This document shows, piece by piece, positions 1 to 59,089 of a stretch of DNA of 59,089 nt. Source of the DNA: an uncultured Anaerolineales bacterium. GTDB lineage: Bacteria > Chloroflexota > Anaerolineae > Anaerolineales > Villigracilaceae. Where the stretch lies: assembly GCA_949319575.1 (NCBI GenBank), contig CASGHD010000170.1:1-59089 (forward strand), given 5' to 3'. The first letter of the stretch is position 1. Each line of letters opens with the position of its first letter. The notes under the pieces are model-generated. The model was not told the origin of the DNA. It did not search any database and was given only the letters and a program-made list of their open reading frames with translations. The translations under genes and the position numbers were made by a program.

Positions 1-170
1 GTGTTTTTTTTTGTTATTCTTATAATATTTAAATAATTCTTCCACCCAACCAATGATCGTCCCGGGTACTTATGCCCGCTACTACGCGTACTGTTGTCCG
101 CGTTCCGTAGTTTTTCGAGTAGGCGCTTAGCGTTACTCACCGATGTCACTCAGTTTTTTACAGGCTAACT
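1..170. other. AT-rich gene-free left edge
   Basis: No gene is visible before the first ORF. The first 60 bases are much richer in A and T than the rest of the window and include a T-run and TATAAT at 21-26. That could be a -10 element for the gene starting at 171, but the implied 5' leader would be about 140 nt and I see no matching -35. No ribosome-binding site precedes the ATG at 171. Confidence 0.3.
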
Positions 171-1163
171 ATGGAAAAGTTATTACGCTTCCTCAATTCG
201 GCAGATCCAAATCTGTTAACCACAATCCCCGGCGTCAGTCGCCAGATCGCGGATGACTTGGTCGCGGCGCGTCCGTTCGATACGCTTGAATCGGTCCTAC
301 AAGTTAAAGGGGTGAACAAGAAATTAATCTCACGTATCGAATCTACGTTGGAAGCAAATCAACTCGAGGAACAATCGAACGCGATCACTCCAGTGGAAGA
401 GGAAGCGCAACTTCCAGAAAAAAGCCAGCCTATTAAAGAAACAGGCGCCGCTGACGAAAAACCGTCGTTTGGTTCGCGCGCGGGAGCCGCGCTTCGATCG
501 TTCGTCCGCGCCTTGTTCAAGTTGATCGCGATACTTTTGATCCTTGGGGTAATTGGCGCGGCGCTTTATTTCGGCTTGCCCGTTCTGCGAGATAGATATA
601 TCATTCCTGTAGAACAAAACAGCGTCCGCGTGAATCAACTTGAAACCGAAGTGGCTGACTTGAAGGATCAATTAGCGCAAGTCAACAACCGACTCGCCTC
701 GTTGAACGCTTCCATCGAGGCGCACACCGCATCCATCGAAAAATTGGAAGAGATGCAAAGCCTGCTCGAAAAGCAATTGAAAGAGAACAACGAAGCGACG
801 CTTATCAAGTTAAATCAAGAAGTGATGATGACCCGCGCGTTGGACGCCCTCGCGCGCGCCAGGCTGTACCTCTCGCAAAGTAATTTCGGCTTGGCGAAAC
901 AGGATGTCCAATCGGCGCGCGACTTGCTGGCAGAGTTGCAGGCACAGACAGGCGACGAAGCGCTGGCGCAGGCAATCTCACGCCTCGACCTGGCGCTCAA
1001 CAACTTGCCCGCTTTTCCTGTTGTCGCATCGGGCGATCTTGAAATCGCATGGCAAATTTTGATGACGGGAAAAGTTGCGCCATCCGCAACGCCTGAACCT
1101 AGCCCAACAATTACCGCGACAGTTGAGCCAACTTTGGAAGTGACGGCAACGGCAACGCCATAG
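171..1163 (+). CDS. HhH-domain, single-TM coiled-coil protein
   Basis: 330-residue protein of unknown function. Residues about 10-60 form a ComEA-like helix-hairpin-helix pair (IPGVSRQIADDL, VKGVNKKLISRI), a fold that usually touches DNA or proteins. An acidic linker follows, then one membrane helix at about 116-138 (LIAILLILGVIGAALYFG), a coiled coil at about 150-215 and another helical stretch to about 290. The C-terminus is a low-complexity Thr/Pro/Ala tail. The layout suggests a cytoplasmic HhH head, a membrane anchor and an exported coiled-coil stalk. It lies 38 bp upstream of the phosphohexomutase gene on the same strand, so co-transcription is possible. No catalytic motif is visible. 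Confidence 0.75.
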   Translation: MEKLLRFLNSADPNLLTTIPGVSRQIADDLVAARPFDTLESVLQVKGVNKKLISRIESTLEANQLEEQSNAITPVEEEAQLPEKSQPIKETGAADEKPSFGSRAGAALRSFVRALFKLIAILLILGVIGAALYFGLPVLRDRYIIPVEQNSVRVNQLETEVADLKDQLAQVNNRLASLNASIEAHTASIEKLEEMQSLLEKQLKENNEATLIKLNQEVMMTRALDALARARLYLSQSNFGLAKQDVQSARDLLAELQAQTGDEALAQAISRLDLALNNLPAFPVVASGDLEIAWQILMTGKVAPSATPEPSPTITATVEPTLEVTATATP

Positions 1164-1201
1164 CGCTTGCTTGAAGACTATATCTTTATTTTGGGAGACT
1201 T

Positions 1202-2623
1202 ATGACATTCAAAATTTCATTTGGCACCGACGGCTGGCGCGGGGTGATCGCCGAAGACTACACCTTCGATAACGTCCGACGCGCCACGCAGGGATTTGCA
1301 TCCTACCTCATTGAAAAAGGATTTGGCGGCAAGTGGGTTGTCGTCGGTCACGACAAACGATTCGCTTCGGAAAATTTCGCGGCGGCGGTTGCCGAAGTGT
1401 TAGCGGGCAATGGCTTAAATGTGTACCTCACAGACGGCGCGACGCCAACCCCGGTGATCGCGTTTGCTGTCGTTGACAAAAAAGCGTGCGGAGCGGTCAA
1501 CATCACCGCGTCGCACAACCCACCCACCGACAACGGGTTCAAAGTCCGCGACCCGAACGGCGGAGCGATAGACCCCGAAGGGTTGGAGAGAATCGAAGCG
1601 TTGATCCCAGACTCCCCGTCGGAGGCGAAGCGGGTTTCCATCCAGGATGCAAAACGCGATGGCAAAGTCGTCGTCTTCGACGCATCCGAATCGTATATCA
1701 AGAATCTTCATAAACTCGTGGATCTTCAAAAAATTAAAGACGCGGGTTTCACGGTGATGGTCGACGCGATGTGGGGCAACGGCGCGGGCTGGTTTACGCG
1801 ACTGCTCGCGGGCGGCAAAACGAAAGTGATCGAAATTCACAACGAACGCAATCCGTCGTTCCCCGAAATGAAGCGACCTGAACCGATCCGCCCGAACGTT
1901 GATGTGGGTCTCAAGGCGACAGTGACAAACCGCGCGGATGTGTTGCTCATCACTGACGGCGACGCGGATCGTTGTGGCATCGGCGATGAGAACGGCGAGT
2001 TTATCGATCAATTGCGCGTGTACGCGTTGCTGGCGTTGTATCTGCTAGAAATACGCGGCGAACGCGGCGACATTGTGAAGACTCTTTCCACGACAACAAT
2101 GCTCAATAAACTTGGAAAGATTTACAACGTGCCAGTTCACGAAACAGGCGTGGGATTCAAATACGTCGCGCCGAAGATGATCGAAACGAATGCAATGATC
2201 GGCGGCGAAGAAAGCGGCGGATACGCCTTCCGCAACAACGTCCCCGAACGCGATGGGATTCTGGCTGGCTTGTATTTTCTCGATTTCATGGTGCAGACAG
2301 GCAAGAAGCCAACAGAGTTGTTGAAGATGCTCTTCGATAAAGTCGGCGAACATTTTTACGACCGCGTAGATACTCCCTTTTCGGGCGATCGGAAAACACG
2401 CGAAGAAACGATCCTCAAGGCGAATCCGAAAACCATCGGCGGCTTGACGGTGACCGAACTGGTTACCGTGGATGGCTTCCAATTCAAACTCGAGGATGGC
2501 GGTTGGCTGTTGATCCGTTTTAGCGGAACCGAACCGATCATGCGCGTGTACTGCGAAACAACTCATGGCGATAAAGTGAAGGCAATTTTGGATGATGGGT
2601 TGAAAGTGGCGGGGATAAAGTAA
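1202..2623 (+). CDS. phosphoglucomutase/phosphomannomutase
   Basis: 473-residue alpha-D-phosphohexomutase, which interconverts hexose 1- and 6-phosphates in the cytoplasm to feed glycogen, cell-wall and nucleotide-sugar synthesis. All four family signatures are present: the phosphoserine loop TASHNPP near residue 103, the metal loop DGDADR near 252, the sugar-binding GGEESGG near 335 and the phosphate-binding RFSGTEP near 440. Length matches the family. The ATG has GGGAG 5 nt upstream. Substrate preference (glucose or mannose phosphate, or glucosamine) cannot be decided from motifs alone. A hairpin terminator follows at 2659. Confidence 0.93.
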
Positions 2624-2628
2624 AACCC

Positions 2629-2863
2629 AGCCACAGATTTCACTGATTTACACGAATTAAACCGACCTGAGCTAATGGTCGGTTTTTCGTTGAGAATTCT
2701 TGAAGAGTAGGTAAAGAAATCCGTTGTCATTCTGAGACGCGTTCTTGCTCTTTGCGGCGAAGAATCTCTACGACAATGGTAGAGACCCTTCGCTCTCGCT
2801 CAGGGTGACATGATAGTGGATGTGTTCGATGTTAGACACTCCCAATCCGTGAAATCCGTGGCT
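2629..2863. repeat. nested inverted repeats
   Basis: Two inverted-repeat pairs are nested in this intergenic stretch. The outer pair is 2629-2648 against 2844-2863 (18 of 20 positions complementary; core CCACAGATTTCAC). The inner pair is TGTCATTCTGAG at 2725 against CTCAGGGTGACA at 2799. The outer arm continues as loosely repeated 8-9-mers of the CACAGATT type. There is no coding potential, and the pgm terminator lies inside the outer pair. Confidence 0.7.
2659..2687 (+). terminator. rho-independent terminator after pgm
   Basis: Nine-base-pair stem AAACCGACC / GGTCGGTTT with a 9-nt loop, running straight into a T-run at 2683-2687. It lies 35 nt after the phosphohexomutase stop codon. Confidence 0.85.
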
Positions 2864-2879
2864 AAAGCTGTTTATATGT

Positions 2880-2885
2880 TATAAT
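2880..2885 (+). promoter_or_regulatory. -10 element upstream of tatD
   Basis: TATAAT hexamer 21 nt before the tatD start codon, giving a predicted 5' leader of about 15 nt. No convincing -35 was found at the standard spacing. Confidence 0.45.
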
Positions 2886-2906
2886 TTTCACAAACGAAGT
2901 CTGAAT

Positions 2907-3728
2907 ATGCTCACAGATACACACTGCCACCTGTACCTTGAACAATTCGCCGGGGATATTGATGATGTGATTCAACGGGCCATTGACGCGGGCATTGAAA
3001 AAATGCTGGTTCCCGGCATGGATTTGGAGACAAGTTACGAAGCCGTGAGATTGGCGGAAACATATCCAAATATTTTTGCCGCCGTTGGATATCATCCCAC
3101 TGACATGCAAAAGTTCAACACGAAAAGCTTTGATGAGATTTGCAGACTTGCCGAACACCCAAAGGTGATCGCCATCGGCGAGATTGGGCTGGATTACTAC
3201 TGGGTCAAAGAAACTGAGAAGCGAATGGAACAACGCCAGAATCTCCTCCCCCATCTTGAACTTTCAAATAAAGTGAACAAAACCATACTCCTCCATCTGC
3301 GCGAAGAGAATGATGCGGAAACTGGCAATGCGACAACTGACCTGTTCGATATTCTTGAACCCTGGCATGAAAAACTGACTGCATTGAAATCTCGCCCCGG
3401 TGTCTTCCACTCGTTCAATGGCAACCTCGAATCGGCAAAACGCGCGATGGGGATGAATTTTTTCATCGGCATCGCGGGTCCCGTCACCTACAGGAAAAAC
3501 GAAACCCAGCGCGAACTCGTCCGACAGTTGCCATTGGATCGAATCCTTATCGAAACCGATTCCCCTTTTCAAACCCCCGTTCCACATCGCGGCAAGCACA
3601 ATGAACCTGCAAATGTGGGACTCATTGCTGATAAAATTGCGGAAGTCCATCGAACATCCCGCGAAGCCGTTGCAAGCATCACAACGGCAAACGCGAATCG
3701 CCTGTTCAGATGGGAGGCACACCCGTGA
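2907..3728 (+). CDS. TatD family metal-dependent hydrolase
   Basis: 273-residue TIM-barrel metallohydrolase of the TatD family (3'-5' DNase/phosphoesterase in characterised members). Metal ligands are visible in order: DTHCHL at the N-terminus, GEIGLDYY near residue 93, HLRE near 131, HSFNG near 170 and ETDSPF near 218. Length is slightly above the usual 255-265. The last 4 bp overlap the start of the polyprenyl synthase gene, so the two are translationally coupled. The start ATG has no strong Shine-Dalgarno. Confidence 0.92.
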   Translation: MLTDTHCHLYLEQFAGDIDDVIQRAIDAGIEKMLVPGMDLETSYEAVRLAETYPNIFAAVGYHPTDMQKFNTKSFDEICRLAEHPKVIAIGEIGLDYYWVKETEKRMEQRQNLLPHLELSNKVNKTILLHLREENDAETGNATTDLFDILEPWHEKLTALKSRPGVFHSFNGNLESAKRAMGMNFFIGIAGPVTYRKNETQRELVRQLPLDRILIETDSPFQTPVPHRGKHNEPANVGLIADKIAEVHRTSREAVASITTANANRLFRWEAHP

Positions 3729-4693
3729 GCGCAATCACCTTCTTCACCTCGGTCAACGAACAACTCCAATTTGTCGAACAGCGGATGCGCGAACAGGCTG
3801 GCGATGGACAGCACCCGGACTTAAAATCGGCCCTTGAGCATTTGCTCTCAGCGGGAGGCAAACGCATCAGACCGACCCTGGGCCTGCTCGTCGGAAACAT
3901 GCTTGGCGCGCCCGAAGAGAAGTTGGTCACCCTCGGAGCCTCCGTGGAGTTGCTTCACACCGCCACTCTTGTCCACGATGACCTGATCGATGGCGCTCTC
4001 CTTCGACGCGGAATGCCGACGCTGAACGCTCGTTGGTCGCCTGCCGCCACCGTGCTGACCGGTGATTTCCTTTTCTCCCGCGCCGCCAAACTTGCCGCCG
4101 AAACCGACTACCTGCCTCTGATGAAACTCTTCGCCGAAACCCTGGGGATCATCGTCAACGGCGAACTTACGCAAATGTTCTCGTCGCACGGCATGATTGA
4201 TCGCAATAATTATTACAATCGCATCTACGCCAAGACCGCGTCGCTCTTCGAAATGTCTGCGTTGGCGGCGACGATGGTCGCCACCGAGGACGAGGAAATC
4301 CGCTCTGCGATGAAGGCGTTTGGCTATGAGGTTGGCATGGCGTTCCAGATCGTGGACGATATACTTGATTTTGCCGGCGATCAATCCACCGTAGGCAAGC
4401 CGATCGGATCAGATCTGTTGAACGGGCTGGTTACCCTCCCCGCAATTTATTTCGCGGAGGCAAACCCTTATAATGAAGATGTACTATCTCTCCCTGGGGG
4501 CGGATGGAAAGAAACTGCCCGCGTGCAACGTCTTGTGGACGCGATCCGCGAGAGTCGCGCTATTGGGCAGGCGCTTGAAGAAGCGCGGAAAGCCGTCAGC
4601 CGCGCGCTAAATTCGTTGGATGTCGCGCCAACCTCCCCGGAGAAAGACGCGCTCGAAGATCTGGCGAAGTTTATTGTGGATAGAAAAATATAA
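3725..4693 (+). CDS. polyprenyl diphosphate synthase
   Basis: Trans-isoprenyl diphosphate synthase, 323 residues from the GTG chosen here. It condenses isopentenyl diphosphate onto an allylic primer to make the side chain of menaquinone or a carrier lipid. Both aspartate-rich motifs are present: DDLIDGALLRRG (DDxxD plus RR) and VDDILDF. I chose GTG at 3725 because it forms a GTGA overlap with the tatD stop and has GGGAGG at 3712-3717 with a 7-nt spacer; an upstream in-frame ATG at 3710 would put that Shine-Dalgarno inside the gene. Product chain length cannot be told from sequence. Confidence 0.92.
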   Translation: MSAITFFTSVNEQLQFVEQRMREQAGDGQHPDLKSALEHLLSAGGKRIRPTLGLLVGNMLGAPEEKLVTLGASVELLHTATLVHDDLIDGALLRRGMPTLNARWSPAATVLTGDFLFSRAAKLAAETDYLPLMKLFAETLGIIVNGELTQMFSSHGMIDRNNYYNRIYAKTASLFEMSALAATMVATEDEEIRSAMKAFGYEVGMAFQIVDDILDFAGDQSTVGKPIGSDLLNGLVTLPAIYFAEANPYNEDVLSLPGGGWKETARVQRLVDAIRESRAIGQALEEARKAVSRALNSLDVAPTSPEKDALEDLAKFIVDRKI

Positions 4694-4710
4694 GATAGCA
4701 AATAGATGGC

Positions 4711-4782
4711 GACGCAGTTGAACTGCGTCCATGCCAATAATTTTGCGGATGCAGTTCAACCGCCTCCGCGTCGCAGACAACC
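4711..4782. repeat. GCAGTTG-type palindromes
   Basis: Perfect 9-bp palindrome GACGCAGTT-G-AACTGCGTC at 4711-4729, followed by a second diverged copy of the same core (GATGCAGTTCAAC) ending just before the DUF177 gene. The core recurs at 20690-20733. There is no T-run, so this is more likely an interspersed palindromic repeat than a terminator. Confidence 0.6.
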
Positions 4783-5286
4783 ATGACCAATCCCCGCAAA
4801 CCCTTCCGCATCAATGTTGGCTTTATTGTCCACGAAGAAGTTGGATATAGCCATGAGATTCCTTTTGAGTTCGAGAAAGTCAAGCTTGAGGATTTCGAAT
4901 TGTCGAAGCTCAACGGCTCTGCGCATATTGGACGCACGCCGCAAGGATTGATCGTGCAAGGCAATTTTTCAGGCGACACAACATTGCAGTGCGCGCGGTG
5001 CTTGAGAGATTTTGCCCACCCGCTCGTGTGGAGTTTCACCGAGTTATACGCGTTCGACAAGGATTCGGTCAGCGAGACCGGCGTTTTACTCCCCGAGGAT
5101 CGGCAAATCGACCTGGCTCCGATGCTAAGAGAATATGCCCTGCTTGAAGTGCCGATCAATCCCATCCATAGTGAGGATTGCAAAGGATTGTGTATCGAGT
5201 GCGGGCAGGACTTGAACATGAAAGATTGTGGTCACAGTCAACACACAGACGATTCGCCCTTTGCGGCATTAAAGAAATTGCTGTAA
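4783..5286 (+). CDS. DUF177 (YceD) protein
   Basis: 167-residue DUF177/YceD-family protein. Plant and E. coli members are needed for 23S rRNA accumulation, and the gene usually sits just before rpmF. Two Cys pairs are visible: CARC near residue 66 and CKGLCIECGQ near 130, plus DCGH, which suggests a structural metal site. Unusually, no rpmF follows; instead the 3' end contains the promoter for the metG leader described below. The start ATG at 4783 has no clear Shine-Dalgarno. Confidence 0.85.
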   Translation: MTNPRKPFRINVGFIVHEEVGYSHEIPFEFEKVKLEDFELSKLNGSAHIGRTPQGLIVQGNFSGDTTLQCARCLRDFAHPLVWSFTELYAFDKDSVSETGVLLPEDRQIDLAPMLREYALLEVPINPIHSEDCKGLCIECGQDLNMKDCGHSQHTDDSPFAALKKLL

Positions 5287-5289
5287 AAT
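5261..5289 (+). promoter_or_regulatory. promoter of the metG leader
   Basis: TTGCGG at 5261-5266, a 17-nt spacer and TAAAAT at 5284-5289, overlapping the end of the DUF177 gene. The -10 ends 7 nt before the ATG at 5297, so the predicted transcript would start at or next to that ATG. Confidence 0.6.
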
Positions 5290-5296
5290 AGCCCGC

Positions 5297-5371
5297 ATGA
5301 ACGCAAGACTTTTCCGCAACATCGTGATGCCTATGAAAATGCGAATCTCAATCAAATGGAGAGCGTGTTAG
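5297..5371 (+). CDS. Met-rich leader peptide upstream of metG
   Basis: Predicted 24-residue ORF, too short for normal gene finders. Its middle reads IVMPMKMRIS: three Met codons (5327, 5333, 5339) within five codons, plus the initiator. It starts just downstream of a -10 element and ends 22 nt before a strong terminator hairpin, and the next gene encodes methionyl-tRNA synthetase. Ribosome stalling at the Met codons would leave 5355-5364 free to pair with the terminator's 5' arm. This is inference from sequence; no homologue is known to me. It could be a chance ORF. Confidence 0.5.
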   Translation: MNARLFRNIVMPMKMRISIKWRAC

Positions 5372-5405
5372 ATCACTGCGTCTAGCGAGTAACAGGCTGT
5401 CCATT
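5355..5405 (+). promoter_or_regulatory. candidate antiterminator pairing
   Basis: AATGGAGAGC at 5355-5364 can pair with GCTGTCCATT at 5396-5405 (nine pairs, one G-G mismatch). This is mutually exclusive with the terminator stem at 5394-5418. The left arm lies inside the leader ORF, 14 nt after the last Met codon. A ribosome paused at the Met codons leaves it free, whereas one at the stop codon covers it, which is the geometry required for amino-acid attenuation. Confidence 0.5.
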
Positions 5406-5422
5406 GTACGGACAGCCTTTTT
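5394..5422 (+). terminator. terminator/attenuator upstream of metG
   Basis: Perfect 9-bp stem AGGCTGTCC / GGACAGCCT with a 7-nt loop followed by TTTTT at 5418-5422. It could end the DUF177 transcript, act as the attenuator of the metG leader transcript, or both. Confidence 0.85.
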
Positions 5423-5436
5423 GTTTGTTATTTTCT

Positions 5437-5546
5437 CGTCATTGCGAGGGCGTCCTGAGCGAAGCGTAGCGAAGTCGAAGGATCGCCCGAAGCAATCTCC
5501 TCGCTTTGAGGAAGATTGCTTCGTCGCTTCGCTCCTTGCAATGACG
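5437..5546. repeat. palindromic repeat, family A
   Basis: Interspersed palindrome with ends CGTCATTGC (5437) and GCAATGACG (5538-5546). The interior has the inverted elements AAGCAATCTCCTC and GAGGAAGATTGCTT, so the whole unit folds back on itself. Related copies lie at 42141, 53593 and 56005. It has no coding capacity. Confidence 0.8.
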
Positions 5547-5565
5547 GATAATCACGGAGGCACGA

Positions 5566-7365
5566 ATGCCTGAAAATATTTTAATAGCAATCGCCTGGCC
5601 CTATGCCAATGCGGAAATCCATGTAGGCAATATCACCGGGTCACATCTGCCCGGTGACATCGTCGCCCGCTACTACAGGCTCAAAGGAAACAACGTGCTC
5701 ATGGTTAGCGGCACCGACTCACACGGCACGCCCGTCACACTCGCGGCGGATAAAGAGGGCAAGCCCGTGGAAGAAGTGTACAAAAAATACCACAATGGAT
5801 TCCTTGAACTGTTCGAGGGCTGGGGCATCACCTACGATCTGTTCACAACTACGCACACCGAGAATCATTTCAAGGTTTCGCAGTCGATCTTTCTTGCCCT
5901 GCAAAAGAACGGGTTTATGTTCAAGCAGACCTCCAAGCAGTGGTTCTCCCCGTCTGCAAAACGATTCCTACCCGACCGTTACGTGGAAGGAACTTGTTAC
6001 ATCTGCGGCTTTGACGGCGCGCGCTCCGATCAGTGCGATAACTGCGGAAACGTTTTGGAACCCGAGAAACTAATCAACCCTCGCTCGCGCGAAGGCGGCG
6101 CGCTCGAATTACGCGACACCGAACATTTCTATCTCGACCTCTCAAAACTCGAGCCTGACGTAAAAAAATTTCTCAAAGAACGCGCCGATCACATGCGCGA
6201 TACGGTGTTAGGCGAATCGCTTGGCAAGATCGAAGCCGAGGGACTCAAGCCGCGCCCAATCACCCGCGACCTCGACTGGGGCATCCCTGTCCCGGTGGAG
6301 GGCTGGCAGGGCAAATGCTTGTACGTGTGGTTCGAGGCGGTGATCGGATATCTCTCCGCGCCGATCGAGTGGAGTCAGCTGTCCCGTCGGGAAGAGGCGT
6401 GGCGCGAGTGGTGGGTCAACCCCAGCGCGCGTCAATTCCACTTCATTGGCAAAGATAACATCTTCTTCCACACCTCGCTGTGGCCCGCCCAACTTATGGG
6501 CGCCGGCGTCGCGTTCGGTCAAATTTTTTCAGAGGAAGAATACGCGCTCACTCTCCCCTTCGATGTGCCCGCGAATCAATTCATGAACCTCGAGGGCAAA
6601 AAGATCAGCGGCTCGCGCAACTGGGCGGTCTGGGGACGCGACGTGTTGACGCGCTACGACCCCGATGCCTTGCGCTATTACCTCACGGTGAACATGCCCG
6701 AAAATAAAGACAGCGATTGGGATTGGGCAGAGTTTGTGGCGCGTAACAATAACGAACTCGTGGCGACGTGGGGCAACCTGGCGAATCGCGTGCTTGCGTT
6801 TTGCTACAAACATTGGGAAGGACACGCGCCAGACCTAGACCCCGCCACGCTTCGCCGCGCCGACGCGGACCTGCTCGCCACCATTGAAAACGGATTCACC
6901 GCTGTCGGCGCGGAATACGAAGCCGTCCATCTGCGTTCCGCGTTGGGCGAAGCGCTGAAACTCGCCACAGCGGTGAACGTGTACCTCGACGTCAACGCGC
7001 CATGGACGGTTGTAAAAACAGACAAAGACGAAGCGGCAAAAACAATTTATACCGCTTTGAAAGCTATTGACTCGCTGAAGATCCTTCTTGCTCCTGTTCT
7101 TCCGTTCACTTCACAACGGTTGCATGAGTTCTTCGGCTATGAAACTTCGCTGTTCGGAGAGCAATACGTCGAAGCCGTAAGTGATTCCCTCGGCGAGCAC
7201 ACGACGCTGAGGTATCGCCCCGTTCCCGAGCAGAGCGAAGGCGCAGTCGTAGCATGGAAACCAAGCAGATTGAAACCGGGGCAGAAGTTAAATCAACCGG
7301 GTCCCTTGTTCAAGAAGCTTGAGACAAGTGTGATCGAAGAAGAACGCGCGCGACTGGGAAAGTAA
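5566..7365 (+). CDS. metG: methionyl-tRNA synthetase
   Basis: 599-residue class I aminoacyl-tRNA synthetase that charges tRNA-Met. The HIGH-type motif is HVGN near residue 18 and the KMSKS-type loop is KISGS near 347. A zinc-knuckle insertion with four Cys (CYICGF and CDNCGN) lies near 145-165, and the anticodon-binding helical domain follows. The C-terminal tRNA-binding (EMAPII-like) domain of longer MetRS is absent, so this is the short form. The start has GGAGG with a 7-nt spacer. The Met-rich leader, competing hairpins and a family A palindrome separate it from its likely promoter. Confidence 0.95.
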   Translation: MPENILIAIAWPYANAEIHVGNITGSHLPGDIVARYYRLKGNNVLMVSGTDSHGTPVTLAADKEGKPVEEVYKKYHNGFLELFEGWGITYDLFTTTHTENHFKVSQSIFLALQKNGFMFKQTSKQWFSPSAKRFLPDRYVEGTCYICGFDGARSDQCDNCGNVLEPEKLINPRSREGGALELRDTEHFYLDLSKLEPDVKKFLKERADHMRDTVLGESLGKIEAEGLKPRPITRDLDWGIPVPVEGWQGKCLYVWFEAVIGYLSAPIEWSQLSRREEAWREWWVNPSARQFHFIGKDNIFFHTSLWPAQLMGAGVAFGQIFSEEEYALTLPFDVPANQFMNLEGKKISGSRNWAVWGRDVLTRYDPDALRYYLTVNMPENKDSDWDWAEFVARNNNELVATWGNLANRVLAFCYKHWEGHAPDLDPATLRRADADLLATIENGFTAVGAEYEAVHLRSALGEALKLATAVNVYLDVNAPWTVVKTDKDEAAKTIYTALKAIDSLKILLAPVLPFTSQRLHEFFGYETSLFGEQYVEAVSDSLGEHTTLRYRPVPEQSEGAVVAWKPSRLKPGQKLNQPGPLFKKLETSVIEEERARLGK

Positions 7366-7388
7366 CTTCTCATTTTCGCCTCTGATTG

Positions 7389-7421
7389 ACCCACCAGGCA
7401 GACCCGGCTTGGTGGGTTTTT
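7389..7421 (+). terminator. terminator after metG
   Basis: Eight-base-pair stem ACCCACCA / TGGTGGGT with a 13-nt loop followed by a T-run at 7417-7421, 24 nt after the metG stop codon. Confidence 0.85.
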
Positions 7422-7602
7422 CGTTTCCCCGCACCACTTACGCAGTTGGGGGGCAGTTGTGCTACCGCCTCATAGTGCGCCTTAAACGAAACAGGCTCAA
7501 CCGAGCAACTCCTACCCTTGTAACCTTTTGCCTGTCACCAATAAGTAACAGAGTTGTTAGCGAGCCGTCATGCGGGCAACTTAACACCCTTGAAAGGTAA
7601 AG

Positions 7603-10600
7603 GTGAAGAAAATGCCCCACATTAATCGACGTTTGATTTTGTCTGTTTTTCTTATTTTGACCGTTCTTGCCAACCTGGTAAATGTCAATATCGCCCTGGC
7701 AGATGACACTACCCCAACTCCCCCGCCAACCGAGGAGCCTACCCAACCGCCGGTAGAATCGACTGAGTTACCCGTCGAGCCGACGGCAACCCAACTCCCA
7801 GAGGCGACGCCAACAGCCGAGCCGACTGCCGAGTCTACCGCCGAACCCATCACCGAGGAGACGCCTGCCGCAACCGAGACAGCCCCGGTGTTTGAACTGG
7901 TGGCTGAGCTCCCGCAGAACACCGATGTTGTGATCCTCGATGAAAATGGCAATCCGCTACCGATGGCGAGCACAGAAGCCGCGGCAATCCTTGTGGAAGC
8001 GGACCCGATCTGGTGTCCAGCCGCGCAAGGCGTCCCTACCCCCGGGGCAAATGGCTGTACTACAAACCAGACCATCACCACCCTGCTCACCCTCATGCGC
8101 GACAACACAGGCGGATCATTCTCGCAAGATGGGGTCATTTACCTCGAACGACCAGGCGGAGCCGGGTTTACCACTCCTTTAATTTTGAGCGATAACGCGT
8201 CCAGCCTCGGTTCATCGTTCGCGTCCATCAGTAGTTTCAATATGACGATCCAGGGCGGGTGGAATGGAAACAACCCCGGCGCGATCACCGGCGACACAAA
8301 CTTTGGCACAAGCGGACTCAACCGTGGATTCGTCCAAGTTGGCTCCTCCGGCAACCCGTGGACCGGCAATGTGACCCTGCGGGATATCACCGTCAACGAC
8401 AACACCAGCGCGTCCAACCCCAGTGTGGCTGTTTACACATCCACCGGCTCAGTCACCATGACCGATGTAGACGTAAACAACGCGGACAACTCAGCAAGCG
8501 TGCAGGTCGTGACCAACTCTGGAAACGTCACCCTGGGCGGCGTGGATATCACAGACGGCGACGACAATCACGGCATCAACGTCACCACGAACAGCGGAAC
8601 CGTCAACATCAACAATTCGAGCGCCGACAATCAAGATGATGGCAACGCGATCCATGTCACATCCAATAGCGGAAACGTAAACTTAACCGGCATAGATGTG
8701 GACAATAGCGGGGATGGAAACGCGGTCAACATTACGACCACAAACGGCAATATCGCGCTATCAGACACGGATGTTTCAAACCAGCAGGATGGATTCACTG
8801 GCAACCTTGTTTCATCCAGCGGCAACATCACAGTCTCAGGCGGAAGCGCCTTCGACGGTGACAACACGGGCGGTGACACCAACCAAGGCTTCGCGGCGAC
8901 CACTTCCACTGGCGCGATCACCATCTCAAACGCCACCTTCAACGATGCTTACGGAATAGGCACTGGAACAAATTACAACGGCGCAACGCTCAGCGCGCCC
9001 ATCGTCACCTTGAACTCCGTAACCGCCACCAACAACGATCTGAACGGCATCGCCATCTCCAACGTCAACCAGGTTACTCTGAATAACGTCACGGCGTGGA
9101 ATAATGGCACGGATGTGCCGGGCGGCACAGGCGGAGGCGCGTTCTCAAATGATTTTGGGTCAGGCGTCCGCATCAACGGTAATCCCGGCTCCTTTGTTTC
9201 GATCCTGGATGGCATATATTTTGGCAACCAACGCTACGGCATCGAGGTATTCGGAACATCGGTCTTTATCGGCTCATCCATAGACTTGTGCCAGGTTTCG
9301 TTGGCAAGCGGCGGATGTATGAACGTCACCCCCATCACAGACACTACCGCGCCGACTATCGCCTTTGTCAGCAGGACCTCTGCGAATGTCTTTGGCTGGA
9401 ACAATTCTGATGTTACCGTCACATGGTCGTGTGCAGACGCGCAATCCGGGGTGGTTTCAGCAACCGTTACGCAAACCCTCGCCAGCGAGGGGACAAATCA
9501 ATCCGCCACCGGCACGTGCGCTAATCGCGCCGGACTATCCGCATCCGACACCCAAACCGGCATCAATATCGACAAGACCGCCCCAACGATCACATTCTTG
9601 AGCCGGCTCCCCGCCGCCAACGGCAACGGATGGAACAGCGCGGACGTGACAATCACCTGGTCATGCACCAATTCACTCTCGCCCATTCTATCTGGCACGG
9701 TCACTCAAACACTGACAGCCGAAGGCGCCGCACAATCCGCCACCGGAATGTGTCAGGATCAGGCTGGCAACACGGCATCGAATACACAATCGGGCATCAA
9801 CATCGATAAAACCGCCCCGACCGGCGTCTCACTCGTGCCCTCTGGAACACTGGGGAACAACGGCTGGTACACCAGCAATGTGACGATCACGACCACCGGA
9901 ACCGAAGCGGTCAGCGGTCCTCTCACGTGCACAGGCGTTCAGTCCCTGACCACGGATACCGCAAGCGCGACCTTCAACGGCTCTTGTACCAACCTCGCGG
10001 GATTTACATCCAACGCGGCGCCTCTCACGCTGAAGCGCGATGCGACCAACCCGACCATCACATTCTTGAACCGCACACCCGCGAATGGAAACGGCTGGAA
10101 CAACGGAGACGTGACGCTTAACTGGTCATGCACGGATGCCATGTCTGGACCCGTCGACGGAACGATCACACAAACGGCGACAGCCGAAGGCGCGAATCAA
10201 TCCTCCACTGCGACCTGTTTCGACAACGCCGGCAACTCCGCGTCTGACACGCAGAGCGGAATCAACATCGACAAAACCGCGCCGGGCATCGTTGCCAATC
10301 GAACGCCCGCCGCAAACGCCAACGGCTGGAATAACTCCGATGTGACTGTCACCTTCACCGGCAACGACGGACTCTCCGGGCTGGTATCCTGCACAACTCC
10401 AGTAGTGTTCAGCGCGGAAGGCGCGGGTCAATCCGCAACCGGAACATGCGCCGACAACGCCGGGAACTCCAGCAGCGCCACGGTCAACAACATCAACATC
10501 GACAAGACCGCCCCGACCGCCACCGCCACCGCGTCCCCTGCTTCGAACAGCAACGGCTGGAACAACACGGATGTCACAGTCACTTTCACAGGCGTGGATG

Positions 10601-11955
10601 GGTTATCGGGAATCGATTCCTGCGCGGCAAATGTTCTGCTCAACACGGAAGGCGCGGGGCAATCTGCCACCGGCGCGTGCGCCGACCTTGCGGGGAATGT
10701 AAGCGCCCCGGCAACCGCCAGCGGCATCAACATCGACAAGACCGACCCGTCCTTAAGCCTGCCAGCCAACATTGTGGTTGAAGCCACCGGCGCGTCCGGC
10801 GCAGTGGTGAACTATTCCGCATCTGCCAACGACAACCTCGACCCCGCGCCAACCTTTGGCTGTTCTCCAAGTTCCGGCGCCACCTTCCCAATCGGAGTCA
10901 CCACAATCTCCTGCGCCGCCACCGACCAGGCAGATAATTCAAGCGCCGGCAGTTTCACCGTCACCGTGCAGGATACAACCGCTCCGACTCTATCCTTACC
11001 CGCCAACATGACAGTCGAGGCGACCAGCGCCGCCGGCGCGACGGTAACTTTCACCGCCACTGCGAATGACATTGTGGATGGCGCACTGACCGTCACATGC
11101 GCCCCGGCTTCCGGCAGCACCTTCGGAATTGCCGCCACACTCGTGAACTGCTCGACATCCGATTCGAGCGGAAACACGGTCAGCGGAAGTTTCAACGTGA
11201 CCGTGCAAGATACAACTCCGCCAGTCATTTCGCCGATGGCGAATATGGTAGTGGATACATCCAGCAAACAACTCGCGCCGGTCTTTTATTCGACACCCAC
11301 AACCACCGACGCTGTGGATGGTCCCGGCGTAGCAACATGCGCTCCCGCCTCTGGCGCCCTGCTCCCGCACGGCACAACCATCGTCACCTGTACCGCAACC
11401 GACAGCCACGGCAACACTTCGTCTATTACCTTCGCTGTCCTCGTGGAGTATGAAGCCAAGCCCTTCACAGAAAATAACGGATCGTCCGGATTCATCCTCG
11501 TCACCGGCGGCAACTCCTTCGACCTGGATTGCGCAACGAAGGCAAATTTCTTCGGCATCACGCTCAAGTTCTATAACCTGTGCGACTATCAGGCTATCAT
11601 CAATGTGGTCGAGACAAACTCCCTGCCTGGGGCATTGCCGAACGGCTATACCCTCATCAAAGGACTCGATGTGTCGATCCTCAACGGAGGCAAACTCATC
11701 AAGCCGCTCCCGCAAAACACCGGCATCCAGATGGGCTTCCCCCTCCCCGCAGGCGACGCCTCGCAATATATCGTCTTACATTGGAACAACGGACAATGGG
11801 AAGAGATCGCCCAACCGCTCAGCGATGCCGCTATAGACAACGCCCTGGCAACCGACGCGCTGGTTGAACTGTACTCCCTAACCTCCTCCAACAATAGCTC
11901 AGCGCAAGTATTGACCACCGACCTGACGGGCATATTCGTTCTCGTAAAAAAATAA
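7603..11955 (+). CDS. large secreted Ig/HYR-repeat protein
   Basis: 1450 residues from a GTG start. An N-terminal signal peptide (LILSVFLILTVLANLV, cleavage near ALA-DD at about 34) leads into a Pro/Thr/Glu-rich linker to about 105. Residues about 190-560 are short Asn/Gly/Ser-rich repeats (NSGNVTLTGIDV type) typical of a right-handed beta-helix. Six Ig-like repeats of about 78 residues start near 580, 657, 737, 811, 890 and 967 (core GWNNSDVTVTF, then a GIN-IDKTAPT linker). Three HYR-type repeats start near 1045, 1125 and 1204 (SLPANIVVEAT). The last 165 residues form a unique domain. It is probably a cell-surface or adhesive protein; no enzyme motif, LPXTG or PEP-CTERM anchor is seen. A hairpin repeat follows the stop. 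Confidence 0.85.
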   Translation: MKKMPHINRRLILSVFLILTVLANLVNVNIALADDTTPTPPPTEEPTQPPVESTELPVEPTATQLPEATPTAEPTAESTAEPITEETPAATETAPVFELVAELPQNTDVVILDENGNPLPMASTEAAAILVEADPIWCPAAQGVPTPGANGCTTNQTITTLLTLMRDNTGGSFSQDGVIYLERPGGAGFTTPLILSDNASSLGSSFASISSFNMTIQGGWNGNNPGAITGDTNFGTSGLNRGFVQVGSSGNPWTGNVTLRDITVNDNTSASNPSVAVYTSTGSVTMTDVDVNNADNSASVQVVTNSGNVTLGGVDITDGDDNHGINVTTNSGTVNINNSSADNQDDGNAIHVTSNSGNVNLTGIDVDNSGDGNAVNITTTNGNIALSDTDVSNQQDGFTGNLVSSSGNITVSGGSAFDGDNTGGDTNQGFAATTSTGAITISNATFNDAYGIGTGTNYNGATLSAPIVTLNSVTATNNDLNGIAISNVNQVTLNNVTAWNNGTDVPGGTGGGAFSNDFGSGVRINGNPGSFVSILDGIYFGNQRYGIEVFGTSVFIGSSIDLCQVSLASGGCMNVTPITDTTAPTIAFVSRTSANVFGWNNSDVTVTWSCADAQSGVVSATVTQTLASEGTNQSATGTCANRAGLSASDTQTGINIDKTAPTITFLSRLPAANGNGWNSADVTITWSCTNSLSPILSGTVTQTLTAEGAAQSATGMCQDQAGNTASNTQSGINIDKTAPTGVSLVPSGTLGNNGWYTSNVTITTTGTEAVSGPLTCTGVQSLTTDTASATFNGSCTNLAGFTSNAAPLTLKRDATNPTITFLNRTPANGNGWNNGDVTLNWSCTDAMSGPVDGTITQTATAEGANQSSTATCFDNAGNSASDTQSGINIDKTAPGIVANRTPAANANGWNNSDVTVTFTGNDGLSGLVSCTTPVVFSAEGAGQSATGTCADNAGNSSSATVNNINIDKTAPTATATASPASNSNGWNNTDVTVTFTGVDGLSGIDSCAANVLLNTEGAGQSATGACADLAGNVSAPATASGINIDKTDPSLSLPANIVVEATGASGAVVNYSASANDNLDPAPTFGCSPSSGATFPIGVTTISCAATDQADNSSAGSFTVTVQDTTAPTLSLPANMTVEATSAAGATVTFTATANDIVDGALTVTCAPASGSTFGIAATLVNCSTSDSSGNTVSGSFNVTVQDTTPPVISPMANMVVDTSSKQLAPVFYSTPTTTDAVDGPGVATCAPASGALLPHGTTIVTCTATDSHGNTSSITFAVLVEYEAKPFTENNGSSGFILVTGGNSFDLDCATKANFFGITLKFYNLCDYQAIINVVETNSLPGALPNGYTLIKGLDVSILNGGKLIKPLPQNTGIQMGFPLPAGDASQYIVLHWNNGQWEEIAQPLSDAAIDNALATDALVELYSLTSSNNSSAQVLTTDLTGIFVLVKK

Positions 11956-11973
11956 GAGGGAAAGAGCGATACA

Positions 11974-12005
11974 ATTCGAGGGACGGCGATCGCCGTCCCT
12001 CGAAT
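11974..12005. terminator. perfect 32-bp palindrome, possible terminator
   Basis: Perfect 16+16-bp palindrome, arms ATTCGAGGGACGGCGA and its complement, 19 nt after the stop of the large secreted protein. The extruded form would be very stable, but there is no good T-run, so termination is only possible, not certain. Confidence 0.5.
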
Positions 12006-12028
12006 ACTTTAAAGTCAAGGAGAACGCC

Positions 12029-12493
12029 ATGCTCCGACTCAACCCCCGCATCCTTCCCATTTTCGTTTTGATCCTCAACTCTTGCGCTACCGCATCCCCA
12101 GCCGCGCCGAGCGCAACCATAGATCCGTGCTTCCCCGAAGCAATCAGCGAAACTGTCAAACCCATCAACAACCTGATGCGTGAATTTGACGATGCCTCGG
12201 CGCTGTCATCCAACCTTCCGATCGAACAACTCCCCGAGGCGATCTCAAACCTCCAACGCATCCGGCGGCTCGCGCAGGATATCAACCCGCCAGCCTGCCT
12301 GACGGCATTGCACGGGTACGAACTCGCGCACATGAACGCGGTCATCGACACCCTGCTCGCCTTCCTCAACGGCGCGGACACTTCCACCCTCAATCAGGGA
12401 TTGAATCTGGCGCGCGAGCAACACGATCTATATTCAGTGGAATTGGCGCGCGTGCTGGGACTCACACTCGTGCCGGCTACGGCATCACCCTGA
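12029..12493 (+). CDS. small lipoprotein, unknown function
   Basis: 154-residue protein with a short lipoprotein signal peptide: basic N-terminus, ILPIFVLIL and a lipobox LNSC with the lipid-acceptor Cys at residue 19. The mature part is mostly helical, with two Cys (near residues 35 and 90) that could form a disulfide. AAGGAG precedes the ATG. I recognise no family. It converges on the MFS gene, with their stops about 6 bp apart. Confidence 0.7.
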   Translation: MLRLNPRILPIFVLILNSCATASPAAPSATIDPCFPEAISETVKPINNLMREFDDASALSSNLPIEQLPEAISNLQRIRRLAQDINPPACLTALHGYELAHMNAVIDTLLAFLNGADTSTLNQGLNLAREQHDLYSVELARVLGLTLVPATASP

Positions 12494-12499
12494 TCTACG

Positions 12500-13732
12500 C
12501 TATCGAACATCCTTTTTCAGGAACAACAAAAAACCCAAAAGGCGAATTACTGCGCTCACCCATAACGCCCCTGAAAGCCCAACGAACCCAGCCAGCCATG
12601 TTCCCAATAACGGGGCGAGGATCATGGAAAGATATTGGATCGACTGCGCCAACGAAACGAATGTCGCGCTGTATTCCACAGGGACGGTTTTCATCAGCTC
12701 GTCAAAAAATACTAGGTCAAGCCCGCCTTGAAAGAACCCGGCAATCCCCGCGAAGAGGATGATCAACTCCACGTGGGTGGTTGAAGCGGTGAGCGCCGGG
12801 TGAAGGATCATCCCGAAGGTGGTCGCCAGCAATACCACGCGCCCGCCATGACGGTTGGATACGCGGGGCCACAAATAATATCCCGCCAGCATCACCAGGT
12901 TCATCGCCATGCTCACCATGCCAATATCCGAATCGGTGGCTTGCACTTCGCGCACCAGATACAACGGCATGATCGGCAGGCTGAGCGCCACAGCCGAAAA
13001 ATAGACGAAACGCTTCGAGGCAAACGAGACAAAAGCCGGATTCTTCCTCAGCAATGCGGCGTAATTTTTCAAGGTATCGCGCAACGACTCGCTCTTCGCC
13101 AACGGAGCCGGGGGCTGGTCTTGAACGGCGATGCGGCTGGAAAAATAGTAACTGAGGAAACCTCCCAATGAAAGGATGAGGAACATCACCGCATAGTTCA
13201 ACGGAAAGTCCATCAGGTCGATGAGGCGCGTGACGATGAATGTGCCGATCACGCTGGTCAAACCGAAGATCGCCCAACGCCGGCTGAGCAGGGCATAACG
13301 ACCTTCGGGACCCGCTACGGCATTCATCACCACCGAGAACGCCACCGCCAGCGCGGTCTGCGGAAGAGTGGCGAACGCCCAGATCGCCAGCGTGGACAGG
13401 ATGACATATTCGCGTGAAATGAGCAGGGTGAGGATGCCGGTCAGCGCAAAACACAGGATCACCAGCAGGCGCGAAAGGCTGTACCACGGCACGATATTCC
13501 GCCGCGTTTGCAAAAAGCGACCCACGAAAAGGGCAAGCAATAACCCGGTCGCGCCGGGCATGGAGGAGAGCAAGCCCACCTGGAAATTTGACGCGCCGAG
13601 GCGGGTGAGAAAGACCGGCAGGAATGGCGACGCCACATTCGAGATACTCACACCCACCGCGTCGATCTGAACGTAGCGGAAGTTCCTCTTTTGAGTTTCT
13701 ACTTCTTCTTCGGTGATCGGGGTCATGGACAT
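12500..13732 (-). CDS. MFS transporter
   Basis: 410-residue major facilitator superfamily permease with about 12 predicted membrane helices and an MFS-type loop after helix 2 (FVGRFLQTRRNIVPW). The substrate is unknown; drug or sugar efflux are both possible. The start at 13732 lies 4 nt after a -10 hexamer read on the minus strand; a second in-frame ATG at 13726 sits 10 nt after it. The message is therefore leaderless or has a leader of only a few nucleotides. Confidence 0.88.
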   Translation of the reverse strand: MSMTPITEEEVETQKRNFRYVQIDAVGVSISNVASPFLPVFLTRLGASNFQVGLLSSMPGATGLLLALFVGRFLQTRRNIVPWYSLSRLLVILCFALTGILTLLISREYVILSTLAIWAFATLPQTALAVAFSVVMNAVAGPEGRYALLSRRWAIFGLTSVIGTFIVTRLIDLMDFPLNYAVMFLILSLGGFLSYYFSSRIAVQDQPPAPLAKSESLRDTLKNYAALLRKNPAFVSFASKRFVYFSAVALSLPIMPLYLVREVQATDSDIGMVSMAMNLVMLAGYYLWPRVSNRHGGRVVLLATTFGMILHPALTASTTHVELIILFAGIAGFFQGGLDLVFFDELMKTVPVEYSATFVSLAQSIQYLSMILAPLLGTWLAGFVGLSGALWVSAVIRLLGFLLFLKKDVR

Positions 13733-13736
13733 GCCG

Positions 13737-13744
13737 ATTATAAT
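13737..13744. promoter_or_regulatory. shared back-to-back -10 palindrome
   Basis: ATTATAAT is its own reverse complement over all eight bases, so it contains TATAAT on the plus strand (13739-13744, for the GNAT gene) and on the minus strand (13742-13737, for the MFS gene). The two divergent promoters cannot be occupied at the same time. Confidence 0.5.
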
Positions 13745-13767
13745 GCCGCAGGAGAATCCGCCGCCTG

Positions 13768-14259
13768 ATGATTCACGTTCGCCCTATCAAGCTACATGAG
13801 TGGAACCCTGCCAAGCGGCTGGTGTACCGCGTCGCGCATGAGGTTTTCAAAGACACAAGACCATTGGCAGAAGCGATTGCCGAACACGAAGCGCGCGGCG
13901 AACTCAGCGACATGGACGATATTCAAAATAGTTATGTTGAAAGCGGCGGGATATTTCTCGTGATGGTGAATGGCGACAAAATCATTTGCACAGGCGCGAT
14001 CCGCCGTTATGCGGAGGGCGTTTGTGAACTTAAACGGCTATGGCTATTACAGGAACACCAAGGGAAAGGGTTGGGATATCGCATGATCCAGGAACTGCTC
14101 ACCTTTGCCAAAGAGGCGGGCTATCAGCGCATCGTGCTTGAAACAGACCCTATCCATCAGAAACGCGCCATTGAGTTTTACAAGGGACTTGGGTTTTATG
14201 AAATCCTGATTCCCAATGCGCGCCCTGAAGAGGATATTCAGATGGAAATGATTCTATAG
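13768..14259 (+). CDS. GNAT family N-acetyltransferase
   Basis: 163-residue acetyl-CoA-dependent acyltransferase. The acetyl-CoA loop is visible as EHQGKGLGYRMI near residues 93-104, followed by the LETDPIHQKRAIEFYKGLGF helix-strand typical of the GNAT C-terminus. The substrate is unknown. AGGAG at 13750 lies about 13 nt from the ATG, longer than usual, and the likely transcript starts close to it. The gene is divergent from the MFS gene. Confidence 0.88.
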   Translation: MIHVRPIKLHEWNPAKRLVYRVAHEVFKDTRPLAEAIAEHEARGELSDMDDIQNSYVESGGIFLVMVNGDKIICTGAIRRYAEGVCELKRLWLLQEHQGKGLGYRMIQELLTFAKEAGYQRIVLETDPIHQKRAIEFYKGLGFYEILIPNARPEEDIQMEMIL

Positions 14260-14289
14260 CTTCATCTTACACAGAATGCGCTCCCGCAG

Positions 14290-14344
14290 GGTCTGTGATC
14301 CTTCGGTGGTGATCTGCATAATACGGCGGTCACAGACCGCCTTT
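14290..14344. terminator. competing hairpins between convergent genes
   Basis: GGCGGTC / GACCGCC (14325-14341, 3-nt loop, TTT after) forms a compact terminator-like hairpin. An alternative pairing uses GGTCTGTGA at 14290-14298 with TCACAGACC at 14330-14338, and the two cannot form together. The site lies between the convergent GNAT and nucleosidase genes and could terminate both. Confidence 0.55.
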
Positions 14345-14368
14345 AAGCGTAGCTGCATAAGGAGAGTT

Positions 14369-15043
14369 CTATAGCTGTACTGCATTTAACCACCCGGGCA
14401 GTTGAGCAACCAACTTCCGCATGATCTTTTTCGCGCGCTCGTTGAAAATTTCGATGTTGTCGTACGCTTCGCCTTCCCGTTCATTGACAATATCGCTGAC
14501 AGCGCGCAGGATGAGCAGGCGCGTGTTATTTTTCCGCGCCACCCACGCCAGCGCGGCTGATTCCCAATCGGCGGCGACAGCGTCCCTGGATTTGAGCGAG
14601 GGAATCTTTCCCGGCGGCAGGTCGCTGTCGGCGGAGGCGATGGTGGCGCGTCGGGCGGGATAAGGCAGGGGGTTGGCGAGCCAGCTCACATCGAGGGAAG
14701 AGGCGTAGTAGTTGGCGATGTCGAGGTCGCCCATCAATTCCACAATATCATAGACGATCGTCTGTTCGACCAGGATCACATCGCCTTGATTCACAACTCC
14801 TTCAAATCCGCCGCAGGTGCCGAGGTTGACGATCAGGTCGGGAGCATAACGGTCAATGAGGTACTGCATCGTTCCCGCAGAGGCGATCTTTCCCCACCCG
14901 CTGTGAAAAAATTGAATCTCGCGCCCGGCAAGCCTGGCAGTGAAACATTCGCCGTACGGAAATGACTCGATCTTTGAATCGGGAAACAACGGCTTGACGC
15001 CCACCCATTCGGCAATGGCAGAGATGACGACAACGATATTCAA
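14369..15043 (-). CDS. MTA/SAH nucleosidase-like protein
   Basis: 224-residue member of the purine nucleoside phosphorylase/5'-methylthioadenosine nucleosidase fold. Diagnostic segments: the N-terminal strand with SAIAEW, GWGKIASAG, the base/ribose loop VNLGTCGGF, DWESAALAWVA carrying the acidic ribose ligand, and RAVSDI near the C-terminus. It probably cleaves the glycosidic bond of an adenosine derivative; the exact substrate is uncertain. The start is TTG, supported by AGGAG at 15054-15050 with a 6-nt spacer. It lies 17 bp behind the DUF4380-like gene and is probably co-transcribed with it. Confidence 0.85.
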   Translation of the reverse strand: MNIVVVISAIAEWVGVKPLFPDSKIESFPYGECFTARLAGREIQFFHSGWGKIASAGTMQYLIDRYAPDLIVNLGTCGGFEGVVNQGDVILVEQTIVYDIVELMGDLDIANYYASSLDVSWLANPLPYPARRATIASADSDLPPGKIPSLKSRDAVAADWESAALAWVARKNNTRLLILRAVSDIVNEREGEAYDNIEIFNERAKKIMRKLVAQLPGWLNAVQL

Positions 15044-15060
15044 GGTAAACTCCTAATTTT

Positions 15061-15951
15061 TTACGCGAGGATTTCCCGCATCGAGCGCCCTTCGAATAAT
15101 TCTTTCGGCAGGTTGTTGATGTTATGCGCTTCCCACGTTTCGGTGTGGATCACGTCCATCTTCGGCGCAAGTTCTACCAGCGGGCCGAGCGTCTCGAGTT
15201 CCAGCGAGCGCGCGTCGGCGTAGACCTCGCAATTGCACCCGCAGTCCGGGTACTCTTCGTCGCGGCGCGCGCCAAAACGCTTGATGAACATCACGTCATG
15301 ATACACGTAGCCGAGCCAGCCGCGCGGATTGAAATACCCCAACTTGAATGGACCTGTCGTGGAATCTGATCGCACGATGATGAATTCATCGCCCAGTTTC
15401 AACCGCGAGTCATCCCAGCGCGTAAAGGGCCACAGGGCAAAACGGCGATTCGGCAGGAGTCCGTCGTCATCCACATTGCCGATTTGCTGGGGCAGAATTG
15501 CCGCGCCGCCGGGTTTGAGCATGGTGATCGCCCACGGCGCGAGTTTGATCGTTGCTTTTCCGAAATTTTCAAGGCGATGCTTGACGATGATGAATGGTTG
15601 TTCTGAGCCAATTTGTATTGAGATGGTCTTTCGTAATCCTGTGCCCGGCTCCACCATGCCGGTAATTCGAAAACCGCCCGCAACTTCTCGCGCCGACGCG
15701 CCGACATCATCCGGCGCATAACTCCGGGAGAAACTTTCAGGCGCGACCCAAAAACGATGCCCGCCGTAATAATGATATTCGCCATAAGGGGCATTCACGC
15801 TGAACTGCGGAGTTTCCGCGAACAGGTTCTCGCCTGTCCATTTGGGGATCAGTCGCACAATGCGCGGGCCTGCCGCCGCGAGAGTCTCGATGCGAAAGAA
15901 TTTATTTTCAATCGCCACAGTTTGCAAGCCGTGGAAGTTTCCCGATCGCAT
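15061..15951 (-). CDS. DUF4380-like protein
   Basis: 296-residue protein that looks like the DUF4380 group, with a beta-rich galactose-mutarotase-like fold. Visible segments are AAGPRIVRLIP, GGHRFWVAPES and the NFGKATIKLAPWAITML strand pair. I infer a carbohydrate-binding or epimerase-type role, but no catalytic residue can be named. It precedes the nucleosidase gene by 17 bp on the same strand. The start codon is 6 nt downstream of a -10 hexamer, so the mRNA is predicted to be leaderless. Confidence 0.7.
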   Translation of the reverse strand: MRSGNFHGLQTVAIENKFFRIETLAAAGPRIVRLIPKWTGENLFAETPQFSVNAPYGEYHYYGGHRFWVAPESFSRSYAPDDVGASAREVAGGFRITGMVEPGTGLRKTISIQIGSEQPFIIVKHRLENFGKATIKLAPWAITMLKPGGAAILPQQIGNVDDDGLLPNRRFALWPFTRWDDSRLKLGDEFIIVRSDSTTGPFKLGYFNPRGWLGYVYHDVMFIKRFGARRDEEYPDCGCNCEVYADARSLELETLGPLVELAPKMDVIHTETWEAHNINNLPKELFEGRSMREILA

Positions 15952-15957
15952 GAGTCA

Positions 15958-15986
15958 ATCTTAGCCGCAAAATGAAATCTCGTAAA
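15958..15986 (-). promoter_or_regulatory. leaderless promoter, minus strand
   Basis: Read on the minus strand: TTTACG (15986-15981), a 17-nt spacer, TAAGAT (15963-15958), 6 nt, then the ATG at 15951. Spacing is consistent with transcription starting at the start codon of the DUF4380-like gene. Confidence 0.6.
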
Positions 15987-16150
15987 CATCCGTGAGACAT
16001 GGGCTTGCTAGTAAGTAGACTCTATCGGAAATAAAAACGGGGACTCACGTTCGGGGCAGGTGGAAAACCGTTTTAAAATCTTCGTGAACGCCGCGCTCTC
16101 TGTGGCTGAGGCGCTTTTTCATCCCTTTTAGAAACATCTCTTACATGGAA

Positions 16151-16156
16151 TATAAT
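16151..16156 (+). promoter_or_regulatory. leaderless -10 element
   Basis: Consensus TATAAT ending 6 nt before the ATG at 16163. The -35 region is weak (TTTAGA at 16127, 18-nt spacer). Confidence 0.6.
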
Positions 16157-16162
16157 CTCAAC

Positions 16163-16639
16163 ATGAAAACCAAACAACCCAACTCGCGCATGTGCTTCAT
16201 CTGCGGGCTTGAAAACCCGGTCGGCTTACACCTGCATTTTTACGAAACAGAACCCGGCATAGTCGAAACCATGTACACCGCGCCTGATCATTTCCAAGGC
16301 TACCCCGGCGTCTTGCATGGCGGCATCGTCGCTTCGATGCTCGATGAAACCGCCAGCCGCGCCCACATGGGAAGCGATTTACAAAATCCGCGCTTTCAGT
16401 TCACCGCGAAACTTGAGATCAAATATCGGCAGAACGTACCCATCGGCAAAGCGTTGAGAATCGTCGGCAAAGCGGGCAAAACAAAATCGAGGACGGCAGC
16501 GTCGTGGGCGGGCGTGTATGACGCGGAGACAAACGAACTTCTGGCGGAAGCCAACGCGTTGTTTATCAACGTGCCGCAAGAACAATTCGACAGGTCGCGC
16601 CTGAATGAATTAGGGTGGAAGATGTATCCCGAAGCGTGA
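16163..16639 (+). CDS. PaaI-like hotdog thioesterase
   Basis: 158-residue single-hotdog protein of the acyl-CoA thioesterase (PaaI/4HBT) type. The active-site segment is PGVLHGGIVASMLDE near residues 50-65, and Cys residues in MCFICG give an N-terminal signature common in this subgroup. The substrate is unknown. I start at 16163 rather than the in-frame ATG at 16145, because the -10 TATAAT at 16151-16156 lies between the two and would be inside the longer ORF; the message would then be leaderless. Confidence 0.87.
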   Translation: MKTKQPNSRMCFICGLENPVGLHLHFYETEPGIVETMYTAPDHFQGYPGVLHGGIVASMLDETASRAHMGSDLQNPRFQFTAKLEIKYRQNVPIGKALRIVGKAGKTKSRTAASWAGVYDAETNELLAEANALFINVPQEQFDRSRLNELGWKMYPEA

Positions 16640-16679
16640 GAACCTTCCTCAAATAAAATTTCCCTGTTACTTTTTCCAT

Positions 16680-16724
16680 CCTCCTGCAACATAATATCGT
16701 GTACACATCAATGCAGGAGGCTAC
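16680..16724 (+). promoter_or_regulatory. inverted repeat around the sigma-factor start
   Basis: CCTCCTGCA at 16680-16688 is the exact reverse complement of TGCAGGAGG at 16712-16720, which contains the Shine-Dalgarno of the sigma factor. TAATAT at 16691-16696 lies between the arms. If transcription begins upstream of 16680, the hairpin would hide the ribosome-binding site. If it begins after TAATAT, the repeat is at most an operator. Confidence 0.45.
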
Positions 16725-17303
16725 TTGATCACACATATGGTCGAACAAACCAAAACACCCGCCACAGACGATCTTGCTCTGGCGCGTAATGCGCTCGCCG
16801 ATGAAGATGCGTTTGCCGAACTCTATCGGCAATATGTTACGCGCGTCTATCGCTATCACATGGCGCACACGGGCAACGTCAAAGACGCCGAAGACCTCAC
16901 CTCGCAAACTTTCATTTCCGCGTTGGAGGGACTCAAATCGTATCGCGGCGACGGGTCGTTTGCCGCGTGGATTTTGGGCATCGCATTGAAGAAGCGCTTG
17001 ATGTTCTTCCGCGGGCGCAAGCCTGAGATTCCATTGGATGACGCGCTTCATCTTCCCAGCCCCAGCCTGCCCACCGATAGGGCGGCCTATCAACGCCTGA
17101 GGCTTGAGTCGCTGGCGCGCGCGCTGAAAACGATTCCCGCAGATCGCGCGGAAGCGGTTGTCCTATCCTATTTCGGCGGGCTATCGAATCAAGAGATCGG
17201 CGCGGCGCTTCACAAAAGCGAAGCGGCGGTCAAAATGCTCGTCTCACGCGGACTGCAAGACCTGCGCGAGCGAACCTCCCTCAAAATGGAGGTGGAACTA
17301 TGA
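16725..17303 (+). CDS. ECF RNA polymerase sigma factor
   Basis: 192-residue sigma-70 family factor with region 2 (DEDAFAELYRQYVTRVYRY and DAEDLTSQTFISALEGL) and region 4 (IPADRAEAVVLSYFGGLSNQEIG then the HTH KSEAAVKMLVSRGL). There is no region 1 or 3, as expected for group 4. The TTG at 16725 follows AGGAGG by only 4 nt; ATG at 16737 is an alternative start. The stop overlaps the start of the membrane partner by 4 bp (ATGA), so the two are translationally coupled, the usual sigma/anti-sigma arrangement. Confidence 0.9.
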   Translation: MITHMVEQTKTPATDDLALARNALADEDAFAELYRQYVTRVYRYHMAHTGNVKDAEDLTSQTFISALEGLKSYRGDGSFAAWILGIALKKRLMFFRGRKPEIPLDDALHLPSPSLPTDRAAYQRLRLESLARALKTIPADRAEAVVLSYFGGLSNQEIGAALHKSEAAVKMLVSRGLQDLRERTSLKMEVEL

Positions 17304-19822
17304 ACGATAAATTCACAAACGACACAAACAAAATGGACGAATGGTTGTCGCAAACTGTTGAGGGAGTTACCCCCAACTCTCAGTTCGCATCCGAATTGGA
17401 ACAATCGCTCAGGCGGGCGCATCGCGGAAAGTCTTCGCCGAGTTGGTTTCACTTCACGCGCAAACAAGCAACCGCTACGCTGGCATGGACAGTTTCACTG
17501 ATCATCTTCACGTTGTTCATGAGTTGGACGATTAAATTGGTCGCGCCGTCGCCAACGGAAGCGCCCGCGTCGAATCAAACAGTCGCGCCTCAGCCAACAG
17601 ACGCGCCTATCATCAATAACGAGACTCAAGTCACCCCAGCGCCAAACGGCGGTTTTGATTGGCGCGGCGCAAAACTTTATCTGAACGCGCCATTGCCAGA
17701 GTCGCCCTCGCAAGCAAACATCTATCTATTGAAAGACGAAACGCCCGCGACGGTCGAGCAAGCCCAAGCGTTGGCGCAACGATTCGGAATTCAAGGTCAA
17801 GTGTATGCGGCGAAGAATCCCGCTGCCGCCGAGACGGATTATTTCCTCGTCACGGATGGCAAGCAGTCGCTGGCGATTACCACGAATCGCTTCTTCACCT
17901 ACACCGCCGATACGTCGAAAGTCTTCAACACATTCGGAGGAAGTTATCCTCCCAACGCGGCAGCGATCATCAACGACTTTCTGCTCTCGCGCGGATTCGA
18001 CTTCCCGCACAAGATAACGAAAGACGGCTTGCATGGCGGCTACACCGTAGAACCGCTCTCGCCCGACGGTTATCCGATGGGCTATGAATATTTCACCTCG
18101 CGCCCCATGCGCGTGATGCTCGATGAAGATGGAAATGTGATTCAAGTCGAAGCCAACTTGATGGATTACGAATCTATCGGAGCGCAAACATATAACATCA
18201 TCTCCGCGGAAGAAGCGTTTCAAAAATTCCTGGACGATTCCGTCCCCGCAGGGAAGATCGAGAGCATGAGTTCCGCCCCCGTCGAGATCAAACAATGGAT
18301 ACGCGAGTATCCTGAAAATAAAACGATCGCGATCTACGGCTACCCGTCATCTGTCCCCGCGCTTGATCCCACACAGCCCGCCTTCATTCAAATTGACGGC
18401 TTCACCGTGACCGGCAACACCGTCGGCATGGAAGCGTTGGACCGCAACACATTCGTCGAAGCGACCGGTCAATTCGTCATCGTGAACGACATCAGAACAT
18501 TCAACATCGAATCATGGCGAGACTCGCCTTTCGCCCAAGATGGCGTGGTTGGCGCGTTGACTTCTGAAAACGGCCAAGTCATTTTGCAGACACAGGATGG
18601 CGAACGTCTCCCCCTCGAACCGCAACCGCCTGCCGATATTCCGCTCCCATTTGAAGACGCTTTTGTGGTCGGCGTGCATCGAGGCGACGTGTACGATTGG
18701 ACGCTCATAGACAATCGCATGTCTGCCAATGGCGGAGGCGGTGGTGGTGGCGGAGGAGGACTCGGCTTCTATCAACTCAATTTGAGCGGCACGCCGGTTC
18801 CGTTCCCGAAGCCTACCCCAATTCCGCAGGGTGGAGGAGGTGGCGGAGGACAAACGTACACTGTCCAAGCCGGCGACACCCTCACGTCCATTGCCGAATC
18901 GCATAGCGTCACTGTCGAGGAGTTAATGCAGGCGAACGGAATGACCGACTCGATCATCATGATCGGGCAACAACTTGTCATCCCCGGCGGCGCGGGTCAG
19001 ATTCAAGGTCCTGATATCGGAAAACGATTCGACAACCAGCGCGGCACGATCTCGATCAACATCATCCGCAAAGCGGACGGCAGTTCGAAAACCGAATACA
19101 CATTCGCAACCTTCGTGAAGGGACAGATCTATTACCTGCGGCTGACCGGTGATACTCTGGATGGATTGATGCAAGCGCAAAATCGTCCCGTAAATATTTG
19201 GGCGACCATCGAAGGCGTGGACGACACCGGCGCGGTGATCGCGCGTGTCGAGCGATTCGAGATTCCGTTCCCCGATTTGCAATTCAAAATCTTGCGCGGC
19301 ACACAGCAACGCGTCATGCTCGAAGGTCAAAGCGCGATCCTCTTCAACGCGGAAGACGGCACGAGTTACGTTCAACTGGCGCCCGACGGCAACATGAATT
19401 TAAACATCATCGGCAACGAAGGCGACCAAGTGTTAATGGAAACGCTCGCTATTCCCGACGAGGCGTTCGGCGGCTATCCCGCGCTGCGAGTCTTCAGCGC
19501 ATCCATGGCGATCAACCCAAAAGATGGACAGCCCCTCGACCTAACCATCACCGCCGATCAGATCAACACATTCGATGAACCGATTGTAGTATCCGAAACA
19601 TACACACAGCCCGCGCTTATCATCGAAAAAATTGAGTTGATGTATTACATCACCAACCCGCATTGGCAGGCGGGTGAACTCAGCGGCAGTCAGCCATACA
19701 TCCAACCGGCGTGGCGGTTCTACGGTCACTACGAAAACGGCGACGAATTCAAAGTAATCGTGCAAGCGCTCAAGGAGGAATATTTGTTGCCCGAACTTGC
19801 CCCGTATACGCAAGGAGGTTGA
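17300..19822 (+). CDS. membrane LysM protein, probable anti-sigma partner
   Basis: 840-residue protein. A short cytoplasmic N-terminus with helical ELEQSLRRAHR is followed by one membrane helix at about 58-80 (TLAWTVSLIIFTLFMSW), then a long exported part. A Gly-run near 478 and another near 508 bracket a Pro linker, and a LysM peptidoglycan-binding domain lies at about 517-565 (YTVQAGDTLTSIAESHSV). The remaining C-terminal beta-rich region has no family I recognise. Coupling to the sigma gene and the topology suggest an anti-sigma factor that senses the envelope, but the N-terminus lacks a zinc-binding HxxxCxxC motif. A Shine-Dalgarno is not needed given the 4-bp overlap. Confidence 0.75.
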   Translation: MNDKFTNDTNKMDEWLSQTVEGVTPNSQFASELEQSLRRAHRGKSSPSWFHFTRKQATATLAWTVSLIIFTLFMSWTIKLVAPSPTEAPASNQTVAPQPTDAPIINNETQVTPAPNGGFDWRGAKLYLNAPLPESPSQANIYLLKDETPATVEQAQALAQRFGIQGQVYAAKNPAAAETDYFLVTDGKQSLAITTNRFFTYTADTSKVFNTFGGSYPPNAAAIINDFLLSRGFDFPHKITKDGLHGGYTVEPLSPDGYPMGYEYFTSRPMRVMLDEDGNVIQVEANLMDYESIGAQTYNIISAEEAFQKFLDDSVPAGKIESMSSAPVEIKQWIREYPENKTIAIYGYPSSVPALDPTQPAFIQIDGFTVTGNTVGMEALDRNTFVEATGQFVIVNDIRTFNIESWRDSPFAQDGVVGALTSENGQVILQTQDGERLPLEPQPPADIPLPFEDAFVVGVHRGDVYDWTLIDNRMSANGGGGGGGGGGLGFYQLNLSGTPVPFPKPTPIPQGGGGGGGQTYTVQAGDTLTSIAESHSVTVEELMQANGMTDSIIMIGQQLVIPGGAGQIQGPDIGKRFDNQRGTISINIIRKADGSSKTEYTFATFVKGQIYYLRLTGDTLDGLMQAQNRPVNIWATIEGVDDTGAVIARVERFEIPFPDLQFKILRGTQQRVMLEGQSAILFNAEDGTSYVQLAPDGNMNLNIIGNEGDQVLMETLAIPDEAFGGYPALRVFSASMAINPKDGQPLDLTITADQINTFDEPIVVSETYTQPALIIEKIELMYYITNPHWQAGELSGSQPYIQPAWRFYGHYENGDEFKVIVQALKEEYLLPELAPYTQGG

Positions 19823-19837
19823 TGCGTGAGGGAAAAA

Positions 19838-19869
19838 GGTAGACATGTAAACACGTAGACAAGTAAACA
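19838..19869 (+). repeat. four tandem 8-mers (GTAGACA type)
   Basis: GGTAGACA, TGTAAACA, CGTAGACA and AGTAAACA in perfect register, between the LysM protein and the FAD-subunit gene. The same unit type recurs inside the xdh coding sequence at 25516-25547 and 27484-27515. Confidence 0.75.
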
Positions 19870-19903
19870 CGTCGTCGTCGAAAAGCGGCGGCGTGTTTGA
19901 TTG

Positions 19904-19924
19904 TATAATAGGCGCACGAAAGGA
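19904..19924 (+). promoter_or_regulatory. -10 element and RBS of the FAD subunit
   Basis: TATAAT at 19904-19909 followed by AAAGGA at 19919-19924 and, 6 nt later, the ATG at 19931. The arrangement rules out an in-frame TTG at 19901, which would overlap the -10. Confidence 0.65.
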
Positions 19925-19930
19925 ATTTTC

Positions 19931-20668
19931 ATGATCACTGCCTATCATCGCCCCAAAACATTGGATGAAGCCCTCGCGCTTCTGACTCAACCAGACACGC
20001 GCCCCCTCGGAGGCGGCACGCTTCTTTCGCAGGGGAAATCTGACTCAGTCCATGCGGTTGACCTCCAACTCCTCGGCTTGGATTCGCTCCGCGTCAACGG
20101 CAACGCTCTCGAACTCGGCGCGACTCTCACACTGCAAACACTCCTCGAATCGGAACACTGCCCCGAAGCATTGAAGCGCGCATTGAAACTCGAAGCGCCG
20201 TTGAATATTCGCAACTCGGCAACTGTCGCTGGGACGTTAGTTTCATGCGATGGTAGGTCTACGTTTGCAACCGTGTTGCTGGCGTTTGATGCGAAGATCA
20301 CAGTGATAAGTAATCAGTCATCAGTGATCAGCCTCGGTGAATTTTTACCTCTCCGCCCACGCGGACTGATTACATCCATCACATTTCCTCTCAACCTCAA
20401 ACTCGCTTTTGAATATGTATCACGCACGCCAGCGGATAAACCAATCGTATGCGTTGCTTTGGCGCAGTGGAATTCAGGCAGAACACGACTCGCAGTCGGC
20501 GGCTACGGCAAAAGTCCCATGCTCGCGATGGACGGCACAGCCTCCGACGATGTGGCAACCGCCGCGCGCAACGCCTTCCACGAAGCGACGGATGATTACG
20601 GTAGCGCCGAATATCGCATGGACGTCGCATCCACGCTGGCGAAGAGATGTTTGGGGTCTGTAAATTAA
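19931..20668 (+). CDS. xanthine dehydrogenase-type FAD subunit
   Basis: 245-residue FAD-binding middle subunit of a molybdenum hydroxylase (CoxM/XdhB family), which carries electrons from the iron-sulfur centre to an acceptor. FAD-binding segments are RPLGGGTLLSQG near residue 36 and NIRNSATVAGTLVSC near 95. It is shorter than the usual 280-300. Its Mo partner is 4.3 kb downstream, separated by toxin-antitoxin-like modules. The C-terminus (LGSVN) differs from the remnant copy at 21521 (LENIRTG), so the end of this gene may have been rewritten by insertion. A 7-mer array at 20297-20331 is read in frame. Confidence 0.85.
   Translation: MITAYHRPKTLDEALALLTQPDTRPLGGGTLLSQGKSDSVHAVDLQLLGLDSLRVNGNALELGATLTLQTLLESEHCPEALKRALKLEAPLNIRNSATVAGTLVSCDGRSTFATVLLAFDAKITVISNQSSVISLGEFLPLRPRGLITSITFPLNLKLAFEYVSRTPADKPIVCVALAQWNSGRTRLAVGGYGKSPMLAMDGTASDDVATAARNAFHEATDDYGSAEYRMDVASTLAKRCLGSVN
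20297..20331 (+). repeat. four tandem 7-mers inside the FAD-subunit gene
   Basis: CAGTGAT, AAGTAAT, CAGTCAT, CAGTGAT and then CAG, in register from 20301. They are translated as ITVISNQSSVIS within the FAD subunit, so the array is in frame and part of the protein. The type resembles heptanucleotide STRR repeats known from cyanobacteria. Confidence 0.75.
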
Positions 20669-20689
20669 TAACTTCCCGCATTTTTGATC

Positions 20690-20733
20690 GTTCGCAGTTG
20701 TACTGCGAACGGGATGCAGCGCAACTGCATCCC
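20690..20733. repeat. two adjacent GCAGTTG-type palindromes
   Basis: GTTCGCAGT-TGT-ACTGCGAAC (20690-20710) directly followed by GGGATGCAG-CGCAA-CTGCATCCC (20711-20733). Both stems are perfect. The core is shared with 4711-4782. They lie 22 nt after the FAD-subunit stop and could block read-through into the next module. Confidence 0.65.
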
Positions 20734-20804
20734 CAACAAGGAAATTATATTTTTACGGACCTTTAGCAAATCTTTAGGCTATAGCACAGCCCAAACACGG
20801 CGAC

Positions 20805-20838
20805 TTGCATTTTCCAGCTTTGTCTTGTAAAATTTACA
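20805..20838 (+). promoter_or_regulatory. promoter with operator of the AbrB/PIN module
   Basis: TTGCAT at 20805-20810, a 17-nt spacer and TAAAAT at 20828-20833. Overlapping the -10 is the perfect inverted repeat TGTAAA-A-TTTACA (20826-20838), a good candidate operator for autoregulation by the AbrB-type antitoxin. Confidence 0.65.
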
Positions 20839-20862
20839 TGCGTCTTACACGATGGAGGTCGC

Positions 20863-21105
20863 ATGACAATGGAAACAATCGTTTCGCGGCGCGGGCAAAC
20901 AGTCGTCCCTGCGGCGATTCGCGCCAAGTACAACATCAAAGACGGGGATCAGTTGGTCTGGGTGGACGACGGCCAAACCATCCGGGTAATTCCGGTGCCT
21001 TCCGATCCGGTTGCGGCTTTATATGGGCGCGGCAAGGGACAAGGATTAACGCGCAAACTCATGGAAGACCGCGCAAAGTATAGGAAGAAAGAAAATGGCA
21101 GGTAA
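20863..21105 (+). CDS. AbrB/MazE-type antitoxin
   Basis: 80-residue swapped-hairpin DNA-binding protein. The N-terminus VSRRGQTVVPAAIRAKYNIKDGDQLVWVDDG is the classic SpoVT/AbrB fold; I quote only its shape here: strand-loop-helix-strand up to about residue 40. The C-terminal half is charged and would bind the toxin. GGAGG lies 4 nt before the ATG; a second ATG 6 nt later is possible. Its end overlaps the PIN toxin start by 11 bp. The role is to neutralise the toxin and repress the shared promoter through the palindrome at 20826. Confidence 0.85.
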   Translation: MTMETIVSRRGQTVVPAAIRAKYNIKDGDQLVWVDDGQTIRVIPVPSDPVAALYGRGKGQGLTRKLMEDRAKYRKKENGR

Positions 21106-21499
21106 GCCGTTTGTGCTGGACACCTCGGCGCTGATGACGCTCGTTGAAAAAGAGGAAGGCGCGGAACGAGTGCGCGACGTTCTTCTGAAGCAGACGATCA
21201 TCATCCCGTGGCTCTCAATTCTGGAAATTGTTTATATCTCGCGGCGCGAACTGGGAGAGGACGAAGCGCTTACCCGCTACGCCCTGATGAAAAGGCTCGA
21301 CGCCAAGATTATTTGGAATGCAGACGAGGCGCTTCTGCTCAACGCCGCCCGAATCAAATCCACTCACAGCCTGTCGCTTGCAGATTCGGTCATTGCCGCA
21401 ATTGCCGCTCAACACAAAGCCATACTTCTGCATAAAGACCCTGAGTTTGAACCTCTGCAAGATGTGGTTGAAACGGAAGCGTTACCGTACAAAAAATAA
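21095..21499 (+). CDS. PIN-domain ribonuclease toxin (VapC type)
   Basis: 134-residue PIN-domain protein. Four acidic active-site positions are visible: LDTSALM (Asp near residue 8), SILEIVY (Glu near 43), SLADSVIA (Asp near 98) and HKDPEFE (Asp near 116). Length and order match VapC toxins, which cut tRNA or rRNA. It overlaps the AbrB antitoxin by 11 bp as an operon. It belongs to the first of three modules inserted between the xdh FAD and Mo genes. Confidence 0.88.
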   Translation: MAGKPFVLDTSALMTLVEKEEGAERVRDVLLKQTIIIPWLSILEIVYISRRELGEDEALTRYALMKRLDAKIIWNADEALLLNAARIKSTHSLSLADSVIAAIAAQHKAILLHKDPEFEPLQDVVETEALPYKK

Positions 21500-21520
21500 A
21501 TTGCCAGGCATCCTTCCGTA

Positions 21521-21631
21521 GAACGCAACGCCTTTCACACGGCGACAGATGATTTCGGCTCCGCGGAATATCGCATGGACGTTCCGCCCACGCTGGCGAA
21601 GAGATGTTTGGAAAACATTCGCACAGGATGA
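21521..21631 (+). pseudogene. remnant of an xdh FAD-subunit 3' end
   Basis: A 36-codon stretch translates as RNAFHTATDDFGSAEYRMDV followed by PPTLAKRCL and LENIRTG-stop. Over its first 29 residues it matches 25 of the last residues of the FAD subunit encoded at 19931-20668. No start or upstream part is present. It looks like the tail of another xdhB copy left at the downstream border of the AbrB/PIN module. Confidence 0.8.
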
Positions 21632-21652
21632 CGAGCACAAAAGGCAAAGAGC

Positions 21653-22165
21653 ATGACTTCCACTTTTCAGGTCACTGAAGACCAACTGGTTTCGGAACTT
21701 TGGGCGCGGGATGTTCCCTTTTTGCTTGGGGAACAAATCAGCCCCGCTCCTCTACTCGATCCTACGACTCTCATTCAATCCCTGGCGCAGAGCAAGGATG
21801 CGCGCGTTCGAATGGCATTGATACCTTTATTCCTGCGGCATCCTGAATTCTCTGGTGAAGCAAGGAATGCGGACGAAACAATGCCAGCGCAATCGAGCCA
21901 GCTAGTCCTTCGCTTTTACTACACAGCCGCTTCTCTCCTGCAACAAAAATATCGAGAACAATTGGTCAAACTCTACGGGAATCAAAAACGATTGCCTGAT
22001 TTATTTTCCAACAAACTAGGCGTCTCGTTAAATGACGACCCAAATAAGCTTCTCCTCAAACTGGCAAAGCGCCACCAAGTCCTAAGCGGACAACGCATCA
22101 ACTGGCTTGAATCGTACGAACACAGCGCCGAGCGACTCATCAAGTATGTGGAAAAATTCAAATGA
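21653..22165 (+). CDS. hypothetical partner of the DUF6036 protein
   Basis: 170-residue soluble, mostly helical protein with no family I recognise. It has no membrane segment and no obvious catalytic motif. Its last 4 bp overlap the start of the DUF6036 nucleotidyltransferase-like gene (ATGA), so the pair is translationally coupled, as in two-gene toxin-antitoxin operons. It probably serves as the cognate partner (antitoxin or target-binding subunit). It sits between two xdhB remnants. Confidence 0.6.
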   Translation: MTSTFQVTEDQLVSELWARDVPFLLGEQISPAPLLDPTTLIQSLAQSKDARVRMALIPLFLRHPEFSGEARNADETMPAQSSQLVLRFYYTAASLLQQKYREQLVKLYGNQKRLPDLFSNKLGVSLNDDPNKLLLKLAKRHQVLSGQRINWLESYEHSAERLIKYVEKFK

Positions 22166-22683
22166 AACCAATATCTCGGCGGTCCATTCAAGATTTTTTC
22201 GAACGTCTGGGAAAACGCTACCCCAAACAGGCGGCGCTTCATCTGATTGGCGGCAGCGCATTGATTCTCCTCGGAAGCGCGCGCGAGACTCTCGACATTG
22301 ATTATGTCGGGGATGACATTCAAAAGAACGACTTTCAAATAGTCATTGATGAGGTCGCGCGTGAACTGGGACTTGATACGGAACCTGTCCCCATCGAACG
22401 ATTCATACCATTGCCAAAGGGCAGCGAACATCGCAGCGTCCGCATTGGTCAATTTGGAAATGTCAGCATTTTCATTTTTGATCCATATAGCATAGCGCTC
22501 AGCAAACTCGATAGAGGCAGCGACCGGGATTTGGACGATCTTGTTTTTCTGGTCGAGCGCCGCCATATAGACGCGGAAGAACTCGAACGAATCTTGAACG
22601 ACGCCCTTCCTCATGCGGGCAAATTCGATTTCAATCCCGATATCCTGGCTCATCTTCAAGAACTGAAGAATCGATTGATATAA
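22162..22683 (+). CDS. DUF6036-type nucleotidyltransferase
   Basis: 173-residue protein with a minimal nucleotidyltransferase core: LIGGSALILLGS near residue 28 (GGSA turn) and TLDIDYV near 44 (the DxD-like acidic pair). The C-terminal region is the helical DLDDLVFLVERRHID type seen in DUF6036 and AbiEii relatives. The catalytic third Asp is not obvious. As the second gene of a coupled pair it is a candidate toxin acting by nucleotidylation of tRNA or protein, by analogy with AbiEii and MenT. Confidence 0.7.
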   Translation: MKPISRRSIQDFFERLGKRYPKQAALHLIGGSALILLGSARETLDIDYVGDDIQKNDFQIVIDEVARELGLDTEPVPIERFIPLPKGSEHRSVRIGQFGNVSIFIFDPYSIALSKLDRGSDRDLDDLVFLVERRHIDAEELERILNDALPHAGKFDFNPDILAHLQELKNRLI

Positions 22684-22700
22684 AATCACTTGATCGCAAC

Positions 22701-22739
22701 TTCGCATCCGCGGCGACGAAGAGATGCTGGCAAACGTGA
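22701..22739 (+). pseudogene. short second xdhB tail remnant
   Basis: A 12-codon stretch, FASAATKRCWQT-stop, lines up with the FAD-subunit tail (VASTLAKRCLGSVN). At DNA level GCATCC...CGAAGAGATG is shared, about 21 of 28 bases. It lies just after the DUF6036 gene, the same position that the longer remnant occupies after the AbrB/PIN module. The match is short and could be chance. Confidence 0.4.
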
Positions 22740-22751
22740 AAGGAAACTACC

Positions 22752-22952
22752 ATGACCGAAGAACAAAAACCTCCCGTGCCTGAAATCAAGAAATCTCCTC
22801 CAAATGGAAGCGGGTTCGCCATGGGTCTCGCCCTCGGACTCGCGCTCGGCGTGGCATTGGACAATATCGGGGCGGGAGTCGCGCTGGGCGTTGTCTTTGG
22901 CGCGGCATTCAACGAAGCGCTGAAGCGAAAGGACCAGAATAACAAATCGTAA
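22752..22952 (+). CDS. small glycine-zipper-like membrane protein
   Basis: 66-residue protein. A Pro/Lys-rich N-terminus (residues 1-17) is followed by about 35 residues of Gly/Ala/Leu repeats (GLALGLALGVAL and GVALGVVFGAAF) spaced four apart, like a glycine zipper membrane segment, then a charged C-terminus. AAAGGA precedes the ATG. Function is unknown; no partner is evident. Confidence 0.6.
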   Translation: MTEEQKPPVPEIKKSPPNGSGFAMGLALGLALGVALDNIGAGVALGVVFGAAFNEALKRKDQNNKS

Positions 22953-22994
22953 GCCGACTTCACTCAATCAGATTCCGCGTAGCGATTGCCTCAC

Positions 22995-23243
22995 ATGACC
23001 GCCATCCCCTCCTCCCTCGCCCCATTCTTTCAGGAATACGATATCGCTAAACTTGTCCCTGAAAAGGATTCGCATACCATCATCGAGCGCGTCTTGCAAT
23101 TCGGCAACCGCGCTGAGATCAAATGGCTGTTCACGGTCTATTCACAGGAGCAGATCATTTTATGGATCAACCGATTCGGCAATGAGAGGCTCCCCCAACC
23201 TCATCTCAACTTCTGGAAACTCGTTTTAGGCTCTGAAAAATGA
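22995..23243 (+). CDS. DUF6922-like antitoxin candidate
   Basis: 82-residue soluble protein. The pattern FFQEYDIAKL, IIERVLQFGN and IKWLFTVY resembles DUF6922, short proteins that are commonly found directly upstream of AbiEii-type nucleotidyltransferases. It overlaps the downstream gene by 4 bp. A TTG start at 22986 is also in frame, but ATG at 22995 is preferred. It probably acts as the antitoxin of the pair. Confidence 0.65.
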   Translation: MTAIPSSLAPFFQEYDIAKLVPEKDSHTIIERVLQFGNRAEIKWLFTVYSQEQIILWINRFGNERLPQPHLNFWKLVLGSEK

Positions 23244-23884
23244 CGGTGTTATATTGGGATACTGTTACAGAAGACATGCGCGTGGTATTGCGCGAGTTCT
23301 TCCACAGCAAAATCGGAAACCGTTTTTATCTCGCGGGCGGCACTGCGCTTTCGCTTCAACTGGGACACCGCCGATCTGTTGACCTCGACCTCTTCTCCCC
23401 GACCGAAGATATCCCTTCCATACGCGCCAGCCTGGAAGAGTCGCTCTCCGCGCTGAAACCTGAATTATCAGACGCGTCATGGGGAAATCTGGTTTTTATT
23501 GCAAACAATGTTCGCGTCGGGTTCTTCGGGTACGGATACGCTCTGTTAAATCCGCTGGTGCGGGATGAAAATCTCCGCCTTGCCTCCATCGAAGATATTG
23601 CCATGATGAAAATGGATGCTTTGCTTTCAAGGGCAAACCGCAAAGATTTTTATGATCTCTATTTTATTTCGCAGAAAGTTCCCCTGAAAAGTTTGCTCGA
23701 TCTTGCTCCAAAAAAATATCCGTCCGTTCGCGATTTCGAAGTCCAGGTTACAAAACGCCTGGTTTATTTCGAGAGCGCCGAGCATGATCCTGATCCGATA
23801 CTTTTACAACCTGTGTCATGGGATGCCGTGAAGAATTACTTTGCAGAACAAGCCAGGCAGATCGAACAGAGTTGGTTGAAATGA
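23240..23884 (+). CDS. AbiEii-type nucleotidyltransferase toxin
   Basis: 214-residue member of the AbiEii/AbiGii toxin family. The signature is FYLAGGTALSLQLGHRRSVD followed directly by LDLF (residues about 31-54), with the later IEDIAMMKMDALLSRANRKD helix and FYDLYFI near 145. Known relatives (AbiE, MenT) transfer nucleotides to tRNA and give phage resistance by abortive infection. The upstream DUF6922-like gene overlaps by 4 bp, and the following methyltransferase also starts in a 4-bp overlap, so three genes form one coupled unit. Confidence 0.82.
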   Translation: MTVLYWDTVTEDMRVVLREFFHSKIGNRFYLAGGTALSLQLGHRRSVDLDLFSPTEDIPSIRASLEESLSALKPELSDASWGNLVFIANNVRVGFFGYGYALLNPLVRDENLRLASIEDIAMMKMDALLSRANRKDFYDLYFISQKVPLKSLLDLAPKKYPSVRDFEVQVTKRLVYFESAEHDPDPILLQPVSWDAVKNYFAEQARQIEQSWLK

Positions 23885-24948
23885 CTCTCCCTCTCAACCA
23901 AATCCTGCGCGGCGACTGCATCGAAGTCCTCGACTCGCTCCCCGCCAACTCGGTGGATGTGATCTTCGCCGACCCGCCGTATAATCTGCAACTCCGCAAC
24001 GAGCTATATCGTCCCAACATGTCGAAAGTGGATGCAGTGAACGATGGATGGGATCAATTCGAGAATTTCAAGGAGTACGATGTGTTCACGCGCAAGTGGC
24101 TGAGCGCCAGTCAACGCGCGTTGAAAGATACTGGCACCATTTGGGTCATCGGCACTTATCACAACATCTATCGCGTCGGCGCGATCATGCAAGATTTAGG
24201 CTTCTGGATTCTCAACGACATCTTGTGGATCAAAAATAATCCGATGCCGAATTTTCGCGGCGTGCGTTTTACCAACGCGCACGAGACCATCATTTGGGCG
24301 CAAAAGAAAAAAGGCGCGAAGTACACGTTCAATCATCAATCCACGAAAGCGTTGAACGACGATCTGCAAATGCGCTCCGATTGGGCGTTGCCGCTTGTGA
24401 CGGGCAAACAGCGGATCAAGTCTAACGGGATCAAAGCGCACTCGACTCAAAAGCCCGAAGCGCTGCTCTATCGGATTCTTCTCGCGTCGTCGAATGTCGG
24501 GGATGTGATCCTCGATCCGTTCTTTGGCTCAGGGACAACTGGCGCGGTTGCGAAAAAATTGGGTCGCCACTGGATCGGGATCGAGCGCGAGGAAAAATAC
24601 ATCCGCGTGGCGCAGAAACGAATCGACGCGGTCACGCCCTCCCCTGCCGAGGCGTTGACACTGTCCGAGAAACGGAAGCAGGCGCGGGTCCCGTTTGGCG
24701 CGTTGCTTGAAAACGGATTATTGAATCCAGGCGAGTCGCTTTATTTTGCGAACAACGGCAAGCGGGCGAAAATCCTATCGAATGGGCACATCAAATGCGG
24801 CGATGTCACTGCATCCATTCACGGCGTAGCGAAATCGCTGATGAACGGCGCGCCCGTCAACGGCTGGGATGTGTGGTTTTACAAAGACGCAAATGGGAAT
24901 AAAATTGTGATTGACGAACTTCGGAAACAGTTCAAGGTCAAAGGTTGA
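23881..24948 (+). CDS. CcrM-like adenine DNA methyltransferase with RAMA domain
   Basis: 355-residue beta-class amino-methyltransferase. Motif IV DPPYNL is near residue 31 and motif I DPFFGSGTTGAVAKK near 213, in the permuted order of that class. Residues about 270-355 form a RAMA domain (LLENGLLNPGESLYF, SIHGVAKSLM, NGWDVWFY) as in CcrM, which methylates GANTC. There is no restriction partner, so it is an orphan. I start at ATG 23881 (ATGA overlap with the AbiEii gene) rather than the longer upstream frame. The end runs into a 7-mer palindrome. Confidence 0.85.
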   Translation: MTLPLNQILRGDCIEVLDSLPANSVDVIFADPPYNLQLRNELYRPNMSKVDAVNDGWDQFENFKEYDVFTRKWLSASQRALKDTGTIWVIGTYHNIYRVGAIMQDLGFWILNDILWIKNNPMPNFRGVRFTNAHETIIWAQKKKGAKYTFNHQSTKALNDDLQMRSDWALPLVTGKQRIKSNGIKAHSTQKPEALLYRILLASSNVGDVILDPFFGSGTTGAVAKKLGRHWIGIEREEKYIRVAQKRIDAVTPSPAEALTLSEKRKQARVPFGALLENGLLNPGESLYFANNGKRAKILSNGHIKCGDVTASIHGVAKSLMNGAPVNGWDVWFYKDANGNKIVIDELRKQFKVKG

Positions 24949-25002
24949 AGGTCTAAGGTCGTAATTCCAACTAATGACTTTTGACCTGTGACCTTCGACC
25001 TT
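24934..25002. repeat. palindrome of 4 + 4 heptamers
   Basis: AAGGTCA, AAGGTTG, AAGGTCT, AAGGTCG (24934-24961), a 13-nt loop, then TGACTTT, TGACCTG, TGACCTT, CGACCTT (24975-25002). The second half is the inverse of the first, unit by unit. It begins inside the last codons of the methyltransferase (FKVKG-stop) and ends 19 nt before the xdh Mo gene. Confidence 0.8.
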
Positions 25003-25021
25003 CCACCCGCAAGGAGCAAAT

Positions 25022-28000
25022 ATGAACATCACCCTCACCATCAACTCAAACAAACATGAAATCGAATGTGCGCCATCTGAAACATTGCTTTCCACCGTTC
25101 GCAGGCTTGGATATTTCGGAGTCAAGTTTGGCGATGAACAAGGATTGAGCGGCGCGGACACGGTTCTACTGGACGGCAAGCCTGTCAACGCGGGGTCCAT
25201 GCTCGCCGCGCAAGCCGAGGGGCATAACGTCGTCACGATTGAGGCGTTGGGCGAACATCCAGATCAAGGCTGGAAAAAGACCGATGGACTGAATCCGCTT
25301 CAACAGGCGTTTGTCGAATCGGGCGCGATCCAATGCGGATTTTGCACGCCCGCGCAAATTCTCGCGGCGAAGGCGTTGCTCGAAAAAAATTCAAACCCGA
25401 GTGAAGAGCAAGTGCGTGAAGCAATTGCTGGCGTGTTGTGCCGATGCACGGGCTATCTCAAACCTGTGCAAGCCGTGTTGAAAGCCGCGGCGGTGATGCG
25501 AGGGGAAGGCACACAAGTAGACAGGGAAACAAGTACACAAGTAAAAATGGATTCGAGCGGGCATGGCGGCGATTCACCTGTGTACGTGTCTCCGTTTTTA
25601 CCTGTTTCCGAGACTCTCGTTCAAACGAATATCATGCCGCGCGTGATCGTCACTCCTCAAACAGAAACCTACCAGACCGTCGGCAAGCCCGAGAAAAAAG
25701 TGGACGCGGTCAAACTCGTGCAGGGCAAACCCGCCTTCACCGCCGATATGGACGCGCGCGGCATGTTGTATGCAAAGGTGTTGCACTCGCCGCACGCGCA
25801 CGCGCGCATCAAAAAGATTGACACGAGTAAGGCGAAAGAATTGAAGGGCGTCGCGGCGGTGTTAACGTATCAGGATATTCCGCGTGTGGTGTATTCCACT
25901 GCGGGGCAGTCCGATCCGATTCCAGGTCCGCTGGATACATTTTCTTTGGATCATAAAGTGAGATTCGTCGGTGATCGCGTTGCATTCGTCGCGGCGGAGA
26001 GTCCTGAAATCGCGGAGAAAGCATTGAGCCTGATTGACGTGGAATATGAAATTCTGGATTCCATCCTCGACTCACGCCAAGCAATGGATGCAAATGCGAT
26101 TCGAATCCACGATGAGCCTGAGTACGTGGACTTCGGCGACTCCAACGCTGACAAGAATCTCGCCGCGCACATCCGCATTGACATCGGCGATGTGGAAAAA
26201 GGATTTGCCGAAGCGGACGAAATCTTCGAAGCCGAATATGAGGTGCCGAAAGTTCAACAGGTTTCCATCGAGCCGCATGTGTGCGTCACGTATTGGGATG
26301 AAGATGACCGCCTCGTGATTCGCACATCCACGCAGGTTCCATTCCATGTGCGGAGAATGCTCGCGCCTGTGTTGAATTTGCCTGTCAAACGAATCCGCGT
26401 GATCAAGCCGCGCATCGGCGGCGGATTTGGCGGCAAGCAGGAAGTGTTGATGGAAGACGTCCCCGCGCACCTCACGATTGCAACAAAGCGACCCGTCATC
26501 TACGAATATACACGTGAAGAGGAATTTATCGCGGCGCGGTCACGTCACCCAATGCGAGTCAAGATGAAGACGGGCGTGAAGCGAGATGGGACGATTACCG
26601 CCAACGCGATGTACGCGTTGTCCGACACAGGCGCGTACGGTTGCCACGCGCTCACTGTCACGGGCAACACGGGTCACAAGGCGATGGCGTTGTATGTCGG
26701 CGATGGTGAATATCGCCAGAGTCCGAACATCCAATTTTATGCAGACGTGGTGTACACCAACACGCCGCCCGCTGGAGCGTTCCGCGGCTACGGCGTGCCA
26801 CAGGGATATTGGCCCGTCGAACGTCACATGGAAAAGATCGCCCGCGCGTTGAACCTCGACCCGATTGATTTCCGTTTGAAGAACGCAATCCATGCAGGTG
26901 AATATCATCCATTTTCAAAGGCGTGGAATGAAGGACGCGAGCCGCGACCCGAGATCATCCAAACCGTTGGGCTGGAACAATGTGTGGCGCAAGGCAGAGC
27001 CGCGATTGCATGGGATGATAAATATGGGAATGAAGAATGGCGCAACCCAGTATCAAGTTCCAAGTTTCAAGTGTCAGGTGACAGACCCAAAACTTGGAAC
27101 TTGAAACCTGAAACTTCAATGATAGCAAAGCGCAGGGGTATTGGAGTCGCGTTCGTTATGCAAGGAACCGCAATCCCGTATTTAGATATGGGCGGCGCGT
27201 CCATCAAGATGAACGACGATGGCTCGTTTAATCTTCTCGTCGGCGCAACGGATTTGGGCACAGGTTCGGATACAGTCCTCGCGCAAATGGCGGCGGAGGT
27301 GTTGGGAGTTCCGCTTGAAGATATGATCTGCTATTCCTCAGACACAGATTTCACCCCGTTTGACAAAGGCGCGTATGCTTCATCAACAACATACATCTCT
27401 GGCGCGGCGGCGGTGAAAGCGGCGAATATCGTTGCGGAAAGAATCAAAGTCCGCGCGGCGATGATGTTGAATGCGGGAGAGCAAGTAGACACGGAGACAA
27501 GTACACAGGTATACAAGGCGGAGGAGATTCGTCTTGAAAATAGATTGGCGATTGCATTAGACGGAAAAACAGTTTCGTTTACTGAAATTGCCTTGCACTC
27601 GCTCCATAAGGATCAGCAAGAGCAGATCATGGGCGTGGCAAGTTATGTTTCTCCTGTGTCGCCGCCTCCGTTCGCGGCGCAATTCGCGGAAGTCACTGTG
27701 GACACCGAAACGGGACAGGTCACAGTGGACAAACTCGTCATGGCGGTTGATTCGGGCGTGATTGTGAATCCGCTCACCGCCTCGGGACAGATCGAAGGCG
27801 GGATGACTCAAGCGCTGGGCTATGCCGTCTGCGAGGAGATGCGCTACGATGAAAACGGCGACGCCATCGAACGCGACTTAGATCGTTATCACATCTTCCG
27901 CGCCGACGAGATGCCCGAACTCGAAACGATCTTCGTCGAGACGTTCGAGCCGAGTCATCCATTCGGCGTCAAAGCCGTCGCCGAGATTCCCATGGACGGG

Positions 28001-28132
28001 GTCGCGCCTGCCGTTGGCAACGCCATCCTCGATGCCATCGGCGTGGACGTGGATGAAATCCCAACGACGCCTGAACGAGTGTGGCGGGCGATGAAGGCTC
28101 CTGAGTCCCCTCTCCCTTTGGGAGAGGGTTAG
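25022..28132 (+). CDS. fused [2Fe-2S]-molybdopterin hydroxylase subunit
   Basis: 1036-residue fusion of the iron-sulfur small subunit (residues 1-160) and the Moco large subunit (about 220-1030) of a xanthine dehydrogenase-type enzyme. The second [2Fe-2S] site is intact: C105, C108, C140, C142. The plant-type site is not: at the canonical spacing x4, x2, x11 the residues are D38, S43, D46 and G58. The large subunit keeps GGGFGGKQ, AFRGYGVPQ, DLGTGSDT and a likely catalytic Glu in AEIP near residue 980. AAGGAG lies 6 nt before the ATG. Three small repeat arrays are read in frame, one in the domain linker. The true substrate is unknown. Confidence 0.88.
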   Translation: MNITLTINSNKHEIECAPSETLLSTVRRLGYFGVKFGDEQGLSGADTVLLDGKPVNAGSMLAAQAEGHNVVTIEALGEHPDQGWKKTDGLNPLQQAFVESGAIQCGFCTPAQILAAKALLEKNSNPSEEQVREAIAGVLCRCTGYLKPVQAVLKAAAVMRGEGTQVDRETSTQVKMDSSGHGGDSPVYVSPFLPVSETLVQTNIMPRVIVTPQTETYQTVGKPEKKVDAVKLVQGKPAFTADMDARGMLYAKVLHSPHAHARIKKIDTSKAKELKGVAAVLTYQDIPRVVYSTAGQSDPIPGPLDTFSLDHKVRFVGDRVAFVAAESPEIAEKALSLIDVEYEILDSILDSRQAMDANAIRIHDEPEYVDFGDSNADKNLAAHIRIDIGDVEKGFAEADEIFEAEYEVPKVQQVSIEPHVCVTYWDEDDRLVIRTSTQVPFHVRRMLAPVLNLPVKRIRVIKPRIGGGFGGKQEVLMEDVPAHLTIATKRPVIYEYTREEEFIAARSRHPMRVKMKTGVKRDGTITANAMYALSDTGAYGCHALTVTGNTGHKAMALYVGDGEYRQSPNIQFYADVVYTNTPPAGAFRGYGVPQGYWPVERHMEKIARALNLDPIDFRLKNAIHAGEYHPFSKAWNEGREPRPEIIQTVGLEQCVAQGRAAIAWDDKYGNEEWRNPVSSSKFQVSGDRPKTWNLKPETSMIAKRRGIGVAFVMQGTAIPYLDMGGASIKMNDDGSFNLLVGATDLGTGSDTVLAQMAAEVLGVPLEDMICYSSDTDFTPFDKGAYASSTTYISGAAAVKAANIVAERIKVRAAMMLNAGEQVDTETSTQVYKAEEIRLENRLAIALDGKTVSFTEIALHSLHKDQQEQIMGVASYVSPVSPPPFAAQFAEVTVDTETGQVTVDKLVMAVDSGVIVNPLTASGQIEGGMTQALGYAVCEEMRYDENGDAIERDLDRYHIFRADEMPELETIFVETFEPSHPFGVKAVAEIPMDGVAPAVGNAILDAIGVDVDEIPTTPERVWRAMKAPESPLPLGEG
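25516..25610. repeat. palindrome of 4 + 4 octamers, in frame
   Basis: AGTAGACA, GGGAAACA, AGTACACA, AGTAAAAA (25516-25547), then after 31 nt TGTGTACG, TGTCTCCG, TTTTTACC, TGTTTCCG (25579-25610), the inverse type. It is translated as part of the linker between the iron-sulfur domain and the Mo domain (for example QVDRETSTQVKM). Confidence 0.75.
27054..27118. repeat. palindrome of 4 + 4 heptamers, in frame
   Basis: CAAGTTC, CAAGTTT, CAAGTGT, CAGGTGA (27054-27081), a 9-nt loop, then AACTTGG, AACTTGA, AACCTGA, AACTTCA (27091-27118). It is translated as KFQVSGDRPKTWNLKPETSM within the Mo subunit, between conserved blocks. Confidence 0.8.
27484..27515 (+). repeat. four tandem 8-mers, in frame
   Basis: AGTAGACA, CGGAGACA, AGTACACA and GGTATACA, translated as QVDTETSTQVYK in the Mo subunit. 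The peptide is nearly the same as that from 25516-25547 because both arrays are read in the same frame. Confidence 0.75.
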
Positions 28133-28146
28133 GGTGAGGGTAAAAT
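28107..28146 (+). promoter_or_regulatory. repeat-derived leaderless promoter
   Basis: CCCTCTCCCTTTGGGAGAGGG with TTAGGGTGAGGG forms a small palindromic repeat that encodes the end of the xdh subunit (SPLPLGEG-stop). It also contains TTGGGA at 28118-28123, 17 nt upstream of TAAAAT at 28141-28146. The -10 ends 6 nt before the pyrophosphatase ATG. Confidence 0.6.
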
Positions 28147-28152
28147 TACTTC

Positions 28153-29496
28153 ATGGCAAACAAAACCTTCGTCATCGGACACGTCAACCCCGACACCGAC
28201 TCCATCGCCTCCGCCATGGGTTATGCGTGGCTCCTGCGCGAACGCGATGGCGCCGAAGCCGTCGCGGCGCGCGCAGGCGCGTTGAACCCGCAATCAGCGT
28301 GGCTTCTCAAACAGCTGAAACTCGATCCGCCCGCCCTGCTCACCGACGCGTCGCCGCGCTTCGAATCGGTGATGCAGAGACTCGACAGCCTCCGCCCCGA
28401 CGCGCAACTCGGTCTCGCGTGGACTCTCGCCAGCAAGACCGGCGGCATCGCGCCTGTTGTGGACGAGGACGGAAAGCCGTACGGTCTCATCAACGGTTTC
28501 AGCCTCTTCAAATATTTCACGAAGACGCTCGGTCCTCAACCCGGTGAAACGACTGTGCGCGAGATGATGTCGGCGCCGTGCAAAGATGCGGCAGATACGA
28601 ACGTGCCGAAGTTCCCCGCCAGCGGTCACATCCGTGATTTTCTCAACCGCATCCTGCGCGACGAAACCGATGAATACTGGGTCGTTGACGAAAACAATGT
28701 ATATCTCGGCATTGCGCGCCAACGCGAGATCCTCAACCCGCCGCGTTTGAAAATTATTCTCGTGGATCACAACGAGCCGCGTCAGGCAATCGCCGCGCTC
28801 GAAGAAGCCGAACTGCTCGAAATTCTGGATCATCACCGCCTCGGCAACCCGCACACGCACACGCCGATTCGATTCACGGTGGATATTGTGGGATCAACTT
28901 CGACTCTCGTCTCTGAACAGACGGCGGAAGCGGGACTCTCCATGCCGCCCAGCCTCGCCGGCGCGCTTCTCGCGGGACTTCTGTCTGACACGCTCATCCT
29001 GACATCTCCCACCACCACCCAGCGAGATAAAGACGCCGCCGACAGGTTATCGCGCTGGGCATTCGTGGGCGGGAGTCCGCTCAAAGGTGAGACGATTGAA
29101 TCGTTCGGTAAAGCCCTGCTCTCTGCGGGAGCCGGTCTCTCGAACCGCGACCCCAACGAGATCGTCAGCACAGACATCAAACAATATGAAGCGGGCGGAT
29201 TCAAACTCGCCATTGCCCAAGCCGAAGTGACCGACCTCCTGCAACTCGCAGAGCATCTCGCCCCCCTCGCCCAAGCTCTCGACGAATTGAAAGACAAACG
29301 CGGACTCGATTTTGCCATGCTCCTCGTCACCGATATTGTGCGCGGCACGAGCAGATTGATCGTGTCCTCCAAAGCGACACCGATGCTCAATGACTTGCCC
29401 TACCCTCCTCTCCCCGACGGCACCCGCGACGCGCAAGGCGTCGTGTCAAGAAAGAAGCAGTTGTTGCCTGTGGTGCTGGGGTTGTTGGAGAGGTAG
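28153..29496 (+). CDS. ppaC: manganese-dependent inorganic pyrophosphatase with CBS domains
   Basis: 447-residue family II (DHH) pyrophosphatase, which hydrolyses PPi in the cytoplasm. Signatures: GHVNPDTDSIASA at residues 8-20, LVDHNEP near 200 and LDHHRLGNPHTH near 228, plus the C-terminal DHHA2 part ending near 440. Residues about 75-190 form a CBS pair inserted between metal motifs (VVDEDGKPYGLI and VVDENNVYLGIA), as in adenine-nucleotide-regulated enzymes. The mRNA is predicted to be leaderless. Its position between xdh genes is odd for a housekeeping enzyme. Confidence 0.9.
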   Translation: MANKTFVIGHVNPDTDSIASAMGYAWLLRERDGAEAVAARAGALNPQSAWLLKQLKLDPPALLTDASPRFESVMQRLDSLRPDAQLGLAWTLASKTGGIAPVVDEDGKPYGLINGFSLFKYFTKTLGPQPGETTVREMMSAPCKDAADTNVPKFPASGHIRDFLNRILRDETDEYWVVDENNVYLGIARQREILNPPRLKIILVDHNEPRQAIAALEEAELLEILDHHRLGNPHTHTPIRFTVDIVGSTSTLVSEQTAEAGLSMPPSLAGALLAGLLSDTLILTSPTTTQRDKDAADRLSRWAFVGGSPLKGETIESFGKALLSAGAGLSNRDPNEIVSTDIKQYEAGGFKLAIAQAEVTDLLQLAEHLAPLAQALDELKDKRGLDFAMLLVTDIVRGTSRLIVSSKATPMLNDLPYPPLPDGTRDAQGVVSRKKQLLPVVLGLLER

Positions 29497-29525
29497 AGTA
29501 AAATTACCTCGAAAAGAGCAGCGCT

Positions 29526-29888
29526 ATGTTTCAACTAATCACTAAAATGAACCCAACTGGTTTCCCGCCTGTAGCAGAGACGTTACCTCAAGCAATTGAA
29601 CGCATTGTGTCTGCTCTCAAACCCGAGAAAATCATCTTGTTTGGTTCTTACGCGGAAGGCAACCCCACCCATGACAGTGATATTGATCTGCTGGTCATCA
29701 CAGATGGCAACTCCAAAGAAAAATATCGAGCGATTTCAATGTTACTCTACCCACGACAATTCCCCGTGGACATCATCGTAAAGACGCCCAACGAAGTTGA
29801 AGAAGCGTTAAAAGGCGGCAAGGACAATAGCTTCTTTATTCGAGAAATCATCAAAAAAGGCAAAGTTCTTTATGACCGACATAAATGA
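29526..29888 (+). CDS. MNT nucleotidyltransferase (antitoxin of HEPN/MNT pair)
   Basis: 120-residue minimal nucleotidyltransferase with the signature LFGSYAEGNPTHDSDIDLLV (GSxAxG then SDxDLLV). In HEPN/MNT modules this protein AMPylates and silences the HEPN RNase. It overlaps the HEPN gene by 17 bp. A -10 TAAAAT lies shortly upstream, in a context that resembles the ppaC promoter (see findings). ATG at 29550 is an alternative start. Confidence 0.85.
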   Translation: MFQLITKMNPTGFPPVAETLPQAIERIVSALKPEKIILFGSYAEGNPTHDSDIDLLVITDGNSKEKYRAISMLLYPRQFPVDIIVKTPNEVEEALKGGKDNSFFIREIIKKGKVLYDRHK

Positions 29889-30261
29889 ACTAAAGTCTTG
29901 GATTGCGCAATCTGAAGAAGATTTCACAGCCGCTAAAACGCTTTTTAGACACAGAAAACCGTTGCTATCAGGAGCATGTTTTCATGCGCAACAGAGCGCG
30001 GAGAAATATCTCAAAGCATTATTGATTTTCAAGGATAAAGATTTTCCAAAAACTCACGACCTGCCTGCTTTGAATACCATGCGCAATAAAGCGGGAATTA
30101 TTACTGGTCTCGACCTGCAACAATTGGTTGATCTAACCGAATATGCGGTGCGACGACGATATCCCGGCAATCAACCAACCCAAGTAGAGGCGAAGGATGC
30201 AATCCAAACCGCGGAGACAGTCAGGCGGTTTGCTCGGTCATTTCTTGGGCTGAAAAAGTGA
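29872..30261 (+). CDS. HEPN-domain protein (toxin candidate)
   Basis: 129-residue all-helical HEPN protein. The segment SGACFHAQQSAEKYLKALLI near residues 24-45 is characteristic of this HEPN group, and an acidic loop and basic RRRYPGN near 100 follow. A clear Rx4-6H RNase motif is not obvious, so RNase activity is inferred from family. It is coupled to the MNT gene upstream and to xdhC downstream (GTGA overlap), so this module has been spliced into the operon cleanly. Confidence 0.82.
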   Translation: MTDINELKSWIAQSEEDFTAAKTLFRHRKPLLSGACFHAQQSAEKYLKALLIFKDKDFPKTHDLPALNTMRNKAGIITGLDLQQLVDLTEYAVRRRYPGNQPTQVEAKDAIQTAETVRRFARSFLGLKK

Positions 30262-31049
30262 ATTCAATCTTCCAAGCCCTCGTTGAACTTCAAACAAAAA
30301 ACGAATCCGCCGCGCTTTGCACGGTGACCAAAAGCGAAGGCTCGACTCCGCGCCATGTGGGGAGCAAGATGCTCGTGTACCCGGATGGCAAATTCATCGG
30401 CACGGTCGGCGGCGGGGATTTGGAACACCGCGTCCTCGATGAGGCGTGGATGGCGATCAGCGACGGCAAGCCGCGCGCGCTTGTGTACAACCTTGTTAAT
30501 CCGAAGCGCGGCGATCCCGGCGTATGCGGTGGAACTGTGGAGGTGTTTGTGGAACCGATTCTTCCTCCCGCGATGATCGTCGTCATCGGCGGCGGGCATG
30601 TGGGCAAGGCTGTTGTGCATCTTGCCAAGTGGCTGGGATTCAGAGTCGCGGTCAGCGATGATCGCGCGGAGTTTTGCAATCCCGAATCCGTGCCGGGGGC
30701 GGACGCGTATTACCCAGTTCCAATGGCGGAGTTGCCGAGTCAACTCAAAGTGACGCGCCAAACTTTCCTAGTGGTAACCAGCCGTGGATCCGGAGTCGAC
30801 GCGGCAGGTTTGCCTCCGCTTCTTGAATCGAAGGCGGCTTACGTTGGCGTCATCGGCTCCAAACGAAGATGGCTGACAACCGTCAAGGCGTTGAAAGAAA
30901 AAGGCGTGTCCGATGAATTGATCGCGCGCGCGCATTCGCCGATGGGAATCGAGTTGAACGCCGAAACGCCGGAAGAGATCGCGGTGAGCATCATGGCGGA
31001 AATTTTGATGTTGCGCGATAAGGGGACGGGGAAGATGATGAAAGGTTGA
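30258..31049 (+). CDS. XdhC family molybdenum-hydroxylase maturation factor
   Basis: 263-residue XdhC/CoxI protein, which binds the molybdenum cofactor and delivers it, after sulfuration, to xanthine dehydrogenase-type enzymes. The N-terminal domain has CTVTKSEGSTPRHVGSKML and TVGGGDLEH; the C-terminal Rossmann domain has MIVVIGGGHVGKAV and GVIGSKRRW. The start is GTG at 30258 in a GTGA overlap with the HEPN gene. A bidirectional terminator follows. It supports assignment of the split xdh genes as a working Mo enzyme. Confidence 0.9.
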   Translation: MNSIFQALVELQTKNESAALCTVTKSEGSTPRHVGSKMLVYPDGKFIGTVGGGDLEHRVLDEAWMAISDGKPRALVYNLVNPKRGDPGVCGGTVEVFVEPILPPAMIVVIGGGHVGKAVVHLAKWLGFRVAVSDDRAEFCNPESVPGADAYYPVPMAELPSQLKVTRQTFLVVTSRGSGVDAAGLPPLLESKAAYVGVIGSKRRWLTTVKALKEKGVSDELIARAHSPMGIELNAETPEEIAVSIMAEILMLRDKGTGKMMKG

Positions 31050-31052
31050 TAT

Positions 31053-31090
31053 AGACCTCACAGGTTTTTGAAACCTGTGAGGTCTTCTTT
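31053..31090. terminator. terminator after xdhC
   Basis: Perfect 15-bp stem AGACCTCACAGGTTT / AAACCTGTGAGGTCT with a 3-nt loop (31053-31085), followed by TCTTTC. It separates the xdh locus from the SPFH gene. Confidence 0.85.
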
Positions 31091-31102
31091 CGTAGAATGG
31101 AC

Positions 31103-31108
31103 TATAAT
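31103..31108 (+). promoter_or_regulatory. -10 element of the SPFH gene
   Basis: TATAAT 29 nt before the ATG at 31138, leaving a short leader that includes AAAGGAG. Confidence 0.55.
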
Positions 31109-31137
31109 TAAATCAACGTTCTTCAAAGGAGAAAATC

Positions 31138-32181
31138 ATGGCTAGAATTTTTGACGTTATCGAATATCCAAATGAGATGCGGGATGAGATCGTTCATCGC
31201 TTCCCCGAAACGGGCATCGGCGATTATCGCATCGGCTCGCAGGTGATCGTGCGCGAGTCGCAGGCGGCGGTATTTTTCCGCGACGGCAACGCGCTGGATG
31301 TGTTCGGCGCGGGCAGGCACACCATCGCCACCGCGAACATCCCGAAGTTGATTGACTTGATCGGCAAGGCGTTCAACGACCGCACGCCCTTCCCCGCGGA
31401 AGTGTATTTCGTCTCGATGAAGGAATTCGCTAACGAAAAATGGGGCACGCCGCAACCGATCATCGTGCGCAACCCGGGCATGGGGCTGGGCGTTGCTTTG
31501 TTGCAGGGTTTTGGAACGTACTCTTTTCAGGTGAAAGATCCGCAACAGTTCGTGACTCAAGTTGTCGGCACGCAGGGCGCCTATCGCACCACCGATATCG
31601 AAGAACGGTTGAAGACTGTTCTGCTTTCCAAGTTGCAGGATGTGCTCGGTGAAACCACAGCCGCAAAAAGCGTCGTGGATTTGATTGGTCTCACGGAAGA
31701 GATCGGCGCGGGTGTGCGGGCGAAAGCGCAAGATGATTTTGAAGCGTTGGGGCTTGCGCTTAAAAGTTTCTACATTGGCAATCTCAAGCCCTCCAGCAAG
31801 TCGGCGCAGGAGTTGCGCGATATGGGCATGCTCGACATGGCAACCTACACCCAATTGCAAGCCGCAGACGCGATGCGGGATGCCGCGCAAAACGAGGGCG
31901 GCGGCGCAGGTCTCACTGCGGGAATCGGCGCGGGCATGGGCATTGGCAATATCATGGGTCAGGCTCTTCAAGGCGGTTTCCAAAACGCGGCGCCCGGCGG
32001 CGGAGCGGCAGGCGGCGCAAAGATGCCGGACATTATGACTCCCGCAGAAGCCGCGCAGTTTATGAAAGTGACCGAAGCGGATATTCTTGCGGCAATTGAC
32101 GACAAGAGTCTGAAAGCCAAGAAAGTCGGCAAGGCGTTCCGCATCAGCAAAGATAATCTTGAAGCGTTTATGAATAGCTGA
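31138..32181 (+). CDS. SPFH-domain protein with C-terminal excisionase-like HTH
   Basis: 347-residue protein. Residues about 15-215 are an SPFH/band-7-like domain of the YdjI type (VFGAGRHTI, RTTDIEERLKTVLLSKLQ), lacking an N-terminal membrane anchor. A Gly/Ala-rich linker (about 250-295) leads to a short C-terminal helix-turn-helix (TPAEAAQFMKVTEADILAAI then KAKKVGKAFRISKDNLEAF), of the excisionase/MerR_1 type. Related proteins usually end in a zinc ribbon. The combination suggests a scaffolding protein that may also contact DNA or another protein; this is inference. Confidence 0.8.
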   Translation: MARIFDVIEYPNEMRDEIVHRFPETGIGDYRIGSQVIVRESQAAVFFRDGNALDVFGAGRHTIATANIPKLIDLIGKAFNDRTPFPAEVYFVSMKEFANEKWGTPQPIIVRNPGMGLGVALLQGFGTYSFQVKDPQQFVTQVVGTQGAYRTTDIEERLKTVLLSKLQDVLGETTAAKSVVDLIGLTEEIGAGVRAKAQDDFEALGLALKSFYIGNLKPSSKSAQELRDMGMLDMATYTQLQAADAMRDAAQNEGGGAGLTAGIGAGMGIGNIMGQALQGGFQNAAPGGGAAGGAKMPDIMTPAEAAQFMKVTEADILAAIDDKSLKAKKVGKAFRISKDNLEAFMNS

Positions 32182-32371
32182 GTACTGCGTACTTCGTGAT
32201 GAAGAAAAGACTCTCCGCTGTGGAGAGTCTTTTCTTTTGGAGTCATCGTGGTCTCGTAACGCGACATTCATGTCGCTCGCGCTACAAGAATAATCTCAGT
32301 AGCGAGATAAATCTCGCGTTACGAAATTTACTCTACGATGTGGGTTACGTAATACGCAGTACGAAGTATTC
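32180..32371. repeat. inverted heptamer arrays flanking the SPFH-nnr gap
   Basis: GTACTGC, GTACTTC, GTGATGA begin at 32182, and the inverse type GTTACGT, AATACGC, AGTACGA, AGTATTC ends at 32371, directly at the stop codon of the Nnr gene. The 140 nt between them hold the SPFH terminator and AT-rich sequence without a gene. Confidence 0.55.
32205..32233. terminator. terminator after the SPFH gene
   Basis: Perfect 12-bp stem AAAAGACTCTCC / GGAGAGTCTTTT with a 5-nt loop, 24 nt after the stop. The A/T-rich ends make it usable from either strand, so it may also terminate the convergent nnr transcript. Confidence 0.8.
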
Positions 32372-33988
32372 CTACTCCAAATCGCTCAACACATCGGAGA
32401 TCGAATTCAACACATCGCTTGCCATCACGGAGGCGGTTGTGCCGAGATCATCTGCGGCGTAGAGACCGGCTTGCGCGTGGATCCATGCGCCGGCGACTGC
32501 CGCATCGTATGCGTCGAGACCTTGCGCGCGTAAGCCGACGATGACGCCGGCAAGCACATCTCCTGTCCCAGCGTGGGCTAGCGCGGGCGAAGCGGCTGGA
32601 ATAACTGTTGTTCTTCCATCGGGCGATGCAATAACAGTGAATGCGCCTTTCAAAACAACGACGTGTCCCCATTCTTTTGCAAACTTAATTGCAGTTGATT
32701 GTCTACTCTCTTGAATTTCCTCTTTCGATAACCCGGTCAACGCGGACATTTCGCCGGGGTGCGGAGTGAGAATCGCTGGCGCGGGAAGGTTCGTGTGCCA
32801 GTCTTTGATCTGCGCGAGCAGGCGCAGACCGTCCGCATCAACGATCATTGGCGGCAGTGAGTTCTTATCCGCCACTTTTGATTCGCTCTCTCCATGCACA
32901 AAACCAATCGCGGATTTTTTAGGCGTTGATTTTCCAGCCAACAGATTTTCGATGAATTCTTTCGTTGCGTTTTCCGTTCCCAATCCTGGACCGATCAGCA
33001 ATGCCGTTGCGCGTTCGAAATTTTTCGCCAACACTTCCGCCGCGCTGGCTGCGATCACGCCTGTTGAATGTGGAAGCAGTACCCACGTCGCTTCGGGAAC
33101 CTGACCTGCGACCGCCGCGTGAATGGACGCAGGAATCGCCAATTGGACCAGTCCCGCGCCGGCGCGATACGCCGCCTCTCCCGCAAGGACGACTGCCCCG
33201 GTGTAATTGATCGAGCCAGCCGCGATAAGGGCAGCGCCAAACGTCCCTTTGTGTGAATCGAGCGGCCGCTCCGGCAAAAGCGCGGAGACTGAATCTTCAT
33301 CCGCAACTTCTGTTTGCAAATTCTTGAGTGAAGGCAAATCAACGGGCAAGCCGATGTCAACAACTTTTAGTTCGCCGACATACTCAAACGCGGGCAGTTT
33401 CAAGAGTCCCTGCTTGACCGCCGCCATCGTGACCGTTAAATCTGCGTGGATGGTTTCGTCTGCGGTGTCGCCCGAATCGCAATCCACGCCAGAGGGACAA
33501 TCAACTGCGATCACGAGAGGCGGTTCGTCAAGACTGTCGAGTAGGTCGCCAACTTCGGAAAGCAATTCGGCAACTTCTTTTTTCAGCGGCAGTTTGGCGC
33601 CGGTGCCAAGAATTCCATCGAGGAGGACGTCGGCAGTTTCGAGGAAAGAGGAAAGATGAAAGAAGGCATCCTCTTTTTCGGAAGGAATAATTTGTCCGCC
33701 AGCATCAGTGAACTGTTTAACGAGGTCGTCTTTTTTGCGCTTGACGAGGAATGCGCTTGACTTCCAACCTTCTTCGGCAAGCGCGGTCAACGCGACGAGG
33801 GTATCTCCGCCGTTATTACCGGGACCGACCAACCCGATGATTTCAAGTTGATCGTCGTCAACGAACAAATCGGCGGCAACTTCCGCCAGTCCCTGACCGG
33901 CGTTTTGCATCATTTGATCATAAGTCAAGCCGTTTGAGTCGGCTTCTTTTTCAACGGCTTGCATTTGTGAGACTGTGACAAGTTTCAT
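32372..33988 (-). CDS. nnr: bifunctional NAD(P)H-hydrate epimerase/dehydratase
   Basis: 538-residue repair enzyme that converts damaged NADHX/NADPHX back to NAD(P)H. The N-terminal YjeF_N epimerase domain (to about 210) has VGPGNNGGDTLVA and AVDCPSGVDCDSG. The C-terminal ADP-dependent dehydratase has HKGTFGAALIAAGS, LIGPGLG, LTPHPGEMSALTG and AHAGTGDVLAG. The ATG at 33988 is used because GGAG lies 6 nt upstream; an in-frame ATG at 34036 lacks a ribosome site. It is convergent with the SPFH gene. Confidence 0.92.
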   Translation of the reverse strand: MKLVTVSQMQAVEKEADSNGLTYDQMMQNAGQGLAEVAADLFVDDDQLEIIGLVGPGNNGGDTLVALTALAEEGWKSSAFLVKRKKDDLVKQFTDAGGQIIPSEKEDAFFHLSSFLETADVLLDGILGTGAKLPLKKEVAELLSEVGDLLDSLDEPPLVIAVDCPSGVDCDSGDTADETIHADLTVTMAAVKQGLLKLPAFEYVGELKVVDIGLPVDLPSLKNLQTEVADEDSVSALLPERPLDSHKGTFGAALIAAGSINYTGAVVLAGEAAYRAGAGLVQLAIPASIHAAVAGQVPEATWVLLPHSTGVIAASAAEVLAKNFERATALLIGPGLGTENATKEFIENLLAGKSTPKKSAIGFVHGESESKVADKNSLPPMIVDADGLRLLAQIKDWHTNLPAPAILTPHPGEMSALTGLSKEEIQESRQSTAIKFAKEWGHVVVLKGAFTVIASPDGRTTVIPAASPALAHAGTGDVLAGVIVGLRAQGLDAYDAAVAGAWIHAQAGLYAADDLGTTASVMASDVLNSISDVLSDLE

Positions 33989-34130
33989 GGTTTTCTCCAA
34001 TTGATGGCTGGATTGTACTGCAAAGGAATCTTGCAACTCAGTTTTACTTGCCTGCTCTAATGAAAATCAAATCATAGATTCAATAGAGTCGTCGCGCTCA
34101 TACAATCTGGAAAGATTTCTGTTTGAACTC

Positions 34131-34159
34131 TTGCGGAATTACCAGAAATAGTCTATCCT
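34131..34159 (+). promoter_or_regulatory. candidate promoter of the ABC transporter operon
   Basis: TTGCGG at 34131-34136, a 17-nt spacer and TATCCT at 34154-34159, giving a leader of about 50 nt before the binding-protein gene. Confidence 0.4.
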
Positions 34160-34217
34160 TACGACAAGAGATGAACCATTCATCTCCAACCCATTCTTAA
34201 TTCTCTTGGAGGAGAAC

Positions 34218-35120
34218 ATGAAGAACCTTTACAAAGTGTTGGTCCTGGGCATCGTTGCCGTGCTTGCGCTCACCGCATGCGGCGGAGGCGGCGCGCAAGC
34301 GGATGATTTGCTCGGTGCGATCAAAGCGCGCGGCTACATCCTCGTTTCGACCGACCCCAACTACGAGCCGCAATCATTCCTCAATACCGAAGGCAAACGA
34401 CCCGCCGATTCGAAATGCCCTTCCGACGCGCTGACCACCGCTGAAATGCAAGGCTTCGACGTGGACGCCGCCATCGCCATCGGCGACGCGCTCGGCGTGG
34501 AGACTTGCTTCGCCACCCCGTCCTGGGATACGATCACCGCCGGTTCCTGGGCAGACAAATGGGATGTCAGCGTCGGCTCAATGACGGTCACAACCGACCG
34601 CCAGAAAGTCCTCGATTTCAGCGTGCCGTACTATTACACGCCGGCAGTTGTCGCCGTTCGCGCAGATTCGGGGATTACCTCCCTCGCCGACCTCGAAGGT
34701 CAGTCTCTTTGCGTGGGCACAGCCACAACATACGAATCATGGCTCAACCATGATATGGCTGGCTTAGGATTGCCCGAAGCCTCCATTTATGCCGAAGCGC
34801 CGAATGTAACCGTGGTTCCGCTCGAGACCGATCAGGAATGCGCCCAAGCCATCGCCGCGGGTCGTGAAGATTTCGTGGGCTATGTCACATCAGAGACCGT
34901 TGTGGACGCGAACATCGCCGCGGGTTTCCCGGTCGTCAAGCTTGGCTCCCCGGTATTCTCGGAGGACCTCGCCGCCTCGTTCGACAAAACCTCCAGCCTG
35001 CCGACCGGCACGCTGCTTGCCGAAGTCAACAAAGTATTCACAAAGATGCACGAAGATGGCGCTCTTTCTGACCTCTCGCTCAAATGGTTCGATGTGGATC
35101 TGACTCAGGCTCCCAACTAA
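34218..35120 (+). CDS. amino-acid ABC transporter binding lipoprotein
   Basis: 300-residue extracytoplasmic solute-binding protein of family 3 (polar amino acids). It has a lipoprotein signal (VLGIVAVLALTAC, Cys at residue 21) and Gly-rich linker. The ligand-binding domain keeps GYILVSTDPNYEPQSF, GFDVDAAIAIGDALG, TVTTDRQKVLDFSVPYY and SLADLEGQSLCVGTATTYE. The start at 34218 has GGAGGAG 3-4 nt upstream; an in-frame TTG at 34206 overlaps that site. A terminator between this gene and the permease lets it be made in excess. The ligand may be an arginine derivative, given the DDAH-type gene downstream. Confidence 0.9.
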   Translation: MKNLYKVLVLGIVAVLALTACGGGGAQADDLLGAIKARGYILVSTDPNYEPQSFLNTEGKRPADSKCPSDALTTAEMQGFDVDAAIAIGDALGVETCFATPSWDTITAGSWADKWDVSVGSMTVTTDRQKVLDFSVPYYYTPAVVAVRADSGITSLADLEGQSLCVGTATTYESWLNHDMAGLGLPEASIYAEAPNVTVVPLETDQECAQAIAAGREDFVGYVTSETVVDANIAAGFPVVKLGSPVFSEDLAASFDKTSSLPTGTLLAEVNKVFTKMHEDGALSDLSLKWFDVDLTQAPN

Positions 35121-35133
35121 CCTCCCGTCTTTC

Positions 35134-35166
35134 AAAGGGAAGCGGCTTTCGCCGCTTCCCTTTCTG
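35134..35166 (+). terminator. internal terminator of the ABC operon
   Basis: Perfect 13-bp stem AAAGGGAAGCGGC / GCCGCTTCCCTTT with a TTTC loop and a short T-tract, 14 nt after the binding-protein stop. Partial read-through would set the usual high ratio of binding protein to membrane subunits. Confidence 0.8.
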
Positions 35167-35241
35167 TTTGCTTGGATGTCAGGTTCATGGCAATCGGTAT
35201 CTGCCATAAGCCCATGAAGTAACATCTCGGTCACTATCCTG

Positions 35242-36069
35242 ATGGAAAAAACAACAACTCCAAAAAAATCGCAAGCCGATCTCTTGGTCGAGGCTCAACA
35301 GAGGAAGCAAAACCAGTTCCGCATGGGCGTCGGAGCAACATGGGGATTTCTGCTTCTGGTACTCATTTTCCTTTTCAGCGGAAAAACCGTTCTGGGCTTC
35401 GAAACGATCCAACTCGATACCGAATTCATGCGGAAAAATTTCACCTTCATCGGCGAAGGCTTGGGCGAGACCCTGCTGATTTCAATTCTTTCGATCTCGC
35501 TGGCAATTCTTCTCGCGCTTCTGACTGCGTTAGGGCGGCTTTCCACATTTCCGCCGATCTTTGCAGTCAGCACATTCTATGTTTCATTGATTCGCGGCAC
35601 GCCTCTTTATCTTCAGATATTTTTCTTTTTCCTTGCCCTTCCACAATTAGGAATTATCCTCAGCGGACTTACGGCGGGCGTGCTGGCGCTCGGACTCAAC
35701 TACGGCGCGTATATGAGCGAGACCTTTCGCGCCGCGCTCTCCTCGGTCGGCAAAGGACAACGCGAAGCCGCCACCGCGCTCGGCATGACTCCGCTTCAAA
35801 CCATGCGGCGCGTCATCCTGCCGCAGGCGTTGCGATTTGCGATTCCTCCGATGGGCAACGACTTCATTTCCATGACGAAGGATTCCGCTCTCGTCGCCGC
35901 CACCGGTTTCGTCCACGAGGTATTGTGGCGCGCAACCAAGGTGGGGCGCGCGCAATTCAACAACCTCGAAGCCTTGTTGATGGCGGCGATGTTCTATTGG
36001 TTCATGACGCTCATCCTCACCTTCTTCCAAACACGGCTGGAAGCGCGACTCGCCAGAGGGGAACGCTAA
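35242..36069 (+). CDS. amino-acid ABC transporter permease
   Basis: 275-residue HisM/GlnP-type inner-membrane permease. After a charged N-terminus, membrane helices are predicted from about 30, with the core at 75-265. The EAA loop that contacts the ATPase reads [19 protein letters not shown] (about 172-190), followed by [15 protein letters not shown]. Length and motif match polar amino-acid permeases. Its gene is 2 bp from the ATPase gene. Confidence 0.92.
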
Positions 36070-36070
36070 C

Positions 36071-36832
36071 ATGGCGCCGATTGTCCGCGTTTCCAAACTC
36101 GATAAATATTTTGGGCGTTTGCATGTGATCCAAAATATCTCGCTGGATGTGCAACCGCGCGAAGTGGTCTGCCTGATCGGCAGGAGCGGATCGGGGAAAA
36201 GCACATTGTTGCGATGTATCAACTTCTTGGAAGAACCATCCAGTGGAAGTATCGAAGTGGACGGCTTGGTCGTCCAAAGTCACGGACGCGGCAAAGAACA
36301 TCGCCAGCTCATTCACGATGTGCGGCTCAAGACCGGCATGGTATTTCAAGAGTTCAATCTCTTCCCGCACATGACCGTGTTGGGAAATGTTATCGAAGGA
36401 CCCGTCACGGTCAAAGGCATGAACCGCGCCGAAGCAATTGCGCTCGCCGAAGAAAATCTCGATAGCGTCGGCTTATTGTTCAAAAAGGACGAATATCCCG
36501 CGCGCCTCTCCGGCGGGCAAAAACAACGCGTGGCAATCGCGCGCGCGCTGACCATGCAGCCGCGCGTCATGTTGTTCGACGAACCCACCTCCGCGCTCGA
36601 CCCTGAACTTATCGGCGAAGTGCTGAACGTAATGAAAAAAGTCGCCAAAGACGGCATGACCATGCTGGTCGTCACGCACGAAATGGGATTCGCGCGCGAA
36701 GTGGCAGACCGCGTGCTGGTGATGGGCGATGGCGAAATCATCGAAGACGCAAAACCATCCACGCTGTTCAGCAAACCCAAAGACCCGCGCACAAAAGCGC
36801 TGATCGATCGGTATCGCACCGGGGGACACTGA
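36071..36832 (+). CDS. amino-acid ABC transporter ATP-binding protein
   Basis: 253-residue ATPase of the polar amino-acid (GlnQ) group, which powers uptake with the two genes upstream. Walker [10 protein letters not shown] near residue 38, Q-loop [11 protein letters not shown] near 92, signature LSGGQKQR near 147, Walker [12 protein letters not shown] near 166 and the H-loop VVTHEMGF near 200 are all intact. The neighbour 4 bp downstream is the amidinohydrolase. Confidence 0.95.
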
Positions 36833-36835
36833 TTC

Positions 36836-37600
36836 ATGCTTCTCGCCATCACGCGCGATGTCAGCCCGCGCTTCGACGAATGCGAGATCACCCACATCGA
36901 ACGCTCGCCGATCAATCTGGAAACCGCCCGAACACAACATCACGAATACATACAAACGCTCAAAGAACTCGGATGCGCCGTTTTGGAATTACCCGCCGAA
37001 GCGGATTTGCCCGATTCAGTCTTTGTCGAAGATACGGCGGTCATCCTGCGGGAAGTTGCGCTTCTCACCCGACCTGGGGCTGACTCGCGGAAACCTGAGA
37101 CCGAGTCCATCGCCCAAGCCCTTGCCCCCTACCGCGAGCTCGTCCACATTCAGCCTCCCGCCACCGTGGACGGAGGCGACGCGCTTGTGTTGGGAAAAAA
37201 TATATTCGTCGGCATATCCACGCGCAGCAACGCGCTTGCCATTGACCAGATGAATCAACTGTTGCGAAAATTCGGATACACAACGCAAGGCGTGGAATTG
37301 CGCGATTGCCTGCATCTCAAAAGCGCAGTCACGCGCGTGGACGATAACAACACATTGCTCATCAATCGCAACTGGGTAGACGTTGAAACATTCGATGGGT
37401 ATGAGTTAATTGATATTGATCCCTCCGAGCCGTTCGCCGCAAACTGTTTGCCGGTCAACGGCTCGATCATTTTTCCAACAGCGTTTCCCCGGACAACGGC
37501 AAAACTTGAAGCGCGAGGCTATCGAATCAAGCCTGTGATGGTGGACGAGTTGGCAAAAGCCGAGGGCGCGGTGACCTGTTGCAGTTTGATCGTTTCGTAA
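36836..37600 (+). CDS. dimethylargininase-like amidinohydrolase
   Basis: 254-residue protein of the DDAH/arginine-deiminase fold. Recognisable: FVEDTAVIL near residue 62 (substrate-binding acid residues), ATVDGGDALVLG near 108, the catalytic His in CLHLKSAVT near 160 and the nucleophilic Cys in AVTCCSLIV near 249. Family members hydrolyse Nomega-methylated arginine to citrulline plus methylamine. It is the last gene of the amino-acid ABC operon, 4 bp after the ATPase, which suggests uptake and breakdown of methylarginine or a related amidine. A direct test of substrate is lacking. Confidence 0.85.
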   Translation: MLLAITRDVSPRFDECEITHIERSPINLETARTQHHEYIQTLKELGCAVLELPAEADLPDSVFVEDTAVILREVALLTRPGADSRKPETESIAQALAPYRELVHIQPPATVDGGDALVLGKNIFVGISTRSNALAIDQMNQLLRKFGYTTQGVELRDCLHLKSAVTRVDDNNTLLINRNWVDVETFDGYELIDIDPSEPFAANCLPVNGSIIFPTAFPRTTAKLEARGYRIKPVMVDELAKAEGAVTCCSLIVS

Positions 37601-37706
37601 GGCTGAACCAGCGTCAATCGAGGAATGAGGCGGAGATCTTTATCCAAACCTGCCCACAAGATTTATACTTGTCGGCAATCCGCTTAGCCTGTCTTGCGAG
37701 GAAGTT

Positions 37707-40154
37707 ATGTTCCCACGAATCTTTTCCCAGCCCGTATTCGACGATGAAGAGTTGACGCGTTCCGCATCCCAACTGAGGATGGTCACGCTTGCCATGCTCG
37801 CGGTTACTACTCTCTTTATTGCAATATGGTCGGCGCTCGTGCCTCAGTCTTCCTATCGCGGCATCTACGCGCTCCCCATCTACCCGCTATGTTTTTGGTT
37901 GTTGCATCTCATTCAACAGGGAAAAGTAAAACTCGCGGGGTGCGCAATGGTAATTGGAGTTTGGCTGATCCTATTCTTCGCGGCGGCATTCAATGGCGGC
38001 GTGCTGGCGCCCGGCTATAGCGGGTTGCTGATCACCATCCTTGCCGCTGGAATTTTCATCGGTCGCGAGTGGGCAAATCGAGTTGCTCTGATCAGCGTGA
38101 TCGGCGGCGGCATCTTTGTGATTCTTGAACGGGCCGGTATCTTGCAAGTAATCAACGAGGTTGCCGATCCGATGGCAATGTGGGTCGCGCAGTCGGTGTT
38201 CTTCTTCATTTCCGCCAGCCTGCTTCAAATGGGCACGGAACGTATCGCTGGCGCGTTGCAGCGCGCGCAACGCGAGGTCGAACAGCGGCGCAAAGCCGAG
38301 GAACAATTACGAGAAGCGGAAAAGCAATATCGCGAACTGGTCGAGCGCGTGCCTGCTGTGATCTACAGCGCGGAGCCGGGACCAAACGGACGCTGGCTGT
38401 ACGTTAGCCCGGGCGTGTTGCAACTCAGCGGCTTCGCCCCCGACGAGTGGACTGCCAACCCGCATCTGTGGTACTCGCGCCTCGACCCTGAAGACCGCGA
38501 GCAATTTATTGCGGCGGAGAATCAAGCCCTGAAAGACGGCTCGCAATTCAACATGGAATATCGCTTTCGCAGGAAAGACGACTCAGTCATCTGGGTGCGG
38601 GACGAAAGTTTATATGTAACGAGCGGCGCGCCGGGCGGGCAGACGATCGTTCAAGGCTATTTGCTGGATATCACCGAAAACAAACAGGCAGAGGAAAAAC
38701 TCCGCGCCAATCAAGTCTTGCTAACAACGATCATCGAAAACATTCCCTTCGATTTTTGGGTGTGCGACGAGAACGACCGCTATATTCTGCAAAACCCCAT
38801 CTCGAAACGCCTGGCGGGCGATCTGACCGGAAAAACTGTCGATGACCTTAACCTGCCGCCAGCGCTAAAAAAATCATACAAAGTACAACACTTGCGCATC
38901 TTGGGCGGCGAATCTATTAGGGGAGAAGAGTCTCATGAGCAAAACGGAAAACATCATCATCTGATGATGATCGGGGCGCCGATTCGAGACAATGAAAAAA
39001 TACGCGGCATGATCGGCATGACGATCGATATGACCGAGCAAAAACGCGCGCAGGAGGCTTTACGCGAAACGGAATTGCTCTATCGCACGCTCGTCGAGCA
39101 GACCTCTGTCGCCATTTATCGCGATGCGCCTCAAGAGGGCGGTCCTTCCATATACATCAGCCCGCAGATCAAGAACATGATCGGGTACTCCCCGGAGGAT
39201 TTTTCAGCGGAACCGGAGTTCTGGCAATCGCTCCTTCACCCCGACGATGAAATCAGGGTCCTCAACGATATCAAACAAATGATCGCAACCGGCAAGGGCA
39301 TCGCATCGGAATACCGAATGAAAGCCAAAAACGGGGAATGGGTATGGCTGGGAGACGAGTCGGTCGTTATTAAAGATGACGACAACAATCTTTTGTATAT
39401 TCAGGGCGTGCTCACGGATATCACCAGGCAAAAATCAGTCGAGGCGCAGCGCGAATCGCTCATCAAGGAACTGGAGGAAAAAAACTCCGAACTGGAGCGC
39501 TTCACCTACACCGTTTCGCACGATCTAAAAGCGCCGCTCATCACCATGGGCGGATTTCTCGGCTACCTGGAAAAAGACGCGCTAAGCGGAAACGTCGAAA
39601 AACTTAGGCTGGATATACAACGGATATCGGAAGCCAATCGCAAAATGGAGACCTTGTTGAACGACCTGCTGGAGCTATCCCGTATCGGCAGAAAAATGAA
39701 TCCACCGGAAACGGTTCCCTTCGGGCATGTCATTTCGGAGGCTTTTATCCGCGCGGAGAGCCGGTTGAATTGGAAACATGTCGAAGTGATGATCATGACC
39801 GACCTGCCGACGATTCACGGAGACCGGAACCGGCTGATCGAGGTGATGCAGAATCTTCTGGACAACGCCGCCAAATTCATGGGCGACCAGCCCAACCCGG
39901 CCATCGAGATCGGCGCCGAAACAAAAGGGGAAGAAATCGTCTTTTTCGTGCGCGACAACGGGATCGGCATCGACCCGAAGTTTCACAAAAAGATATTTGA
40001 ACTGTTCGATAAGTTGAATCCGCGCATCGAGGGGACGGGCATCGGGCTGGCGTTGGTCAAGCGCATCATCGAAGTTCACGGCGGCAGGATTTGGATCGAA
40101 TCGCGCCTTGGGCAGGGCGCAACATTTTTCTTCACGCTCCCGGGCGCGAAATAA
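37707..40154 (+). CDS. membrane PAS-domain histidine kinase
   Basis: 815-residue sensor kinase. About six membrane helices lie in residues 25-175, followed by a short coiled coil (about 190-215). Three PAS modules occupy about 215-330, 340-450 and 460-585 (two with PAC ends such as EYRFRRKDDSVIWVRDE). The HisKA H-box is FTYTVSHDLKAPL, with the phospho-acceptor His near 605; the ATPase domain has N-box NLLDNAAKF, G1 DNGIGID and G2 GTGIGLALV. No receiver or response-regulator gene is adjacent, so its partner is encoded elsewhere. GAGG precedes the ATG. A terminator lies at the stop codon. Confidence 0.92.
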   Translation: MFPRIFSQPVFDDEELTRSASQLRMVTLAMLAVTTLFIAIWSALVPQSSYRGIYALPIYPLCFWLLHLIQQGKVKLAGCAMVIGVWLILFFAAAFNGGVLAPGYSGLLITILAAGIFIGREWANRVALISVIGGGIFVILERAGILQVINEVADPMAMWVAQSVFFFISASLLQMGTERIAGALQRAQREVEQRRKAEEQLREAEKQYRELVERVPAVIYSAEPGPNGRWLYVSPGVLQLSGFAPDEWTANPHLWYSRLDPEDREQFIAAENQALKDGSQFNMEYRFRRKDDSVIWVRDESLYVTSGAPGGQTIVQGYLLDITENKQAEEKLRANQVLLTTIIENIPFDFWVCDENDRYILQNPISKRLAGDLTGKTVDDLNLPPALKKSYKVQHLRILGGESIRGEESHEQNGKHHHLMMIGAPIRDNEKIRGMIGMTIDMTEQKRAQEALRETELLYRTLVEQTSVAIYRDAPQEGGPSIYISPQIKNMIGYSPEDFSAEPEFWQSLLHPDDEIRVLNDIKQMIATGKGIASEYRMKAKNGEWVWLGDESVVIKDDDNNLLYIQGVLTDITRQKSVEAQRESLIKELEEKNSELERFTYTVSHDLKAPLITMGGFLGYLEKDALSGNVEKLRLDIQRISEANRKMETLLNDLLELSRIGRKMNPPETVPFGHVISEAFIRAESRLNWKHVEVMIMTDLPTIHGDRNRLIEVMQNLLDNAAKFMGDQPNPAIEIGAETKGEEIVFFVRDNGIGIDPKFHKKIFELFDKLNPRIEGTGIGLALVKRIIEVHGGRIWIESRLGQGATFFFTLPGAK

Positions 40155-40183
40155 AAATTCTCCGAAACGATTCGGAGAATTTT
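40154..40183. terminator. bidirectional terminator
   Basis: Perfect 13-bp stem AAAATTCTCCGAA / TTCGGAGAATTTT with an ACGA loop. It ends the kinase gene on the plus strand and the tRNA on the minus strand. Confidence 0.85.
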
Positions 40184-40191
40184 CAAACGTG

Positions 40192-40273
40192 TGCGCTGGA
40201 GAGGACTTGAACCTCCACGTCTTGCGACACATGGCCCTCAACCATGCCTGTCTGCCAATTCCAGCACCAGCGC
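40192..40273 (-). tRNA. tRNA-Leu (anticodon GAG)
   Basis: Class II tRNA read on the minus strand, 82 nt without CCA. Acceptor stem GCGCTGG / CCAGCGC, discriminator A, D-arm TGGAATTGGCAGACA, anticodon stem CATGG / CCATG around loop TTGAGGG, giving anticodon GAG (reads CUC and CUU). A short variable arm GTC-GCAA-GAC and T-arm GGAGG-TTCAAGT-CCTCT follow. The CCA end is not encoded. A terminator lies 9 nt downstream. Confidence 0.93.
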
Positions 40274-40338
40274 CCAAGCACGGCGTATTATAATCGGCTT
40301 ACTTTGCTTGTCAAGCAAAATCTTTTTTGGAGACAATC

Positions 40339-41355
40339 ATGACGCGAATCGTAGTAGACGCCATGGGGAGCGACAATTCCCCAACCCCAGACGTGGAAGG
40401 CGCGGTGATGGCGGCGCGCGAGCACGGGGTGGAGATCATCTTGACGGGAGACGCTTCGCGGATTCAGCCCCTGCTTGATTCTAACCATGCGGCGACTCTG
40501 CCCATTCGCATCGTCCACGCGCCAGAAACGTTGACGATGAAGGACAAAGGGGAAGACCTGGTGATGAAAGCGCGTCACAAGGAAGCGCAGAATTCGATGG
40601 CGATCGGGTACGATCTCGTGAAAAACGGCGAAGCCGACGCGTTCGTAACAATGGGCAACACCGGCGCGGCAATGGTCACGGCGCTATTCAGGCTGGGCAG
40701 AATCAGGGGCGTGGACCGGCCCGCGCTGGCGGGACCAATTCCCACTGCGAAAGGAATCGTGATCCTGCTCGATCTCGGCGCGAATCCCGATTGCAAACCG
40801 GAGAACCTCCTGCAATTTGGGATCATGGGCAGTGTGTATGCGGAGCGAGCGCGCGGCGTAAAAAATCCGCGCGTGGGTTTGGTATCGAACGGCGAAGAAG
40901 CGGGTAAAGGAAGCGAACTCGTCAAAATGGCATATCCTTTACTGGCAGAGGCTAAACTAAACTTTGTCGGCAACCTGGAAGGAAAAGAACTTTTCGGCGG
41001 CCATGCCGATGTGGCAGTAGCCGATGGGTTTACTGGAAATGTATTGCTCAAATCTTCCGAGGCGGTTGCCAAACTGCTGGTGGATAAGATCCGCGAGTCT
41101 ATCAAAGGCGGGGGGCCGCTGGCGCTGCTGGGCGGCGCGTTGATCCGTCCCGCGATGGGTAAGGTGCGTAAACTACTCGATCCCGCCGAAGAAGGCGCGG
41201 CTCCCCTGCTCGGCGTGAACGGATTGGCATTTATCGGGCATGGAAGGTCGGATGCTCTTGCGATTAAAAACGCCATCCGCGTGGCAAAAGAGGCGGCAGA
41301 GTCAAAAGTGCTGGATGCGTTAAGAAGCGCGATTGAGGAAAGTTTGAAAAAATAG
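40339..41355 (+). CDS. plsX: phosphate acyltransferase PlsX
   Basis: 338-residue PlsX, which makes acyl-phosphate from acyl-ACP for phosphatidic acid synthesis. Signature segments: VVDAMGSDNSPTP at the N-terminus, MGNTGAAMVTALF near 105, LLDLGANPDC near 143, GNLEGKELFGG near 215 and GFTGNVLLK near 235. The ATG at 40339 follows GGAG by 6 nt; an in-frame TTG upstream overlaps that site and is rejected. fabH, acpP and other lipid genes often found near plsX are absent here. Confidence 0.95.
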   Translation: MTRIVVDAMGSDNSPTPDVEGAVMAAREHGVEIILTGDASRIQPLLDSNHAATLPIRIVHAPETLTMKDKGEDLVMKARHKEAQNSMAIGYDLVKNGEADAFVTMGNTGAAMVTALFRLGRIRGVDRPALAGPIPTAKGIVILLDLGANPDCKPENLLQFGIMGSVYAERARGVKNPRVGLVSNGEEAGKGSELVKMAYPLLAEAKLNFVGNLEGKELFGGHADVAVADGFTGNVLLKSSEAVAKLLVDKIRESIKGGGPLALLGGALIRPAMGKVRKLLDPAEEGAAPLLGVNGLAFIGHGRSDALAIKNAIRVAKEAAESKVLDALRSAIEESLKK

Positions 41356-41422
41356 AATCACCGCGAAGCAAGTTCTTTTTTTCTTAGCGCACATTGCGCG
41401 CTTCGCAGTTAAAAAGGCAGTT

Positions 41423-42130
41423 ATGAAAATCATTAGAAACGACAAATTGATCCAACGCAACGGAAAAATCGGCGGTGTTGCGATCCTGCTTTCCATCATC
41501 ACACTGATCGGGGGCTTTTTCGTCAACGTCAACAACTTATCGGGCGAAGATATGCGCTCTTTCTATATCACTCTGGCTTCCTTCGTTGTCGGCTTCATAC
41601 TGGTTCAGGTTGGGTTGTATTTTGTAAACCGCTATGGGGGCAAGCCGCGCATGGATGAACGTCTCGACGCCGCGCTCAAAGGTTTGCCCGGCGATTTCGC
41701 GATCTATCATTTCACAACGCCAGCCTCGCATTTGCTTGTGGGTCCAGCAGGAGTTTGGGCGCTGATTCCCTATCGCTTGCGCGGCATGGTTGAGTTCAGA
41801 AAAAACCGTTGGCGGGTTGGGGGTGGCGGATTCCTACAAGCGTACATGAGCATCTTCGGTCAGGAGGGAATCGGGCGTCCCGACCTGGATGCGGAAAACG
41901 AGATCGGCAAGGTCAAAAAATTGCTGGCAAAACATTTTGAAGAAAGCGAAATTCCAGAGGTCAATGCGGTATTGGTCTTCACCAATGAACTAGCCGCGAT
42001 TCAAGCCGAGGGCGCGCCTCTGTCCGCGTTGAAAGCGGACCAGCTCAAAAGTTTTATTCGGCAAAAAGTAAAAGAGAAACTAATTACACAAGCACAACTC
42101 GCGGCAGTGAAAACCGCGTTGCCTGATTAA
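41423..42130 (+). CDS. two-TM NERD-like protein
   Basis: 235-residue membrane protein. Two helices at about 19-37 and 48-68 are followed by a soluble domain with HLLVGPAGVWALIPY, a pattern like the NERD (nuclease-related) domain (HVLVGPxGVFVIE), then DAENEIGKVKKLLAKHF and VNAVLVFTNE. The canonical K of the NERD core is not clear, so nuclease activity is doubtful. AAGG lies upstream of the ATG. A family A palindrome follows the stop. Confidence 0.65.
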   Translation: MKIIRNDKLIQRNGKIGGVAILLSIITLIGGFFVNVNNLSGEDMRSFYITLASFVVGFILVQVGLYFVNRYGGKPRMDERLDAALKGLPGDFAIYHFTTPASHLLVGPAGVWALIPYRLRGMVEFRKNRWRVGGGGFLQAYMSIFGQEGIGRPDLDAENEIGKVKKLLAKHFEESEIPEVNAVLVFTNELAAIQAEGAPLSALKADQLKSFIRQKVKEKLITQAQLAAVKTALPD

Positions 42131-42140
42131 TTTCAGGCAC

Positions 42141-42237
42141 ATGTCGTTGCGAGGAGGCGTTCGTTGCCGACGAAGCAATCTCCTCGATAACCAGGGGATT
42201 GCTTCGGGCGAAGAGCAAGAGCGCCTCGCAACGACAT
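42141..42237. repeat. palindromic repeat, family A
   Basis: Ends ATGTCGTTGCGAGG (42141) and CCTCGCAACGACAT (42224-42237) are exact inverse complements. The interior carries GAAGCAATCTCCTCG and GGGGATTGCTTCG. It is in the gap between the NERD-like and multi-TM genes. Confidence 0.85.
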
Positions 42238-42268
42238 GGCAGGTGGTTTATGATACACTTGTTCTATT

Positions 42269-43663
42269 ATGCAATTTTCGATGATGGAAAAATTTATTGC
42301 TGATCGCTGGACAACTATAATTATTCTCGGCATTCTAGCGATGGGAATTTGGTTCCGCGCAACAATCTATGGAGATTTGCGGCTTTCAGCGGGGATGAGC
42401 GATACGCCGAGTTACATTAATTCTTCACGAGCAAAGTTGTTTTCACCACAGATGTTTAGCGGTGAGCGGCTATTCACAACCAACCTCTTGTATAAACTTG
42501 CCAATGATCCTATCCGTTGCCCGTTAACGATCATCGGCAATCCTTCGGTAGGTATCGAATTACCTCGTGATATTCAGCCTTGCTTTGACAAAATCGCCGT
42601 TCTGCAAAATACGCTCGCCATTTTTGCGTGGTCGTTCCTTGCGCTGATCGTCTCGCGCTGGTTGTTTCATCCGTTTTACAAGACACTAGCTGTTCTTCTG
42701 GTATTGGCTTTTGGTTTCTCCCCCCAGATCGCCGAATGGGACAGCGTCCTCAGTTCCGAGTCCATCTCGCTTTCCATGTTTGCGATCTTAATAGGGTTGA
42801 TGTTGGAAGTCTCGCAGAGGCTCGCCAGAGATCGAAGTCAGCGCTTGTCAACGACAACCAAGGGATTAATCACCCTCTGGTTAATTGTTTTCATCCTGTG
42901 GGTTTTTCTGCGCGATGTTCATATTTACGCAAGTTTGATAACTGTAGTTTTGTTGCTTCCATTTCTGTTGGTGAAAAAGATACGCCTCACCAACAGTATT
43001 CCAATAGTTGTGTATATACTCAGCGGAATATTTATCCTAGGGATGTACACGACACAGAAAAGTTCGAGATGGGAACTTCCCTTGTTCCATGTGATGGACG
43101 GTCGTGTCTTTACAGATCAAGGCATGGTAAATTATTTTGTCACCCGCTTTGATATGCCGCGCGACCCATCCAGCCTTGAGTATTCGGAATGGTTCAACAC
43201 GCGCGGATTCAGATCCTATGGAATATTTCTTGCAACCCACCCGCGATATGCGCTTTCTGCGCTCATGGAGCGTTCGGACTATTTATCTGAAGATTTTGTT
43301 CAACCCTACTTTACCACTGCGGAAATCCGTTCTCGAAAAACCCTATTGGACATGGGAAGAATCGTTCACCCTGAAACGAATGCTGTTTTTCTAATTGACT
43401 TCATCCTCGTGGCGTCTATGTTGATAAACAGCCTAAAATCTTCAACTGGCAGGGCGTGGGCATGGACCTGGTTTGCGGTGTGGATGTTTTTCTTCGGAAG
43501 CGCATCCGTGCTGTTGAGTTTTTTCGGAGACAACATCGGAATTCATCGCCATATATTTCCCTATGTTGAGATATTCCGTTTACTATTATGGATCGGTCTG
43601 TTAGCAAACTTAGATTCGCTGGTTCATAGTTTTGAACCTATTACCATTCAAACGAAAGAATAA
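42269..43663 (+). CDS. multi-TM membrane protein, unknown
   Basis: 464-residue protein with about 9-10 predicted membrane helices and an extracytoplasmic loop after helix 1 (residues about 32-110) that contains SDTPSY and several aromatic residues. The layout (one helix, acidic loop, then many helices) recalls GT-C-fold glycosyltransferases, but no clear catalytic DxD or ExE motif can be assigned. The start is uncertain between ATG 42269 and later ATGs. It lies 9 bp ahead of the dinG-like gene. Confidence 0.65.
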   Translation: MQFSMMEKFIADRWTTIIILGILAMGIWFRATIYGDLRLSAGMSDTPSYINSSRAKLFSPQMFSGERLFTTNLLYKLANDPIRCPLTIIGNPSVGIELPRDIQPCFDKIAVLQNTLAIFAWSFLALIVSRWLFHPFYKTLAVLLVLAFGFSPQIAEWDSVLSSESISLSMFAILIGLMLEVSQRLARDRSQRLSTTTKGLITLWLIVFILWVFLRDVHIYASLITVVLLLPFLLVKKIRLTNSIPIVVYILSGIFILGMYTTQKSSRWELPLFHVMDGRVFTDQGMVNYFVTRFDMPRDPSSLEYSEWFNTRGFRSYGIFLATHPRYALSALMERSDYLSEDFVQPYFTTAEIRSRKTLLDMGRIVHPETNAVFLIDFILVASMLINSLKSSTGRAWAWTWFAVWMFFFGSASVLLSFFGDNIGIHRHIFPYVEIFRLLLWIGLLANLDSLVHSFEPITIQTKE

Positions 43664-43666
43664 AAT
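43661..43666 (+). promoter_or_regulatory. leaderless -10 element
   Basis: TAAAAT ending 6 nt before the ATG at 43673, overlapping the stop codon of the upstream membrane protein. No -35 at normal spacing (TTGAAC is 23 nt away). Confidence 0.5.
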
Positions 43667-43672
43667 AACCTC

Positions 43673-46468
43673 ATGCAATCAATCGTAGCCATAGACATCG
43701 AAACAACAGGATTAAACGACGAGCGCGACGCAATCATCGAGATCGGAGCAGTGAAATTTAAAGGGCATCGCGTCGAAGATGAGTGGACATCGGTCATCAA
43801 CCCTGGCAGGCACATCCCAGAATTTATCACGAGTCTGACGGGCATCAGCGACGCCGAGACGCGCAACGCGCCGAAACTGCGCGACATCATCCACGAGTTG
43901 GAAGCGTTCGTCGGCGACGCGCCCGTGGTGGGACATAACATCCGTTTTGATCTAGGGTTTTTACAAAAGCAGGCGGGCATCCTTCACAACAACGAAGTGA
44001 TTGACACGTACGAGATCGCGGCAGTGGTCATGCCTGCCGCGAGCCGATACAACCTCGGCGCGCTCGGCAAGCAATTGGGAATTTTATTACCTGCCACCCA
44101 CCGCGCGCTCGATGACGCTAAAGTGACGATGGCGGCGTTCAACAAATTATTCGAGTTGGCGCGCGAACTCCCGCGCGAGTTGGTGGATGAAATTGTGCGC
44201 CTCAGCGAACCCATCGTCGAATGGGACGGTCGTTGGGTCTTCCAACAAGTTTTGGGGTCGCAAGCGAAAGAGGGCATCAAAGCGAAGAAAATATCGAAGA
44301 AAAATAATCATGCGGCGCGGTTCGACGATTCGAATTTTCCGCCGTTGGATAACCCCGATGAGCCGAAACCGCTCAACACCGATGAAGTCGCCTCCGTGTT
44401 GGAATACGGCGGGCCGTTCTCTCAATACTTTGAGTCGTTCGAGCAGAGACCCGAACAAGTTGAGATGATGCGCATGGTGGCAAACGCGCTTTCGTATGGA
44501 AATCATTTGATGGTCGAAGCGGGAACGGGCGTTGGAAAAAGTTTTGCCTATCTCGTGCCTGCCGCGTTATTCTCGTTGCAAAATAACACGCGCGTGGTCG
44601 TTTCGACGAATACGATCAACTTGCAAGATCAACTCATTCAACGCGACCTGCCGAATTTAAGTCAGGCGTTGAATCTTGATTTTCGTTTTTCGGTGTTGAA
44701 GGGGCGTTCGAATTATCTTTGCCCGCGCAAGGTGGACAACATGCGCCAATCGTATCCGCGCAATACGGACGAGATGCGTGTGCTGGCGAAAGTGTTGGTC
44801 TGGCAATTAAATAATTCGAGCGGAGATCGAAGCGAATTAAATCTCACGGGACCGACCGAGCGCGAGGCGTGGAATAGACTGTCGGCGGAGGATGATGCTT
44901 GCACATCCGAGACGTGCATCAAGCGTATGGGCGGCGCGTGTCCGTTCCATCGCGCCAAGACCGCGTCGCAATCCGCGCACGTGCTCGTCGTCAATCATGC
45001 GCTGTTGCTGTCGGATGTCGCCACGGGAAGCAAAGTCCTGCCCGAATATTCGCATCTCATCATTGACGAGGGGCATCATTTGGAATCGGCGACGACGAAC
45101 GCGATGTCGTTTCGCTTGAATCAATACGACCTGGATCGCATGATGAAAGAAGTCGGCGGATCGAACGCGGGAGCGCTTGGAAAACTTCTCGGCGAGACGA
45201 TCAACACGCTTCGCCCCTCGGACTTCGGCCTGCTTCAAAAAAATGTGAGTCACGCCACAGACATGGCGTTCCGCATCGAGCAGATGAACCGCGAGTTCTT
45301 CAATGTGTTGAGCGAGTTCGCGCGCTTGCAACGCGAGGGGCAACCGCCATCGAATTACGCATGGCAGGCGCGCGTGTTGCCCGCGACGCGCACGCTTCCG
45401 TTTTGGGATGAAGTGGAAATGGCATGGGACGCAACAGGTGAGACGTTGCGAAATTTACTTGGCGAGCTAGCGATCATCTACAAAGCCGCCGCAGACTTGT
45501 ACGCCGAGGGACACGACAATCTCGAAGACGTGATGGGCGACATCAGCAACGTCGTCCGCAGGCTGACCGAAGCCGAAGCGAATATCTCAGGCATGATCAG
45601 CAAACCGATTCAAGGCATGGTGTATTGGATCGAAGTCCAGCCGAATCAAAATCGCTTGTCGTTGAACGCCGCGCCGTTGAGTGTTGCATCGCTCGTTGAA
45701 AAAAATCTGTGGCACGAGAAACGCTCCGTCGTGTTGACCTCCGCCACGTTGACCACACACGGCGAATTTCAATATCTACGCAACACCCTCGGCGCAGACG
45801 AAGCCGACGAGATGCAACTCGGCTCGCCGTACGATTACGAGAGCGCGGCTCTGCTTTACATTGCAAACGATATTCCCGAACCCAATCAAAACGGTTACGA
45901 GCAGGTTCTCAACAACACCCTGATCGCCACCGCCAAAGCCACAGGCGGACGGATGCTCGTGCTGTTCACATCCTACACCGCGTTGAAGAAAGCCGCCAAA
46001 GCCATCACAGGTCCGCTGGCGCGCGACGACATTTACGTCTATGAACAAGGCGATGGCGCGTCACCGAACGCGTTGCTTGAGTCGTTCAAAGCAACCGAAC
46101 GCGCGGTATTGCTGGGAACCAAATCCTTTTGGGAAGGCGTGGACGTGCCAGGCGATTCGCTTTCCGTTGTGGTGATAACCAAACTCCCCTTCGATGTCCC
46201 CACTGATCCGCTCATCGCGGCGCGCTCTGAAACGTACGAAGACTCGTTCAATCAATATTATCTGCCCGAAGCGATTCTAAAGTTTAGGCAAGGCTTTGGT
46301 CGTTTGATTCGAACTGCCTCCGACCGCGGCGTAGTCGTTATTTTGGATCGCCGCGTGCTGACAAAGCAATACGGCAGGATGTTCTTGGAGTCGTTACCTC
46401 CGTGTACCGCGCGGCAGGGACCTGCGTCCAATTTGCCGAGGGAAGCGGGAAGTTGGTTGGGGATGTAA
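43673..46468 (+). CDS. dinG: DnaQ-DinG fusion: 3'-5' exonuclease and FeS helicase
   Basis: 931 residues. The DnaQ-like exonuclease (1-165) keeps all catalytic acids: AIDIETTGL (D, E), GHNIRFDLGF and HRALDDAKV. The DinG/XPD-type helicase follows, with Walker A EAGTGVGKS near 283, IIDEGHHLE near 463 and the motif VI-like arginines near 885 (FRQGFGRLIRT). Cys in LCPRK (near 350), CTSETC (near 408) and GACPF (near 420) match an XPD-type FeS cluster, which many bacterial fusions lack. The C-terminus is complete. The message is predicted to be leaderless. Confidence 0.9.
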   Translation: MQSIVAIDIETTGLNDERDAIIEIGAVKFKGHRVEDEWTSVINPGRHIPEFITSLTGISDAETRNAPKLRDIIHELEAFVGDAPVVGHNIRFDLGFLQKQAGILHNNEVIDTYEIAAVVMPAASRYNLGALGKQLGILLPATHRALDDAKVTMAAFNKLFELARELPRELVDEIVRLSEPIVEWDGRWVFQQVLGSQAKEGIKAKKISKKNNHAARFDDSNFPPLDNPDEPKPLNTDEVASVLEYGGPFSQYFESFEQRPEQVEMMRMVANALSYGNHLMVEAGTGVGKSFAYLVPAALFSLQNNTRVVVSTNTINLQDQLIQRDLPNLSQALNLDFRFSVLKGRSNYLCPRKVDNMRQSYPRNTDEMRVLAKVLVWQLNNSSGDRSELNLTGPTEREAWNRLSAEDDACTSETCIKRMGGACPFHRAKTASQSAHVLVVNHALLLSDVATGSKVLPEYSHLIIDEGHHLESATTNAMSFRLNQYDLDRMMKEVGGSNAGALGKLLGETINTLRPSDFGLLQKNVSHATDMAFRIEQMNREFFNVLSEFARLQREGQPPSNYAWQARVLPATRTLPFWDEVEMAWDATGETLRNLLGELAIIYKAAADLYAEGHDNLEDVMGDISNVVRRLTEAEANISGMISKPIQGMVYWIEVQPNQNRLSLNAAPLSVASLVEKNLWHEKRSVVLTSATLTTHGEFQYLRNTLGADEADEMQLGSPYDYESAALLYIANDIPEPNQNGYEQVLNNTLIATAKATGGRMLVLFTSYTALKKAAKAITGPLARDDIYVYEQGDGASPNALLESFKATERAVLLGTKSFWEGVDVPGDSLSVVVITKLPFDVPTDPLIAARSETYEDSFNQYYLPEAILKFRQGFGRLIRTASDRGVVVILDRRVLTKQYGRMFLESLPPCTARQGPASNLPREAGSWLGM

Positions 46469-46534
46469 AAACGACGAGTTGTGAAGCGCGATTTCAGCAA
46501 CCATAAATAGTGCTATAATCCTGAAAAAGTTACC

Positions 46535-46738
46535 ATGGCCACTTTATCTCTCGATGACAGACACACCAAAGATTTGATCAAGCAAGCGCTCCTGGAATTA
46601 TTTCAGGAACGTCGCGACCTATTCCACGACTTGTTCGAGGAACTACTCGAAGATGTCGGCTTCGCCAACGCCATGCGTGAAGGCGAAGACAGTGAAGTCG
46701 TGGACGAAAAGGAAGTAATGAAGGCTTTGAGGGCATAA
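46535..46738 (+). CDS. RelB-like antitoxin candidate
   Basis: 67-residue acidic, helical protein (LIKQALLELFQERRDLFHDL, EDSEVVDEKEVMKALRA). It lies 1 bp before a RelE-type toxin, so the pair is a likely type II toxin-antitoxin operon. No DNA-binding motif is obvious. TATAAT lies 15 nt before the ATG. Confidence 0.75.
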   Translation: MATLSLDDRHTKDLIKQALLELFQERRDLFHDLFEELLEDVGFANAMREGEDSEVVDEKEVMKALRA

Positions 46739-46739
46739 C

Positions 46740-47006
46740 GTGGATTTGGAATTCCGCGAAAGTTTTCTCAAGGATGTAAACCACATCAGAGAAAAAGATG
46801 TGAAAATGAAAGTCGCCGCCGTGATTACAGAAGTCAAGGCGGCTTCTTCATTGTCCGCCATTCGGAATGTCAAGAAAATGGAGGGGAGCCAAAATTATTA
46901 TCGCATCCGTATTGGGGATTACAGAATTGGCGTCAAGGCGCAGGATAGGATTCTCGTTTTTCTTCGCTGTTTGCATCGAAAAGACATTTATCGTTACTTC
47001 CCTTAA
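46740..47006 (+). CDS. RelE/ParE-family toxin
   Basis: 88 residues from GTG 46740, one base after the antitoxin stop. The RelE fold is visible: LEFRESFLKDVNHIREK, a central MEGSQNYYRIRIGDYRIGVK and a C-terminal LVFLRCLHRKDIYRYFP. The typical catalytic Arg and Lys are present in RIRIGDYRI and HRKDIY. It is expected to be a ribosome-dependent mRNA endonuclease, but ParE-type action cannot be excluded. Confidence 0.85.
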   Translation: MDLEFRESFLKDVNHIREKDVKMKVAAVITEVKAASSLSAIRNVKKMEGSQNYYRIRIGDYRIGVKAQDRILVFLRCLHRKDIYRYFP

Positions 47007-47014
47007 ATCAAACC

Positions 47015-47419
47015 ATGTCCCAACCCCCAACCATCCTCTTCGTCTGCGAACACGGCGCGGCGAAAAGCGTCATTGCCGCGGCATATTTCAACAAACTGGC
47101 GAGTGAAATAAATTTGAACGTCCGCGCCATCGCGCGCGGCACAAACCCCAACGAGGAATTGTCACCCAAAACAATCACGGGCTTGCAAGCCGACGGTTTG
47201 ACACCGACCGAATCTATCCCGCAGAAATTATCGCGGGTAGATTTCGAGTCTGCCCAACGCGTTGTCGCGTTTTGCGAATTGCCTGAGGAATACAGGAGCA
47301 AAGCAGTTTTCGAACAATGGGATGGAGTCCCGCCTGTGAGCGAAGATTACGATAAAGCGCGGGATGCGATTGTGGAAAGAATCAATCGGCTTATCGCTGA
47401 ACAGAAAGACAGAGCCTAA
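47015..47419 (+). CDS. LMW phosphatase-like protein with Lys in the P-loop
   Basis: 134-residue protein of the low-molecular-weight tyrosine phosphatase/ArsC fold. The P-loop reads CEHGAAKS at residues 11-18, so the position usually held by the catalytic Arg of C-x5-R is Lys. A general-acid Asp late in the fold (VSEDYDKARDAI) is plausible. Phosphatase or arsenate-reductase activity is therefore uncertain. It abuts the chrA gene with no gap, suggesting a shared role in oxyanion handling or just co-transcription. Confidence 0.78.
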   Translation: MSQPPTILFVCEHGAAKSVIAAAYFNKLASEINLNVRAIARGTNPNEELSPKTITGLQADGLTPTESIPQKLSRVDFESAQRVVAFCELPEEYRSKAVFEQWDGVPPVSEDYDKARDAIVERINRLIAEQKDRA

Positions 47420-48577
47420 ATGGAAAACGGGGAAACGTCAGAAAAAATACCCGACGGGCGCGAGGTGTTTCTATATTTTCTGCTTTTAGGCTTCATCAAT
47501 ATTGGGGGACCCGTCGCGCAAATTACCATGATGTACAACAAAATGGTCGAGCAAAGTCAATGGCTCTCCAAAGACCGCTTTGTCAAGATCATGGGGTTCA
47601 CTCACATGCTGCCAGGGCCCGAGGCGTTGCAATTGGCGATTTATGTGGGCTACCTCAAGAAAGGCATTCTGGGCGGAATTCTGGCAGGGCTGACTTTTAT
47701 TATCCCTGGCGCGTTGGTCATGATCATCCTTAGCCATTTGTACGTCACGTATGGGAATCTATCGCAAGTGAATGATGTCTTATACATCTTGAAGCCCGCC
47801 GTGCTCGGAATCATTGGCGCGGGGATTATCAAGTTAGGTAAAGCCGCAATTACAAACGCGCGGCTTGCCGCGATTTTGATCACAGCCACTTTAGCCATGC
47901 TCTTTATCAAAATTGACTTTCTCTTTGTCCTCTTCCTTGCAGGACTCGTAAATTTACTCCTTGCAGTGGGCGCTCCTCGTTTGAACGCATCATTGGGTTT
48001 AATCCCTGTTTTCATAGCCAATCTGAAAGACTCCTTCTTTGCCGATGACAAATGGATTCAAATGGCTTGGCTGTTCCTCAAAACGGGACTGTTCAGCTTT
48101 GGCGGCGCGTATGCCTCCCTTGCATTTCTACAGCGCGGCGCGGTGGATCAGTTCCACTGGGTCACCGCCGAGCAACTCTTAGACGGCGTCGCGCTCAGCG
48201 TGGCAACCCCGGGACCGTTTATGTTGTTCACCACGTTTGTCGGTTATCTGGCGGGCGGTGTTACAGGCGCGGTCATTGCAACATTCTTTGTTTTTTTGCC
48301 ATCCTTCGTCTTTGTCATCCTGGGCGCGAAGTATATTGAACAGGCACAAAACAATCGCTCCGTTCAGGCTTTTCTGGCAGGCATCAGCGCGGGAGTGGTT
48401 GGAGTCATCCTGGTTGTATCGTTGGAACTTGCTCCAAGCGCGCTGGTCGGCGCGCCAAGTATCCTCATTGCTTTGCTTGCTTTTGCTTTGATTACATTTC
48501 TCAAAGCGGATGTGGCGCGAGTTGCGATTGGAACGATAATCGTGGGGATATGCTACGCAGTCCTACAATCCGTGTAA
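47420..48577 (+). CDS. chrA: chromate transporter ChrA
   Basis: 385-residue two-domain CHR permease. Each half has the CHR signature: FINIGGPVAQITMM with LPGPEALQLAIYVGY in the N-half, and TGLFSFGGAYASLAFL with ATPGPFMLFTTFVGYLAGG in the C-half. About ten membrane helices are predicted. Such proteins export chromate or sulfate-like anions. The start directly follows the stop of the phosphatase-like gene. Confidence 0.92.
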   Translation: MENGETSEKIPDGREVFLYFLLLGFINIGGPVAQITMMYNKMVEQSQWLSKDRFVKIMGFTHMLPGPEALQLAIYVGYLKKGILGGILAGLTFIIPGALVMIILSHLYVTYGNLSQVNDVLYILKPAVLGIIGAGIIKLGKAAITNARLAAILITATLAMLFIKIDFLFVLFLAGLVNLLLAVGAPRLNASLGLIPVFIANLKDSFFADDKWIQMAWLFLKTGLFSFGGAYASLAFLQRGAVDQFHWVTAEQLLDGVALSVATPGPFMLFTTFVGYLAGGVTGAVIATFFVFLPSFVFVILGAKYIEQAQNNRSVQAFLAGISAGVVGVILVVSLELAPSALVGAPSILIALLAFALITFLKADVARVAIGTIIVGICYAVLQSV

Positions 48578-48578
48578 C

Positions 48579-49787
48579 ATGAACCCCAATATCACTATCC
48601 TCTTCTCCACACGCATCATCCGCTTGTTTTGTTACGGGTTTCTCTCCGTCATCCTCGCGCTATATCTTTCCGAAGCAGGATTCACCGAAACACAGATCGG
48701 ACTGCTCTTCACGCTCACCCTCCTCGGCGACGCGGTCATTTCGTTGTGGCTCACCACCTCCGCGGATCGGTTCGGCAGAAAACGGACATTGCTCATCGGC
48801 GCGGTCTTGATGATGGGGGCAGGCATCGGCTTTGTGCTGACAAAAAACTTCGCCCTGCTTGCGCTCGCGGCGATCATCGGCGTCATCAGCCCGGGCGGGA
48901 GCGATATCGGTCCGTTTTTATCTGTGGAGCAGGCAAGCCTCACACAATTGATCTCGAACGAAAAGCGGACACACTTCTTCGCATGGTACAACCTCGTCGG
49001 TTCTTTCGCAACCGCGACGGGCGCGCTGGCTGGCGGATGGCTTGCACAGTCCCTGCAACTCAGCGGCTGGACTGCGCTCGAATCCTATCGTTTTGTTTTG
49101 ATGGGCTACGCGCTCGGCGGATTCATTCTTTTACTTTTGTTCTTCAACGTTTCGCAGTCTATCGAAGTGAAAGGACAAACCGATTCAACGAGGCGCGTGC
49201 TCGGATTGCATCGCTCGCGTAAGGTGGTCTTCAAACTCAGCGCATTGTTCTCACTCGACGCGTTCGCGGGCGGCTTGCTCGTGCAAAGCATGTTCGCCTA
49301 CTGGTTCTTCGTCCGCTTCGGCGTGGACGCGGGGACGCTCGGCAGTATCTTCTTCGGCGCGAATATCCTCGCGGGCATCTCGGCATTGCTCGCCGTTCGC
49401 ATCGCCAACAAATTCGGTCTCATCAACACGATGGTCTTCACACACATTCCATCGAACATTCTGTTGATTCTGATTCCGCTCATGCCGACTCTCCCCCTCG
49501 CCATCGGAGTCCTTCTCATCCGCTTCAGCATCTCGCAGATGGACGTGCCGACGCGTCAATCCTACACGATGGCTGTTGTCGCCCCCGACGAGCGCTCCGC
49601 CGCTTCGGGCGTTACGGCCATCGCGCGTTCGGTCGGCGCGTCCGTTTCGCCGCTCCTCACAGGATTCTTTTTCGGCATCCCCGCGCTATTGAGCCTTCCA
49701 TTCTTTTTGGCGGGCGGGCTGAAAATAATCTACGACTTGCTACTCTTCCGCGAGTTTCGGGCTGTGAAGCCGCCCGAAGAAAACTGA
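48579..49787 (+). CDS. MFS transporter
   Basis: 402-residue major facilitator with about 12 helices and motif A as DRFGRKRTLLIGAV near residue 64. The second-half repeat VRIANKFGLINTMVF is also present. It starts 1 bp after chrA, in the same operon. Substrate is unknown; drug or small-molecule efflux is typical for this subgroup. Confidence 0.9.
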   Translation: MNPNITILFSTRIIRLFCYGFLSVILALYLSEAGFTETQIGLLFTLTLLGDAVISLWLTTSADRFGRKRTLLIGAVLMMGAGIGFVLTKNFALLALAAIIGVISPGGSDIGPFLSVEQASLTQLISNEKRTHFFAWYNLVGSFATATGALAGGWLAQSLQLSGWTALESYRFVLMGYALGGFILLLLFFNVSQSIEVKGQTDSTRRVLGLHRSRKVVFKLSALFSLDAFAGGLLVQSMFAYWFFVRFGVDAGTLGSIFFGANILAGISALLAVRIANKFGLINTMVFTHIPSNILLILIPLMPTLPLAIGVLLIRFSISQMDVPTRQSYTMAVVAPDERSAASGVTAIARSVGASVSPLLTGFFFGIPALLSLPFFLAGGLKIIYDLLLFREFRAVKPPEEN

Positions 49788-49813
49788 ATCAGCCGTCCCT
49801 GCGAATGAACCGT

Positions 49814-49819
49814 TATAAT
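49814..49819 (+). promoter_or_regulatory. leaderless -10 element
   Basis: TATAAT ending 8 nt before the ATG at 49828 of the arylamine N-acetyltransferase gene. No convincing -35. Confidence 0.5.
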
Positions 49820-49827
49820 TCAGCGGC

Positions 49828-50604
49828 ATGGACATCCAAACATACCTGCATCGAATCCACTTTCAAGGTTTAGTCCAATCTGATTTTGATACGTTGCGCG
49901 GCTTGCACATCGCGCACATGCGGGCAGTCCCATTTGAAAATTTGGATATTGCGCTAAAACGTCCGATTCACATTGACGAGGCGTCTCTTTGGGACAAGAT
50001 CGTCGTCAACAAACGCGGCGGGTTCTGCTACGAACTCAATGGTCTCTTCGCGTGGTTGTTAAAACAGATCGGGTTTGAGGTCGCTTATTTGAATGGGCGC
50101 GTGTTCAACAAAGAAGGGAAGCGCGGCATCGAGTTCGACCATCTGGCGTTGTTGGTGAAGATTCCCGATTCGTCCACGCGCTGGCTGGCGGACGTGGGGT
50201 TCGGCGATTCGTTCATCGAGCCGCTCAATTTCGAGGAGCGCGGCGAACAGGCGCGAGGATTGCGCGCGTATCGACTGGAAGAAATATCCGACGGATTTGT
50301 CACATGGCAGAAAAATTACGACGGCGCATGGGAACGTCAATATTTTTTCGATGTTACGCCGCGAACTTTTCCACAGGATTATGAAGCGGGATGCCTCTAT
50401 CACCAAACATCGCCGAATACAAGTTTTACTCAACACAGCATCATCTCGCGCGCAACAGATGACGGGCGCGTTTCGCTGGAGAGTGATCGGTTGACCGTAA
50501 CGAGGAACGGCAAGCGCGCGAAACGGACTTTAGAATCGCGAGACGAATATCATAAACTCTTGAAAGACCATTTCGGAATTGTTCTACAAAAGGAGATCGC
50601 ATGA
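49828..50604 (+). CDS. nat: arylamine N-acetyltransferase
   Basis: 258-residue NAT, which transfers acetyl from acetyl-CoA to aromatic amines and hydrazines. The catalytic triad is visible: Cys in RGGFCYELN near residue 69, His in FDHLALLV near 108 and Asp in LADVGFGD near 123. It is a few residues shorter than typical 270-280-residue NATs. The stop overlaps the next small membrane gene by 4 bp (ATGA). Confidence 0.92.
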   Translation: MDIQTYLHRIHFQGLVQSDFDTLRGLHIAHMRAVPFENLDIALKRPIHIDEASLWDKIVVNKRGGFCYELNGLFAWLLKQIGFEVAYLNGRVFNKEGKRGIEFDHLALLVKIPDSSTRWLADVGFGDSFIEPLNFEERGEQARGLRAYRLEEISDGFVTWQKNYDGAWERQYFFDVTPRTFPQDYEAGCLYHQTSPNTSFTQHSIISRATDDGRVSLESDRLTVTRNGKRAKRTLESRDEYHKLLKDHFGIVLQKEIA

Positions 50605-51020
50605 CCGTAGAAAATTATTTAGCAGAGGCTGGCGCGTTCGCCACGCTGGCTGGCTTGCTGGCAGGCTTCGGTTTGACCGCCGTGATCCAATTTCTTGTCA
50701 CTGAAAATAAAAGCAAGCTGGTTACCGCTTCGATCATCGTGTTTTCGATTTCAACGGTGCTGTTTACGTATTCGTTAATCGTCTTTGTGTTGTCTTTTGC
50801 CGCAACCGCCGAGATGAACGAAGTCCGCGCCGAACTAGACAATCTCATGATCGGCGGGTTTCTTATGCTGGTCGCCGCGATCTTTGTGTTCCTCGGCGGC
50901 ATCGGTCTTTCAGGCTGGATCCGCTCCCGCACGGCGGGAATCACAACCTCCCTTTTCGCGATCATTACCATGTGCCTGACCGCCTCCGCGTTGTGGTCGG
51001 TGCTTTCGCTGTTTATGTAG
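50601..51020 (+). CDS. small four-TM membrane protein
   Basis: 139-residue hydrophobic protein with four predicted helices at about 10-30, 40-62, 76-98 and 108-130 and no recognised domain. The first helix contains a G-rich ATLAGLLAGFGL patch. It is translationally coupled to nat through an ATGA overlap. Function unknown. Confidence 0.65.
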   Translation: MTVENYLAEAGAFATLAGLLAGFGLTAVIQFLVTENKSKLVTASIIVFSISTVLFTYSLIVFVLSFAATAEMNEVRAELDNLMIGGFLMLVAAIFVFLGGIGLSGWIRSRTAGITTSLFAIITMCLTASALWSVLSLFM

Positions 51021-51054
51021 GAAGATCATCCGCGCCAAAATGACTTGAGAGTCC

Positions 51055-52581
51055 ATGCTCTTTAACTCGTTTCATTTTCTTGTATTTTTCCCTGTTGTAA
51101 CAACTTTATATTTTCTCCTGCCGCATCGCTTCCGCTGGGGCTTATTACTCGCGGCGAGTTGTTACTTCTACATGGCGTTCATCCCAAAATATATTCTCAT
51201 CCTCTTCATCACCATCACAGTGGATTATTTCGCGGGCATCGGGCTTGAGGCAACGCAAGGGAGGAAAAAGAAATGGATATTACTGGCAAGCATTCTTGCG
51301 AATGTGGGCATGTTGGGCTTTTTCAAATACTTCAACTTCGCCAACGAAAATATCGCCGCGTTTGCCAACTTTATCGACTGGAACTACCCCATCGAAAATC
51401 TTTCGATCATCCTGCCCATTGGTTTATCCTTTCACACCTTCCAATCGTTGAGTTACACCATTGAAGTCTATCGTGGGCATCAGAAAGCCGAACGGCATTA
51501 CGGTTATCTCGCCCTATACGTGTTGTTCTATCCGCAACTTGTGGCGGGTCCCATCGAGCGACCGCAAAATATCCTGCATCAATTGCATGAGGAACATCGC
51601 TTCGAATACCAACGCGTCACCGACGGCTTGAAGTGGATGGCATGGGGCATGTTCAAAAAAGTAGTTATCGCCGATCGCATGGCGTTGTTCGTCAATCCCA
51701 TCTACGACTCACCCACAGGACACGATGGACCTGCGCTTGTTTTTGCAACACTCGCCTTTGCGATTCAAATCTACTGCGATTTCTCAGGCTATTCAGATAT
51801 TGCCTTCGGTTCGGCGCAAGTGATGGGTATCAGACTGATGAAAAATTTTCAGCATCCTTACTTCGCAAAATCCATCTCGGAATTTTGGCGGCGCTGGCAC
51901 ATTTCGCTTTCCACATGGTTTCGAGATTATGTTTACATTCCATTGGGCGGCAACCGCGCAGGCGTTCGGCGCGTGATATTGAATCTCCTCATCACATTCC
52001 TCCTCAGCGGACTCTGGCACGGCGCAAATTGGACGTTCGCCATCTGGGGCGGACTGCACGGACTCTTTGTCGCGCTGAATCATTTCATCGAACCGCGCTG
52101 GATTCGTCTTCGTGAAAGCGGATTCGCCAAGCGATTCTCTCCCGCATTAGACGCCCTCTCGCTTCTTTCCACCGTCGGGCTGGTCTGCTTCGCCTGGATC
52201 TTTTTCCGCGCTTCGACCCTCTCCGACGCCTTCTACATCACCACCCACCTCTTCAGCGGATGGACTACCTTCGTAAGCCAATTTTTCAGGTTGACTCAAG
52301 AAGGCATCCGCGCTGGGTTCTGGGGATTCGTAAGCGGGCTTTTTGCATCCTTGAATAGCATCACTGAACTGACACGTTCGGAAATTGCATTGTCGGTTAT
52401 CGCGTTGATCTTTCTGCTTTATATTGAGATCAAGCAGCATCGCGGAGATTTTCTCGCGCGATTCAATCTCAAACAACCAGCGATTCGGCACGTCTCTTAT
52501 TCGCTGTTGATCGTCATAATTTTGGCGTTAGGAACTTTATACACTGGCGTCGAACAGGCATTCATCTACTTTCAATTCTAA
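51055..52581 (+). CDS. MBOAT family O-acyltransferase (AlgI-like)
   Basis: 508-residue polytopic acyltransferase. It shares AlgI features: LPHRFRWGLLLAASCYFYM at the N-terminus, GLSFHTFQSLSYTIEVY near 125, YPQLVAGPIER near 160 and the catalytic His in LLSGLWHGANWTF near 322. Such proteins move acetyl groups across the membrane to a polysaccharide or other acceptor with help of a secreted SGNH partner, here the next gene, which starts 1 bp after this one ends. Confidence 0.92.
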   Translation: MLFNSFHFLVFFPVVTTLYFLLPHRFRWGLLLAASCYFYMAFIPKYILILFITITVDYFAGIGLEATQGRKKKWILLASILANVGMLGFFKYFNFANENIAAFANFIDWNYPIENLSIILPIGLSFHTFQSLSYTIEVYRGHQKAERHYGYLALYVLFYPQLVAGPIERPQNILHQLHEEHRFEYQRVTDGLKWMAWGMFKKVVIADRMALFVNPIYDSPTGHDGPALVFATLAFAIQIYCDFSGYSDIAFGSAQVMGIRLMKNFQHPYFAKSISEFWRRWHISLSTWFRDYVYIPLGGNRAGVRRVILNLLITFLLSGLWHGANWTFAIWGGLHGLFVALNHFIEPRWIRLRESGFAKRFSPALDALSLLSTVGLVCFAWIFFRASTLSDAFYITTHLFSGWTTFVSQFFRLTQEGIRAGFWGFVSGLFASLNSITELTRSEIALSVIALIFLLYIEIKQHRGDFLARFNLKQPAIRHVSYSLLIVIILALGTLYTGVEQAFIYFQF

Positions 52582-52582
52582 A

Positions 52583-53545
52583 ATGACAGAAAAAAACGAC
52601 TTTCTGAAATTCCTAAAAAGCTCGATTGCGGTCGCCGCGCTAATTGCGCTAACGATTGCCGCAATCTTTATTGCCACACCACCCGATGAAAAGCATCTCT
52701 ACCAAGCCAGCCTGCTTAAATCGGAGTTGTTGCGCGCAGTCCCGTCACCGCGCATCATCGTCGTTGGCGGCTCAAATGTCGCCTTTGGCATTGACAGCGA
52801 GTTGATGGAGCAGGAACTCGGCATCCCCGTTATCAACGACGGTTTACATGTCGCGCTGGGTATTGCCCCGTTGAATGAAATAAAACATTATCTTCGTCCA
52901 GGCGACATCGTCATTATCAGCCTCGAATATTACAACTTCACCGATGAGGCATCGTTTTACGGTCAACCCCAATATCTGGCAGACTGGGTCGAGTTCTCAC
53001 CAGAACGAATTTGGTATTTGCACGAGCCGTACAAGCAAATGCCGTCCATTTTCACGATGATGCTGGAGCGCAAGGTCAATCGTCAGTTGAATTATTATCT
53101 CTACGGCTTTTCATACGAAGCGGGACGGAATTTCTATTCTGGAGACCTCTTCAATGAACACGGCGATTTCATCGGTCATTTAGGCGAAAACAGCAACAAA
53201 CAATTCGAGATCGCCGACTCGGTTTACCCTATTAACCTGATCGAGGATGCATACGTATTTTTAGAAGACTTCAATCAATTCGCCCTGTCGAACGGCGCGA
53301 CAGTCTTTTACGAAGCGCAGGCTCACCGTCAGACAAATTGCGAACGAACGGGAAAGAAACACCTCGACCGATTCTTTAATCGCCTCAAAACCAAGACGAC
53401 GATTCCTCTGCTTACCAATCTCGACCAACTCTGCCTACCCGACGATTACTTTTACGATACGCCTTATCATCTCAATGCCGCTGGGCGGCGAATCCGCACT
53501 GAACGGCTGATCGACAGTTTAAAAATCGCCCTGGGATTGGAATGA
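52583..53545 (+). CDS. SGNH-like partner of the MBOAT protein
   Basis: 320-residue protein with an N-terminal membrane helix (about 17-35, VAALIALTIAAIFIA) and an exported SGNH-hydrolase-like domain. The Ser block is VVGGSNVAFGID near residue 60, and the C-terminal Asp-His block is DTPYHLNAAGRR near 293. It pairs with the MBOAT gene 1 bp upstream, as in AlgI with AlgJ/AlgX and DltB with DltD, and probably hands acetyl to an exopolysaccharide. The Asn of block III is not obvious. Confidence 0.78.
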   Translation: MTEKNDFLKFLKSSIAVAALIALTIAAIFIATPPDEKHLYQASLLKSELLRAVPSPRIIVVGGSNVAFGIDSELMEQELGIPVINDGLHVALGIAPLNEIKHYLRPGDIVIISLEYYNFTDEASFYGQPQYLADWVEFSPERIWYLHEPYKQMPSIFTMMLERKVNRQLNYYLYGFSYEAGRNFYSGDLFNEHGDFIGHLGENSNKQFEIADSVYPINLIEDAYVFLEDFNQFALSNGATVFYEAQAHRQTNCERTGKKHLDRFFNRLKTKTTIPLLTNLDQLCLPDDYFYDTPYHLNAAGRRIRTERLIDSLKIALGLE

Positions 53546-53592
53546 GACTACCTGCCATCCCTCCGATTCGATATAATCAAGCTCAATAAGAA

Positions 53593-53759
53593 ATATCGTA
53601 ACTACTCAGACTCAGAACGTGTCGCTGCGAGGCGCTCTTGGTCTTGCCGAAGCAGTCTCCCCATGCCGGGAGATTGCTTCGTCGGGACCCCGAAAAAACA
53701 TCGGGGCAGGCGAGCAAGAGCCCTCCTCGCAACGACATGCCTGAGCAGTTACGAAATAT
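53593..53759. mobile_element. MITE-like palindromic element with terminal inverted repeats
   Basis: Terminal inverted repeats ATATCGTAACTACTCAG (53593-53609) and CTGAGCAGTTACGAAATAT (53741-53759) flank a family A palindrome core (53618-53738). The core has CATGTCGCTGCGAGG-type ends and GAAGCAGTCTCC / GGGAGATTGCTTC inside. No transposase. It sits between TATAAT at 53572 and the ATG of the M20 peptidase, so it would be part of the 5' leader. A 120-bp, over 90 percent similar copy lies at 56005. Confidence 0.75.
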
Positions 53760-53804
53760 CGCCGACCAAACGGCAAAAAATCTGAAGACCCTAAGGAGTA
53801 GACC

Positions 53805-55163
53805 ATGCCAGACTTCAGCAAGATCGACGCGTATCTCGAAAAGAACATGGATGGAAGCATCGCCGAATTGTCCAAACTGGTGGCGCAACCGAGCATCAGC
53901 GCCCAAGGGATCGGACTCAAAGAATGCGCGGCGATGGTCGCCGATATGCTCCGCGCGCGCGGCTTTACCGCGGAAATCATGGACACCGAAGGCGCGCCTG
54001 TGGTGTTCGGCGAGCGTAAAGGCAAGTCGGACAAAACGCTTTTGTTCTACAACCATTACGATGTGCAACCGCCCGAGCCGCTGGAACTTTGGGACACCCC
54101 TCCTTTCGAGCCTTCACTGCGGGAGGGCAAATTGTACGGGCGCGGGGTAAGCGACGATAAATCACACATCACCTCTCGTCTATTTGCAATCGACGCGCTC
54201 CTCGATGCCGACGGCGAATTGCCCTGTAACGTCAAATTCATCGTCGAAGGCGAGGAGGAAACATCGAGCGTGCATCTGCACGATTTCATCCGCGCGAATA
54301 AAGAGAAACTCAAAGCCGACGCGTGTATTTGGGAATTCGGCGGCGTGGATCACCGCGAAGTGCCCATGCAATATCTCGGCTTGCGCGGCATTTGCTATGT
54401 GGAGTTATCTGTGGAACGCCTCAGCGCCGACGTTCACTCCGGGTTGGGCGGCTCGATCTTCGAAAACGCGGCATGGCGGCTGGTCTGGGCTTTATCCACG
54501 CTGAAGGGTCCTGATGAGAAAATTCGCATCCCTGGGTTTTATGATGACGTTAGACAGCCCACCCAACGCGACCGCGAGATGATGGACGCGCTCCCCGATG
54601 TTGCGGATGAATACAAGAAACGCTACGGCGTGAAAAAATTCATCAAAGAACTGACGGGCGGAACCGATCTCAAAATGGAAGAAGTCTTCGTGCCAACTTG
54701 CACCATTTGCGGACTCACCAGCGGCTATCAAGGTCCCGGCTCGAAGACGGTTCTGCCGGCGAAAGCCTCCGCCAAAGTGGATTTCCGCCTCGTGCCCGAC
54801 CAGAAACCTGAGGACATCGTGCGGAAGCTTCGCGCTCACCTCGACGCGCAGGGATTTGAGGATGTGGCGATCAACTTTTTGGGCGGCGAGCCGGCCGCAC
54901 GGACTGACCCCGACGACCCCTTCGTGCGAACCGTGGTGGAAACATCCGAAGAGATATATGAATTCGCCATGGAGATCGTCCCGATGATCGGCGGCTCGGG
55001 TCCGAATTATCCGTTCGTGCACGACCTGGGCTTGCCCGTCGCAACCGCCGGGCTGGGGCATCCTGACACCAGGGCTCATGCGCCGAACGAAAATATTCGA
55101 CTGGACTTGTATCTCAAACACGCGCGGCACATGGCGCGGTTATTGAAAAAATTTGCAGAGTAA
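53805..55163 (+). CDS. M20 family dipeptidase
   Basis: 452-residue zinc peptidase of the M20 family (dipeptidase/carnosinase type). Metal and catalytic motifs in order: NHYDVQPPEP near residue 86 (His, Asp), GRGVSDDKSH near 112, the catalytic Glu pair in VEGEEETSS near 149, and the C-terminal LGHPDTRAHAPNE near 420. The dimerisation lid is present between about 180 and 330. AGGAG lies 7 nt before the ATG. The promoter is on the far side of the MITE-like element. Confidence 0.93.
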   Translation: MPDFSKIDAYLEKNMDGSIAELSKLVAQPSISAQGIGLKECAAMVADMLRARGFTAEIMDTEGAPVVFGERKGKSDKTLLFYNHYDVQPPEPLELWDTPPFEPSLREGKLYGRGVSDDKSHITSRLFAIDALLDADGELPCNVKFIVEGEEETSSVHLHDFIRANKEKLKADACIWEFGGVDHREVPMQYLGLRGICYVELSVERLSADVHSGLGGSIFENAAWRLVWALSTLKGPDEKIRIPGFYDDVRQPTQRDREMMDALPDVADEYKKRYGVKKFIKELTGGTDLKMEEVFVPTCTICGLTSGYQGPGSKTVLPAKASAKVDFRLVPDQKPEDIVRKLRAHLDAQGFEDVAINFLGGEPAARTDPDDPFVRTVVETSEEIYEFAMEIVPMIGGSGPNYPFVHDLGLPVATAGLGHPDTRAHAPNENIRLDLYLKHARHMARLLKKFAE

Positions 55164-55166
55164 GCG

Positions 55167-55208
55167 AACAAAACACCCGCAAGGAAAATCTGCGGGTGTT
55201 TTGTTAGA
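55167..55208. terminator. terminator after the M20 peptidase
   Basis: Perfect 14-bp stem AACAAAACACCCGC / GCGGGTGTTTTGTT with an 11-nt loop and a run of T within the 3' arm, right after the stop codon. Confidence 0.85.
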
Positions 55209-55305
55209 AACATGAATATGACCTAACTCACTCCGAATTGGTGACGTTCTTTTCGTCACGCAGGCATATAATGAGGTTGGATGAAAAACCAGAAACGGAG
55301 GAAAC

Positions 55306-55947
55306 ATGTTAGTCGGTGAACGAATGTCTCGCCCTGTGATCACGGTTTCGCCGGATGCGCCCATCAACGATGTGCTGGCGATGTTTCGCAAGGAACACAT
55401 CCGCCGCGCACCGGTGATCAAGAACGGAAAGCTGGTCGGCATTGTTTCGCAAACAGACTTGCTGAACGCGTCGCCATCCCCGGTCACCACGTTGAGCGTG
55501 TGGGAAATGAATTATTTGTTGAGCAAAGTGACGGTCAGCCGCGTGATGAGTAAAAAAATTCGCACGGTGAACGCGGGAACGCCCATCGAAGAAGCCGCCC
55601 GCATCATGGCAGACGCCAAGATCGGCGGCTTGCCGGTGATGAGCGATGGCAAATTGGTCGGCATCATCACGGAAACGGACTTGTTCAAAATCTTCCTCGA
55701 GATGATGGGCGCGCGCCAGAAAGCCACGCGCGTCACGGCAACCATCTCCGATCAGCCCGGCACACTGGGGAAGTTGACCAAGGCGGTGGCTGGCGCGGGA
55801 GGCAACATCATTTCGCTCGGTATGTTCGCGGGACCCGATGCCGACACCAAGTTGGTCACTTTCAAAGTGGTCGGATTGAGGAAAGATTCGATCCGCCGCG
55901 AACTCGGGAAGTTCGTGAAAAAGTTTTGGGATATTCGGATAAGTTAA
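55306..55947 (+). CDS. CBS-pair and ACT-domain protein
   Basis: 213-residue regulator-like protein. Two CBS motifs (VITVSPDAPINDVLAMF and IRTVNAGTPIEEAARIM) cover residues about 1-140, and an ACT domain follows (VTATISDQPGTLGKLTKAV at about 146-165). Such proteins bind nucleotides and an amino acid and act as small-molecule sensors; the target is unknown. GGAGG lies 4-5 nt before the ATG, and TATAAT at 55268-55273 lies 32 nt upstream. Confidence 0.88.
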   Translation: MLVGERMSRPVITVSPDAPINDVLAMFRKEHIRRAPVIKNGKLVGIVSQTDLLNASPSPVTTLSVWEMNYLLSKVTVSRVMSKKIRTVNAGTPIEEAARIMADAKIGGLPVMSDGKLVGIITETDLFKIFLEMMGARQKATRVTATISDQPGTLGKLTKAVAGAGGNIISLGMFAGPDADTKLVTFKVVGLRKDSIRRELGKFVKKFWDIRIS

Positions 55948-56282
55948 CTCATCGACGCTACAGAGACTAAGATAGTGTTTCTTAAGTCTGTGTCAGCCTG
56001 GGAACATGTCGCTGCGAGGCGCTCTTGGTTTTGCCGAAGCAGTCCCCCAACGCCGGGAGATTGCTTCGTCGGGACCCCGAAAAATATCGGGGCAGGCGAG
56101 CAAGAGCCTCCTCGGAACGACATGCCTGGGTAGTTACGTTTTTTCCGTGAAGCTCAGTGAAATCCGTGGCGTCCGTGTCCAAAAAAGTCTTTAAGAAACA
56201 GTTTCTAAGCTCAGAGAAAACTACGGGGACTTTCTCAGCGTCTCTGTGACTTTGCGGCGAAAATGATCGCTGTTAGTTGACT
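55948..56282. other. gene-free gap with repeats
   Basis: No gene is seen in these 335 nt. They contain the family A palindrome at 56005-56124 and, near 56150-56185, degenerate 8-9-mers of the GTGAAATCCGTGGC type related to the outer arm at 2844. The last 60 nt contain GTCTCTGTGACTTTGCGGCG of the same style. Confidence 0.6.
56005..56124. repeat. palindromic repeat, family A (MITE core copy)
   Basis: CATGTCGCTGCGAGG at 56005 and CCTCGGAACGACATG at 56110-56124 (one mismatch). The sequence is nearly the same as the core of the element at 53593-53759, including GGGACCCCGAAAAA and ATCGGGGCAGGCGAGCAAGAG, but the outer terminal repeats are only partly recognisable. Confidence 0.8.
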
Positions 56283-56315
56283 AAAAAGAAACCGGCTCAA
56301 CGCCGGTTTCTTTTT
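56283..56315. terminator. terminator overlapping the rluB end
   Basis: Perfect 14-bp stem AAAAAGAAACCGGC / GCCGGTTTCTTTTT with a TCAAC loop. The T-tract serves the minus-strand rluB gene, whose stop codon lies in the loop; the stem's right arm is coding. Confidence 0.85.
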
Positions 56316-57040
56316 CTCGCGGGCGACTCGCCCTTCAAATCATCCACCTCACCTGGGTCGAGCGCGCGCCATTGCCCGGGTTTGAGATTCCCAAGCCGCA
56401 GTTCGCCGATGCGGATACGTAAAATTTTCACCACCGGCAGACCCAACTGCTTGCACGTTTCGCGGATCTGCCGCTTCCTCCCCTCGCCCATCACCACGCG
56501 CACCCACGCGCCTTTCCCTTGCCCGGTCTCATAGCGGACGTTGACCGGCTGGGTCTTGTACCCATCTTCGAGCACGACGCCTCGCTTCCACGCTTCAAGT
56601 TGCTTCTCGTCCGGACGACGAGCCAACAGGACGCGGTATTCTTTCTCATGCCCGAAACGCGGATGTGTGAGGCGGTTGGTCAGGTCGCCGTCGTTGGTCA
56701 TCAACACCAGCCCTTCGCTTTCAAAGTCCAGCCTGCCGACGGGGTAGAGATGCCCCGGCGCGTCCACCAGTTCACGCACGGTTTTGCGATTGTCTTCCCT
56801 TTCTTTTTCCACGGTGGATAACACATTGCGCGGCTTGTACAAGGCTATGAAGATCAACCGCTCTGCCGCGGCGATGGGCTTTCCATCCACGGTGATTTTG
56901 TCCACAGCCGAATCAGCCTTCCCGCCGAGAGAGGCGAGCTGCCCGTTGACGCGAACGCGCCCGGCGGTGATGAAATCTTCACAGGCGCGGCGCGATCCGT
57001 ATCCAGCCTGCGCTAATATTTTTTGTAGTCGTTCCTGCAT
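56297..57040 (-). CDS. RluB/RsuA-family 23S/16S pseudouridine synthase
   Basis: 247-residue pseudouridine synthase. An N-terminal S4 RNA-binding domain (LQKILAQAGYGSRRACEDFI, residues about 1-60) precedes the catalytic domain, with the active-site Asp in PVGRLDFESEGLVLMTNDG near 100 and the KKR-like GEGRKRQIRETCKQLG near 207. It most likely acts on 23S rRNA (RluB) or 16S rRNA (RsuA); I cannot separate the two. AGGAC precedes the ATG. Its terminator overlaps its stop. Confidence 0.9.
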   Translation of the reverse strand: MQERLQKILAQAGYGSRRACEDFITAGRVRVNGQLASLGGKADSAVDKITVDGKPIAAAERLIFIALYKPRNVLSTVEKEREDNRKTVRELVDAPGHLYPVGRLDFESEGLVLMTNDGDLTNRLTHPRFGHEKEYRVLLARRPDEKQLEAWKRGVVLEDGYKTQPVNVRYETGQGKGAWVRVVMGEGRKRQIRETCKQLGLPVVKILRIRIGELRLGNLKPGQWRALDPGEVDDLKGESPARKRNRR

Positions 57041-57108
57041 TTTGATTTGTCCTGACGTTTGGAATATAATCTTGTCATTATATCAGCGCCGCTGTGAAAG
57101 GATGCTCT

Positions 57109-58161
57109 GTGAAGAACGATCTGCGAATAAACTGCCTGATCCTGCTTGTGTTCGTTATCACGGCTTGCGCAAGCCGCTCGGCAACTCCTGCCCCTGCCGC
57201 CAGCGCGCCGACGAGCGTGTTGTCGACAACCATCTGGGACGAGTTGTTACTAGCCACGCCGTACCCGCACGCATTTCCGCTACCCGAACCGGCTCAGTCC
57301 GATTTGGACGGCACATTCGCCAAGTTGGACGAGTCGCCTCCGCAATTCTGGACGTGCTACCGTTGCGCGGATTATCGCCCCACCGGCGGTATCTGGCGAC
57401 TGCAATTCGACCAGGGTACGATGCGAATCTTTTACCAGATCACGAATTGGACAAGCATCGCATCGTTCACGGTGGAAGGGGACCGCGTAAAACTGTTCAA
57501 CGATCCTTTATGCCCGCAGGACGTCGGCGAATATCTGTGGAAAGTGGAAAACAGGAATTTGTCCTTCACGGTGGTTAAAGATGGCTGTGCTTTCGATCTG
57601 AGAAAAGAAAACCTCACCAAGCAATCGTGGAAATCTTGCGGCGGCGTCGGTAATGAAGTCGCCGGGTGTTCAGACTCAGCCGTTCCGCCGAATGAAACTG
57701 CCGCAAACCTGCCAGTCACTGTGACCATTCTTCCCGGGGATAGTCATTATTTTGATGTTCGTCCCGATGTGTTTGTGGCGGCAAACGATCAAAACGTTGC
57801 TTCCCCTGATGGAATTCAACTGCGCTATCACGAGAATAGCATTCCGTATGGAACGCATCGCGTGTTGTGGTGGAAGGGCGACTGGCTCGAAGCAACAACG
57901 GAGCTCCCCTTCACGTCGATTGGCGTGCAATTTTGGGGATCGGGTTATCTCGGCTCGGCGCGGGTGTTGTTCGATGGCGTGGAAGTGTGGCGCGGCTCGA
58001 CTGTGTCGCTTGGAAAATCGCTCGCCTATTTCGGCGGCTACATCGAGATTACCGGGTTCGAGCCGGGCGAGCACACCATCCGCGTGGAAAATCTGGGCAT
58101 CGATTATCGCCCGGTCAAGGTATATGCGTTTGGGTTCAGCAACCAGCCGGCGCAAAAATAG
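57109..58161 (+). CDS. lipoprotein, unknown function
   Basis: 350-residue lipoprotein from GTG 57109: signal LILLVFVITAC with the lipid-acceptor Cys at 20, then Ala/Pro-rich linker. The mature part has Cys pairs (CYRCADYRP near 80, CGGVGNEVAGC near 180) and a C-terminal beta-sandwich-like half (DGVEVWRGSTVSLGKSLAYF) that resembles carbohydrate-binding or DUF-type jelly-roll domains. AAAGGA lies 6 nt upstream of this GTG; the in-frame GTG at 57094 has no such site. No enzymatic motif is seen. Confidence 0.72.
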   Translation: MKNDLRINCLILLVFVITACASRSATPAPAASAPTSVLSTTIWDELLLATPYPHAFPLPEPAQSDLDGTFAKLDESPPQFWTCYRCADYRPTGGIWRLQFDQGTMRIFYQITNWTSIASFTVEGDRVKLFNDPLCPQDVGEYLWKVENRNLSFTVVKDGCAFDLRKENLTKQSWKSCGGVGNEVAGCSDSAVPPNETAANLPVTVTILPGDSHYFDVRPDVFVAANDQNVASPDGIQLRYHENSIPYGTHRVLWWKGDWLEATTELPFTSIGVQFWGSGYLGSARVLFDGVEVWRGSTVSLGKSLAYFGGYIEITGFEPGEHTIRVENLGIDYRPVKVYAFGFSNQPAQK

Positions 58162-58227
58162 ATCGGGTTGCATCGTTCGAGGGCAGACGATGTTCTGTCA
58201 CCAGAGATTTATCCTCCAGGAGACGTC

Positions 58228-58992
58228 ATGCAATACACAACCGATATGAACGAAGGCATTCACGCTGAAACTGTGACACTGCTCGGCGCGAACGGAGATC
58301 GAATCAACGCGTTTCTGGCGCGTCCGCTCGGCGACGGAAAATTTCCCGCGATAGTGTTGGCGCATCACATGCCGGGCTGGGATTTGTTGTACCGCGAGTT
58401 CACGTATAAATTCGCGCATCATGGCTACGTGACCATCTCGCCGAACATGTATTTCCGCGCGGGACATGGAACGCCCGAAGATGTGGCGGCAAAAGTAAGG
58501 GCGGAGGGAGGCGTCTCGGACGAGTCGGCGGTGGGAGATCTGGCGGGCGCGGCAAAATATCTCAACACATTGCCATACGTCAATGGCAAAATCGGAATCT
58601 TCGGCACATGTTCCGGTGGACGTCATGCCTTTCTCGCGGCATGCCGTGTCTCGGAATTCAACGCCGCCATTGACTGTTGGGGCGGAGGCGTAGTGATGTC
58701 TCCCGATCAACTCACGCCAAAGAGACCCGTCTCGCCTGTAGACTTGACCAAAGACCTATCATGTCCGTTACTTGGCATTTTCGGCAACGACGATACCAGC
58801 CCAACGCCGGAACAAGTCAATCAACACGAGGCTGAATTGAAGAAACACAACAAGGCGTATGAATTTCATCGCTACGACGGCGCGGGTCATGGATTTTTCT
58901 ACTACAATCGTCCCGCGTATCGGCAAGAGCAAGCAGAGGATGGCTGGCAAAAGGTGTTTGCGTTTTGTGAGAAGAATCTACCCGGTGGTTGA
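58228..58992 (+). CDS. dienelactone hydrolase family protein
   Basis: 254-residue alpha/beta hydrolase of the dienelactone hydrolase family. The nucleophile elbow is GTCSGGRHA near residue 131, the Asp lies in FGNDDTSPTP near 190 and the His in GAGHGFFYYN near 223, giving a Cys-Asp-His triad. The ATG at 58228 follows AGGAG by 5 nt; the longer ORF start at 58168 has no site. The substrate is unknown; many relatives act on lactones or esters in the cytoplasm. Confidence 0.88.
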   Translation: MQYTTDMNEGIHAETVTLLGANGDRINAFLARPLGDGKFPAIVLAHHMPGWDLLYREFTYKFAHHGYVTISPNMYFRAGHGTPEDVAAKVRAEGGVSDESAVGDLAGAAKYLNTLPYVNGKIGIFGTCSGGRHAFLAACRVSEFNAAIDCWGGGVVMSPDQLTPKRPVSPVDLTKDLSCPLLGIFGNDDTSPTPEQVNQHEAELKKHNKAYEFHRYDGAGHGFFYYNRPAYRQEQAEDGWQKVFAFCEKNLPGG

Positions 58993-59089
58993 GCGCAAGC
59001 AGTCGAAACCACCAGTGCGTAAAGCAAATTTTGTTACGAGAGTTTGTATGCGTACCTGTGGTTTCGATACGCCTTCGGCTAACGCCTCA
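58981..59089. repeat. palindromic repeat at the right edge (incomplete)
   Basis: GGTGGTTGAGCGCAAGCAGT with GTCGAAACCACC, and later GTGGTTTCGATACGCC, form an inverted pair. The repeat begins inside the dienelactone hydrolase stop region (LPGG-stop) and is cut by the window end. It resembles a widespread GGTTTCGATACGCC repeat type. Confidence 0.6.

Follow-up and report, generated by a model that had tools for sequence, protein, structure and literature searches.

An XdhD-like molybdenum enzyme of Anaerolineales lacking the four Cys of the plant-type [2Fe-2S] site, and apparent recurrent loss of cluster sites among its relatives

The stretch of DNA analysed here (the window) comprises 59,089 nucleotides of contig CASGHD010000170.1 from an uncultured Anaerolineales bacterium. 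It contains, on the forward strand, an ORF (25022..28132) preceded by AAGGAG and coding for a 1036-residue protein that, judged from its TIGR03313 and Pfam matches (Fer2_2, Ald_Xan_dh_C, MoCoBD_1, and MoCoBD_2), can be classed as XdhD-like, with the iron–sulfur and molybdenum (Mo) parts fused. The best NCBIfam match, TIGR03313 (Se_sel_red_Mo), which we take to be the Escherichia coli XdhD/YgfN type, scored 674.5 bits, below the cut-off of 1101.9, which was passed by none of 400 genomes of the phylum. A preliminary description had treated the gene as encoding a small xdh subunit; the product is instead the fused polypeptide, and the FAD subunit is encoded separately, 4.4 kb upstream, by a YgfM-like gene (19931..20668, forward strand; TIGR03312 best match, 75.9 bits, cut-off 241.5). 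An XdhC-type Moco maturation factor (30258..31049, forward strand; profile matches) is also encoded in the window. The interval between the FAD and enzyme genes (20800–24950) is occupied by a DNA methylase with a RAMA domain (23818–24948) and by several ORFs that, as an impression only, look like toxin–antitoxin or defence genes. The nearest named relatives of the protein are from metagenome-assembled genomes of Anaerolineales and Chloroflexota, and the other Mo subunits found in the window's genome are at most 34% identical to it.

The Mo-binding domains are shared with xanthine dehydrogenase and 4-hydroxybenzoyl-CoA reductase, both of which have two intact [2Fe-2S] clusters, unlike the window protein, where only the second site retains four Cys. 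Gln473, Arg588, and Glu988 (27983..27985, forward strand) are presumably the active-site Gln, Arg, and catalytic Glu of the xanthine oxidase family; in an alignment of 178 proteins (described below) the Gln is present in all rows, and the Glu in 174, the remainder being three gaps and one X. The Arg is present in 177 rows, whereas E. coli XdhD has Gln at this position. Glu637 (26930..26932, forward strand) aligns with Glu606 of E. coli XdhD, which is proposed in PMC12507026 to orient urate and is described there as missing from E. coli XdhA. The equivalent Glu was invariant in 19 of 19 aligned rows, and then in 178 of 178 in the larger sample.

The plant-type ferredoxin-like domain (residues 1–78; 25022..25255, forward strand; delineated by alignment and model) carries no cluster ligands, and no Fer2 Pfam match was found in the enzyme at E 0.001. 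At the exact C-x4-C-x2-C-x11-C spacing, the four ligand positions are occupied by Asp38 (GAT, 25133–25135), Ser43 (AGC, 25148–25150), Asp46 (GAC, 25157–25159), and Gly58 (GGG, 25193..25195), all on the forward strand and read as KFG-D38-EQGL-S43-GA-D46-TVLLDGKPVNA-G58. Cys105, Cys108, Cys140, and Cys142 of the second site (25334..25447, forward strand) are all intact. Translation and codons thus confirm both the four replacements and the intact second site as initially described; the accompanying interpretation held in part, in that the outer relay has lost its binding site, whereas fold and second site are preserved. The homologue search that the preliminary description had proposed returned a clade sharing the substitutions. 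In this clade (41 rows, the window included), Asp38, Ser/Thr43, and Asp46 are found in 41 of 41 rows, and position 58 is Gly in 37, Ala in two, Asn in one, and Val in one. The inner site is CCCC in 38 rows; the three others are devoid of it as well, so that an outer-then-inner order of loss appears to be visible within the clade.

Because the substitutions are held throughout the 41 rows, they are not a sequencing error. The dN/dS values of residues 1–78 against 12 relatives were 0.058–0.130 in six, 0.222 in one, and saturated in five, with dS exceeding 1 in many of the pairs, and those of the Mo part were 0.043–0.079 where unsaturated. The N-terminal domain evolves somewhat faster than the Mo part, yet is clearly constrained. 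With D-[ST]-D in every row of the clade and low dN/dS in the unsaturated pairs, a sequencing error or a decaying pseudogene, the latter having been named at the outset as a possible refutation, is ruled out for practical purposes; nothing spoke in favour of either. An AlphaFold2 model of the window protein (pLDDT, 81.8; pTM, 0.85; residues 1–80, pLDDT, 82–93) has eleven N-terminal secondary-structure elements, in an order identical to that in the model of a relative devoid of both sites (pLDDT, 82.9; pTM, 0.86). In a Foldseek search, the PDB entry that the window model resembled most was Desulfovibrio gigas aldehyde oxidoreductase (PDB ID: 1SIJ; TM, 0.78/0.88; identity, 26%), which is likewise a single chain with iron–sulfur domains followed by Mo domains; unlike the window system, it has both clusters and no FAD subunit.

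For a wider comparison, 120 stretches chosen by hand from a longer list, 80 loci of relatives, and that of E. coli were assembled (201 loci); eight partial loci were dropped, and the remaining 193 plus the window (194) were reduced to 178 by removal of near-copies. The fractions that follow describe this sample, not nature, and outside Chloroflexota it is limited to E. coli and a single Symbiobacteriaceae row. Both sites are present in 86 of the 178 proteins, only the outer in five, only the inner in 50, and neither in 37; the outer site is hence absent in 87, of which 37 have no inner site either. The five with the outer site alone (L107–L111) form one clade of opposite loss, in which the inner ligands are replaced by SESE or SDSE. 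E. coli K-12 XdhD, with D-A-D-S at the outer and S-N-S-D at the inner positions, has none of the eight ligands; its entry (L061, 9317–12187) is annotated as including the Fe-S binding subunit, yet is without all eight Cys. On a FastTree tree of the Mo domain (178 rows), 11 outer changes (seven forced by starred branches) and seven inner changes were counted, and IQ-TREE with 70 chosen rows gave 10 outer (six forced) and six inner changes. We read these changes as losses, since members of the wider xanthine oxidase family normally have all eight Cys. The outer, the inner, or both sites thus appear to have been lost repeatedly among the sampled relatives. The initial description had missed both this recurrence across the XdhD-like family, E. 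coli XdhD included, and the fact that the loss may extend to both clusters or, in one clade, be confined to the inner one. In the textbook xanthine oxidase chain, electrons are relayed between Mo, two [2Fe-2S] clusters, and FAD; given the repeated loss of one or both sites in sampled relatives, this route probably does not apply throughout the family.

The replacements themselves recur. Eleven loss groups were drawn by hand from the tree, and some of them may not be independent (in the IQ-TREE result, B and C are joined, and L173 stands apart from A); the commonest residue is Asp at position 38 in nine of them, Asp at 46 in eight, and Ser/Thr at 43 in nine. Asp accounts for 3.6% of the residues of the N-terminal domain, and a Cys-to-Asp replacement requires two base changes. 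Two neighbouring positions, Phe36 (25127–25129) and Leu42 (25145–25147, both forward strand), often change with the loss. At position 36, 64 of the 91 outer-intact rows have His and all 41 of the window's clade have Phe, which is also the commonest residue there in eight of the eleven loss groups; since three of the 91 outer-intact rows already have it, Phe36 can precede the loss. Position 42, Glu in 70 of the 91 outer-intact rows, is Leu/Met in groups A, B, E, F, and H, Phe in E. coli, and Ala/Thr in J, while Glu is kept in C, D, G, and most of K. A single origin of all Asp-type outer sites was rejected by AU tests that covered 25 Asp-type rows among 70 hand-chosen of the 178, with the Mo-domain columns (p = 3.3e-64) and also with those of the N-domain once the motifs were left out (p = 0.0025). 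Of the three Mo-domain groups, two also form clades in the unconstrained N-domain tree (supports, 22 and 81), and the third was not rejected (p = 0.664); the N-domain and Mo-domain groupings agree where compared. A very short motif may nevertheless have been transferred between lineages. The family retains its Mo site while cluster sites vanish repeatedly, often with identical replacements, and these natural variants make the electron route to Mo directly testable.

Two carboxylates and one hydroxyl occupy ligand positions in every one of the clade's 41 rows, and other loss groups show the same set, which raises the question of whether the D-x4-[ST]-x2-D motif is a binding site for a different metal, with either a structural or a redox role, as the preliminary description had also suggested. 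This site would, however, provide three oxygen donors only, position 58 being mostly Gly, and the set is broken by Ala at 43 in E. coli and by Ser or Ala at 46 in groups D, J, and K; we regard a metal-binding role as very unlikely.

With regard to the electron partner, the fetched loci with a FAD gene close to that of the enzyme number 24 of 32 for the outer-lost state, 30 of 54 for the canonical, none of five for the inner-lost (the L107–L111 stretches), and 12 of 28 for the both-lost, in counts made on flanks of differing length. The 24 outer-lost loci speak against a loss of the FAD gene together with the outer cluster. A change of FAD-binding motifs tied to the loss was also discarded, because the motifs are modified in canonical relatives too. 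The FAD subunit itself has dN/dS of 0.10–0.19 in seven pairs of the window's group. Alternatively, the N-terminal domain could be a vestige, with another iron–sulfur-bearing subunit, for example a FAD–FeS fusion, supplying both clusters in a larger complex. Such fusions occur in 16 of 54 fully canonical versus one of 32 outer-lost loci, and one is encoded on contig C23 of the window's genome; the latter is followed by a Mo subunit of its own, and this, together with the purifying selection on the window domain, makes a substitute partner improbable.

The gene context was compared at 47 loci, each gene cluster being named from one representative. Nine canonical loci from the same order (L066–L074) all contain the FAD gene, the XdhD gene, XdhC, SsnA, CofC, and a luciferase-family (F420-type) reductase, and NpdG, CofE, and CofD are each found in eight of the nine. 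SsnA is near the enzyme gene only in these nine of the 47 loci, and in none of the other 38, which include 24 from the family of the window and six further canonical loci. The gene set of the nine is the Chloroflexota variant named in PMC12507026. In the window's genome, SsnA and CofE score above their cut-offs on contig C28, a contig other than that of the enzyme gene, together with NpdG, CofD, CofC, and an F420-type reductase; in stretch L252 of this genome, an IS200-type transposase ORF (6943–7446) lies inside the F420 gene run, and a NACHT–HEAT ORF (11679–14792) adjoins SsnA. Of the genes whose linkage marks selenium-dependent Mo hydroxylases, YqeB and YqeC clusters adjoin canonical relatives, and a YqeB-like ORF is present on C23 of the window's genome.

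The closest characterized counterpart is the E. coli XdhD (YgfN)/YgfM pair, which shares with the window system the fused iron–sulfur and Mo parts, the Glu606/Glu637 pair, Asp at Cys positions 1 and 3, and a FAD partner gene; at 39% identity, it differs in having SNSD at the inner site, where the window protein keeps four Cys. According to PMC12507026, E. coli XdhD converts urate to yanthine with NADH, and co-purifies with a ~30 kDa protein taken as YgfM. The main text of that paper does not contain the term '2Fe-2S', and an iron–sulfur passage in it concerns YgfK. In two further papers, ygfN is listed as a Mo-binding subunit (PMC2276186) and xdhD is named as an XDH homologue (PMC2997495). Among the titles listed in a literature search, with most subscription papers outside its reach, none dealt with missing Fe-S ligands in XdhD, and no biochemical work on a Chloroflexota member was found.

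On this evidence, we give about even chances to the following reading. The gene product would be an XdhD-type Mo enzyme, probably a urate dehydroxylase of reductive urate breakdown, an anaerobic pathway that runs in gut bacteria too, and the YgfM-like FAD subunit encoded upstream would be its working partner. Because the outer cluster appears to be lost and the inner kept, a single cluster would carry the electrons between the donor side and Mo. The Asp, Ser/Thr, and Asp side chains may keep the emptied loop in shape, probably by capping backbone amides that once faced the cluster, and a hydrophobic residue at position 42 may help in many lineages. The retained fold, the conserved Asp38, Ser/Thr43, and Asp46, the low dN/dS, the inner site kept in 38 of the 41 rows, the invariant Glu606 equivalent, the SsnA and F420 genes, and the nearby FAD gene with its own low dN/dS are counted in favour; the TIGR03313 score far below its cut-off, the scarcity of SsnA, the faster evolution of the N-terminal domain than of the Mo part, the three inner-lost rows of the clade, and Phe36 in outer-intact rows are counted against. 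In solved relatives, the electron route runs between Mo, the inner cluster, the outer cluster, and FAD, and a direct step between the inner cluster and FAD would be longer than the ~14 Å usually taken as the limit for tunnelling, which also weighs against a single-cluster relay.

Because some members have no cluster site at all, among them the reportedly active E. coli enzyme, the relay may be unneeded. Under this further explanation, Mo would itself be reduced by direct two-electron (hydride) transfer, in a ping-pong manner, from NAD(P)H, F420H2, or a second substrate, so that the dispensable relay was lost in parallel. It would accord with the absence of both sites in 37 of the sampled proteins and in E. 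coli XdhD, with the five rows keeping only the outer site, which alone would be far from Mo, and with the F420 genes adjoining canonical relatives, F420 being a hydride carrier. However, no xanthine oxidase family member is known to accept a cofactor's hydride at Mo; moreover, the FAD gene stays near many outer-lost and both-lost loci and evolves under selection in the group of the window protein, and the inner site is kept in nearly all of the window's clade. The yanthine formation with NADH reported in PMC12507026 is in favour of hydride transfer, but electron entry is placed there at the FAD site in YgfM. We therefore consider hydride transfer unlikely; if true, it would be a chemistry without any relay, new to this enzyme family, with the window enzyme half-way.

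Apart from the cluster sites, heptamer-like repeats, some as inverted pairs (AAGTTTC..GAAACTT and AAGGTCA..TGACCTT), were noticed in the window, in intergenic stretches as well as in frame within the coding sequence of the enzyme (27048–27116, 24930–25001, 25510–25545, 27476–27507, and 19839–19872). The motif count over the whole window was 10 versus a mean of 5.95, not clearly above chance with 8 of 100 shuffles as high, and six of the ten copies fall in one spot. The repeat stretch at residues 676–699 is common only to the window protein and one relative (L041) among 19 aligned rows.
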